Positions 1 to 64,000 of a stretch of DNA of 64,000 bases are shown in pieces. The DNA comes from Eucommia ulmoides (lineage: Eukaryota; Streptophyta; Magnoliopsida; Garryales; Eucommiaceae). The position numbers were made by a program, and so were the translations under genes. The notes under the pieces were generated by a model that was given only the letters and a program-made list of their open reading frames with translations, made no database searches and was not told the DNA's origin. Location of the stretch: assembly GCA_016647705.1 (NCBI GenBank), contig CM028335.1, positions 11,236,905-11,300,904 on the forward strand, given 5' to 3'. How positions within the stretch are numbered: the first letter of the stretch is position 1; the number at the start of each line of letters is the position of its first letter.

Positions 1-120
1 ATCAAATAGTTTAGGCCTCAAGTGCACATGATCATGTTCCATTTCCCACATTCTCAAATAAGTTAAATTTTATTAAAGACTACTAGACTAAGTAGAGACT
101 AAGTAGAGTCTTTTTATTTA

Positions 121-870
121 GGGAAAAGTATATTTTTGACCCTCTAACTATGAACATATTTCTATGTGGTCCTTCTAAATTTTATCGTTTCATTTTAAAC
201 CCTATACGTATCATAACGTTTCAAATTCGTCCCTCCGTCAGAGATGCCGTTAAAACTAACAGAATCTCAGGGGTAAAATGGTCTTTTCACGTTTTATTAA
301 TTTTTTAATCATTTTTAATTAAAAAAAATTTCTCTCTTCCTCCCCTTCCTCTCTCTCTCCCGCCACCTCCCTCTCCCTCTTCCTCCCCTTCCCCTCTCTC
401 CCTCCCACCCCACCCCACCCCACCCCCTGCAACAAGGGGTGGTTGCTACCCCCTGTTACAGGGGTGGCAACCACCCCCTGTTCCAGGGGGTGGATTCCAC
501 CCCCTGCAACAGGGGGTGATTTTTCACCCCCTGTTGCATGGGGTGGTGTGGTGTGGGGCGGGAGGGAGAGAGGGGAAGGGGAGGAAGAGGGAGAGGGAGG
601 TGACGGGGAGAGGGAAGGAGGGAGAGGGAGGTGGCGGGAGAGAGAGAGAGAAAAAAAAATTAAAAAAAATTAATTAAAAATGATTAAAAAATTAATAAAA
701 CGTGAAAAGACCATTTTGCCCCTAAGTTTCTGTAGTTTTAACGGCATCTTTGACGGATGGACGAATTTGAAACGTTATGATACGTAGAGGGTTTAAAATG
801 AAACGATAAAACTTAGAAGGACCACATAGAAATGTGTCCATAGTTAGAGGATCAAAAATGTACTTTTCCC
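121..870. mobile_element. Fold-back Mutator-like MITE, 9-bp TSD, copy 1
   Basis: Non-autonomous DNA transposon of 750 bp. The ends are long inverted repeats of about 210 bp: left begins GGGAAAAGTATATTTTTGAC, right ends with the complement (AAAAATGTACTTTTCCC). It is flanked by the 9-bp direct repeat TTTTATTTA, and uninterrupted monomers (for example near 1410) carry this 9-mer once, giving the empty site. Inside the AT-rich arms lie a CT-rich arm (340-420), a short palindromic minisatellite around CCCCCTGCAACAGGGGG (420-545) and a complementary GA-rich arm (550-655), so nearly the whole element can fold on itself. Long TIRs and a 9-bp TSD are the hallmarks of Mutator/MULE elements; no transposase is present, and open frames through the purine-rich arm are not genes. 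Confidence 0.88.
420..545. repeat. GC-rich palindromic minisatellite inside MITE copy 1
   Basis: Repeats of a roughly 23-26-bp unit built on CACCCCCTGCAACAGGGGGTG, each unit itself a near-perfect palindrome. Runs of C and G of four to five bases recur at short spacing, so hairpins and G-quadruplexes are both possible on either strand. Variants with CAACAAGG and TTACAGGG occur. Confidence 0.8.
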
Positions 871-3800
871 TTTTATTTAAAATGTATATACATAACGAGA
901 AGTCTGCATAATTTAAAATGTATAATCAATTAACAAAACAATATTATGCACAATACAATATAAATAACAAACATAAAATTAAAATACAAATAGAAACTAA
1001 ACTGGAAGGTTTGAATGTTTAAGTACTCCGCCTAACAACAATAAATCGCTAAATATAGAAAAAAGAAATATAAATCTAAGCATATAACTGAGATAAATTG
1101 TGGGAGAAATAAGAAAATTTTGTAATTGTTGTGTGATATGTTTGAGTATGAAGTTAAATTTATAGCGAGAGAAACCGACTACAAACTTAGTTTGCATTAT
1201 TGATCTACAAAAAAAGAAACGATACAAAACCCTTTGACAAAGGCTAGTCTAGGCCTCATGATGATATTCCCACATTTTCAAATAAGTTAAATTTTATCAA
1301 AGACTATTTTATCAAATAGTCTAGGCCTCATGTGCACATGATCATGTTCCATTTCCCACATTCTCAAATAAGTTAAATTTTATTAAAGACTAGTAGACTA
1401 AGTAGAGTTTTTTTATTTAAAATGTATACATAACGAGAAGTCTGCATAATTTAAAATGTATAATCAATTAACAAAATAATATTATGCACAATACAATATA
1501 AATAACAACCATAAAATTAAAATACAAATAGAAATTAACCTGGAATGTTTGAATGTTTAAGTACTTCGCCTAACGACAATAAATCGCTAAATATAAAAAA
1601 AAGAAATATAAATCTAAGTATATAACTTAGATAAATTGAGGGAGAAATAAGAAAATTTTATAATTGTTGTGTGATATGTTTGGAGTATGAAGTTAAATTT
1701 ATAGCGAGAGAAACTAACTATAAATTTAGTTTGCATTATTGATCTACAAAAAAAAAGAAACGATACAAAACCTTTTAACAAAAGCTAGTCTAGACCTCAT
1801 GATGATATTCCCACATTTTCAAATAAGTTAAATTTTATTAAAGACTGTTTTATCAAATAGTCTATGCCTCATGTGCACATGATGATATTCCATTTTTCAC
1901 ATTCTCAAATAAATTAAACTTTATCAAAGACTAGTAGGTTAAGTAGAGACTAAGTAGAGTCTTTTTATTTAAAATGTATATATAACGAGAAGTCTCCATA
2001 ATTTAAAATGTATAATCAATTAACAAAATAATATTATGCACAATACAATATGAATAACAACCATAAAAATAAAATACAAATAAAAACTAACCTGGAAGGT
2101 TTGAATGTTCAAGTACTCCGCCTAACGACAATAAATCGCTAAATATAGAAAAAAGAAATATAAATCTAAGTATATAACTTAGATAAATTGAGGGAAAAAT
2201 AATAAAATTTTATAATTGTTGTGTGATATGTTTGAGTATGAAGTTAAATTTATAGCGAGAGAAACCGACGACAAACTTAGTTTGCATTATTGATCTACGA
2301 AAAAGGAAATGATACAAAACCCTTTAACAAAGGCTAGTCTAAGCCTCATGATGATATTCCCACATTTTTAAATAAGTTAAATTTTATCAAAGACTATTTT
2401 ATCAAATAGTCTAGGCCTCATGTGCACATGATGATATTCCACTTTCCACATTCTCAAATAAGTTAAACTTTATCAAAGACTAATAGACTAAGTAGAGTCT
2501 TTTTATTTAAAATGTATACATAACGAGAAGTTTGCATAATTTAAAATATATAATCAATTAACAAAATAATATTATGCACAATACAATATAAACAACAACC
2601 ATAAAAATAAAATACAAACAAAAACTAATCTGGAAGGTTTGAATGTTCAAGTACTCCGCCAAACGACAATAAATCGCTAAATATAGAAAAAAGAAATATA
2701 AATCTAAGCATATAACTTAGATAAATTGAAGGAGAAATAAGAAAATTTTATAATTGTTGTGTGATATATTTGGAGTATGAAGTTAAATTTATAGCGAGAG
2801 AAACCAACTACAAACTTAGTTTACATTATTGATCTACACAAAAAGAAACAATACAAAACCCTTTAAGAAAGGCTAGTCTAGACCTCATGATGATATTCCC
2901 ACATTTTTAAATAAGTTAAATTTTATCAAAGCCTATTTTATCAAATAGCCTAGGCCTCATGTGCACATGATGATATTCCATTTCCCACATTCTCAAATAA
3001 GTTAAATTTTATCAAAGACTAGTAGACAAAGTAGAGACTAAGTAGAGTCTTTTTATTTATAATGTATACATAAAGAGAAGTCTCCATAATTTAAAATGTA
3101 TAATCAATTAACAAAACAATATTATGCACAATACAATATAAATAACAACCATAAAAATAAAATACAAATAGAAACTAACCTGAAAGGTTTGAATGTTCAA
3201 ATACTCCGCCTAACGACAATAAATCGCTAAATATAGGAAAAAGAAATATATATCTAAGTATATAACTTAGATAAATTTATAGCGAGAGAAACCAAATACA
3301 AACTTAGTTTGCATTATTGATCTACAAAAAAAGAAACGATACGAAACCCTTTAACAAAGGCTAGTCTAGGCCTTATGAGGATATTCCCATATTTTCAAAT
3401 AAGTTAAATTTTATCAAAGGCTATTTTATCAAATAGTCTAGGCCTCATGTGCACATGATAATATTCCATTTCTCACATTCTCAAATAAGTTAAACTTTAT
3501 CAAAAACTTATAGACTAAGTAGAGACAAAGTAGAGTCTTTTTATTTAAAATGTTTACATAACGAGAAGTCTCCATAATTTAATATGTATAATCAATTAAC
3601 ACAACAATATTATACACAATACAATATAAATAACAATCATAAAAATAAAATACAAATAGAAACTAACCTGGAAGGTTTGAATGTTTAAGTACTCCGCCTA
3701 ACGACAATAAATCGCTAAATATAAAAAAAGAATTATAAATCTAAGTATATAACTTAGATAAATTGTGGGAGAAATAAGAAAATTTTATAATTGTTGTGTG

Positions 3801-4353
3801 ATATGTTTGGAGTATGAATTTAATTTATAGCGAGAGAAACCAACTATAAACTTAGTTTGCATTATTGATTTACAAAAAACGAAATGGTACAAAACCCTTT
3901 AACAAAAGGCTAGTTTAGGCCTCATAATGATATTCCCACATTTTCAAATAAGTTAACCTTTATCAAAGGCTATTTTATCAAATAGTCTAGGCCTCATGTG
4001 CACATGTTGATGTTCCATTTCCCACATTCTCAAATAAGTTAAATTTTATTAAAGACTAGTAAACTAAGTAGAGACTAAGTAGGGTCTTTTTATTTAAAAT
4101 GTATACATAACGAGAAGTCTCCATAATTTAAAATGTATAAACAATTAACAAAATAATATTATGCGCAATACAATAGAAATAACAACCATAAAAATAAAAT
4201 ACAAATAGAAATTAACCTGGAAGGTTTGAATGTTCAAGTACTCCGCCTAACGACAATAAATCGCTAAATATAGAAAAAGGAAATATAAATCTAAGTATAT
4301 AACTTAGATAAATTGAGGGAGAAATAAGAAGAATTTATAATTGTTGTGTGATA

Positions 4354-4672
4354 TGTAGTGTAAAATTAATTGATGGTAAGTTGATAAATTTCAAAATTTG
4401 AGGGTGTATAAAACGTAAAACTAATAGAAGTAAAATTTTGAGGTTCCCCGTTCATATCAAGGAGAAAATATTTAGGGAAAAACTTCTTAGGTAATATATT
4501 TCTAATATAATTATTATTCCACGAAATATATTTTGTCATTTTAATTAAAATAGAAAATAATTACATCAAATATATTTTAATTCATTTCTAATTGTATCTT
4601 AATATTTTTATTTTGTTATTTTTCAAATTAATCATAACATTTTGTTAGTAATCAAAAAATTATTTTTGTTGA
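4354..4672. other. Foreign AT-rich segment replacing part of two satellite monomers
   Basis: The monomer that begins near 3989 follows the consensus to GTGTGATATGT at about 4353. It is then replaced by about 320 bp of unrelated AT-rich sequence (from AGTGTAAAATTAATTGATGG), and the consensus resumes at AAAATGTATATATAACGAG near 4673. About 300 bp of consensus is missing: the end of one monomer and the start of the next. I see no terminal inverted repeats or target duplication, so a deletion with filler or a conversion event fits better than a simple transposon insertion. No coding content is seen. Confidence 0.7.
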
Positions 4673-6310
4673 AAATGTATATATAACGAGAAGTGTCCAT
4701 AATTTAAAATGTTTCATCAATTAACAAAATAATATTATGCACAACACAATATAAATAACGACCATAAAAATAGAATACAAATAGAAACTAACCTGAAAAG
4801 TTTGAATGTTCAAATATTCCGCTTAACGACAATAAATCGCTAAATATAGAAAAAAAAAATATAAATCTAAGTATATAACTTAGATAAATTGAGAGAGAAA
4901 TAACAAAATTTTATAATTGTTGTGTGATATATTTGGAGTATGAATTTAACTTATAACGAGAGAAACCAACTACAAACCTAGTTTGAATTATTGATCCACA
5001 AAAAAAGAAACGATACAAAACCCTTTAACAAAGGGTAGTCTAGGCCTCATGATGATATTCCCACATTTTCAAATAAGTTAAATTTTACCAAAGGCTATTT
5101 TATCAAATAGTCTAGGCCTCATGTGCACATGATGATATTCCATTTTCCACATTCTCAAATAAGTTAAATTTTATCAAAGACTAGTAGACTAAGTAGAGTG
5201 TTTTTATTTAAAATGCATACATAACGAGAAGTCTCCAAAATTTAAATTGTATAATCAATTAAAAAAATAATATTATGCATAATGCAATATAAATAACAAC
5301 TATAAAAATAAAATACAAATATAAATTAACTTGGATGGTTTGAATGTTCAATTATTCCGCCTAACAACAATAAATCGCTAAATATAGAAAAAAGAAATAT
5401 AAATCTAAGTATATAACTTAGATAAATTGAGGGAGAAATAACAAAATTTTATAATTGTTGTGTGATATGTTTGGAGTATGAAATTAAATTTATAGCGAGA
5501 GAAACCAACTACAAACTTAGTTTGCATTATTGATCTACAAAAAAAGAAACGATACAAAACCCTTTAACAAAGGCTAGTCTAGGCCTCATGATGATATTCC
5601 CACATTTTCAAATAAGTTAAATTTTATCAAAGATTATTTTATCAAATAGTCTAGACCTCATGTGCACAAGATGATATTCCATTTTCCACATTCTCAAATA
5701 AGTTAAATTTTATCAAAGACTAGTAGACAAAGTAGAGACTAAGTAGAGTCTTTTTATTTAAAATGTATACATAACGAGAATTCTCCATAATTTAAAATGT
5801 ATAATCAATTAACAAAACAATATTATGCACAATACAATATAAATAACAATCATAAAAATAAAATATAAATAGAAACTAATTTGAAAAGTTTGAATGTTCA
5901 AATACTCCGCCTAACGACAATAAATCGCTAAATATAGACAAAAGAAATATAAATCCAAGTATATAACTTAGATAAATTGAGGGAGAAATAAGAAAATTTT
6001 ATAATTGATGTGTGATATATTTGGAGTATAAAGTTAAATTTAAAGCTAGAGAAACCAAGTACAAACTTAGTTTGCATTATTGATCTACAAAAAAAGAAAC
6101 GATACAAAACCCTTTAATAAAGGCTAGTTTAGGCCTCATGATGATATTCCCACATTTTCAAATATGTTAACCTTTATCAATGGCTATTTTATCAAATAGT
6201 CTAGGCCTCATGTGCACATGATCATGTTCCATTTCCCACATTCTCAAATAAGTTAAATTTTATTAAAGACTACTAGACTAAGTAGAGACTAAGTAGAGTC
6301 TTTTTATTTA

Positions 6311-7138
6311 GGGAAAAGTATATTTTTGACCCTCTAACTATGAACATATTTCTATATGGTCCTTCTAAGTTTTATCGTTTCATTTTAAACCCTATACGTA
6401 TCATAACGTTTCAAATTCGTCCCTCCGTCAGAGATGCCGTTAAAACTAACAGAATCTCAGGGGCAAAATGGTCTTTTCACGTTTTATTAATTTTTTAATC
6501 ATTTTTAATTAAAAAAAAAATCTCTCTTCCTCCCCTTCCTCTCTCTCTCTCTCGCCACCTCCCTCTCCCTCTTCCTCCCCTTCCCCTCTCTCCCTCCCAC
6601 CCCACCCCACCCCCTGCAACAGGGGGTGAAAAATCACCCCCTGAAACAGGGGGTGGCGCCACCCCCTGCAACAGGGGGTGGAATCACCCCCTGCAACAAG
6701 GGGTGGTTGCTACCCCCTGTTACGGGGGTGGCAACCACCCCCTGTTTCAGGGGGTGGATTCCACCCCCTGCAACAGGGGGTGATTTTTCACCCCCTGTTG
6801 CATGGGGTGGTGTGGTGTGGGGCGGGAGGGAGAGAGGGGAAGGGGAGGAAGAGGGAGAGGGATGTGGCGGGGAGAGGAAAGGAGGGAGAGGGAGGTGGCG
6901 GGAGAGAGAGAGAGAAAAAAAAAAATTTTAAAAAAATTAATTAAAAATGATTAAAAAATTAATAAAACGTGAAAAGACCATTTTGCCCCTAAGTTTCTGT
7001 TAGTTTTAACGGCATCTTTGACGGATGGACGAATTTGAAACGTTATGATACGTAGAGGGTTTACAATGAAACGATAAAACTTAGAAGGATCACATAGAAA
7101 TGTGTCCATAGTTAGAGGGTCAAAAATGTACTTTTCCC
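6311..7138. mobile_element. Fold-back Mutator-like MITE, copy 2 (block-duplicated)
   Basis: An 828-bp relative of the element at 121-870 with the same termini (GGGAAAAGTA / TACTTTTCCC), the same TTTTATTTA flanks and the same position in its monomer. It is longer because the central palindromic minisatellite (about 6605-6800) has more units than copy 1. By eye the outer arms differ at only a few positions from copy 1, so the block duplication is young relative to monomer divergence. Confidence 0.88.
6605..6805. repeat. GC-rich palindromic minisatellite inside MITE copy 2, expanded
   Basis: Same unit as at 420-545 with several extra copies. Counting the CACCCCCTG-type starts by eye gives more units here than in the sister element, and this accounts for most of the 78-bp length difference between the two MITEs. 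Confidence 0.8.
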
Positions 7139-9469
7139 TTTTATTTAAAATGTATACATAACGAGAAGTCTGCATAATTTAAAAAGTATAATCAATTAAC
7201 AAAACAATATTATGCACAATACAATATAAATAACAAACATAAAATTAAAATACAAATAGAAACTAAACTGGAAGGTTTGAATGTTTAAGTACTCCGCCTA
7301 ACGACAATAAATCGCTAAATATAGAAAAAAGAAATATAAATCTAAGTATATAACTGAGATAAATTGTGGGAGAAATAAGAAAATTTTGTAATTGTTGTGT
7401 GATATGTTTGAGTATGAAGTTAAATTTATAGCAAGAGAAACCGACTACAAACTTAGTTTGCATTATTGATCTACAAAAAAAGAAACGATACAAAATCCTT
7501 TAACAAAGGCTAGTCTAGGCCTCATGATGATATTCCCACATTTTCAAATAAGTTAAATTTTATCAAAGACTATTTTATCAAATAGTCTAGGCCTCATGTG
7601 CACATGATCATGTTCCATTTCCCACATTCTCAAATAAGTTAAATTTTATTAAAGACTTGTAGACTAAGTAGAGACTAAGTAGAGTCTTTTTATTTAAAAT
7701 GTATACATAACGAGAAGTCTGCATAATTTAAAATGTATAATCAATTAACAAAACAATATTATGTACAATACAATATAAATAACAACCATAAAATTAAAAT
7801 ACAAATAGAAATTAACCTGGAATGTTTGAATGTTTAAGTACTTCGCCTAACGACAATAAATAGCTAAATATAGAAAAAAGAAATATAAATCTAAGTATAT
7901 AACTTAGATAAATTGAGGGAGAAATAAGAAAATTTTATAATTGTTGTGTGATATGTTTGGAGTATGAAGTTAAATTTATAGCGAGAGAAACCAACTATAA
8001 ATTTAGTTTGCATTATTGATCTACAAAAAAAAAAGAAACGATACAAAACCTTTTAACAAAAGCTAGTCTAGACCTCATGATGATATTCCCACATTTTCAA
8101 ATAAGTTAAATTTTATTAAAGACTATTTTATCAAATAGTCTAGGCCTCATGTGCACATGATGATATTCCATTTTTCACATTCTCAAATAAATTAAACTTT
8201 ATCAAAGACTAGTAGGTTAAGTAGAGACTAAGTAGAGTCTTTTTATTTAAAATGTATATATAACGAGAAGTCTCCATAATTTAAAATGTATAATCAATTA
8301 ACAAAATAATATTATGCACAATACAATATGAATAACAACCATAAAAATAAAATACAAATAAAAACTAACCTGGAAGGTTTGAATGTTCAAGTACTCCGCC
8401 TAACGACAATAAATCGCTAAATATAGAAAAAAGAAATATAAATCTAAGTATATAACTTAGATAAATTGAGGGAAAAATAATAAAATTTTATAATTGTTGT
8501 GTGATATGTTTGAGTATGAAGTTAAATTTATAGCGAGAGAAACTGACTACAAACTTAGTTTGCATTATTGATCTACAAAAAAAGAAACGATACAAAACCC
8601 TTTAACAAAGGCTAGTCTAGGCCTCATGATGATATTCTCACATTTTCAAATAAGTTAAATTTTATCAAAGGCTATTTTATCAAATAGTCTAGACCTCATG
8701 TGCACATGATGATATTCCATTTTCCACATTCTCAAATAAGTTAAATTTTATCAAAGACTACTAGACTATGTAGAGACTAAGTAGAGTCTTTTTATTTAAA
8801 ATGTATACATAACGAGAAGTCTCCATAATTTAAAATGTATAATCGATTAACAAAACAATATTATGCACAATACAATATAAATAACAACCATAAAAATAAA
8901 ATACAAATAGAAACTAACCTGGAAGGTTTGAATGTTCAAGTATTCCGCCTAACGACAATAAATCGATAAATATAGGAAAAAGAAATATAAATCTAAGTAT
9001 ATAACTTAGATAAATTGAGGGAGAAATAAGAAAAATTTATAATTGTTGTGTGATATGTTTGGAGTATGAAGTTAAATTTATAGCGAGAGAGAAACCAACT
9101 ACAAATTTAGTTTGCATTATTGATTTACAAAAAAAAAAAACGATACAAAACCCTTTAACAAAGGCTAGTTTAGGTCTCATGATGATATTCCCACATTTTC
9201 AAACAAGTTAATCTTTATCAAATGCTATTTTATCAAATAGTTTAGGCCTCATGTGCACATGATGATATTCAATTTCCCACATTCTCAAATAAATTAAATT
9301 TTATCAAAGACTAGTAGACTAAGTAGAGACTGAGTAGAGTCTAGGCCTCATGTGCACTTGATGAAATTCCTGCATTCACGAGAAATGGGTCAAATAAGTT
9401 TTATTAAAGGTAGTGTAGGCCTACTCTACAAAATAGCATGTGCATATTTTGTTGTAATATTCCCATAAT

Positions 9470-9595
9470 GCAGCGTAACGTCCGTTACGGTGTGATTTCA
9501 TATCACGGCCCTGTAACGGGCTGTAACGGAATCAGAGGCTTCCGATTCCGTTACGTAACGGGCGTTACGTCACGTAACAGCCGTTTTTTAAAACC
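9470..9595. repeat. GTTACG-rich inverted-repeat island
   Basis: A compact stretch in which GTAACG and CGTTAC alternate in both orientations (GCGTAACGTCCGTTACGG, GATTCCGTTACGTAACGG, GCGTTACGTCACGTAAC). It also holds an interrupted inverted repeat around GGAATCAGAGGCTTCCGATTCC. This differs in base composition from the AT-rich satellite before it. It looks like the end of a DNA transposon or a short MITE, but I cannot find a second terminus or a target duplication. Confidence 0.5.
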
Positions 9596-9972
9596 ATGCA
9601 CCGTTCTTCGAAGCGCGAGGCGCAGATGGTAATCGCGCGCGCGTGGTGGTACAAGGCGGTAGACAGAGAGAGAGACAACGACGAAGATTGTATGATTTGG
9701 GCGCTAAATTGATCAAGGCACTAGGGAAAGAAAGGAAATGGGCAGTAGAATGCTATGGAAAGAAGCAAACGACTGTTTTTAGTTTAAGGGTTTAGGTGTT
9801 GCAGAATGGGTGAGAAAGAAATAAGCGCCGTTTAATTTTAACCTTAGTAATTTTAACACCAACTCTCAAGAGTTAATCTCGACCGTCTTTGCCTTTGGAG
9901 ACAAAAAATAGTTGAACTTTGTTTAGCGAATTTATGTCCGTTCTGTATTTTTATGTACATATATATAGTTTA
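9596..9972. other. Spacer without recognisable gene
   Basis: After the GTTACG island the sequence holds a short GC-rich patch with CGCGCGCG near 9635-9645, then mixed sequence. No coding potential, splice-like structure or known repeat was recognised. Confidence 0.5.
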
Positions 9973-9990
9973 GACAATGACTAATCTACC
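9973..9990. repeat. SINE target-site duplication, left
   Basis: The 18-mer GACAATGACTAATCTACC directly precedes the SINE body and pairs with 10170-10187 (17 of 18 identical). Confidence 0.8.
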
Positions 9991-10169
9991 AACAAGTGGA
10001 AAAGACTTAGATTTTCTTAAACAACGTCCAGGAATCGAGACTTGTGGGTTGTGTATGGAGAGTGCTATGTTGGGAGAGGTGGCCACTTCAACGTCCGACA
10101 GTACCTCAACGGATTAATCTCCACCAATCGTGGTGCGGGGATACTCTGGTTTACACCGAAAAAAAAAAA
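9991..10169 (+). mobile_element. tRNA-type SINE with 18-bp target duplication
   Basis: A 179-bp insertion ending in an A-run (10159-10169) and flanked by an 18-bp direct repeat, GACAATGACTAATCTACC at 9973-9990 and the same with one mismatch at 10170-10187. This structure is diagnostic of LINE-mobilised retroposition. A Pol III B-box-like sequence, AATCGAGAC near 10032, matches GWTCRANNC at eight of nine positions, and an A-box-like AACAAGTGG lies about 40 bp upstream near the start, as in tRNA-derived plant SINEs. The body has no coding function. The low TSD divergence argues for a fairly recent insertion. Confidence 0.78.
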
Positions 10170-10187
10170 GACAATGACTAATCCACC
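10170..10187. repeat. SINE target-site duplication, right
   Basis: GACAATGACTAATCCACC follows the A-run of the SINE and matches the left copy with one difference. Confidence 0.8.
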
Positions 10188-10690
10188 GCCTCAAAGTATA
10201 AACTTCAGGAAATATTATATTTTAATTACCTAAACTACCCACCTAAAATCAATAACATTTTACTTAACTTCCAAAAGCCGTAAAACTAATTTTATTTTTT
10301 TATTTTTTTTAAGTCTTTTTGTCCCAATCCCGTATACCCACGTGTCTTTTTCGTTTCTTAACCCTAGGCTTGTCAGATGGGATGTGTCCATTTGTTCCTG
10401 TTATGGAAAAATTACACAAACTCCATCTCTAAAGTTTAAAAATTAAAATTAACATTTTAAAATAGTAATTAACCCCTTAAATTATTAAAAATCAAATTAA
10501 ATTAACCTAGCAACCCATAATTTCTTAAAATTAAATTTTCAAATATCATAACGACTCCTAAAAGTTTTTAGGAGAAATTAAAAACAACACATTAACCCAA
10601 ATATATTTCTAAATGTAACAAAATGCAAATAAAAATATGAACATACAAAATTGGATCTTACACAAGGCCCAAAGCTAGGCCTCTAGTTCT
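10188..10690. other. AT-rich spacer
   Basis: Low-complexity AT-rich sequence with short A and T runs. I see no gene, no repeat shared with the rest of the window and no regulatory element that can be defended. Confidence 0.5.
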
Positions 10691-11655
10691 TCTAGTCACT
10701 GCTCAATCATCAGGGGTTGTGGTGGAGGCAGAAGGTGCCCGCGTTCTTGTCGGTGAAGTGAATCGGCATGAGATGCCTCATGAAGGGGAGAGAGGGACTG
10801 TTCCTAAACGAATCTACCCGCATGTGAATGTAACTTCCCAAGAGCTCCTTCCTTTGATGACGAGTGTTACCCCTTCCTGCCAAGGCATGCCTTGTAACAC
10901 TAAAGGGATTCCTGAGCTGGCAACTAGCATGACCACTTGATTTTCAATTTTCTCCAACTTGGTCTTATCGGCCACAAAAATGAATTTAGGGGCAGGCGAA
11001 TCCATTGGAGCCTCCTCGGTAATGGAATGCTTGGACTGGATTTGTTGAGGTGGCGGTGGATTTTCACATATCATAGTGTTATGCAAACTGATGTAAATGA
11101 ACGATGAAATGAATTAGAGATCGGGAATTAGATTTTTCGACAAACTCCCACAAACGGTGTCAGTTGACGATACATTTTTTTAGATGAGATTAATAATGAG
11201 AATTGATTTTTTGCTACTTGCCATCCAGTTTTCTACACAAATTCTTGCACCGGAGAATAATTTTAAGTGAAAAATCTCCGCCATGATACTAAGTATTTAG
11301 ATACAAAAGAATACTTTTATGAATTACTTTACGATTTTAGGTTTACCTTAAGTTACCTTTACATCAATTATTTATAGGCAAATTAGAAGGGAGATAAATA
11401 AATTCCAGAATTTGACTTCGCCAATTAGGTTCTTCCACGTAAGCTCGACCAACTATGGCTGTTGGAGGAGCATGCATGATATATGCATGGAGGAGACCCA
11501 TGTGATTGCTAGATTCACATGACTCTTACCGAGCGCGTGTGAGAGGATGCAGGCAAAAAGAGAGCTCTAGATTTTTGACAGATTCCAGTAACCCAAACGT
11601 TAGTTTATGTGTGAGCGCCTGTAGACACCGCATTTTGTCTTATTTATGCATCACA
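10690..11655 (-). mobile_element. Ty3/gypsy-like 5' fragment (LTR, primer site, leader/gag start), fossil
   Basis: On the minus strand, a degenerate primer-binding phrase resembling TGGCGCCGTCTGTGGGA lies near 11140-11165. This phrase is familiar just inside plant Ty3/gypsy 5' LTRs. Upstream of it in minus orientation, about 11166-11655 is a candidate LTR whose outer end carries the phrase GCGGTGTCTACA. Downstream, about 10690-11090, is a proline-rich reading frame of about 90 residues that could be leader or gag start but is not recognisable by motif. The rest of the element and the second LTR are not here. The fragment is broken and old; exact LTR limits are uncertain. Confidence 0.5.
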
Positions 11656-11996
11656 TTTAAAAAAAAAAAAATCCATAATTTTTACCAAGTCAATTATTAA
11701 TGAATATTTGCAAAAATTTGAGGTGTGTCAGCGCCTTGCGATATGTGAACGGTAATAATTCAACCTATGTGCCGAAGTGATATTTATATAAAAATAATCG
11801 GTGAAAAGACAAAAATATTGACTTTTTACCCAATTATAGATGTTTTAAATATGTTAAGTTAGATAATACATGAGCTGCAATTCAGAGGACTTTTTAGGCA
11901 GTAGATATTGACAGGGATTTTATCAATTTAACAAAGTAAAACAAGTAGACAGAGTGTACAAATATGGAATTTGGTTAAAATTGACGTCCTTAATCC
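11656..11996. other. 3' flank of the glycosyltransferase gene
   Basis: AT-rich sequence between the gypsy fragment and the UGT stop codon; it must contain the UGT 3' untranslated region. No canonical AATAAA on the minus strand could be singled out with confidence, which is normal for plant genes. Confidence 0.5.
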
Positions 11997-13478
11997 TCAA
12001 AACCTTTTGTTAAGAGGACTGTTCATTATATCTCGGATCATGAGTGAAATATTCCGGTGAGCGGAGCCATCGTCTTCCATGGCGCTCCTCCCTATCTCGC
12101 CGAGCTCTTTCGCTCTCCTCCTTCTCTCTTTTCCTTCTTCTCCGCTTTCCATCAGTATCTCCACAGCCGCTTTAACGTCCTCTCTCTTCACCAGAACCCC
12201 CAATTTCTCCTCGTCCCCCCACCGTACGGCGACCTCGACGCCGACACGGACGCCTATTTTAAGAACTTCCACCACCAGCTTCTCGTTAAAGAATTGCTCT
12301 GCGAACATAGGCCATGTGATCATCGGCAAGCCGGAACAGACCCCTTCGATGGTGGAGTTCCAGCCGCAGTGCGTCAGGAATCCGCTGACCGCTGGGTGGG
12401 AAAGAATCAGAACCTGTGGCGCCCAGCCCTTGATCAGAAGCCCTCTCCCTCTGATTCTCTCCTCGAATTTCTCCTCCGTCAGCCATTTTTCAAGCTCCGG
12501 GAATCTCTCCCCTGTTTTGATCACCCAAATGAACGGCCGGTTCGACTGTTCCAGGCCGAGTCCGAGCTCAATCAGCTGCGATGGCACAAGGCGGCACTGG
12601 CTGCCGAGGCAGGCGTAGAGGACGGAGTTCGTTTTCATGGAGTCGAGCCACCTCAGGCACTGTTCCTCGCCGATCGACGCTCTGTTTCCTCTCTCGAACT
12701 TGTCTGCCACCTGTTTGTTAAAAACACTGACCGGGCCAATGCACCAGACCTTCTTGTCTATGGCCTTCTCGTACTCCTCCGGGCACCCGTTTTCCAATTC
12801 GGCGAAAGTGTTCACGACGACGCCGTACGCCGTCGATTCCGCCTCCCGCATCCGGTCCCGGATATCGTCCAGGTCCGGCAGAGTCACGAACGCTCCGGGC
12901 AACTGGGCTCTCGTTATCATCACCTTCTGCGGCATTCCCGGCACCGAAAAAGGCTCCGAATCGGAACTCACCGATCTATGAACACCGTTTAGCTTCAAAT
13001 TATGAGAACCCAACAGCGAAAAACAGCACATCCCATGGAAGACCACCCTCGGCACCTTGAATTTCTCGGCAGTTTCCGACGTCCACGACAAACACTTGTC
13101 GGAAATTATGCAACTCGGCGGAAGCTCATGCTCCCCGAGGTAGTCCTCCAATGGCCGCTGCAATTTCGCCATGGCCCTGTAGAACTTCCTTATCAGATCC
13201 CGGGAGGGAACGCTGTCGAGATTCTCGCATCCCGGAGAAATACCCATTTCTTCGCCGGGAAACGGAATCTCCACGAGCTGAATCTTCAACCCCGACGCCT
13301 GAGCACGACGGATGACGTTCGCGAATCTGGAGGCGTTGTTTGGGGTGGTGACAAAACTAACGACCACTCCGTGGACGGCGAGCAGCCTGGCCATGTCCAC
13401 CATGGGGATCATGTGGCCTTGAGCCAGTAATGGAACCAACACAAAGTGAAGTTGTGGTATAAGAGTTGAGGAAGCCAT
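11997..13478 (-). CDS. UDP-glycosyltransferase, UGT73C-like (493 aa, single exon)
   Basis: Family-1 (GT1, GT-B fold) glycosyltransferase that transfers a sugar, usually glucose from UDP-glucose, to a small lipophilic acceptor in the cytosol. The 493-aa length is typical. The N-terminal acceptor domain contains the catalytic His22 in AQGHMIP and the partner Asp127 in IISDKCLSWT. The C-terminal PSPG box spans W352-Q395 (44 residues: WAPQ, HCGWNS, E379, TWP, FAEQ) with terminal Gln395, associated with glucose preference. CLGSQCRL, LGLGLEQSNRPFIWVI and WTSETAEKF are UGT73C-type signatures. Family members act on cytokinins, brassinosteroids, flavonols and triterpenoid sapogenins; the acceptor here cannot be read from sequence. 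The start sits in GCCATGGC, a strong plant context, and no intron is present. No residue is missing, so it looks functional. It is the only intact gene in the window. Confidence 0.96.
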   Translation of the reverse strand: MASSTLIPQLHFVLVPLLAQGHMIPMVDMARLLAVHGVVVSFVTTPNNASRFANVIRRAQASGLKIQLVEIPFPGEEMGISPGCENLDSVPSRDLIRKFYRAMAKLQRPLEDYLGEHELPPSCIISDKCLSWTSETAEKFKVPRVVFHGMCCFSLLGSHNLKLNGVHRSVSSDSEPFSVPGMPQKVMITRAQLPGAFVTLPDLDDIRDRMREAESTAYGVVVNTFAELENGCPEEYEKAIDKKVWCIGPVSVFNKQVADKFERGNRASIGEEQCLRWLDSMKTNSVLYACLGSQCRLVPSQLIELGLGLEQSNRPFIWVIKTGERFPELEKWLTEEKFEERIRGRGLLIKGWAPQVLILSHPAVSGFLTHCGWNSTIEGVCSGLPMITWPMFAEQFFNEKLVVEVLKIGVRVGVEVAVRWGDEEKLGVLVKREDVKAAVEILMESGEEGKERRRRAKELGEIGRSAMEDDGSAHRNISLMIRDIMNSPLNKRF

Positions 13479-13532
13479 GGCAGGAGAAATTGGTCGGATA
13501 TTTTAATGGAAACGGGCCATGCATATAATGGT

Positions 13533-13541
13533 GTATATATA
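13533..13541 (-). promoter_or_regulatory. TATA box of the UGT gene
   Basis: On the minus strand TATATATAC lies about 55-65 bp upstream of the start codon. That spacing leaves a short 5' untranslated region of about 25-35 nt, which is usual for plant genes. It is the best TATA match in the 100 bp upstream of the gene. Confidence 0.6.
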
Positions 13542-13861
13542 TGCATACGCGGTTGTCAAATGGTGAGCTTGACTTGGACTAGTTCTACTCTACTGTTTGT
13601 TTTGGGTTTTTTTGTTTGTTTTTTCTCTTCTTGGGGCTAGATTTGTCTGGATTGAATTTACACACATCTCTATTAATCAACTCACCGGACCTTTTAAAGA
13701 GTACACTCTCCACATCGTTTTGGTACATTTAAAATTTAATTCTAAATACGATATACTAAAAAATTGAATAAAAAAAATGATTTCTCTTTTATCCACCGAC
13801 TAAACATTTCTTAGGTTGGACTAGTTCTACTCCCGTACATGTGTTTTGTTGCTAATTATTG

Positions 13862-13880
13862 AGTCAACGATTGGTTGACT
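13862..13880. promoter_or_regulatory. Paired W-box cores upstream of the UGT gene
   Basis: AGTCAA at 13862-13867 and TTGACT at 13875-13880 form an inverted pair of W-box cores (TTGAC[C/T], the WRKY site) about 385-400 bp upstream of the UGT start; another TTGACT lies at 13569-13574. Several UGT73 genes are stress- or elicitor-induced, so WRKY control is plausible, but short motifs arise by chance and this is inference. Confidence 0.35.
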
Positions 13881-13899
13881 AAATCAACCAATATGTAGT

Positions 13900-14229
13900 T
13901 GATTGAGTCGAGAGTTGATTGGGTCATTACAATTAAAACGTACCAGAAGGGCTAATCTATTCGTTGGTTTTGTTTTTAAGGTCTCGGGATTCACACAGAA
14001 TCTAGAAGGGCGATTCGGGGAATTAACATGTGTCTTTTTAACCTGGTGAATTCAAATTTTTAACTGAGAGAATTTTAAAAAATAAAAATATTATTTATTT
14101 ATTAGTTAAAAGATATAAAAATCAAAAACTTAACCCCGAATTATTGTAGTAAAATTTTTAGTCTTTGATTTTTTTATTTTTTTTTTTAAAATAACATTTA
14201 TTCTCTGAACATTATTTTTTAATAATTTA
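13900..14229. other. AT-rich spacer upstream of the UGT gene
   Basis: Mixed then strongly AT-rich sequence with T-runs near 14165-14190. Nothing coding is seen. TTGATTGAGTCGAGAGTTGATTG near 13908 is a short local repeat. Confidence 0.45.
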
Positions 14230-14329
14230 CATAAAATACCATTGCAAGACATGAACATTAGAATTTTATATTTTTACTATTTCAAATATTTAATAAATAT
14301 TTATACCTAATTGTGCTGTTATGAATATT

Positions 14330-14800
14330 CACAACTTTCACTAAAACATAAAGATATACACTTTTGTCGAAACACCAACACACTAAAAATACACCGATAT
14401 GAACATTTACTAAAATACATTAATATGAACATTCACAAAATACATTGATATGTATTTTTATCAGAACACCAAAATACATCGAAAACGCACCGATATGAAC
14501 ACTCATATAGAACACACCAATATGAACATTCACAAAAAATATGTACCGATATGAACATTCACAAAATACACCGATGTGCATTTTCAACAAAATACCGATG
14601 TGTATTTTCACTAAAATACAAAAAACACACCAATATAAATATTCACAAAGACAAAAACAAAATCAACAAAAAACCATTCACATGAATAAACAAAAACTCC
14701 ACAAAAAATCAACAAAAAAAATCACACGAACCATTAACATATCTGAATGTGAACATAAAATAATTAACAAAAAATTCACAACATTCATGACGATATGAAC
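14330..14800. repeat. ATGAACATTCACAAAATACACCGAT minisatellite
   Basis: About 470 bp built from imperfect repeats of a 24-30-bp unit containing ATGAACATTCAC and AAATACACCGATATG, degenerating to ACAAAAA-rich sequence after 14650. The repeat keeps frames open on both strands (63-85 codons), but the resulting peptides are simple repetition and not credible proteins. Confidence 0.75.
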
Positions 14801-14819
14801 ATTTAATGAACAAAACTCA

Positions 14820-15540
14820 ACTCAAAATTCATAGATCTGAGACATTCACTTGAACATACACGACGACAAGCATATCTGGAATTTTTCAAATCTAAAAAAT
14901 CTAAATATAAAAATTTCCAGATCTGAGAGAGAGAGAGAGAGCGAGAGAGAGCACGACGTTGAATAAAATAGCAGAGAGCTAACATGATAGCGATCAAATC
15001 TGTCCTTGCCACCACCGTTGCGTCGGTGGCTGTCAGTTCTTCTCCTTGGCCAGCAGATCAAATCTCGAAAAGTAGATATGTCCTCACCACTACCGTCGTT
15101 AGTAGAGATTTGTTGGCGGTCGTCGTATTAAGCTTTATCAGTGGCCATCGTATTGAGCTCCGTCGTCATATACAGATCTGTCGATGGCCGTCGTGGTTAG
15201 CAAAGCATATTTATCCTCACCTCATCCTCCACATCATTGTCGCCATTATCAAGCCACAACCGTCACTTTTATTGTCCATAGCCACTAGATTTGACACCGC
15301 TAGATCTAAAAATGGTGAGAGAGAGAGAGAGGTCATGGTTGCTGCTCGTCGCCGTCCATGACCAACTCCACTGCCACCGCTAGAGCCTCGTCTTATCGAG
15401 CTCCGTCGTCGTATCGAGCTCTGTCACGTCTACTACTCATTGTCTTCCATGGCCACCTCCACCGCCAGAGCCTCTTCGCCGTTTGGCCCATCAAATCTAT
15501 AGATCTGTAAAGAGAGAAAGAAAATAGAGAAATAGACTGG
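14820..15540. other. Unassigned GC-richer segment with (GA)n tracts and local repeats
   Basis: Contains GAGAGAGAGA tracts near 14925-14950 and 15313-15330, and repeated phrases of the type ATCGAGCTCCGTCGTCGTAT and GTCGATGGCCGTCGTGG (15120-15420). The composition is unlike the flanks and resembles a 5' exon/UTR segment captured in a plant DNA transposon. No open frame carries a recognisable domain, and I could not find matching ends. The 125-codon plus-strand frame near 14984-15361 has no recognisable feature. Confidence 0.4.
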
Positions 15541-15993
15541 TCTCAACGATTGAAAATTATGCGGTAGTTTAGATTAGAGTTTCTATATAAATATGAGGGT
15601 ATAAATGTCTATTTATGAATTTTATTAACGGACAAAAGGATTAAATAATAATAGAAAGATTAACAATAACCTTTTTGTTTAAAAAGTGAGTATAAAATTA
15701 GGGTTAAACAATAAAAAAAAAATTTGAAAAAAAAAATATGTAATGTGTAAAAAAGGTTATGTTAATTAGCAAGGGTTTGTATTGAATTTTTGAGATTTAA
15801 TTTATTTTTTCATAAATCCCAATATTTAGTATTAAAAATGTCAATTTTAAAAAACTAGTTCAAGGTATAATAGTACAATCTAAAATTGGAAGACTTTGCC
15901 TTGATTGAAGCAGAGCTTAGAATTGACCATCTTTTTGCTCTCATTCATTGTCGACTCCATCCAATTCTCCCAATGCAATCCAATGGACTTTAT
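15541..15993. other. AT-rich spacer
   Basis: No gene, repeat or signal recognised apart from A-rich runs near 15710-15740. Confidence 0.45.
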
Positions 15994-16529
15994 GGTTGCG
16001 TTTGAGTATGGTAATTTAAGGGAGGATTTCATTTGGACAAGGGATTTCACAAATTCTATTTGAAAAAAATCTTATTTGAATACTATGAAAAGAAATTTAT
16101 GAAATCTATTCATTTCAATATGGAAGAATAAGAGAGATTTGTAATTCTTTTCACAACACATGTTATTTCTAAATACTTCCAAGAGAGAATTTGTCATTTT
16201 ATCAATTCCTTATCTATTATTAAAATTATATTACTAAAATAACTATAAAAATCATATTATTAAATTACTAAATGAAAATTATATTATCGATATTTTCACA
16301 TTTTTATCATTAAAATTTAAATGATTAATTTCAAAATTTAACATACAAATATTTGTCTATACAAATAAAATAAAAAAATTATGAAATTACACAATCAAAT
16401 TATTTATCTAAAAAAGTTATCAAAACAAGAAATTTGTGAATGATATTATTTCAAAATAAAAAATTTTAAAATCTTTATCAAATTTGCCAAATCTCTCACC
16501 CAAATGCCACAATGCCACCAAACGCAACC
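15994..16529. mobile_element. MITE with GGTTGCGTTTG terminal inverted repeats
   Basis: A 536-bp AT-rich element whose first 11 bases, GGTTGCGTTTG, are exactly complementary to its last 11 (CAAACGCAACC). Beyond these the two ends stay partly similar, with ATTTCACAAATTC-like and ATTTGGCAAATTT-like phrases. The flanks read TTAT on the left and TAAAT on the right, so a target duplication is unclear (possibly a decayed TWA triplet as in PIF/Harbinger Tourist elements). There is no transposase. Assignment to superfamily is tentative. Confidence 0.6.
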
Positions 16530-17578
16530 TAAATGATCATTTTAATTTCTTATGATACGGGAAATTCATGAGTCATTTTTTTGTCGTTTGAAGAATTTAT
16601 TACTTTAATGGGTTTTAAATGCACAGCTTCTTTCATCTTCCTTTTCCTCTTTCCACGAACTACTTTGCATGTGTCCACAACGATTTTTCTTCAAGGTCTT
16701 CTGCTCCTTTATTTGCTCCTTTCTTCAAGAGACCATTTAAGCATTTCCCTTTCCAAGCTCCATTTGTATTGACCTGTTATTTAATAATTTTCAAAAAAAA
16801 AAAAAAAATGAAAAATAAACAAAAAAAATTAACTTTTTGGGTCAGCTAGACCAGTTGCACAACAATTTAAATAGTTGTGTGACTGAAGTTTTTGAATGCG
16901 TATTCATACACTTGAGTGTGGTGAGTTAAACCAGTTGTATAAAAATACCAATAAATCCTTAAATCTTGAGCTTCAGTGTAGAGTGTTGCATTGTCTCTTC
17001 CATTGACTTCTTAATTCTAGGATTAATGTGCTACTAAGCATTAAGAAACATTGTGCATAACCTATTGATTCATGGAGGTATAACCATTAGAATATTTGAA
17101 TTTAAGTTGGAATCAGAAATATTTATGCATTTCCTTGATTGTAATGTTTTGCTAACTATCAAAATATCAGCAAATACGTAATTTGAGCAGTTAGTGCATT
17201 GGTATTTTTGGATAAAATGTTGCTGATTTTGGATAGATTTAAAAAGTTCTATCAAGATTGTGTTTTATTTGCCTTCTTTGACTTTTTCGGGATTTTGAAA
17301 CGAAGCTTCCGTTCACAGAAGTTCTAGTTTTGGGACTTCAAAATTGGAGTCATCCAAGATTTTCAGGAACATGATGACAGTCAAATATTGCTGATGTTCG
17401 CGAAGTTGCTTCCATTGCTGCTCTTTTCACTATCAAGTTAGGATTTTTATTTGTTGCTTTTAGCATATTTGGCTTGCTGGAGGCCAAGCCTTTTTTGTGT
17501 ATTGATCTATCTGTTCTATGTTTCTTAAGTGTACATTCTCCCCATTTTGGCTTTGCTTGTTTTATTCCTAAAAATTAT
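16530..17578. other. Spacer without recognised gene
   Basis: Includes an A-run near 16792-16808 and several short open frames with hydrophobic or low-complexity composition that do not resemble proteins. Nothing else is supported. Confidence 0.4.
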
Positions 17579-17688
17579 TGTTAGGAGGTTCCAACTTAAA
17601 ATCATATGATACTAAGTGGAGTAACTCATTTTATTGATATAATGGTTTGAAAACTCTCAAATAAGCGATGTGAGAAAAGAATCTAACA
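17579..17688 (-). repeat. TRIM LTR (3' LTR in element orientation)
   Basis: 110-bp terminal repeat with TG...CA ends, paired with 17830-17939. Confidence 0.88.
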
Positions 17689-17829
17689 CCCGTCCTTGAG
17701 TGCAACTCCCAATTTGCACAAATGATTTGACTACGAGAGAGTGATGAGAAATGTACAATTAATCCCCGGCTTGCACGAATGATTTGGCTACGAGGAAATG
17801 AGAGATCCGTAACATTGACTCTAATACCA

Positions 17830-17939
17830 TGTCAGGAGGTTCCAACTTAAAATCATATAGTACTAAGTGGAGTAACTCCTTTAATTTATATAATAGTTTG
17901 AGAACTCTCAAATAAGAGATGTGGGACAAGAATCTAACA
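17830..17939 (-). repeat. TRIM LTR (5' LTR in element orientation)
   Basis: 110-bp terminal repeat; the tRNA-iMet-like primer site abuts its inner edge. Confidence 0.88.
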
Positions 17940-19526
17940 ATTATAACTTCATAACCATGTTTACCTACCTGCCTTGATTTCATCTTAATCATACATCCAT
18001 TTTCTCTTCAATTGATATGATGCTTTTCATACACATTATCAATTAAAAAATAAATTTAATCCTCTGTGTAGGCCCACAAATTTACCCAAGAGGGGAGTGA
18101 ATTAAGTAGTTAAAAATTTTTAAAAAATAATTAACTAATAAATCAAATCACCAATTTCCTTAACTAGTTGTTATTTTAAACTTGAAAATGTATTTATCTA
18201 AGTGCACAACTAAATAGACAGGGATATAGAAATTTGACATACCAATTTATCATGGTTCGACAAGTTACCCTTGCCTACTTCTAGCTCCCTAATCTCATGC
18301 ATGGATTTCACAATCCACTAACTCTTGATCCCTTTCCCAGGTAGCTAGGAACCAAACATTCACAATTTTTTCTACATGCCCATGACTAATTTAATTCTTT
18401 TACAGACTCAGAATCAAACCTATTTTTTTCCAAGTTAAATACTAGCCCTATCTTTTTTCTAGACTAAAGATTAACCCCTGATTAGATAAGGTCCCTTTAT
18501 GCCTAATCCACCCTCACTCAAACTAGGTACATTTAGGTTTAAGCTACAACTCACAATATATATATACACACACACATACACACACACATAAACACACACA
18601 CCTTTCTTCTCACAGAAGCTTCTACTACCTAAAATCAAAATATACTCAATTAGTAGTCCGATACTATGTGATAGAAATATATGTGAGAATGGAAATCTGA
18701 TTATAAACAATTAAAACACATATATTATAAAAATCAGATTTTCAAGAAAAAAACATTTTTCTACAAGATTTTCAGGATATTTAGTAATAAAAACGATTTT
18801 TCAATCAAAAAGAAAGCTCAATCAATAGCTATCAATCAATTAAAGAAAAATAATTTCTGCAAGTAAACAAGAACAATCTCACCGGAATTTCCTTAAGAAG
18901 ATCACATGCAAGACTCAAAACCCAGTATCAGCAAAATCAGTACTTTCTTTGATCTAGAATATTTCACAAAAATTTATCTCAAAAAAATTTCAGAACAAGA
19001 TATATATATGATCTCTCTCTTTTAAAACTCTAAGATTACTTGTATTCTTGATGATGTTCTTTATTACAATATATGAAATCTGCAGGTCAATATGTATATA
19101 TATATTTTAAACTGTACCTATAATGACTAATTTTTGAAAGATATGCCCAAAATAACATATATAGACCCCATATATCAAAATCTTTTAAATCAGTAATATT
19201 TGACCCATAAATGAACTTTTAAAACTCAAGTTTTAGTCCCAGAAAGATTTTGATTTAAATCCCATAAAGATAGAAATAAGTTTTCTCGGTAAAAATCATA
19301 AAATCAAATAATACATGAACTAAATCATAAGATCTTCTAAATATAAGATGTATTTTTGAAAATTAGCCAAAAGATATTTAAATATAATATATAAATGTTT
19401 AAATCCAAGAAAAATGGGTAGAAGATTTTTTTTAAAACGTTTTGGTCAAGGATCTGATTTTTACTCATTCAGTCAACCAACTCTACAAGCTATCGACCGC
19501 TTGACGTCCAATGGTTAGATTTATAG

Positions 19527-22180
19527 TGTCACAACCCGTTCCGGACACCCGTCATCCCGAGGTTGGCTTGACTATAACATGACATCACCAAAATCCCAAC
19601 TAAACTAATGAAATAAACTATACATACACTTAATAATACAAACATCTATTATAGAGGACACGCCCGTCCCGTTATTTATGAACTGAAAGTATTTATCCAT
19701 GAACCTTTTATAGGTTCGCCTTTGACAGCTTCTATCGAGCGCCTATATGACTCCATCACATAGCTCTACCTAGTGCCAGTAGGGGACTGACTCCTAACTG
19801 TTGTACCTGCGAGTGTACTGCATTCTTAGTAAAATATTTTTTTTTTTAAAATAATGACACATTCTAAATATTACCAAAATTAAATATGAATCAAGCATAG
19901 GTATATAAGCAGTGAAAATTAAGCGATATAGATAAGTTTCATCTAGTATAAAATCATACCGATCACCATAATAAATAATAAATTATCCAATATAAGTAAA
20001 ATACCACATCTCAAACACACACCTTAAACACACATCTCAAACACCCCACTCCACCACAACACACACACTGGCTAGCCATAGTGATCGTTTAACCTCATGA
20101 TCGGGAGTTGCAACGGTACCGTAACATCCGTAGAAATGCCTTCCTACGAAATATCCACACCCCTTTTTGGGGAGAAATATAATCCACACCCCTTACGGGG
20201 AGAAATATAATCTACACCCCTTACGGGGAGAACAACCATGGCATCGTCAAAATCAAATACAGCGTCATCGAATCACAACTCAATAAATATCGTCTAATTA
20301 CCACGTTTACCTCTTTTCTTCAAAACTAACTTTTAATCCAAAAATCAGATTTCACACTTTCTTTTAAAGAAAACGTCCGATTTTATTAAAACTACTTTTC
20401 CCCCTTTTTGTTTTTAGGAAACCAGGCATTTTTAGAAAAATAGACGTTTCCTATTCTCTTTTTAAAAACACAGTCTAATTCCACCAAATCCAGCGGAAAT
20501 TCATTTTCAACTTTCTTTTTGAAAACTATCGAAATCCAATTTACTAACTCATTCAAATCCTGCTTGATCCATATCATTTATTCATACAGTTTAAATAATC
20601 ACATATTTCATCATATATATTCATAGAAAAATAGTTTGGCAAGAAGACAGTACACTCACCTCGATATCCGTTTTGCAAAACTGGCACTGACCGCACTCTA
20701 TCTGGACGCCAGTGCCTGCGAACCTAATAGTGGCAGAGTCTAAATTAATATCTTATCTAAAACATCCTAATCATGCAATGCAGACTTTATATACCAAATC
20801 GTTACTAATTTTATGTACCACGTACCTAAAATTAATTAATCGTCACGAAATTATTCTGATTTTAGGATTTGTAACACTAATTAAAATTTTATTTAACGAG
20901 AATTAATAATCGATTGAAGTTTTACCTGTTTCCGAAACATTTGCCAACCACACGATGGGTTTTGGATTTTCCTGGGGTGGTTTCTACAATTTCCCCTCTT
21001 TTTTTTTTTTTTTTTTTTTTTTTTGATTCTACTCGGCCGCCCCTCTCTCTCTCTCCTCGCCATCCGACCACCTTCAACGATCACTCACGCCATCGCCGGC
21101 CACCCTACACCGATCACGTCCATGAACACGACACACACCCACATACCGCCGAAGCACACACGACGATATACACCCACTCACCGAACGTCAGCGATGGACG
21201 GCGACGATTCCGCACCTTCGTAGTGAACTACCGATAACCCACGCCGGCAACCCATAACCGACGATAAACTGAACTCACATACACACACACACACGCTGAA
21301 CGGCCGGCCGAAACGCTCACCGCCGACGAACCATCCTCGGACCGTCGGACCAACCTTTCTCTCTCCTCTGTTTCTTCTTTCTTTTTCTGTTTTTGAGTCC
21401 TAGTTCAGCCAACTGCTGACGACTTCTCTCTCTCTCCCTTATTGTCGCCGACTGCCGGCGACCTAACCCCCACACAACGATGGCGACGCACACCCATACA
21501 CGATCGGACTGAACACACCGCTGGCGACGACAAAACCTTCTCCTCTCTCTCTCTCTTTTCTCTATTTTTCTCGGATTTCCTTCCGTTTTCTTTCTTCTTG
21601 ATCCTTTTTACATGAGTGAATTGCATGAATTGGGTGGTTGCGCTTGATCCTAGCTTGCCACGTCAAAGCCTCCGTCTGGTTCTCTACATCTCTAGCTCTC
21701 ACCGATGGTTCTCGTGTGTGTGTATATATATATATATATATATCTCCTATTTACATTAACCACCCCTAATTCCTTTAAGTTCTTTATTTAAATCCCTATC
21801 CAAGTTTTTAATTTTTTCTTAAAATCATAAATTCACCCCTTTATTTTCAAAATAACACATCCTACCCCATTTTTTTTAAATGTTAAAATGCGGCTAATAA
21901 CTATACATGCGCGGAAGTTAGGGTTTTAAGGGCCCGATCCTCATCTCCACCACTTCTCTTATAGTACTATATATATAATTGCACTTAAACCCCCTTCATT
22001 TTAGTTAAGTTTATGAATTAAAACAAATTTTTATTTTAATATTTTTGAAAGTTTACCATTTGGTCCCCTAAACGTTTTTTTTTAAATTACATCTTTGTTT
22101 TCAAAATCCTCCCTGCTATTTTTGAAATATTATAAAAATGCAACCAAAACTATTTGTCTCTAGGAAATCGGGGTCTTACA
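19527..22180 (-). repeat. LARD LTR (3' in element orientation)
   Basis: 2654 bp, TG...CA ends in both orientations. It contains a three-fold 29-bp repeat around CACCCCTTACGGGGAGAA (20155-20232), a 20-plus T tract near 21000-21024, CT-rich and (CA)n stretches, and a (TA)n near 21722-21742. It is about 27 bp longer than its partner, mainly because of one extra unit of that 29-bp repeat. Confidence 0.9.
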
Positions 22181-23189
22181 ACTCTTCCCTCCTAAAAGAA
22201 ATTTCGTCCCGAAATTTATATCAGACTACTAATACGTCAAAGTCGCATCACAGAGTTATACTCGTCTCATGTGATTCTAGAACAACTGTTTCCTATAGAT
22301 GGTCTTAACATCACAAATTGTCCAAAATTTATAACCACCAACTTTTTCATCAAATCATAATCATCTAACCAATAAGGTGTACTTGGTCGATTACACTTGA
22401 CACAGATCACCCACTGTCGAAGAATCTCATGTTCCTAACTGCTTCCACTGCGCTACTCTGATAATATCAAGATCAGTAACAACACTATCTGCTGGAAATA
22501 TTTCTATTTCATTCCGTCGTAACTAGCACTTATCTACTTCATTCGACATTTTCTAGTCGCCCATTGCAATAATATTTTCCATTCCGCACCTAACCTAACT
22601 ATAATCGTCACCAATCTCATAAACACGTATAACTCAACTATCATTAACCTCGATACCTACCTCAATTCTCTAATACTCATATCGATATCTTTCATAATAC
22701 CTAAATATCTCCAACCCACATAACTATAACTCAAATCTTTCAAACAAATAATCTATAAGAATTCATTTCATGCCTCTACATTTTATCAAGTCCCTGATGT
22801 GGTCACGTACTTCAAGTTTGTTTCCCTCTGCCTAACCTGTTTCAAACATATATCCATGTATATATATACGACTCCAAGGACATAGGTACGCCCTCGTCAC
22901 AACAAAATCGATACATTCTAATAATTACTAGTTACTAACTGTAAAATATTATATCATGTGTACATACCATCTCAAGGATATTTTAGATTTTTCCCTGTCC
23001 CGTGACATCTTAATAACTTCCAATTTCCAGTAAAATTGTAGCCGCACTGGGTTAATTTTAAATCCCGCAAGTTTCGTTTTCTTATCTCAGTTCAGTCTTA
23101 TCAGATCGGAATCCTGTATCCTTTTCATATAGCACTTTATGCGATACGATACCATCACGATTGACGACAAGATAGTTATTACCATAACT

Positions 23190-23246
<57 letters not shown>

Positions 23247-25936
23247 GCACAATCATTTCTCTTACCAAAAACTTCCACGATACAACCCCTCAACATATCT
23301 CCCAACACCTGAATCGTATTTTCTAATAACCCATTGATCCAGGATTAGAATAAGGTATCAACTTCCACTTGGGCAACTAAAGGAGTATGGAAAGTTTTTA
23401 ACCCATATGTTCAAATAACTTATTAGCTTCTGACACTGCAGTTTCTCCTCCCCACGGATTGTTCATACCCTGACAACTTATTTCATTTTGATAACAATTA
23501 TTGTCCAGACCACCATGTGGCGATAACGCCTATGATTTCAGAATTTTAGTTCCAAGATTCCAAATAACCAATTAATAAAATTCCTAGAATTACTAATCCT
23601 TATCCTTTTTGATTTTAAAAGAATATCTTGTCCCAACTTAATTTTAATATTTACATTAAATTGGTGCATCACGCAATCGAACAATCCTATCAATATATAT
23701 ATTGGACATACGTATCAGGAAAACACTCCTCGAACTCCTCTCCCTTTTCTTTTCTAGTATAGGTCAGGGCTACAATAGTCCACCTAGGGATTTCGTTACT
23801 TCTCGACCTTAACTTGACTAACAACTCACCGAATAACAAATGTTGCGATTTTCCATTCCCTTTCCAATCTACTAATCATACTCACGCCATTATAATATAG
23901 TTAATATTATTGGGGTATTACATATCTTATTCTATGCATCTTTTTTTAAGGTTTTGCCTATAAATTGACATTATCAACCTTACACTTTTTATTTCAAATT
24001 CCCAAACTTCCTCATTCCCTCAGACACGCTAATAAGCTCTACGGTCAATTTCCACTGCATTGCTAAACTCTTAACTGAACATCCTACCCTTACATGTCCA
24101 TACTATGGTAAATATCAATACCGAACAACGTTACTATTCGACCAGCCGCCCACTAAACTTACAAGGGCCTTAACTTAACTCATAAATTAATATGAGCAAT
24201 CAACTCACTAACGTTTGACCTGAAATATTTACTATAGTCAGCATTGTAACCATCTTCATTCCCTTTCACTCTAATCGTTTCCAGTTGGACATCTAACTTC
24301 TGTGCTTTTACCATTCAATCGATCAATATCAACTTATATTTATAAGCTCAATTAGGGTGGTCATCCGACCAATTGCCTAATAGACTTACAAAGATCTTAA
24401 CTTGACCCATACATTAGTAGACGTTAGAACGAATGCGATTCCTACTAGTTCCAAAAAGTTTCGAATTCCAGTCACATGTTCTCGGCCTTCTCCATATTCC
24501 GTCAATCTACCACTTCGACTCGACTCCTTTTGGCTTCACTTAAATGCTATGTCCTAAAAGCACTAGTCATATTTACCGCACTAGCCACCGTAACACATTT
24601 CGGAGATGTTCAACTTGCTATTTTCTATCTTCGACCGGATCACCGTTGTTACTGCGTCACAATCTCTAGTTTTCAATTTCAATATCCTTCTCAAAAATCT
24701 GACACCCTATTTGTTGCAACCTATTTAACAACCTATCTATTCTAACTTTTACGTTACCAACATCGAATCTTTATGGAAACATACACTAGGTCTACATAAA
24801 TCATTGGTTGGTATTCTAATTTATTGTGACGCCTTATTTTTCTATTAAGACTTCCTAAACTACAAACAAACTTACTCCAATTCCCAATATCCAACAATTA
24901 CACACCCCCAAAATTATTCAGATTCAATTAAATGCAATCAATCGTTAATTTGCTCAAATTTTTTTCCTATTCCTTAACAATCGCCTTTAAAGTCCCAAGA
25001 TTATAATTTCAAATCTCAGTTTTCCACATTCATTAACACTCGTACACTTAACCAACTTACGAGCCGAACGTTCGCCTCCTTATCATTATGGAACTTATTT
25101 AACAGCAACCACAATTACTAATCACGTTTACAAGCACCCTGTCAATTCTCGAAACTACATAGGAAAAACCCCTAGTTATTACAATATCCACTGCCGAAGC
25201 TTGTTTGAACAGCATCTATGTACTGACTTGTGATATCCTTTCTTTATCACTTTTCCAACCTCCCAAACCTACTATCAAACTAACTGAGGTACTAGATATG
25301 CCTTCCCAATAATACATACTTTTATTCATCACAAATTGACTCCACCCGCAACTCTATATTACTCACTCAAATAGATTTTATTTACACGCACCTACTATCT
25401 TCCTAGATCCACAATCCTCGGCTACTTCTTATATATCACTTTCTATTACCTTGCTATGTGCCACAACTATTACTCCGTCTATCAATCAATCTAAAAAGTG
25501 CTACCCAACTAAATTCTTGTCCAGTAACGTCGCAGTTTCCTTCTAGATTGCCCAAAAAGCGATTTATTCCCTTTGAATATTATTTCTTATTTTGACTTAA
25601 GTGTGTTTTGCCATATCATCTAGTATATTGATAATGACGTAATTTGTGGTTTGTTTAACTTAGCCTCCTTATCTTGTGGAAGACATCCCTCCTAACAATA
25701 TCACCACGTGGTCATATCGCTGCTTACCAAAAAGAACAACCCTCCATTCGCCATGCCAAAGCACAAACTAATAAAATAAAAGACCTAACACTCATATACC
25801 AAGCTCACCTATTGACACCCTATCTCATGTCCCCTACTGACTAGACGACTGGCACGTCCTCCTATCTCATGATCTTCTATCGACACATTTCCTAACAAGT
25901 CTACAGAACCTATAACCTAGGCTTTGATACCAAAAT
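22181..25936 (-). other. Non-coding interior of the LARD
   Basis: About 3.76 kb of AT-rich sequence without a long open frame in either orientation and without protease, reverse transcriptase, integrase or chromodomain signatures visible by eye. A 49-base T homopolymer occupies 23192-23240. The part next to the primer site (minus strand from 25936) resembles the leader phrase CCTAGGTTATAGGTTCTGTAGAC of Del-type elements. I see nothing else. Confidence 0.7.
23192..23240. repeat. T homopolymer, 49 bases
   Basis: Uninterrupted run of T in the LARD interior. Length may be affected by sequencing or assembly. Confidence 0.9.
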
Positions 25937-27378
25937 TGTCACAACCCGTCCCGGACACCCGTCATCCCGAGGCTGGCTTGACTACAACATGACATCACCA
26001 AAATCCCAACTAAACTAATGAAATAAACTATACATACACTTAATAATACAAACATCTATTATGGAGGACACACCCGTCCCGTTATTTATGCACTGAAAGT
26101 ATTTATCCATGAACCTTTTATAGGTTCACCTTTGACAGCTTCTATCGAGCGTCTATATGACTCCATCACATAGCTCTACCTAGTGCCAGTAGGGGACTGA
26201 CTCCTAGCTGTTGTACCTGCGAGTGTACTGTCTTCTTAGTAAAAAATATATATTTTTTAAAATAATGACACATTCTAAATATTACCATAATTAAATATGA
26301 ATCAAGCATAGGTATATAAGCAGTGAAAATTAAGCGATATAGATAAGTTCCATTTAGTATAAAATCATACCGATCACCATAATAAATAATAAATTATCCA
26401 ATATAAGTAAAATACCACATCTTAAACACACACCTCAAACACACATCTCAAACATCCCACTCTACCACAACACACACACTGGCTAGCTATAGTGATCGTT
26501 TAACCTCACGATCGGGAGTTGCAACGGTACCGTAACATCCGTAGAAATGCCTTCCTACGAAATATCCACACCCCTTTTTGGGGAGAAATATAATCTACAC
26601 CCCTTACGGGGAGAACAACCATGGTATCGTCAAAATCAAATACAGCGTCATCGAATCACAACTCAATAAATATCGTCTAATCACCACGTCTACATCTTTT
26701 CTTCAAAACCAACTTTTAAATTCAAAAATCATATTTCACACTTTCTTTTAAAAAAAACGTCTGATTTTATTAAAACTACTTTTCCCCCTTTTTGTTTTTA
26801 GGAAACCAGGCATTTTTAGAAAAATAGACGTTTCCTATTCTCTTTTTAAAAACACAGTCTAATTCCACCAAATCCAGCGGAAATTCATTTTCAACTTTCT
26901 TTTTGAAAACTATCGAAATCCAATTTACTAGCTCATTTAAATCCTGCTTGATCCATATCATTTATTCATACAGTTTAAATAATCACATATTTCATCATAT
27001 ATATTCATAGAAAAATAGTTTGGCAAGAAGACAGTACACTCACCTCGATATCCGTTTTGCAAAACTGGCACTGACCGTACTCTATCTGGACGCCAGTGCC
27101 TGCGAACCTAATAGTGGCAGAGTCTAAATTAATATCTTATCTAAAACATCCTAATCATGCAATGCAGACCTTATATACCGAATCGTTATTAATTTTATGT
27201 ACCACGTACCTAAAATTAATTAATCGTCACCAAATTATTATGATTTTAGGATTTGTAACACTAATTAAAATTTTATTTAATGAGAATTAATAATCGATTG
27301 AAGTTTTACCTGTTTCCGAAACATTTGCCAACCACACGATGGGTTTTGGATTTTCCTGGGGTGGCTTCTGCAATTTTC

Positions 27379-27418
<40 letters not shown>

Positions 27419-28563
27419 CTACTCGACCGCCCCTCTCTCTCTCCTCGCCATCCAACTACCTTCAACAATCACTCACGCCATCGCCGGCCACCCTACACCG
27501 ATCACGTCCATGAACACGACACACACCCACATACCGCCGAAGCACACACGACGATATACACCCACTCACCGAACGTCAGCGACGGACGGCGACGATTCCG
27601 CACCTTCGTAGCGAACTACCGATAACCCACGCCGACAACCCACAACCGACGATAAACCAAACTCACATACACACACACACACGCTGAACGGCCGACCGAA
27701 ATGCTCACTGCCGACGAACCATCCTCGGACCGCCGGACCAACCTTTCTCTCTCCTCTGTTTCTTCTTTCTTTTTCTGTTTTTGATTCCTGGTTCAGCCGA
27801 CTGCTAGTGACTTTTCTCTCTCTCCCTTATTGTCGCCGACTGCCGATGACCTAACCCCCACACAACGATGGCGACGCACACCCACACACGACCGGACTGA
27901 ACACACCGCCGGCGACGACAAAACCTTCTCCTCTCTCTCTCTCTTTTCTCTATTTTTCTCGGATTTCCTTCCGTTTTCTTTCTTCTCGATCCTTCTTACA
28001 TGAGTGAATTGCATGAATTGGGTGGTTGCGTTTGATCCTAGCTTGCCACGTCAAAGCCTCCGTCCGGTTCTCTACATCTCTAGCTCCCATCGACGGTTCT
28101 CGTGTGTGTGTATATATATATATCTCCTATTTACATTAACCACCCCCTAATTCCTTTAAGTTCTTTATTTAAATCCCCATCCAAGTTTTTAATTTTTTCT
28201 TAAAATCATAAATTCACCCCTTTATTTTCAAAATAACACATCTTACCCCATTTTTTTCTAAATGTTAAAATGCGGCTAATAACTATACATGCGCGGAAGT
28301 TAGGGTCTTAAGGGCCCGATCCTCATCTCTACCACTTCTCTTATAGTACGTATATATATAATTGCACTTAAACCCCCTTCATTTTAGTTAAGTTTATGAA
28401 TTAAAACAAATTTTTATTTTAATGTTTTTGAAAGTTTACCATTTGGTCCCCTAAACTTTTTTTTTTAAATTACATCTTTGTTTTCAAAATCCTCTCTGCT
28501 ATTTTCGAAATATTATAAAAATGCAACCAACACTATTTGTCTCTAGGAAATCGGGGTCTTACA
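25937..28563 (-). repeat. LARD LTR (5' in element orientation)
   Basis: 2627 bp, partner of 19527-22180. It has two rather than three copies of the 29-bp CACCCCTTACGGGGAGAA repeat (26567-26614) and a longer T tract (27382-27418). Confidence 0.9.
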
Positions 28564-29101
28564 TATAGCCATTGAACCCTAAGCCAATTGACCAGTTCCT
28601 TAATCGTTAAGAACTTGAATCAATCATTCATCCATCCGATCAACTGATCAGCCAAAACTCCCAAAAACACAATCCTTATTCATTCAGTCGATTGCTTTAC
28701 TTGTCGGTCGACCGTTAAGACTGAAAAACACAATTTTCTCAATTTTTAACATTTTCTTGATTGAACTTTTAGGAAAATTATTTGAACACTTAAATTTATC
28801 ACTGCATACCATATTTCAAACATTCCACATTAATTTTAAGTGTCGTACACGATCCTAATCAAGGTGCATTAAGAGTATATGAAGAATTGATGTGTTTTAC
28901 CTACAAATACAAAAAATCTTCTCGCTCCAAAAAATCTTCAAGATTTCATTGCAACCATCTCGATTTTTCTTAGGTATCTTCATGAAAATTTATTAATTTT
29001 TCCATTTTCTCAACAAAACTAAAATCTGAAATACTCAATAAATGCATTAGTTCCTCAAAACATTAACGTTGATTGATTCATCAAAGCAACTAGGGTTAAC
29101 A

Positions 29102-29141
29102 ATCTTTTCCTCTTTTATGATGACAATTAACTTTGATGTTT

Positions 29142-29193
<52 letters not shown>

Positions 29194-29461
29194 CCACTCT
29201 CCCCTGAATATAAGGATGGGTTTGGTTCATATTTAAGATCATAATTAGAAAATAATATAATCATGTAAAGAGATTATGCAATGAATATCAAAGTTATTTT
29301 AAGATATAAAAATATCAATCTTTCTACCCCTTATTCAAAACACGTCACTCTCCTTTGATAAACACACTTATAAAATCATGAAAACATCACATTCTCTCTC
29401 CCTTTGTCATCATCAAAAAGTGAAGAGGTATGAATAAAAATATCTAAATGCACTTTATTCT
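29102..29461 (-). other. 3' non-coding region of the Sirevirus-like element
   Basis: Lies between the RNase H end and the LTR in minus orientation. Contains an (AT)n microsatellite at 29146-29192 and a TTTGTCATCATCAAAAAG phrase near 29403 that is commonly seen in this position in Sirevirus-type elements. Confidence 0.6.
29146..29192. repeat. (AT)n microsatellite
   Basis: About 23 uninterrupted AT dinucleotides. Confidence 0.95.
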
Positions 29462-29566
29462 AGGCATATATCATTATACCTACTCATTCCTAGACCTTGA
29501 ATAATTTTTAAAAAATGATCTATCGCCAAAGGTTTTGTGAATATATCTACTAATTTACACCACTAG

Positions 29567-29880
29567 GGAGGCATACGAGATAACAACGTAATGTTCTGTG
29601 ACAAACGTATGGATTATTTTTCTAGCCATTACGCTACCAAATTTTTCTCGAAACTTCATTTATTCTTACAGCTGAGGTGCAATTTTGACAACCCAAATTA
29701 CGATATATTATTTTGCAATTTTGCCAACCCAAAGGTACTAATTGGTACACCTCTAGGGAGGCGTACGAGATAACAACGTACTGTTCTGTGACAAACGTAC
29801 GCATTATTTTTTCTAGCACTGGAGGAACAATTTTGACAACCCAATTTATGGTATATTATTTTGCAAAAATTTAAAAAATT
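29567..29880. repeat. Tandem duplication, unit about 186 bp
   Basis: Two copies (29567-29752 and 29753-29880, second shorter) begin CTAGGGAGGC(A/G)TACGAGATA, continue through TTCTGTGACAAACGTA, and end in the shared CAATTTTGACAACCCAA and ATATTATTTTGCAA phrases. No gene is seen. Confidence 0.75.
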
Positions 29881-31068
29881 AAAAAGATCATAAAAGGAAC
29901 CACATGTATTAATCAAATTTGAGGATCATCAACTACTAACGACATTTTTTCAATACAAGTTTGACAAATGGAACCAGTTTGGTGCATTTGACGAATGGGA
30001 CCACAATTAAGTGCATAGGTTGTTAGGTCTTTGTCGGTTGCCGTAAACGTAATACCGAGTCAGGCAAAATACAGCAGCCAGTTGAGTTGCGTGGTCTTTC
30101 GGGTTCGTTGTCTCAGTCAATTTGTTAGATTTTGTGCCGTTCTCTACTTACTCCTATTTACTTTAGGCATGTTCTTGAAAGTGACAAATCATTAAAAATA
30201 TATAATTAAAAAAAAAGGGAAAAAAAAGGGATTAATTTGGAGGTTTCTTGATCATGCTAACATCTAGGGCACCACGTGCATGGAAAACAGCCAACCCAAA
30301 GCCTCTGGTTTTTTAAAATTTGATAATTATTTGAAATTGTTTTTTTGTTGTGATTGCTTGTGAGAGAAGACAATTACTTTGTTTGATCAGTCACTAAAAA
30401 ACAGTTTTAATATAATTAAAAGAACGATGATTGTCAGAATAGAAAGCACATCCACTTTCTTTAATATTAAAATTAAGAGTTAAAACATGTGAAAAAGGCA
30501 TGTTTTTGAAAGGGTAAAGTTTCTTAATCATGATAACATGTAGGGCAACCACGTGCATGGAAAACAGCCAACCGAAAGCCTCTGGTTTTGTAATGCTCAA
30601 TTTCGTTTGTAATTTGATAACAATATTCTTTTGTTATTTGATTTTTTTTTTTTTTAATTGTAATTTTTTGTGAGAGAAGACAATTACTTTGTTTGATTGG
30701 TCACTAAAAAACAGTTTTAATATATAATTAAACAAAAAATAGTTGTCAGAATAGAAAGCACATTCACTTTCTTTACTACTAAAATTAAAACATGTGAAAA
30801 ATACTATTGTTTTTTTTTTTTTTTTACAAAAAATTGGCTGTGAAAAGAAATTTTAATCACTACACCTCCCACTAAAGAGGCATATCACATAATACTACAT
30901 AATCGCTAGATTATAAATCATGGGTTGAAAATAACTATCTTATGTGATACTTCCGCAAGTTAACTTTTTATTTTTATATTTTTTTGTAACTTATCAAAAT
31001 ATAGAGTTTTTATTTTGAGTAAATTTTAGGGTTAATTATAATTTGCACCCTTGTGGTTTGACCTAATT
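29875..31068. repeat. Diverged partial third copy of the large tandem repeat
   Basis: Matches pieces of copies A and B in the same order but at lower similarity. The AGTTTGACAAATGGAACCA region (29957) matches near 47068; CAGTTGAGTTGCGTGGT (30080) matches near 33734 and 47592; ACCACGTGCATGGAAAACAG matches near 33880 and 47738; and AACTTATCAAAATATA (30990) matches near 35780 and 48660. Only parts are retained. It lies immediately before copy A, so an older cycle of tandem duplication is likely. Confidence 0.65.
30240..30815. repeat. Local tandem duplication, unit about 285 bp
   Basis: 30240-30524 and 30525-30815 both contain CACGTGCATGGAAAACAGCC, CTCTGGTTTT, TGAGAGAAGACAATTACTTT, CACTAAAAAACAGTTTTAAT and TCAGAATAGAAAGCACAT in order. 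Copies A and B of the large repeat have this unit once each, so this duplication is private to the upstream copy. Confidence 0.8.
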
Positions 31069-33400
31069 TGTAATACCCCGAAATTATTATTTTTGAAAAT
31101 TATATTTTATTTGAAGTAAATATCTTTTGGATTATTTTGATATATTATGAAACTTTTAAGATATAAATGAATATTTGATAATTTGAGGGCTATAAAGTGT
31201 AATTAAGGTTTGTAATTTTTGGAGTTGAAAAGTGTGTAAGTATGTGTGTGGGTGTTGTGGGTTACATGAGGATATATGAGTGAGGTGTTTGTGATACCTG
31301 TGAGGATAAGAGAAAAAGAAGAAATGTGGATAATGAGTATGTGGATCCCACTAATTGTGTATATATATATATGTATATGTGTGTTTATATTGAAACATGC
31401 GTAATTCTTATTGAGACATGCGTAAGACTTGTAAATTTTTGGATATAAATGTGTGTGTATATATTATATGTGACTTTTGTATTGGTTGTGTTGAGACGTG
31501 TTAAAAAAGATGAAATTGAAAAAAATATATTTTAACCCATGAAATTTTTGATGATTTTTAATTAACCCTATTGATTCAGTTGAAGAAAAAAATGAAATTA
31601 CTCTTAATTTTTAAGTGAAATAAGACAATTACCTTTAATTTTGTTAAATTTTTAATTGATGCACAAGGGTGTAATATATAATTAGGTCAAATCACTGCGT
31701 ACAAAGGTAATTAATCTTAATTTAATGATCCTACAAAGCATTGATTCTCTTTCATTTGTCTAACTTAATTTAATCATCATCAACTTAATATGCTTAACAT
31801 GTTGGACAAAAATAATTTTAAAATTACTTTAAGTTTAATTATTGGTTAATTTTATTTTATACACCAATGATTAGAACGAAGTGCACTTCATACCCCTGTA
31901 TTGTTTTCGTCACAACTTACACTACCTGTGCTTAAGACTTATTAAATTTTTTATTAAATTTAATTTTCTATAGGTAAAAGTCAAGTAAAATCATATAATG
32001 TTAAATGACATGTATACCATTTAAAAAATTAATAGGAATTTATTTTAACACTAGTTCAAAAATTAGGGATCAATATTGTATTTTTCTTCTTTTTATTAAC
32101 CTCTCTCCATCTTCATTTGCATCTTCAACTTCTTCCCAGCAACCAATCACCACATGCCGACCACCACCAACCAACCAACCACATCGAATCACAATCGTGC
32201 CAAACACATAGGGGTGCAAAGTGAAATTAACCCTTTCATTATTTATATGATTTAATCATTGTTTGAGATATTTGCATACATCAATATGTGCTTCTTAGTG
32301 AGAAGACAAACTTGAAATATTGATTTGTCAAAAATTATTAAGATATAAAAGCGAAATTACCTTTCGAAGTAATCTTATGTGGTTGATTGACGCATGTAAA
32401 GTGAGTAATCTTACGTTGGTTAGTGATAAACTAAGGCATGATGAATCGGCAAACAAGGGTGTCGTGGGACAACACCAACAGACATTGGGTGTTGTTAAGC
32501 TAAGACTAAGGTGATCTTAGGTTCAATGCTAGGATTGGTGCAATGAGCGTGTAATGACACCGGGTAAGACCTTGACATGAGGTTAATGTAACAAATGTCA
32601 ACATGCATCGACACGCATTAGCAAAATAGGATGTCGTTGGGCAATGTTGGTGTACATTAGCAACATTGGCATGTGGTGCAAGACAATACTAAGTGTGGTG
32701 CTCGGATTGAATTTCATGGGCGTGATGTGAAATTAATTAAGGGAAGACTTTGGTGCAAGATTAAGACAAGGTGAATAGATGGTGGGCACAATACCACGTT
32801 CTGATCATAGTCATGTAGATGGCGTGACATACCGTTGCGACACAATGGTACAGTCTAGTTAGAAACATACATATGGTATGGCGATTCGTTTGGTGCAGTA
32901 ATGCAACGAAGATGCAACGGAATGGGTAAAGTTAGCTAGACAGCTAGTGCTATTGGTGCGTGGGCAGTGTGCGCAAAAATTGGCTAAGTATGGACAGCTT
33001 GGGACATGTACTTGGCATATGGGTGTAGTTACTGATTTGGGCCACAGATTTGGTTAAGTAACTACCCGACATTCTTGTCCAGACACCTCTCCAGTAGTTT
33101 ATGACTATGTTTCTGGTAGTTGGGGTATCAATTGTCTTCTTTATATATAAATTTTGGAATTGTATACTCGGTTCTGCATGGAGTATTGTTCCTGCAACCG
33201 TTAACCTGAATAGTATGTATTTTCCTTATTTTAGTTGAGTGATAAAAATAAGGTCGGTTTTGACTGTAATTGTGTGTGTGTGTTTATTCTGTTTTTGATG
33301 TGTATGTGTGCGTTGGTTTGTATTGACATCGGTGTTGTCTCGGAACAGTAGTATCGTGGCTGACTGATAGATGCACAATCGAGCCATCACAAGTGCAAAA
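31069..33400 (+). mobile_element. Probable Ty3/gypsy LTR (Tekay/Del-like), partial; fossil
   Basis: Begins TGTAATACCCCGAAATTATT, a classic start of Tekay/Del-type LTRs, and carries a promoter-like CTTTATATATAAA near 33140 followed by transcribed-looking sequence. No second LTR, primer site or coding interior can be assigned, so it may be a solo or truncated LTR. The first 93 bp (31069-31161) are missing from the duplicate at 44464, where the duplication breakpoint lies. It has no coding content of its own. Confidence 0.45.
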
Positions 33401-34190
33401 AATTCAAGTTTAAAATTAAACCTGTGACGGTATGCATCAAAGTAGGGCGACGGGATAGCCTATGCATTAGGTGTAAACGAGCGTATAGAATCATTGAAAG
33501 ACTACATAGGTGCGCCTATAAACAATGCCAAGCAAAGCTTATCTGTTTAACGTGCAGAGAGATGGACAAAGATCAACAACCTTAGGATATCGTTTGTAAA
33601 ATTCTACTGCAACACTACTGCTAGAATTAAAACCATGTCTGAGGTCATAATTGTGTTTGGCACGGGTTAATGGTCATGTGCACGAACAAGGACTGGACAT
33701 GCTTAGATAAGCCAAGCAAAATACAACAAACAGTTGAGTTGCGTGGTGTTTATGGTTCGTTGTCTCAGTCAATTTGTTAGTTTTTGTTCCGTTTTCTACT
33801 CGACACTGATCTACTCCAGTCATGTTCTTGAAAGGGAATAATTTGGAATTTTCTTAATCATGATAACATGTAGGGCAACCACGTGCATGGAAAACAGCTA
33901 ATCGAAACGAAAGCCTCTGATTTTTTAATGCTCAATTTTGTTTGTAATTTGATAACAATATTCTTTTTCTTTTGTTATTTGAAATTGTTTCATCAGTTAC
34001 TAAAAAACAATTTTAATATAATTAATTGAAAGATAATTGTCAAAATAGAAAGCACATTCAGTTTCTTTAATACTAAAATTAAACCATGTGAAAAATAATT
34101 ATTTTTTTAGGTATAAATAATTGGGACAGTTACCAAAAAGTTCTGATATGAGAACAAAATTACGAAATACATTTTTTTGTAAAACATGTT
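33400..34190. other. Repeated spacer in copy A
   Basis: Non-coding sequence shared with copy B (46660-46920 and 47560-48110) and in part with the diverged upstream copy. Holds the CAGTTGAGTTGCGTGGT and CACGTGCATGGAAAACAG phrases. No gene is seen. Confidence 0.5.
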
Positions 34191-34224
34191 ACAAAATAGT
34201 CTTTTTGTGACGATTTTATCCTTC

Positions 34225-34345
34225 GCGTTGAATATAACACGAGATCGTGTTGAATATAGCACGAAATCGTGTTATATTCAGCACGATTATTCAACATGAT
34301 CTCATGTTGAATATAAAACAAGATTGTGTTATATTTCATTTTCAT
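34225..34345. repeat. CACGANATCGTG palindromic minisatellite, copy A
   Basis: Short alternating direct and inverted units of 20-25 bp: ACACGAGATCGTGTTGAATA, GCACGAAATCGTGTTATATT, then GCACGATTATTCAACA and further decayed units. Each unit is a near palindrome centred on ATCGTG/CACGAT, so the block can form cruciforms or a short hairpin RNA. Confidence 0.75.
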
Positions 34346-34489
34346 CGCCATTCAAATTCTAGCAAGCCGCCGTATCCATTCCATGTCACTGCAATAATCA
34401 TACAATATACCCAACATAAGCTCCATTCCACTGGGTGCATAGATTAAGTTTCTTCTCTCTCTCTCTCACACACACACACACATTTGTTT

Positions 34490-35525
34490 AGGTGATGAGT
34501 TCAGGGCCGCAGCCATCATATTATATTCTAATTTTTTCATCCAAATTGATAATTCTCTATTTACATTCATATGCCTGATTTTTTCCCAATATAAATCAAA
34601 TCAATCCAACCAAATAAACCCTAAATACTACATACATACGTACATACATATATATATATATATATATTAAATTCACCATTTAATCCAACCAAATCGATTC
34701 AAAACAAATCATCCAAATCAATACAAACTCTAGAAAATAGAGACACACATTGATCCGTGTACACCCACACATTGATCTGTGTACACCCACGCCGAACAAT
34801 CGTTGAAGACAAAGTTCAATTAGGTCAATTGCTAAAAGGATTTCACAACAACAAAACCTAGACGAACATAGCAAAATTGAAAGAAAGAACGAATTCATTG
34901 AAATCTGGAACTAAATAACTTCCAGAAAACTTAAATTATCATGCATAACAAAGAAAATCGAGATCAATACTCTCGAAATAACAACAATTAAGAGATGAAA
35001 AGAAGATCGAGCAGGATTAAAGCAACATACCCCTCTCTCGAAACAGAAATTTCTCCAGCGAACAGAAATTCTTTATCGACCTGAACAGAAAATTCTTCGA
35101 CCTGAACTGTAGATTTTTTCTCAGTTTTAGATCGGAAATTTGATCGATTTGGGGGAAGAGAGAAATGGAGGATCCGAAGGGTAGCGGAAGAGGAGAGAGA
35201 GAGAGAGAGAGAGAGCTGAACGAGACAAACTATGGTGGCGTTAATAACCCTCAGGCCTTCGGCAAAGCGCAATGAAAATCCAAGAAAATTACGAAGCGAA
35301 GACTTGCGCCGGTGACGGCCTCTACCCTAGATTTGTTATCGGCGTGTTGACGAGCGGACTGGAGGCGACGATGATGACGGTAGCGGCGGCGAACTCCAAA
35401 GCGGAGACGGCCAAGAGGTGAGAGGCGATCAATTGATCGATCTCAATGGGGAAGGGAAGCAACGAAGCGACGGAAATGGGAAATCAAAGGTAAAAAGAAT
35501 GTGCAAGAAGGGTAAACTAGTCAAT
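34490..35525. other. Segment present only in copy A
   Basis: Copy B runs directly from TTTAGGTGACGAG (about 48396) to AATATTTTGGACTATTCTG. In copy A about 1.0 kb lies between the corresponding points. It contains (TA)n near 34650, a GA tract near 35190-35213 and GC-richer sequence near 35290-35420 that looks like a plant 5' exon or leader. No target duplication is evident, so loss from B or gain in A cannot be told apart. No protein is recognised. Confidence 0.6.
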
Positions 35526-36436
35526 TCAAAATATTTTGGACTATCATGTGCGAACCAACATTTTTTGAAGGACTATTTGGTGCAAATAAAAAGTAGCGGG
35601 GCCATCTTATAATTTTAGTCTTTTAAGTGAATTATTCGGTATTTTTCTCTAAATAATTTGAAAGTTTTTAATACTAGATCTCCCATTAAGGAGGCACAAT
35701 AAATTACGGTTAGTTTTTAAAAAATACTATATTATGTGATGCTTGAACAAGTTAACCTTTTATTTTTAATGTTGTTAGTAACTTATCAAAATATAATTTT
35801 ATTTTGATTAAATTTTAGTGTTACTTATAATTTGTACCATTGATCTAATTATATTTTGCATTCGTCAGCACTTATATCTTTTGTATTTCGGACTCAAATC
35901 CAATAGTTAACTATTCTTTTAATTAAAAAAAAAAAAAAAAAAGTCAAGCAAAAATAAATTATTTAAACAAAACACACTCAAATAACATTTATACACTAAT
36001 TAAATAACATTTATACCCTTCAAATTAAACAAAACACACTCAAATAATTTTAACGGATGATTTATACACTAATTCAAAAGTTTAAAGGGGCAAAATAAAA
36101 TTTTATAAATCCCATCATCAGCAATCGTGGGCAAATCAACCCAACTTTCCTTCACTGGCAAACCGACCAATCTATGGCGAACCACCACACCTACGACCTC
36201 TATTTCCCTTATTTTTTAGTTCTCCGGCAAATGGGTATATTCAATTTCTCTCTCTAAAAGCTTCTCTATCTGAGCTTCTTTCTATTTATCAATTGAATGC
36301 TTTTGAGGGATATAATTCTTTTTGTTCATTGAAAATGTTGCTAAATATTATTCGGAAGGCAAAAAAATGAGATTCGGATGTGATCCAGACCTATATTTTA
36401 TTTTTATTTTTATTTTTTTTATTTTTTTATTTTTTA
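35526..36436. other. Repeated spacer before the copia LTR, copy A
   Basis: Matches 48400-49280 closely. It contains the AACTTATCAAAATATA repeat also seen near 30990 and a long T/A-rich run at 36400-36436. No coding sequence is seen. Confidence 0.5.
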
Positions 36437-36811
36437 TGTTAGACATCTCTAAATGATTCTTACAAAAAAAACAAACATGCTTTATAAACAAAATAGTATG
36501 AAAAATGACAAAATGCAGAATTGATTACTAACCTTCAGCCATTGACGTTTTGAGCGAGTTTCTCTGTGTATCGGTGCTTCTACACTCTAGCAACTCACTT
36601 AGATGGTATATGTTTCGAAATTGTTGAGCATAGGGACCCTTTAACGATTTGGATATATAGAGAGATACAATATGTACGTTTTACCATAAGAAACGTAACC
36701 AAAAGCAAACCAATGGGCATGTAACGTTTTTCTTATTAAAAACATAACTAAAATCAAATTAAGAAGGAATATTGAGTGATATGCGGATCATTAAAGGAAA
36801 AATAACTCACA
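36437..36811 (-). repeat. Candidate copia 3' LTR, copy A
   Basis: 375 bp with TG/CA ends; equivalent to 49281-49654. The outer edge rests on an A/T-run, so that limit is less certain than the inner one. Confidence 0.5.
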
Positions 36812-39429
36812 TTCTCCCACTTCGTCCGTATATATTTACAATTATACTCAAAGTTCACGAATCCCTCTTCTTAAGAAAAGAAAGAAAACACATGAATCTT
36901 GATAAGTCCTCTAAGAGCGAATATTATCTTCCATGTATAACTATGCATTCTATTTCTTTATCAATAGCCCATTATTACTTAATGAACAAACCTTATGTTT
37001 ATTCTAGGTCCAATAATATTTGTTATTCTTAACATAAATGTGTTTACCAAAATGAGAAAACAACACAAATAAATAAGAGTTTCATTACAAATGACAAAGT
37101 CACATGATGGAACCAAGTCCCATTCCTGCTACATGATCCTTAAAACTCCTTGGTGGCATGCCTTTTGTTAAAGAATCAACAATCATCAATTCAGTGCTAA
37201 TGTGCTCAATGACCACTTTGTTCTCCTTAATATGTTCCTTTACAACTAAATACTTGATATTGATATGTTTACTTCGACTACCACTAGTTGTTTTTAGCTA
37301 AGAAAATCGCAGCCGAATTATCACAATATATCTTAAATGGCTTAGAAATAGAATCCACAATTCTAAGCCCAAATATAAAACTCTTTAACCATACAACATG
37401 TGAGGTAGCCTCAAAACAAGAAACACACTCAGCCTCCATGATAGAAGTAACAGTCAAGGTATTCTTTGCACTCATCCAAGACACGGCTCCGCCAACAAAC
37501 ATAAAAATGTATCCAGATGTTGATTTTAATGAATCAACACACTCAGTGAAACCCGAATCCGAGTAACCAACTACCTCTAGATGGTCAGTTCGCTCATACA
37601 TAAGCATGTAATCCTTGGTCCCTTTAAGGTACCTTATTACTTTTTTTGTAACTCTCTAGTGGTCCAAACTTGGATTACTCTGATATGTTCCCAACATTCC
37701 AACAACAAATACATTGTTAGGTCCTGTACAAATCTAAGCATACATTAGACTTCCAGTAGTAGAAGCATATGGAATCTTTTAATATTACCTAATGAATCCT
37801 TTTTAGTTTTAAAGATTCATTTACATACAATGATCTTTGCGCCTTTAGGTAATTCAGCAAGATCCCAGACTCCATTAGATACCATAGAATTCAACTATTC
37901 TTTTATGGCATTGTGCCACAACTCAGAATTTTTGCAACTCATGGCGTGTGAAAATATTTGAGGATCATTTTCAGCTCCAATGTCATGGTCAGCTTCTTGT
38001 AGATATACATGTAATCACTAGTATTGCTAATTTCTTATTCCTAGTTAATCTTCTTAATGTTATATCAATATTCTCTTGAGGAGCATGTTCTACAACTAGT
38101 TGCTCAACAGTGTCTAGTAATTACTGAACAACTGGATCTACTAGATTATCATCAACAACTTGTGGAATCTCAATAATTGGTTGTCCAATACCCGTTTGTA
38201 TTTGAGGAGAGCTATGATTGATAGCCCACCTTTCACTTGCAATGGGGTTTTGGATATCAGAATGATTCATCTTAGGAACTAAGCCCTGAGACGGATTTCT
38301 CCCACTCTTTAAGTCATTCTTAAGAAATTTTGCATTTATTGTTTCAAAATTCTATTGCTATGAGATAGATAGTAAAATCTGTACCCTTTGGACCTTTCAA
38401 CATATCCAATTAAATACCCACTTATAGTCCTTGGGTCCAGTTTCTTTTATTGTGGATTGTAAGCTCTTACTTTAGAAGGGCATCCTCAAATGCGTATATG
38501 TTGCTAATTTGGTTTCCAACGTTTCCAAATTTCAAATGGCATTTTAGAAACTGCCTTAGTTGGAACTCGATTTAATATATACACTGCCATTTTAAGAGCC
38601 TCTGTCCACAATGATGAAGGAAGTTTGGAGTTGCTAAGTATATTCCTTACCACGTCCATCAATGTACAATTTTTTCTTTCTGCTACACCATTTTGATTTG
38701 GAGTGCCAGGAAGATGTTTTGAGAAACAATACCCTGCTCTTGAAGAAAATCAGCAAATGGATCAGATACTTGTCCAATTCCCGTGTATCTACCATAGTAT
38801 TCAACGCCTCTATATGATCTCACAATTTTAATTTGTTTTCCACATTATCTCTCTACCTCTGCTTTAAATATTTTAAAATCATCCATCATTTCGTTCTTAT
38901 TATGAAACAGGTATATATATCGCGAGTGATCATCTATAAAGGTGATAAAATATTTATGACCATGCAAACTCATATCAGGACAACAAATATCATTATATAT
39001 GATGTCTAATAATTCAGAACTCTTTCTGGTACCTTTCTTGATTTTGTTTGTCTGCTTTTCTTTAATGCATTCAATACATGAATCAAAATTTGAAAAATCA
39101 AGAGCTTCAAGAACTCTATAATGCACTAACTTTTGATTCTCTTAATGAAGATATGTCCCAATCTCTAGTGCCACAACATGAAAAAAAATTTATTCATAAC
39201 ACAACGTTTAATATCAACATTATCATGTACATGCATTGTGTTATAAAGGGTTTTGTCTTACAAATTAATTCGAAAAAGACCATTAGACATTATACCATAC
39301 CCAACAAGATCAGATTTATAAAATAATTTAAAAGATGTATCTAAAATGTTAAAGGAATAACCAAAAGGTACAAGTCTTGAAACTGAAATCAAGTTTCTAG
39401 AGATACTCACAACAAGAAAAATAGGATTC

Positions 39430-39800
39430 AGTTACGATTTTTTTTGGCGACGACACAATAATCGTCGCCAAATGTGTCTATTGGCTACAAAATGAACAAT
39501 CGTAGCCAAATATGACCTCATTTGCCGACGAAGTGCCAATTTGTAGCCATAGGTTGTTAATTGGCGACAAAATTTTAGAATTCGTCGCTATTGGTCCGAT
39601 CAATTCTTGGCGCCAAACAAAAAAGAAAGAAATATTTCCCGCTAGTATTTTGATGACATAAATATTTCACCCCCAATGTAGCACGAGATATGTTTTTATT
39701 TGGCGACGAACCACTTTCGTCGTGATTAATTACCCCCTACTATATCTGCGACGAAAGTGGTAGGTCGCCAACGTGGTTGCCTATATTTAACATTGGGCTA
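39430..39800. repeat. CACTA left subterminal repeats
   Basis: Many copies of a 10-12-bp motif, GGCGACGA or its complement TCGTCGCC, plus the variant TTGGCTACAAA, in both orientations. Confidence 0.8.
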
Positions 39801-40024
39801 CGAATGAGTTTCGTCGCCAATTTTTTTCCCTCCTTACCATGGTTTTGGCACCCACTTTCCCGCTATTACATTAGTTGGATTTTTTGTTTCTCTTTTTGTC
39901 TAGATTTTCCCCACACTCTCCTTATACCCACCCCGAAACCCTTTAGTTCTCTCATCCCTCTCTCCTGATCTCATCCCTGTCTCTTGATCTCAGACTCCAC
40001 TGTCTAGCTAACCCTTTAATCGAC

Positions 40025-40310
40025 GACCTGGAACCAAATTGCCACTGCCTAAACACCTAGAAATTGAATCGACAGTGGAGAAAGCCCTAATCGCAATGAC
40101 GACGGCTGGGAAATCTCAGAGTTTCTTTTTCTCTCTCTCCGTTGCGGTAACTTTTGGCGACCTAGAACCAAATCTCCACTGCCTAAACAACCTAGAAATT
40201 GAATCGGCGGCGGAGGAAGCCCTAATCGCAACAACGACGAAGACGATGGTTGGGAAATCTCGGAGTTTCTCTCTCTCTCTCTCTCTCCGTTGTGGTAACT
40301 TTCGACTTCA
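40025..40310. repeat. Direct duplication inside the CACTA element, unit about 130 bp
   Basis: Two copies begin GACCT(G/A)GAACCAAAT and share CACTGCCTAAACA, CCTAGAAATTGAATCG and GCCCTAATCGCAA, each ending in a CTCTCTCTC tract followed by CGTTG(C/T)GGTAAC. It resembles a duplicated 5' leader. A 92-codon frame spans both copies but is only a repeat reading. Confidence 0.75.
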
Positions 40311-40519
40311 TTTATGATTATTTGTTGTTTTGATTTCTAATTTTATCCATGAACATCAAGAATTTGTGGATATGCCAGTAGATGAAGTTGGTTTTCAATT
40401 ACAGTTGTCTAATTTGTGTTTTGGTTTTCAAACATCCAGACGCTACTCTGCCTGTCCAGGTTGCCAAGTAAATTGTTTCACAGTGACATAATCTGGTATG
40501 TAGATTGCTTGCTCATTCT

Positions 40520-40830
40520 CTCAAAACGTTTATGTTCTATTTCTGTTTCTATTCTATTTCTGTTCTGTTTAGGTTTCTGTTCTATTATATTTATATTTTG
40601 TTTAGGTTTCTATTCAACGTTTCTATTCTATTTCTGTTCTGTTCCGTTTCTATTTTTGTTCTATTTATGTTTTGTTTATGTTCCGTTTCTATTCCGTTTC
40701 TCGTTTTTGTTATGTTTCTGTTCCGTTTCACGTTTCTGTTATGTTTCTGTAATGGTTGTTTCATAACACGTTTCTGTTATGTTCTGTTTCGTTTCTGTTT
40801 CTGTTCTGTTTCTGTAATGGTCGTTTCTGT
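40520..40830. repeat. TTTCTGTT-type pyrimidine minisatellite
   Basis: Irregular repeats of TTTCTGTTCTGTTTCTATT-like units. The same motif recurs at 41740-41775, 42300-42375 and 43130-43230 inside the same CACTA element. Confidence 0.8.
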
Positions 40831-41516
40831 TGCTATTGTTAGATTGATTTAGATCTTTTTAACTATTGTTGTTAGTATCTATGTTTGGATTTGCTGCCTT
40901 TGTGAAGTGTTCTTGATTCTCTTGTGCAGGCAGTGTTCTCCCTAGTGAAGTATGTGTTCTGCTATGTTATCGTTCTTAAGCTAGATCGCTCATAGTTTAG
41001 TTCATTTTGAATCTTGGTTGCTGAATGCAGTTAGTGTTATTTTATTTGCCTAGTGTTATTTTATTTGCCTAGTGTTATTTTTCTTTCACTGTGGTTTTTT
41101 TATTCTTGAAATAGATGGCATTTGACCACTGATATGTAGGCAATGGTCCTTGACCTCTCTTTTGCTCTTGGATTGCTGGATCAACAAGCTGATTTACAGT
41201 TCTTTATAGTTGTGCTTAGAAGGCATGTATGTTATCCTTTTTATGCATTTTGTTGTATTTGATTGCTATATTCCCTCTTTGTTTGAGGATGTTGTTTCCT
41301 TAAAAAAAAATAATAAATAAATAATATCTTAATTTTTTGGAATTTATTAGCCCTGATAAGCATTTTCTTTACCTATTATGTGTTTATTTGAAAATTTTCA
41401 CTTCCGCGTTCTTTTTGTTTCTTCTAGCTTTTACATCTTGATTCTCTCCCTACCCAAGAGGACTGAAGGTTGGGGCTTGTTTGGTTGTTTTTAATTTGCA
41501 AATTGTGCTATTTCTG

Positions 41517-42460
41517 TTGCTGCTGCTGCTGTTTCGACGGTATTGAGTTATTGGTGATGATGATTCACGCTCCCTTGAGCAAATATGAGCCATTGTTTAC
41601 CCTCACAGGTAATACTTTCTCTCAATTTTCTTGTGTTTCTGTTGCTGCTACTGTTTCAACGGTATTGAGTCATTGGTAATGATGATTTACGCTCCTTTGA
41701 GCAGATCTGAGCCATTGTTTACCCTCATAGGTAAATTTGGTTTCTGTTTCTGTTTCTATTTTGGTTTCTGTTTTTATTGCTGCTGCTGTTTTGACGGTAT
41801 TGAGTCATTGGTGATGATTATTCATGCTCACTTGAGTAGATCTGAGCCATTGTTTGTCCTCACAGGTAACATTGTTCACCCCAGTTCCTTTTGTGTTTGC
41901 TGCCTGAGCGAAAAAACTCAGAATTCTATGGTTTGTTTCAAACTGATATTTTTGATTTCATTTGAGTTTATATTGCTATATCTTGTCAATCTCGCTCTCT
42001 CTCTCATTTACTTTGTGTGGCTTCATTGTGTGTCCTCCCTTTAGTGTATTGATTTTTTTGCTGTGATATTTATCTAACCACTGAACCATATTTAAGGCCC
42101 ATGAAAGCAAAAAAAAAAAAATTGACAGAGTATGGAATTGTCACTCAATGCATTACCCCTCAAAGGGTTAATGATCAATATTTGACAAATGTGCTTCTCA
42201 AAATCAATGCTAAGGTATGATCCTGATAGTGTAATGTGGTTTGTTGTGATTATGAATAATTGAATACCGTCCATTCTGTTGCTGCTGCTGTTGCTGTTTC
42301 CGTTTATGTTGCTGCTTTTATTTCGGTTTTGGTTTCTGTTTCTATTTTGGTTTCTGTTTCTGTTTCTGTTGTTGTTGCTGTTTCGATGGTATTGAGTCAT
42401 TGGTGATGATGATTCACGCTCCTTTAAGTAGATCTGAGCCATTGTTTGCCCTCAATGTAA
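41517..42460. repeat. Four-copy 95-bp module inside the CACTA element
   Basis: Copies at about 41517-41612, 41641-41734, 41777-41869 and 42371-42460. Each starts with a GCTGCTG-rich run, contains ACGGTATTGAGTCATTGGTG, CACGCTC and TGAGCCATTGTTT, and the first three end CTCA(C/T)AGGTAA. The CAG|GTAA end looks like an exon-intron border. The copies are separated by TTTCTGTT minisatellite or ordinary sequence. Confidence 0.8.
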
Positions 42461-43969
42461 CATTTTCTCTCAATTTTCTTGTGCTTGTGGAAACAAGTAA
42501 CATCTTCATCTTCACAGATTTTGTTGTGTATAAATTCAGTTGCCAACCGTAGAACTCTGCCTTCTTGGGGCTAGCCGCCGTTAGAACGGTTGCGTCCTTT
42601 GTTGTGAATAAATTCTTAAATATCAATTTTTGAATTAATTGACTATTATTTTTTATGCTTGAGTTTTTCTGTCTGATATTAGGTGATTTCACGATCTGTG
42701 AATCATTTTGTGAATTTGGGAGATGGAATCAGTGGGCAGCGGATGAGGCATTGTTGGATAAGGAAACGTTACAAAGAGATACCCTGAACTAGGTATCTCT
42801 TCAATTATGATACATTTTGTTTATGCTCCCAAATTTCAGAACAAATTTCTTAAAACAATTTTTGTTTATGTGTTGTTCATTGTTTTTAATTGTTGCATTC
42901 TGTTTATTACTTACGTTTCTCTTCCCAATAGAAACAGAAATTTGGGAAAAAAACCTTGTTCTACTTTTAGAAATTTATCATTAAAAAAATTAGGATTATA
43001 AAAACATTAAAACACTAAATAAACAATTTGTTTACTAGGTTATTTTGTAATGAAGCTAACTGTTTTCATGTTGGTTGCCTGTTGACTACTAATGCATATA
43101 TATACCTAATGCAAAGTCATATATGTTTGTTTTTGTTTTTGTTTCTATGTTTGTGTTTCTCTTTTTCTGTTTCTGTTTATATTTTTGCTCCCATAATAAT
43201 TAGGAATGTAGGTTTCAATTTTGGTTTCTGTTTCTGTTGTTGTTTATGCGCCCTTTTTGCATGTGTTTATTTTTAAACATTAGAGGCAAAAATATAATGA
43301 ATAAAAGGAGGTTGGGAGGAGGAAACATATCTACCTATAGTATTTATTTATATAGTTTTGTATTAATTACAATACCATCTTTTGTTTTGAATGAAAGGAG
43401 GTTAGGATTCACCCCATTTTCTTTTTTTGTTTCTCTGATTTTGTTTCTCTATTTCTGTTTGTGTTCACAGATAAGGGCGTTAGCGTAAAAAAATGTGGAT
43501 CTGCCTTCATCGTTGACTCCTTATCTCCGTCTTGTACTGATCTGCCTTCGTCGACAGCTCGCCGCTCGTCCCTAGCTTCGATCTGCCTTCTTCGCCAGCT
43601 CGCCACTTAACTTTGTCAATATTTTACCTTCGCCGACCCCGTCTTGTACTTTCTCTGATACCGATCTGGCACTCTCTCTCTTTCTCTCTCAGCTACTATC
43701 TTCAAAGACTAAATTAATCTTCAATGTCCACTTCGATTTGTATAGATACTTAATTTCTCGTTCAGGATTATACTTGTTCAATGTCCAAACGGTTATACTT
43801 GTTCAATGTCCAAACAATTTGATGTATTTTTGGGTTTTGTAATTTATATTAATATGTTTGTATTTATTGTGTCATTTGTAATGTATGTGGATTTATAATT
43901 AACAGAAAAATGAGTTTTAATTAGCAGAAAAAAGTAATTTATATTAATTTGTTTCCTGCCTTCACATAT

Positions 43970-44285
43970 TTTTTGGCGACAAAAATAATATTGTCGCCAA
44001 AAAATTTCCCGCCATTTAAGTCCTTTTTTGGTGACGAAAATTTTTCGTCGCCAATATGGCAATCACTTTTTGGCTACGAAATCAATTTATTAGCTACAAA
44101 TTTAATTAATAAATAATTCGTTGCTAAATAGTAGTCTTGCGCGACGGAACTAAAATTCGTTGCCAAAAACCTTCTGCTACAGCACATAGGCTACGAAATT
44201 GGAACAATAATTTTTTTGTCACTAAAACGTTTTCGCTACGAAATTAGGACATTGGCTACAATTTTTTTTTTTTTGTAGCCAAATC
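43970..44285. repeat. CACTA right subterminal repeats
   Basis: Same motif family as the left end: TTTTGGCGACAAAA, ATTGTCGCCAAAAA, TTTTCGTCGCCAA, TTGGCTACGAAAT and others. Confidence 0.8.
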
Positions 44286-44463
44286 CCATTTTTCTTGTAG
44301 TGACTTGGAATATAAAATGTTCTTTTCAAATTCATAACAAAACTAAAATCTAAAATTATTTTGCATATTCCAATGGCTTTCACATGTGAACTCATCTTGT
44401 TTCCTGAATAGATGTTTTACTCACTGCCCATCGGCTTCCTTTGGTTTAGAAAGTTCTGCAAGG

Positions 44464-46660
44464 TATAAATGAATATTTGATAATTTGAGGGCTATAAAGT
44501 GTAATTAAGGTTTGTAATATTTGGAGTTGAAAAGTGTGTATTTATGTGTGTGGGTGTTGTGGGTTACATGAGGATATATGAGTGAGGTGTGTGTGATATG
44601 TGTGAGGATAAGAGAAAAAGAAGAAATGTGAATAATGAGTATGTGGATCCCACTAGTTGTGTATATATATGTATATGTGTGTTTATATTGAGACATGCAT
44701 AAGACTTGTAAATTTTTGGGTATAAATGTGTGTATATATTATATGTGACATTTGTATTGATTGTGTTGAGACATGTGTTAAAAAAGATGAAATTGAAAAA
44801 ATATATTTTGACCTATGAAATTTTTGATGACTTTTAAATTAACCCTATTGATTTAGTTGAAGAAAAAATGAAATTACTCTTAATTTTTAAGTGAAATAAG
44901 ACAATTACCTTTAATTTTGTTAAATTTTTAATTGATGCACAAGGGTGTAATATATAATTAGGTCAAACCACTGCGTACAAAGGTAATTAATCTTAATTTA
45001 ATGATCCTACAAAGCATTGATTCTCTTTCATTTGTCTAACTTAATTTAATCATCATCAACTTAATATGCTTAACATGTTGGACAAAAATAATTTTTAAAT
45101 AATTTTAAGTTTAATTATTGGTTAATTTTATTTTGTACACCTGTGATTAGAACGAAGTGCACTTCACACCCCTGTATTATTTTCGTCACAACTTACACTA
45201 CCTGTGCTTAAGACTTATTAATTTTTTTTATTAAATTTAATTTTCAATAGGTAAAAGTCAAGTAAAATCATAAAATGTTAAATGACATATATACCATTTA
45301 AAAAATTAATAGGAATTTATTTTAACACTAGTTCAAAAATTAGGGATGAATGTTGTATTTTTCTTCTTTTTATTAACCCCTCTCTATCTTCATCTGCATC
45401 TTCAACTTCTTCCCAGCAACCATTCACCACAAGCCGACCACCACCAACCAACCACATCGAATCACAATCGCGCCAAACACATAGGGGTGGAAAGTAAAAT
45501 TAACCCTTTCATTATATATGTGATTTAATCATTGTTTGAGATATTTGCATACATCAATATGTGCTTCTTAGTGAGAAGACAAACTTGAAATATTGATTTG
45601 TCAAAAATTATTAAGATATAAAAGAGAAATTACCTTTCGAAGTAATCTTATGTGGTTGATTGAAGCATGTAAAGTGAGTAATCTTACGTTGGTTAGTGAT
45701 AAACAAAGGCATGACAAATCGGCAAACAAGGGTGTCGTGGGACAACACCAACAGGCATTGGGTGTTGTTAAGCTAAGACTAAGGTGATCCTAGGTTCAAT
45801 GCTAGGATTGGTGCAATGAGCATGTAATGACACCGGGTAAGACCTTGACATAAGGTCAATGTAACAAATGTCAACATGCATCGACACGCATTAGCAAAAT
45901 AGGATGTCGTTGGGCAATGTTGGTGTACATTAGCAGCATTGGCATGTGGTGCAAGACAATACTAGGTGTGGTGCTAGGATTGAATTTTATGGGCGTGATG
46001 TGAAATTAATTAAGGGAAGACTTTGGTGCAAGATTAAGACAAGGTGAACAGATGGTGGGCACAATACCACGTTCTGATCATAGTCATGTAGATGGCGTGA
46101 TAGACTATTGCAACGCAATGGTACAGTCTAGTTAGAGACATACATATGGTGTGTTGATTCGTTTGGTGTAGTAATGCAACGAAGATGCAACGGAATAGGC
46201 AAAGTTAGCTAGACAACTAGTGATATTGGTGCTTGGGCAGTGTGCGCAAAAATTGGCTAAATAGGGACAGCTTGGGATATGTACTTGGCATATGGGGGTA
46301 GTTACTGATTTTGGCCACAGATTTGGTTAAGTAACTGCCCAGCATTCTTGTCCAGACACCTCTCCAGTAGTTTATGACTATGTTTCTGGTGGTTGGGGTA
46401 TCAATTGTCTTCTTTATATATAAATTTTGGAATTGTATACTGGGTTCTGCATGGAGTATTGTTCCTGTAACCCTTAACCTGAATAGTATGTATTTTCCTT
46501 ATTTTAGTTGTGTGATAAAAATAAGGTCGGTTTTGATTGTAATTGTGTGTGTGTTTATACTGTTTTTGTTGTGTTTGTGTGCGTCGGTATGTATTGACAT
46601 CGGTGTTGTCTTGGAACAGTAGTATCGTGGCTGACTGATAGGTGCACAATCAAGCTATCA
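44464..46660 (+). mobile_element. Probable Ty3/gypsy LTR region in copy B, left end removed by duplication; fossil
   Basis: Duplicate of 31162-33400 and about 95% similar by a hand sample, with the same promoter-like CTTTATATATAAA (near 46413). It lacks the TGTAATACCCCG start because the duplication breakpoint lies inside the LTR. Confidence 0.45.
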
Positions 46661-46924
46661 CAAATGCAAAAAATTCAGGTTCAAAATTAAACCTTTGACG
46701 GTATGTATCAAAGTAGGGCTACGGGATAGCCTATGCAATAGGTGTAAATGAGTGTATTGAATCATTGAAAGGCTACATAGGTGCGCCTATAAACAATGCC
46801 AAGCAAAGCTTATATGTTCAATGTGCAGAGAGATGGGCAAAGATCAACAACCTTAGGATATCGTTTGAAGAATTCTACTGCAACACTACTACTAGAATTA
46901 AAACCATGTTTGAGGACATGATTG

Positions 46925-47560
46925 TGTTGGCCGACTTATAGAAAATGAACTTTAGGCATGTGAAGAAGACCTTTTATTGGTTAAGAAGATCATATTATGA
47001 TACGGAAAAGAACCATACGTATCAACTAATTTGAGCATCATCAATTATTATGGAGAATTTTTTTCCAGGACAAAAGTTTGACAAATGGAACCAATTAGTT
47101 GCATAGGCTGTTAGGTCTTTGTCAGTTGTTGAAATGTAACGTTGCGCATCACGGATCGGGCCTTTTAGGCCAACAAATGGGCCGTTTGGCACTACCTAGG
47201 ACACGCCCCTAATAGGAAGCAAGAATTCCTGAAATCGAAAGTAACGGAAGCAACAATAGTTTGTAAGCAACAAGGTTCACCACAAGCGCATGCTAGTAAG
47301 AAAGTGAACATAACAACAACAATGCATTAACAACAAGACAGTATGGTACAAGATTTGAAAGACTTTAAAGACTTAAGAGCATGTCCTCCAATAATATACA
47401 TTAAGTAAAAAAAATACCAGTGCCACCAGTAGGCATCATTTTGCTCAATAAATCATAATGAGCCCCCGTAACAAAACAAAAGAAATAAAAAAAACTGTAC
47501 TACTATTTACAACATAAGAGTCACGGGTAGATGGTCATGCGCGACCAAGGACTGGACAAA
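46925..47560. other. Segment larger in copy B than in copy A
   Basis: Copy A has only a few tens of bases here (33656-33690). The first part (46960-47130) matches the diverged upstream copy at 29880-30030, so it is ancestral and was lost from A. The part at 47150-47520 (with GGGCCTTTTAGGCC and AACAACAACAATG) has no counterpart elsewhere in the window. No gene is recognised. Confidence 0.6.
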
Positions 47561-48119
47561 CTTAGATCAGCCAAGCAAGATACAACAAACAGTTGAGTTG
47601 CGTGGTGTTTATGGTTCGTTGTCTCAGTCAATTTGTTAGTTTTTGTTCCGTTTTCTACTCGACTCTTATCTACTCTAGTCATGTTCTTGAAAGGGAATAA
47701 TTTGGAAGTTTCTTAATCATGATAACATGTAGGGCAACCACGTGCATGGAAAACAGCTAACCGAAACGAAAGCCTCTGGTTTTTTAATGCTCAATTTTGT
47801 TTGTAATTTGATAACAATATTCTTTTTCTTTTGTTATTTGACATTGTTTTTTTATTATAATTTTTTTGTGAGAGAAGACAATTAATTCGTTTCACCAGTT
47901 ACTAAAAAACTATTTTAATATAATAAATTGAAAGATAATTGTCAAAATAGAAAGCATATTCAGTTTCTTTAATACTAAAATTATATCATGTGATAAAAAA
48001 AAAAAAAATTGGTATAAATAATTGGGGCAGTTACCAAGAAGTTCGAGAACAAAATTACGAAATACACTTTTTGAAAAACATGTTACAAAATAGTATTTTT
48101 GTGATGATTTTACCCATCA

Positions 48120-48235
48120 CGTTAAATATAATGCGGGATCGTATTGAATATAGCACGAGATCGTGTTACATTTAACACGATTATTCAACACAATCTCATG
48201 TTGAATATAAAACGAGATTGTGTTATATTTCATTT
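48120..48235. repeat. CACGANATCGTG palindromic minisatellite, copy B
   Basis: Equivalent to 34225-34345, slightly more decayed (GCGGGATCGTATTGAATA, GCACGAGATCGTGTTACATT). Confidence 0.7.
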
Positions 48236-48399
48236 TCATTGCCGTTCAAATTCTAGAAAGCCACCATATCCATTCCATCTCACCGCAATAACCATACAAT
48301 ATACCAAGCATACGCTCTATTCCACCAGGTTCATAGATCAAGTCCTTTCTCTCTCTCTCTCACACACACACACAAACACACATTTGTTTAGGTGACGAG

Positions 48400-49280
48400 A
48401 ATATTTTGGACTATTCTGTGCAAGCCAACGTTTTTTGAAGGACTATTTGGTGCAAATAAAAAGTAGTAGGGCCATCTTGTAATTTTAGCCTTTTAAGTAA
48501 ACTATTTGGTATTTTTCTCTAAATAATTTGAAAGTTTTTAATACTAAATCTCCCATTAAGGAGGCACAATAAATTATGGTTAGTTTACAAATTTTGGGTT
48601 TAGAAAAATACTATTATGTGATGCTTCAACAAGTTAACTTTTTATTTTTATGTTGTTCGTAACTTATCAAAATATAATTTTATTTTGATTAAATTTTAGT
48701 GTTAGTTATAATTTGCACCCTTATGGTTTGATCTAATTATATTTTACACCCTTATGGTATTTGGTCAACACTTATATTTTCCGTATTTCGGACTCAAATG
48801 CAATAGTTAACTATTCCCTTAATTTTTTTTAAAAAAAAAAGTCAAACAAAAATAAATTATTTAATATTAAATAACATTTATACTCTTCAAATTAAACAAA
48901 ACACAATCAAATAATTTTAATGGATGATTTATACACTAATTCAAAAGTTTAAAGGGGCAAAATAAAATTTTATAAATCCCATCATCAGCAATCGTCGGCA
49001 AATCAACCCAACTTTCCTTCACTGGCAAACCGACCAACCTATGGCGAACCACCACACCTACGACCTCTGTTTCCCTTATTTTTTAGTTTTCCGGCAAATG
49101 GGTATATTCAATTTCTCTCTCTAAAAGCTTCTCTATCTGAGCTTCTTTCTATTTATCAATTGAATGCTTTTGAGGGATATAATTCTTTTTGTTCATTGAA
49201 AATGTTGTTAAATATTATTCGGAAGGCTAAAAAATGAGATTCGGATGATCCAGACCTATGTTTTTTTTTTTTTTTTTTTA
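48400..49280. other. Repeated spacer before the copia LTR, copy B
   Basis: Counterpart of 35526-36436; ends in a T-run at 49259-49279. No gene is seen. Confidence 0.5.
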
Positions 49281-49654
49281 TGTTAGACATCTCTAAATGA
49301 TTCTTACAAAAAAACAAACATGCTTTATAAACAAAGTAGTATGAAAAATGACAAAATGCAGAATTGATTACTAACCTTCAGCCATTGACATTTTGAGCGA
49401 GGTTCTCTGTATATAGGTGCTTCTACACTCTAGCAACTCACTAAGATGGTATATGTTTTGAAATTGTTGACCATAGGGACTCTTTCACGATTTGGATATA
49501 TAGAGAGATACAATATATACGTTTTACCATAAGAAACATAACCAAAAGCAAACCAATGGGCATGTAACGTTTTTCTTATTTAAAACATAACTGAAATCAA
49601 ATTAAGAAGGAATATTGAGTGATATGCGGACTATTAAAGGAAAAATAACTCACA
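49281..49654 (-). repeat. Candidate copia 3' LTR, copy B
   Basis: Counterpart of 36437-36811; the inner edge abuts a purine-rich tract in minus orientation. Confidence 0.5.
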
Positions 49655-52600
49655 TTCTCTCACTTAGTCCGTATATATTTACAATTATACTCAAAGTTCA
49701 CGAGTCCCTCTTCTTAATAAAAGAAAGAAAACACATGAATCTTGATAAGTAGTCTTAGAGCGAATATTATCTTCCATGTATCACAATGCATCCTATTTCT
49801 TTATCAATAGCACATTATTACTTAATGAACAAACCTTATGTTTATTCTAGGTCCAATAATATTTGTTATTCTTAACATAAATGTGTTCACCAAAATGAGA
49901 AAACAACACAAATAAATAAGAGTTTCATTACAAATGACAAAGTCACATGATGGAACCAAGTCCCATTCATGCTACATGATCCTTAAAACTCATTGGTGGC
50001 ATGCCTTTTGTTAAAGGATCAACAATTATCAATTCAGTGCTAATGTGTTTAATGACCACTTTGTTCTCCTTAACATGTTCCTTTACGGCTAAATATTTGA
50101 TATTGATATGTTTACTTCGACTACCACTAGTTGTTTTTAGCCAAGAAAATCGCAGCCGAATTATCACAATATATCTTAAATGGCTTAGAAATAGAATCCA
50201 CAATTCTAAGCCCAAATATAAAACTCTTCAAACATACAACATGTGAGGTAGCCTCAAAACAAGAAACAAACTTAGCCACCATGATAGAAGTAGCAGTCAA
50301 GGTATGTTTTGCACTCATCCAAGACACGGCTCCGCCAACAAACATAAAAATGTATCTAGATGTAGATTTTAATGAATCAACACACTCAGTGAAATCCGAA
50401 TCCGAGTAACCAACTACCTCTAGATGATCAGTTCGCCTCTACATGTGCATGTAATCCTTGGTCCCTTTAAGGTACCTCATCACTTTCTTTGTAACACTCC
50501 AATGGTCCAAACCTGGATTACTCTGATGTGTTCGCAACATTCCAACAGCAAATGCATTGTTAGGTCCTGTACAAACCTGTGCATACATTAGGCTTCCAAT
50601 AGTAGAAGCATATGGAATGTTTTGCATTTGTTCCATTTCAAGCTCATTTTTTGAGCACTAGTTCAAATTGAATCTGTCACCCTTCACAATAGGTGCTACA
50701 ATGGGTTAACAATCCTTCATTCAAAACCTCTCTAAAACCTTATTGATATAGATTTCTTGAGATAGACCCAAAATATTGAGATATGTCTCTATGAATCTTA
50801 ATGCCAATGATATATGATGACTCACCTATATCCATCGTATCAAAATTATTAGAGAGAAATTGTTTCACCTCATATAGTAACCCATTATCATTAGTTACAA
50901 GTAAAATATCATCCACATTCAGAACAAGGAAATAAATTTTACTCCTACTAACCTTCTGGTATATGCATTGATCCATATTGTTTTCCACAAAACCAACTGA
51001 AGAAATGACATCAAGGAATTTCAAATACTATTAGCGGGAGGCTTGTTTCAATCCATCTATGGATTTCTTGAGCTTGTATCCCAAATACTCACCATCACTA
51101 AAAGAGAATCCTTCTGGTTATTTCCTATAAACATCCTCCTTTAGGTCTCTATTGAGAAATGTTATTTCCACATCCATTTGATGCAGTTCCAAGTCAAAAT
51201 GGGCAATCAATGCCATAATAACACGGAGATAATCTTTCTTAGATATAGGATAAAAAGGTCTCTGTGTAGTATATTCCTTCTTTTTGAGTGAATCCTTTGG
51301 AAACGAGTCTTGCTTTTTATCTTTCAATATTACCTAATGAATCATTTTTAGTTTTAAATATTCATTTACATCCATGATCTTTGTGCCTTTAGGCAATTTA
51401 GCAAGATCCCAGACTCCATTAGATTCCATATAATTCAACTCTTCTTTCATGGCATTGTGCCACAACTCAGAATTTTTGCAACTCATGGCGTGTGAAAATA
51501 TTTGAGGATCATTTTCAGCTCCAATGTCATGGCCAGCTTCTTGTAGATACACATGTAATCACTAAGTATTGCTAATTTCTTATTCCTACTTAATCTTCTT
51601 AATGCTATATCAACATTCTCTTAAGGAACATGTTCTACAACTAGTTGCTCAACAGTGTCTAGTAATTACTGAACAACTAGATCTACTAGTTTATCATCAA
51701 CAACTTGTGGAATCTCAATGATTGGTTATCCAACACCCGTTTGTATTTGAGGAGAATTATGACTGATAGCCCACCTTTCACTTGCAATAGGGTTTTGGAT
51801 ATAAGAATAATTCATCTTAGGAACTAAGCCCTGAGACGGATTTCTCCCACTCTTTTAGTCATTCTTAAGAAATTTTGCATTTATTGTTTCAAAATTCTAT
51901 TGCTATGAGATGGACAGTAAAATGTGTACTCTTTGGACCTTTCAGCATATCCAATGAAATGCCAACTTATAGTCCTTGGGTCCAATTTATTTTATTGTGG
52001 ATTGTAAACTCTTGCTTTAGAAGGGCATCATCAAATGCGTATATGTCGCATATTTGGTTTCCAACGTTTCCAAATTTCAAATGGCATTTTAGAAACTGCC
52101 TTAGTTGGAACTCGATTTAATATATACACTGCCATTTTAAGAGCCTCTGTCCACAATGATGAAGGAAGTTTGGAGTTGCTAAGCATATTCCTTACCATGT
52201 CCATCAATGTACGATTTTTTCTTTCTACAACACCATTTTGATCTAGAGTGCCAGGCAAGGTGTTTTGAGAAACAATACCCTACTCTTGAAGAAAATAAAT
52301 AAATGGATCAGGTGCTTGTCCAATTCCCATGTATCTACCATAGTATTCAATGCCTCTATATGATCTCACGATTTTAATTTGTTTTCCACATTATCTCTCT
52401 ACCTTTGCTTTAAATATTTTAAAAGCATCCAACGCTTCGTTCTTATTATGAAGCAAGTATATATATCGCGAGTGATCATCTATAAAGGTGATAAAATATT
52501 TATGACCATGCAAACACATATCAGGACAACAAATATCATTATATATGATGTCTAGTAATTTAGAACTCTTTTTAGCACCTATCTTGATTTTGTTTGTCTG

Positions 52601-53320
52601 CTTTTCTTTAATGCATTCAATACATGAATCACAATCTGTAAAATCAAGAGCTTCACGAACTCCATCATGCACTAACTTTTGATTCTCTTAATGAAGATAT
52701 GTCCCACTCTCCAGTGCCACAACCCGGAAGTTTTTTTATTCATAACACAATGTTTAATATCAACATTATCATGTACATGCATTGTGTTATGAAGGGTTTT
52801 GTCTTACAAATTAATTCAAAAAAGACCATTAGACATTATACCATACCCAACAAGATCAGATTTATAAAATAATTTAAAAGATGTATCTAAAAAGTTAAAG
52901 GAATAATCAAAAGGTACAAGTCTTGAAACTGAAATCAAGTTTCTAGAGAAACTTGAAATATAAAATGTTCTTTCCAAATTCATAACAAAACTAAAATCTA
53001 AAATTATTTTGCATGTTCCAATGGCTTTCACATGTGAACTCATCTTATTTCCTGAATAGATGCTTTACTCACTGCCCATCGGCTTCCTTTGGTTTAGAAA
53101 GCCCTGCAAGGTATTTGAAATTTGGATTGTAGAACTAGAATCAATCTACCAAGTGTTATGACAAACATCAACCATATTAGATTCATAAAAAACAAGTGAG
53201 GTTAGATTACCTTTCTTCTCAAGCCAAGCCTTGAATTTGACACAATCCTTCTTCATGTGCCCCTTCTTTTTATATAAAAAATACTTGGATTCCTTATTCA
53301 AGTCACTTAGGAGGGGCACT
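49281..53320 (-). mobile_element. Ty1/copia 3' part in copy B, cut by a second CACTA element; fossil
   Basis: Candidate 3' LTR 49281-49654. Then on the minus strand come RNase H (about 49940-50410, ending with a DPLTKGMPP motif), reverse transcriptase (about 50640-51330), a linker, integrase (about 52030-52680, with [10 protein letters not shown] and FIDDHSRY motifs), a GAG-pre-integrase/protease region (about 52800-53050) and a zinc-knuckle-like remnant (about 53200-53300). The order is the standard copia one. The 5' end and LTR are not seen because a CACTA element begins at 53321. The reading frame is broken in many places (around ten), so this is an old non-coding copy. Confidence 0.85.
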
Positions 53321-53908
53321 CACTACAGGAAAATTAGTCTATAACAGGAATTATTCTAGCGGCAATTAAAAAATAGCCACTTAAAATATATTTTTAGCGA
53401 CAAATTTTTTAATTGTTGCTAATTTATTGCAATTGCCGCTAAACATTGAAATATTAAAGCACATTTTGGCGTCAAATTTTGGCACCAAATTTTGAATCCC
53501 ATTCTTTACTTAAAGAAAAAATCAAAGTGAAAAAAAAAAAAAAAAATAAGGAACAAATTATTCAATCATTAAAAAAAAAAAAATTAAATACAAAAAAAAA
53601 AAAAAAAAAAAAAATTAAAAAAAAAATTAATATACAAAACTTATTTCCCAAACCACTCTCCCAAACAAAACAATATTTTGTTGTCAACCACTCCCACCTT
53701 TCCCTAACCCTCTTCTTCGTTGCCTCTCCCCAACTTTCCTGCTCCATTGTTGGGTAAGAGCCCCATCTCTCTCTCTCTCTCCTCCATGGAAGTCGCAAGG
53801 CCCACTCCATATTTTTACCTATTCATGTCTTCGTGCGATTGTTTCTCCGAGTTACATCAGGTAGATGCGCATAAGAAATTCAAATCGAGATCCAGAAATA
53901 GTGGATCC

Positions 53909-54131
53909 TGTTGGCGTGAGCTGTATACTAATTTAGTTGAGAGATTTTAGGAGTTTGATTATACTATAGTTGTATACGTCCCATTTGTAATGGGGTCTTT
54001 ATTTACTTGCCTAAGTTTGCTACGTACCCATAGTTTTCCTAATTAGTTGTTTGTGTATATATATCTACCTTGTAAGTTGAAGAAAGAAATGGAGAAAAAA
54101 ACCTTGTTCAAAAATTATTTCTTATTTGACA
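53909..54131 (+). repeat. Copia 5' LTR
   Basis: 223 bp, TG...CA, followed directly by the primer-binding site. Confidence 0.95.
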
Positions 54132-57100
54132 TAGTATCAGAGTGGAGATCCATAGAATTTACTTGACCTTCAGAGTACTAGAAGCTGTTGTTGCAACAGC
54201 AGCCACAGAAACCAAAGGCGATGACAACATCGACCGATCTGGTAGAACAAAGTCAACGAGGTACTACTGCTATCCTTGAAGATTTAACTACAATAATGAA
54301 TCAAGCTTTGACTCAAAACCAGACCCAGACCTCAGCGGCGACATATGATGCTGCATCTACACAGATTGGTATCAAACTTGATGGTACTAATTACGCTCTA
54401 TGGTCCCAAATTGTTGAGATGTATATCTCAGGCAAAGACAAGTTGAGATATATAAATGGTGACCTCCGACAGCCAGAGCCAAATAACCCTACATTTAGAA
54501 AATAGAGGACATAGAACTCTATTGTTAAGGGGTGGTTGATTAATTCAATGGACCCCTCCTTAATCGGCAACTTTATTCGATTTCCAACTACCAAACATGT
54601 AAGGGAATCAATGGCTACCACCTATTTTGATGGAAATGACAAATCTCAGCTATACGATTTAAAGAGACTTGTAACCTGAATGAGACAAAATGGAGAATCT
54701 ATTGAGTCGTACTATAATGGTCTCCAAGGCTTATGGAGAGAAATTGACTTTCGTCGCCCGAATCCAATGGAATGTGAGGGTAATATAAAGAAGTATAACA
54801 CCTTCCTTCAAGAATATCGAGTTTATGTTTTTCTTGATGGGCTAGACGACAGACTCGACAAAATTAGGAGTGACGTACTCCAGTGACGTACTCTAGAGGA
54901 GTCAAAGCTGGTCCACAACTACATATGACTTCCCAAGCTGTAAAATTAGGGCCTACACTAGGTGGTGGAAAACCAAATCCTTCGATAAAGACTAAGGGAC
55001 AAACAGAGGGTGGAAGAAGTGGTTGCTCTCATTGTGGAAACTTGAAGCACACCCGTGAAACTTGTTTCAAGTTATATGGCTATCCAGAATGGTGGAATGA
55101 ACTCAAGGCTCGGAACCAAAAGGAAGCCAATGGTGGAACTAGGGAGTAGCAATGGTATACGCAGAACCCCAACTGTCTTTTGCTTCACTCGTGGAGTCAA
55201 CCACTAATTTCAATAATCAAGGTAACAACTATTGTTACAACAACAGTGCTTTACTTGTTTTTAATTAATAGAAAAAGGATGGCTGGATAGTGGACTCCGG
55301 TGCAACGGATCATATGATATTTGGCCCAGATGACCTTGACAAAAATATGGAACCAAGGCGAACTAGTATTTCTAATGCTAATGGGGTCATGTATCCCATT
55401 ACAGGGGCTGGAACAATGCACTTATCATTCTCAATATCTTTGTCTAATACTCTTTTAGTTCCATCTCTTTGAAATAAACTAATGTCTATGGGGCAAGCTA
55501 CCGAAGAACTAAATTGTGTAGCACTAATGTATCTAAAGTTTTGTCTTTTTCAGGATATTCTCACGAAGGAGATCATTGAGGGTGGTACTAAGAGAGAGGG
55601 GTTATACTACATGGATGATTTCAGTTCTGGTAAAGTCAATAATATGAACCATTCTTCTAGTATAAAAGCGAAACAGATTTGGTTATGGCACAACCGTTTG
55701 GGACACCGTCATTTAGTTATATGAGGTATTCATTTCCACAGTTGTTTTCTAATACAAATTATTCAGATTTCAAATGTGAGACTTGCATTTTAGCCAAGAG
55801 GCATCGTTTACCTTTTCCTATTAGTCTTAATAAAAGTGATATTACTTTTATGTTGATTCCTTCAGATGTTTGGGGTCCATCTCCAATCACAACTGTCTCT
55901 GGTGTACGTTGGTTTGTGACTTTTGTAGATGACTGTACCCAAATGACATGGTTATATCTACTAAAACGCAAAGACGAGGTATTTGGCGTGTTTCGTGGTC
56001 TTCATGCTATGAGTCAAAACTAATTTTCTGTCAAAATCAGAATTCTTCAATCCGATAATGGGGGAGAATATGCAAATCAAGATTTCTTGGAATATTTTCA
56101 CAAGCACGGTCTTCTCCACGAATCCTTTTGTAGTCAAACTCTGCAACAGAATGGCGTGGCCAAACGAAAAAACTGACACATTCTGTAAATTGCCCGTGCT
56201 TTGTTAAGTGGAGCAACAGTACCTCACCGTTATTGGGATAATGTTGTTGTAACTATAGTCCATTTGTTGAATCGCATGCCTTCAAAAGTATTGGAGTTCA
56301 AAACCCCATTACAGCTTTTGTTTGAACATGTTACACTACTATCTATATTTCTTATTCCTCCGTGTGTATTTGGATGTGTTGCATTTGTTCATTTACATAA
56401 AAATCAACGAACCAAACTTGATTCATGTGTTGTTTGGTGTATTTTTCTAGGGTATGGTACAAACAAGAAAGGTTATCGTTGTTACAACCTTACCACAAAA
56501 CGTACCTATATCACGATGGATATTACTTTCTTAGAATCTGAAAAAGAAAAATTTTATTCGTCATTATTATCAATTTCTCCTCTTTAGGGGGACACATTGG
56601 ATGAAGAGTAGAAGTAGTGGGATTGACCAAGTGCCGATGTTGATTGTCCAAGTACAGATGTTGTTGCAACAACACCAACAAAAGTGGAAGTTGTTGCAAC
56701 AGATGTTGCAACAGTGCCATAAAATATTGCCGCAATAGAAAACGTTGTTACAACAGTGCCAGAAAATGTTGCTGCAATAGAAGAAGTTGTTACAACAACT
56801 GAAGAAGATCTGGAACATCACACACCTAGTAAGGAAACCCCTTTTCCCCATGTACCTGACAATGACGGTCCTTTCCCTGAGAATATTCATGCGGTAACCT
56901 CACTTGTTCCACCTTCTAGTTATGTTTTGGATACTCCTGTTGGTTATCACTTACCTTTCAGGCACAATAGGGGTAAGCCCCCAGCTCGATACTCACTTGA
57001 TATTGAAGGAAAACAATAGAAATATCCTATCTCTAACCATGTAACCACACAGAGCCTGACTGAACCACTTAGAGGCTTCACTGATAAGTTGTCCTCTTCC

Positions 57101-58649
57101 CATATTCCCCATGGAATTCATGAATCCTTAACTGATCCCAAATGGTCTCGAGCAATTAAGGAAGATATGTAAACACTAGAAAAGAACAAAACATGGAATC
57201 TTGTTCCGCTGCCAGAAGGAAAGAAGACGGTTGGGTGTAGATGGGTTTTCTCCATTAAATATAAGGCAGATGGGGCAATTGAACGATACAAGGAAAGATT
57301 GGTAGCCAAGGGCTATACACAAACGTATGGAGTAGACTATGAAGAGACATTTTTTCCAGTGGCAAAATTAAATGCTATCAGAGTTTTGTTATCTTTGGCA
57401 GCAAACTTAGATTAGCCACTACACCAATTCGACGTAAATAATGCCTTCCTTCATGGAGACCTCGAGGAAGAAATGTATATGGACATCCTACTAGGTTATA
57501 TCTCATCACCCACGACCGGAATTGTGTGCAAGTTACAAAGGGCTTTATATGGACTAAAACAATCACTATATGCTTGGTTTGGCCGGTTTAGTATGGCTAT
57601 GAGAAAGTATGGTTTTCAATAAAGCAACTCAGATAACACTCTCTTCTTAAAACAATGGCAAGGAAAGGTAACAGTATTAACAATTTATGTGGATGACATG
57701 ATCATTACAGGAGATGATACAAAAGAAATTAAAACGCTGCAAAAACAATTAGCTGTCGAGTTTGAGATGACGAACTTGGGAGGACTCAAATATTTCTTAG
57801 GGATTGAAGTGGCTAGATCAAAACGAGGTATCTTTCTTTCACAAAGAAAGTACGTACTAGACCTAGTAACTGAAGTAGGGATGCTTGACTGTAAACCAGC
57901 TGATACTTCGATGGTTCAAAATCAGAAACTTGGGGAATTTCTAGATCAAGTACCAACTAATAAAGGGAGGTATCAACGACTGGTGGGTAAGTTGATTTAC
58001 CTATCTCATACACGTCCAGATATTTCTAATGCTGTTAGTATAGTCAGTCAATTCATGCATTATCCTAGTGAAGACCGTATGGATGTTGTGGTACGAATAC
58101 TTCGTTATTTGAAATCAGCTCCTGGAAGAGGGCTTATGTTCTCCAAGAACAATCATTTAGATGTTGAGGGTTACATGGATGCTGATTGGGCAAGAAGTAT
58201 ATCTGATAGAAACTCTACATCTGGGTACTTCACTTTTATTGGTGGCAACTTAGTTACATGGAGGAGCAAGAAACAAAAAGTGGTAGCTTTGTCAAGTGTA
58301 GAGGCTGAGTTTCGAGGAATAGCGAAGCGATTGTATGAACTTCTTTGGCTTAGGAGATTACTGTTAGAAATTGGTTTTGCTCCCAAATCAGAATCAAACT
58401 TGTATTGCGATAATAAGGCTACCATTGAAATATCTCATAACCCGGTTCATTATGACCGCAATAAACATATTGAGGTAGATCGATATTTCATTAAACAAAA
58501 TCTTGAAGAAGGAGTGATTCATTTTCCATTTGTCAGATTAGAGGACCAACTCGCAGATATGCTTACAAAGGCAGTCTCAAGCAAAAGCTTCCATAGCTCA
58601 CTTGACAAGTTGGGCATTGAAGACATCTTTACACCAACTTGAGGGAGAG

Positions 58650-58872
58650 TGTTGGCGTGAGCTGTATACTAATTTAGTTGAGATATTTTAGGAGTTTGAT
58701 TATACTATAACTATATACATCCCATTTGTAATGGGGTCTTTATTTACTTTCCTAAGTTAGTTCTGTACCCATAGTTTTCCTAATTAGTTGTCTATGTATA
58801 TATATCTACCTTGTAAGTTGAAGAAAGATATGGAAGAAAAAACCTTTTTCAGAAATTCTTTCTTATTTGACA
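58650..58872 (+). repeat. Copia 3' LTR
   Basis: 223 bp, preceded by a purine tract and followed by the GATCC duplication. Confidence 0.95.
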
Positions 58873-58877
58873 GATCC

Positions 58878-59437
58878 AAGTAGAGATCATCGATGGAAAG
58901 ATCGCTAGATTGCGCGTACTCGAGGGAAATGAGAGCGACAACAACAAGGAAGCTGGGACCGACGATTTCTATTAAGGAGCGAATTGGGTTCTCGGTGCAC
59001 AGACATCGGCCGATGATTTATGCGGTCAATTTCTTTCAGAAGGTTGTGTCTTCTTAAAAATCGTAATCTTATCTTAATGTTAATTACTTACACTTTGTTA
59101 TTATTTTCATTTGCGTTGTGGTTACAATATGAGAATTGCAACTTCAGTTGTCTCAAACCCTTCAACGTCTTGCAAGTCAAATTCTCATCCCTCTCACATT
59201 GGTCACCCTGAGACAAGTGAAGTTTTTTATTATTCCAGGATTTCAATAAATTATACTTCGATGTTACTCTGATAGCCAAAATTCAAAATTGAATTGAACA
59301 AATGCACTCTATTATGATTTACATAATTAGTCCACTCCACTAAGACAATGTTAATAAACTTACTAGCCGATAGCTAGATCTTTCTGTATGAACTAATTGT
59401 TAATCTTTGTTGGACATTGTATTTTATTTTGTTTTAG
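58878..59437 (+). other. Exon/intron-like cargo upstream of the ULP2-type exon
   Basis: GC-richer sequence to about 59040 (GATGGAAAGATCGC..., CTCGAGGGAAATGAGAGCGACAAC), then AT-rich, intron-like sequence ending in GTTTTAG at 59437. I cannot assign a protein to the first part with confidence; it may be leader or exon sequence of a second captured gene. Confidence 0.4.
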
Positions 59438-59531
59438 ATGACAATGTAGATAAGGAACTTAGAGTTCCCTGTATATTGCACATAGATTCTATTAGACGAA
59501 GTCAGGCAGGGGTCAAAGATCTTGTGCAGAG
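59438..59531 (+). pseudogene. Single exon of a ULP2-like SUMO protease (captured or relic)
   Basis: A 94-bp stretch preceded by a 3' splice site (TTTTGTTTTAG) and followed by a 5' splice site (CAGAG|GTACAA). The frame starting at 59440 reads DNVDKELRVPCILHIDSIRR followed by SQAGVKDLVQR. This matches the segment VPCILHMDSIKGSHxGLKxLVQ of plant ULP2-like cysteine proteases (C48 family), which remove SUMO from proteins. The Asp in HIDS is the Asp of the His-Asp-Cys triad. The exons carrying the catalytic His (HW motif) and Cys (DCG motif) were not found on either side. Intact splice borders show DNA-level capture or relic status, not a processed copy. It lies inside the CACTA-type element that starts at 53321, and such elements are known to pick up host exons. 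Confidence 0.72.
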
Positions 59532-59872
59532 GTACAAATTTACTTCTGCAAAGTTTAGTAGAACAAAAAAGTAAATTTTCTTTGAGAAATATGACATTTT
59601 TGTGAATGTAGTATGCTTTATAGGGTTTTAAGGAAAATGTAGAGCTTTTGAATTTATTTTTAATATTAATAAATAATTAGGATTTGAGGTGATTCAATTT
59701 GGGGGTTGTATTTACACAAGTTTAAAACAATTTGTTCCATTGTTGACTTTATGTTTTAAATAAATATATGCCCTCTAGTTCTCTACCTTTCGGTCATGGT
59801 ATCCATGTGGCACTTTCTGGACTTCTCATGGACTATTCATTAAGGATGAACAATTTATATGATTAACACATT
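59532..59872. other. Intron-like AT-rich sequence after the ULP2-type exon
   Basis: Follows the GTACAA donor. No further ULP2 exon is recognised before the Sirevirus-like LTR begins at 59873. Confidence 0.45.
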
Positions 59873-61977
59873 TGTTGATCCCAAGATTTTAATGAACAAT
59901 TAAGTATTGATATTTTGGTGGAACTAATGTTTGATCAAGTATTTCAATGATTTAAAGTTCATGTAATGAAAATATTAAATGGAATGGATGCTTAATGAAG
60001 ATATCAAGATGATGAAGAAGTATTAAGAGATATTAGGGAAAACAACCCCGGTAAATATTAACTCTTAATATCCCATTTAGGAACACACACATGGCAAAAA
60101 ATGAATCTTATCTTTTATGTGTATTTTTGTTAAGTATATTTATTTGCTTCTATGTGAATTAAAAAGAAATATTTTTGAATGACTAAAATGAAATATAAGA
60201 TTATTAGTGGAGATTATTTAAATATAAAAATGGACAAATGGATGAAATTGTAAAAGAAAGTAGGTTAAAAATGATATCAGAGAAGTGATTCAGAAAGAGG
60301 AAGTCGACTGAGGAGTCGACCGGAGAAGGAAGATGAAACATCCTGAATTGAAGAGTCGACAGACCGGTCGACTTGTGAAAACATCTGAACTCTTTGAATC
60401 TACGAGTCGATCTAGCGGTCGACCAGTGGAAGCATGACAAACTTTCTAAATTTGCGAGTCGACTGAGCAGTCGACTTAAGATCGCTGCGGCGATGGTTCG
60501 GATGCAAGCAGCGTTGGGCAGTCGACTGAATGTGTTGGTTTAGGATATTGTTTAATCTGATTTTAAATCCAAAAGTAACCGTGTTTTGTTAGAATTTGAG
60601 AGATATTTTGAGGATATTCTTAATGTTTAAGATATGGTTTATATACTAATTAAATCCTTTCAATATGGTTCATTAAATATTAATGTTTCTCAATTTAGTA
60701 ATTAAAATGGATTCTACACTTATTTATTTTGATTGAGAAATACTTTGGGGATTTAATTGAGAGTTTTAAAAGTTGTTATTAAGTGAAATTGAACTTAAAT
60801 GAAATCCTTATGTTATAAGGGGTCTATAAGAGTATTTTATTGTCATGATACTTGTAAACTAATCGTTAGGAGGCTGATTACATGAGCATTTATATAGACC
60901 TACGAATTTTCAAAGTAAAGTAATCATTCTAAGAGAGAAAATCAGTTTTATATCATTTTGAGAGAACTTTTATAAGAATTATCATTCTACGATACTGTGA
61001 GCTATTCTAAGAGTGATTCTGATAATCAACTGCAATCAATTTTTGCTGATACCGAAATTGAAGCTACATTGTTCTAATCATTAATACTGTGGATTTCAGG
61101 TGAGATCTTTCCATACTGATTATTGCTTGCTTATTATTTTATTTTTGGAAATTGATCTTAGAAATTGTTTTTGATTTTTGAAGAAAATATTTTTTCAAAC
61201 AATTTCTTGAATCTGATTACGTGCTCCAATTTGCTAGTTGTGTCTTGTTAAAATCAAATTTCTGCATCTCACATATTTCTATCACTAGTTGGGGATATTG
61301 ATTGAGTTTTTATTTGACTGGGGTGGTAGAAGTTCCGAGTGAGATTTACTTATCAATTTTTGTATTGGTGAGTTGTGACGGATTAAATATCATTGGGGAT
61401 ATTTAATCAAGGGTAGCAGGGTTTTAGTCTCTTCCTGTAAAGAGATTAAGGTAGTGATTCTTCCTGGATAAGAATTGTATTTTTGTTTTGAGTTTTTTGT
61501 AACGGTTCAATCATTACCGGGTAAAAGGATATTTGGAGTATTTTGGTGATGTTGTGATTCTTAAGTTTTGCGTTAAAAAGAATTATGTTATTCTTTAACC
61601 TGTAAAAAGTAGAGGTTATTCCTTAGTCTGAGAAAAGAAAATTGTAAAGGTTGATTTTAAACCTGTAAAAGAATCGGTGTGGGGATTTGGTTCCTACTTT
61701 TAAAAAAATCTTGGTTTTAGTAGGTGCGACTTTCATGGAGCTCGAGAGACTAGATTAACCAAGAGTAGCTTGGTGAACCAGTATAAATCTCTAGTGTTCT
61801 GCTTTATTTATTTATCTTCGTTGTTTGGGTGTGCACTTAGACTTATCATAATTCTGCTGTGTTATAAAGATAATAATTAATTTAAGCATAAAATTAATTA
61901 TTTGATTTATTGAATTTTTTTGATTATTTTTAATTACCCAATTCACTGCCCCTCTTGGGTTTTCTACTAGGCCAACA
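59873..61977 (+). repeat. Sirevirus-like 5' LTR, 2.1 kb, with GTCGAC cluster
   Basis: Starts TGTTGATCCC, ends GGCCAACA. Contains a cluster of GAGTCGACTG / GGTCGACC motifs at 60300-60540 (at least eight GTCGA cores). The LTR shares end structure and order with the split LTR at 18065-19526/28569-29101, which also carries GTCGACC motifs near 28706. Confidence 0.75.
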
Positions 61978-63250
61978 ATTATTATCAGAGCTGGTTTAGC
62001 TCGAATTTATTAACTAACAAAGATCATATGGATTGTACTGATTTTGATATTATGTGCGCTACTGTTAACTCTGTCTCTCCTAATAGTCATTGTTCTGATC
62101 ATGAGTCTGATATTATTTGTAATGATGAGAATGCAGATAAAGCTATTGAGACACTCATTGCTCTTACTTATGTTTTTGAAAAAGAGAATTTTAAATTAGA
62201 GCAAAAGATTGCAACTCTTGAAAACAAGAAGTTTAGTAATATCAAATCTCTCAAGAAAAAGAATTTGGATAAATATTTTGAAACTATTGAATTTAAAAAT
62301 GCTTTATAAGAAATCAGTAAGTTGTATGATAAAGTTGAGTCTCTTGAGAATGAGATTGAAGTTTTGAAAAATGATTTTTATAATCTTCAACATAATGAAT
62401 TTAAAAGGAAAAATCTTGAAATTTTAAATGAGACCTTGAGTATTGAATTAGATAATACAAGGTGTGAACTTGATAGAACTCGTTTGAAAATCCATTCTGT
62501 TGAAAATGAGTGCTAAATTCTTAAGAATGATCTTGAATTTATGCATAAAACGAATTTTGGTCTACAAGTAAACGTTAGAACCAATGAACGATTACTTGAG
62601 AAGACCCAAAAGGAGCTTAGGGAAGCAATGGATAAATTCAAGGGTGTTGAAAGTACTAAATGTTTTGAAAAACCAATAGTTACTAAAACCGCTTCTCAAA
62701 ATCGCAGAAAATCTTATGCTCTGGTAAGAAACACTGACTATTGGAGGTGGCGTACTAACAGTATCAAGTGTTTCTATTGTGGTAAATTTGGTCACTATGA
62801 AAACTCTTGTTATTTATTGTATGGTTACCCCCATCGGATCCAGAAATAACTGGATACCAAAAATAGAAAATTTTGATGCAGGTACAAATCAGAGATTCAG
62901 ACAAAAGTACAATGAATATCATGTACTGACAAGGAGATATGAACAGACGAGAAGGTACAATGAATATGTCATGCCAAAGAAAGAATCAAGGTTCAATGTA
63001 TCTATTAAGAAGAATAAGCACGTGCCAAATACAAGAGTACAACAGCAACAAGCTCAATATGTGAGAGCTGACAAAGCTTATCCACAACAAACGGCAAAAT
63101 ACCAGCACAAGAAAATATTCATTTACAAAGTTGTGCCAAAGCAGCATGAAGCAACAAACAAAGGCAAAAATCTTCCTACTGAATCAGCTTAAAGAAATTA
63201 TGTCTCTAAGAAGGAGGAAATCAAGGTGAAAAATCAAGTATTGGTGAATT
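59873..63250 (+). mobile_element. Sirevirus-like Ty1/copia: 5' LTR, primer site and gag remnant; fossil
   Basis: A 2.1-kb LTR (59873-61977) is followed by a tRNA-iMet-type primer site (TTATCAGAGC at 61981-61990) and coding remnants from 62028. These include a long, Lys/Glu-rich coiled-coil region (about 62100-62640) and a CCHC zinc knuckle CFYCGKFGHYENSC (62770-62811), followed by an NNWIPK motif typical just after gag in such elements. The N-terminal gag domain is not seen, and reading is interrupted several times. Protease, integrase and reverse transcriptase do not appear before the window end, so this is a broken or non-autonomous copy. It belongs to the same family group as the LTR at 18065-29101. 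Confidence 0.75.
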
Positions 63251-63389
63251 CAAGGATGTAAAATCAGAAATTAGTAATCCATCTAAGGTACACACACCAC
63301 TTGCTCCCAAAGATGATCCACGTATATCAAAATTCTTAAAGTTTAAGTTTGTTAATTTTATTAGGGAAACTGAGCCCGTTCATTTTGAA

Positions 63390-64000
63390 ATTTAGACGTT
63401 TGCAAATGTGTGTGTGTGTGTGTGTGTTGAAATATGAGAGTAAATTCTTTAAAATATATGAGGATCAAAATAGGAGGTAAAAATTGAGCTAAAAGGATCA
63501 AATTAGGTTTAAATGCATAAAATCGAACAAAACAGAAAAAACCAGTCGACCGAAGGTTTCAAGTTCAAATCCCAAGAGTCACTCTGACTCAGTCAGTCGA
63601 CTGAGCAGTCGACCGATTGTGTCGGGATATAAAAATCAGACTTCTTTAATTCATTTTATCCGAATCCCAAAACCCTTTTTCTCTCCAAACCTTTTATCTT
63701 CCAAGTTCGCCCAGGCCTAAATCTCACAACATCAATCCATTTCGGCTCAGATATGAAGAAGTTTTGGATGAATCAACAAGCCTAGGGCTCAGATTACTGT
63801 TGGAAGTGCTCTCTCTATCACGAAACAGATTGGTCTTCTCTCATTGTAGGGTTTCGGCTGTTCTTGCGGATTGACCTTAGTTTTGTTTGTTTATTCTTAG
63901 ATTAGTTGGTTTTTTAGCTTTGGTTTATTGATATATTATAGTTTGGTTGCTTGAGATTGTGCAAAAATGCCTAGAATTAAGAGTCATGTGAATAGGCCTA
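63390..64000 (+). other. Promoter/leader-like region of another retroelement or gene, running off the window
   Basis: After a (GT)n microsatellite (63408-63427), a second GTCGAC cluster (63543-63622) precedes a TATAAAA at 63628. Pyrimidine-rich leader sequence with AACCCTTTTTCTCTCC and TAGGGTTTCGG follows, and an ATG at 63968 opens MPRIKSHVNRP to the window edge. The architecture is that of a plant promoter and 5' leader, probably of a retroelement because of the GTCGAC cluster shared with the LTR at 59873. The reading frame is too short to identify. Confidence 0.4.
63408..63427. repeat. (GT)n microsatellite
   Basis: About ten GT dinucleotides, a possible boundary between the gag remnant and the next element. 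Confidence 0.9.

Follow-up and report, generated by a model that had tools for sequence, protein, structure and literature searches.

The closest described systems come from rice, barley and maize. According to the available part of a rice study, 27 non-collinear gene copies were attributed to NHEJ in 14 cases, to transposons in 12 and to NAHR in one, and rice CNVs were assigned to non-homologous recombination (52.98%), mobile element insertion (44.28%) and NAHR (0.48%) (PMC4812662). In the accessible portion of a barley CNV study, motifs of 2 to 40 bp were reported at the breakpoints of 123 insertions/deletions (41.1%) (PMC3706897). For maize, the sections at hand describe reversed-ends transposition of Ac, which gave head-to-tail copies, one of them of 8,157 bp, with Ac and an 8-bp target duplication at the breakpoints (PMC3744419).

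The locus compared here with these systems lies within 64,000 nucleotides of the Eucommia ulmoides genome (contig CM028335.1, positions 11,236,905-11,300,904; this whole analysed stretch is referred to as the window). Its assembled sequence contains a direct tandem segmental duplication of ~8.6 kb, arranged head-to-tail and copied once. As far as the available parts of the three studies go, the locus resembles the rice end-joining duplications and CNVs in having breakpoints with microhomology or none, whereas the rice gene copies are at non-collinear positions and the copies here are adjacent, with no host gene recognised in a limited scan (PMC4812662). Its short breakpoint motif is similar to the barley DSB-repair signatures, although those events are insertions/deletions, 54% of them under 100 bp, rather than an 8.6-kb tandem copy (PMC3706897). 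The head-to-tail arrangement is shared with the maize duplications, but the junction at 44464 carries neither Ac nor an 8-bp target duplication (PMC3744419). We regard the event as an ordinary, well-resolved case of a known class. The two copies (self-BLAST and block alignment) and the blocks in which they correspond (self-BLAST) are as follows.

31162..44463, plus strand: copy A, the left-hand duplicate, 13,302 bp
44464..53111, plus strand: copy B, the right-hand duplicate, 8,648 bp
31158-33657 equals 44460-46928, same strand: block 1
33661-34499 in A equals 47522-48399 in B, same strand: block 2
35530-37780 in A equals 48400-50623 in B, same strand: block 3
37774-39407 in A equals 51319-52953 in B, same strand: block 4
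44303-44466 equals 52951-53114, same strand: block 5

Copies A and B adjoin on the same strand and are collinear in five blocks in the self-BLAST of the window, which agrees with the adjacency and orientation given in the original prediction. The ~5% divergence that it had estimated from a hand sample is close to the measured identity of 94.1% (6,841 of 7,270 gap-free sites over the five blocks, large indels left out); the block alignments show 273 transitions against 156 transversions, and their K2P distance is 0.062. The block alignments were used instead of a single global alignment (93.1% over 7,263 sites, K2P 0.073) because the latter misplaced the last block around a CACTA-like insertion (last bin of 105 sites, 47.6%). 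Position 53114, previously given as the end of B, takes in the shared TAT (53112-53114); B itself ends at 53111. The anticipated collinearity was recovered, but the CACTA-like insertion at 39408-44302, the main source of the extra length of A, was absent from the earlier description.

In a very heterozygous plant, alleles might conceivably differ by ~6% and by large indels as well, and two haplotypes of one locus set end to end during assembly, the second copy being allelic, would give the same flank outline as a true duplication. Such an artefact is nevertheless quite unlikely. For alleles, 6% is a high value; scaffolding normally leaves Ns, whereas the junction is continuous base to base and the window contains no N. 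Moreover, no third near-identical copy was detected, the next best genome matches reaching 77% for 44460-46000 (among 40 of 1,808 candidates scored) and 86% for 51800-53114 (among 40 of 352 candidates scored). The large differences between the copies are as follows.

39408..44302, no strand assigned: CACTA-like insertion in copy A only, 4,895 bp, with inverted ends and a 3-bp target duplication ACT
50617..51318, plus strand: copia sequence of 702 bp, in B and relatives, missing from A at 37774 (A/B alignment, relatives)
46929..47518, plus strand: 590 bp in B, missing from A (A/B alignment)
34500..35529, plus strand: 1,030 bp in A, missing from B (A/B alignment)

Copy A is longer than copy B mainly because of the 4,895-bp insertion, which has no counterpart in B; minus this insertion and its 3-bp target duplication, A measures 8,404 bp. 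The ends of the insertion, CACTACAAGAAAAA on the right and CACAACAAGAAAAA on the left, differ by one mismatch, with CACTA at one end and CACAA at the other. CACTA transposons are defined by inverted ends beginning with CACTA and by a 3-bp target duplication, and 39408-44302 has both features. No transposase was recognised in the seven scanned of its nine listed ORFs of at least 90 aa, none of which gave a Pfam match above the curated cut-off; this would fit a non-autonomous or decayed CACTA-like element. The 702 bp at 50617-51318 are present both in B and in relatives, which identifies this difference as a loss in A. Part of B's 590 bp (47006-47128) recurs in the left flank, which makes loss in A the likelier reading of that difference. 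At A's 1,030 bp (34500-35529), no target duplication was recognised, and gain in A or loss in B are both possible.

Between the right end of the CACTA-like insertion (44302) and the junction (44463) there are only 161 bp, and maize Ac/Ds is described, in the available part of that report, as yielding direct tandem duplications that range from 8,157 bp to ~5.3 Mb (PMC3744419). Under alternative transposition, the ends of two nearby DNA transposons would have produced the tandem copy, the CACTA-like element taking part; this route is on these grounds conceivable but extremely unlikely, because the element occupies a separate site bounded by a 3-bp duplication, and in B that site is empty with a single ACT. 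In the maize cases, as given in the same sections, the element sits at the junction (PMC3744419), whereas no transposon end was seen in the letters around 44463/44464, which were read by eye.

The block itself is rich in repeats, a copia element among them.

49281..53320, minus strand: degenerate copia element whose relatives run across 53111 (genome matches; RVT_2)

The presence of a Ty1/copia element in the block is indicated by a copia-type reverse transcriptase (Pfam RVT_2) on the minus strand at 50740-51027 in copy B (E 8.3e-9). The Pfam scan covered 17 of the 24 ORFs of at least 90 aa listed for 29500-54500; in this set RVT_2 was the sole match above the curated cut-off inside the block, and a match to DUF805 stayed under its cut-off. 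No host gene was recognised in the block among these 17 of 24 ORFs, a scan in which genes with short exons could be missed, and neither Rfam (gathering scores) nor a tRNA scan gave a match within the window. For much of the left half of the block no named element was recognised; parts of it are 74-91% identical to short stretches at other genomic sites. Both breakpoints lie inside repeats whose relatives, found at other loci of this genome, allow the old edges to be compared with the new join.

44461..44466, plus strand: derived junction, copia interior joined to LTR-like repeat at the shared TAT (44464-44466) (letters; exact 21-mer)
31069..31374, plus strand: LTR-like repeat across the left edge of A (alignment to relatives on C12 and C17)

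The sequence reads TTTTAAGA / TATAAATG at 31162, CTGCAAGG / TATAAATG at 44464 and CTGCAAGG / TATTTGAA at 53112, matching the junction letters reported earlier, and the exact 21-mer over 44463/44464 occurs once in the genome (947 Mb, 391 contigs). The repeat at ~31069-31374 begins TGTAATACCCC and is named LTR-like from these first letters only. Three other copies of the repeat, one from a locus on C12 and two from a locus on C17, cross the left edge of A (31162) unbroken, with small gaps elsewhere only; these two loci are the best matches to the left end of B among 40 of 1,808 candidates scored. At the right edge of B, 39 of 40 non-self copia matches run across 53111 with at least 24 bases on each side (genome search with query 52960-53330, 40 of 185 candidates scored), and the remaining one reaches 9 bases past it. 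Five of six fetched copia relatives cross 53111 as one aligned piece; the sixth, on C17, splits not at 53111 but at 53087-53091, ~20 bases off the breakpoint. In this relative (C17:17159594-17164353), 5 bases are common to the two pieces, which lie several kb apart, a pattern expected of an insertion that made a 5-bp target duplication.

Since relatives cross both outer edges, A is continuous with the left flank and B with the right flank. The outer edges are thus ancestral, the left one as judged from two loci, and 44463/44464 is the only derived junction. A or B might also be imagined as a mobile element inserted between TAT target duplications, a reading that was rejected because the copia sequence continues past B into the right flank, and the LTR-like repeat begins in the left flank and extends into A. 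This repeat had been noted before as unrelated LTR sequence preceding 31161; it is indeed LTR-like, but it starts at ~31069 and runs on into A. Nor is the left side wholly unrelated to the block, although the similarity stops short of the edge: the left flank has six matches to B, five of which lie between 29893 and 31068 and correspond, at 70-93% identity and in broadly the same order, to 47006-48738, one part being doubled in the flank, while the sixth, of 34 bases, lies elsewhere.

The exact run common to both breakpoints is TAT (3 bp). One base to its left, A at the left point stands against G at the right point, and further left AAG is again common to both. The relatives carry the same mismatch, with A in all three left and G in all four right relatives shown (of six fetched), so the exact microhomology was 3 bp and not a longer run spoilt later by mutation; the mismatch is probably older than the duplication event. 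TAT is not invariant: TAC takes its place in one left relative (of three) and in one right relative (of four). It is because the breakpoint repeats have relatives elsewhere that the ancestral edges are readable and the exact 3 bp is known despite later mutation. Such comparison of edges with repeat relatives could be extended to many duplications in a repeat-rich genome, setting microhomology against chance. As a single event without a recognised host gene, the present case is ordinary.

When 200,000 random breakpoint pairs were drawn from this window at spacings of 6-12 kb, 6.8% had at least 3 bp in common, which makes the TAT match weak evidence for microhomology use and suggestive at most as a sign of a microhomology pathway. 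The predicted 3-bp microhomology is upheld insofar as TAT alone is shared exactly, but a match of this length is not rare by chance. Longer homology between the two breakpoints was not found, either in self-BLAST of the window or in the 600 bases around each, where the best local score was 21; of 300 random pairs, whose median was 24, 79% scored at least as high. These random pairs were 12-14 kb apart, a range that spans the copies' own spacing and inflates the upper tail, hence the use of the median.

These values bear directly on unequal crossing-over (NAHR) between repeats flanking the block, for which the position of both breakpoints inside repeats and the likeness of the left-flank pieces at 29893-31068 to the interior of B (70-93%) might be cited. 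The breakpoints lie, however, in different repeats with exact sharing of 3 bp, and the local similarity around them is under the random median, which leaves this route with hardly any credibility. Given this lack of longer homology between the breakpoints, we prefer end joining or template switching to crossing-over between repeats. In the part of the rice study available, most CNVs were likewise ascribed to non-homologous recombination, so the mechanism favoured here is also a common one (PMC4812662). The original prediction had preferred replication-based or end-joining duplication to crossing-over; the disfavour of crossing-over is borne out by the sharing of TAT only, but the two pathways are not told apart by the sequence. 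End joining, polymerase-theta-type joining, template switching and circle re-entry all leave the same letters. In the last of these, a circular copy of the block, closed at TAT, would have returned to its original locus through homologous recombination; the three junctions would be the same and the sequence alike. This route is a variant of our preferred explanation with the junction step in common, but it takes two steps where one suffices, and we consider it very unlikely.

The explanation that we prefer, and to which as a whole we assign a probability of about 0.85, is that a single event would have copied the 8.6-kb repeat-rich block head-to-tail. A break or stalled fork may have occurred at the right point, within the degenerate copia element, the left point being placed ~93 bp into the LTR-like repeat. 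The right end would then have been joined, or copying would have switched or re-primed, to the left point on the sister or same chromatid, with exact pairing of at most 3 bp (TAT) at the join. Subsequently, the CACTA-like element would have entered copy A, and other stretches may afterwards have been gained or lost in A and B.

Plant substitution rates are 6.5e-9 to 1.3e-8 per site and year, at which the A/B distance of 0.062 gives a rough age of ~2.4-4.7 million years. An LTR-type element is present upstream at 19527-28563; its LTRs measure ~2.65 kb and are 96.6% identical (gap-free sites), the interior spans ~3.8 kb, and C strongly outnumbers G. The distance between its LTRs (19527-22180 and 25937-28563) is 0.035, which would place them later than the A/B duplication; repeats mutating faster may shift both dates.

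About 59 kb downstream of B on the same chromosome, a 2.2-kb stretch at 111844-114019 (window coordinates) is ~74-75% like 31501-33655. This relative and the left-flank pieces may represent earlier local duplicates or belong to a repeat family. They also allow the doubtful suggestion that the locus is prone to repeated copying, A and B being the latest of several local duplications across millions of years. A second partial match to the left part of the block follows at 114442-114916 (window coordinates).

Just right of copy B, a copia-type element at 53909-58888 carries LTR-like repeats of ~240 bp, which agree at 90.8% of gap-free sites, and, outside the block, a copia gag match above the Pfam cut-off at 54182-54505. 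At the other end of the window, positions 1-9342 are occupied by an array of a ~550-bp repeat that continues upstream to about -11299. One unit has 35 matches, full or partial and counting itself, at ~91-98% identity; recurring partial units suggest a higher-order pattern in this array.
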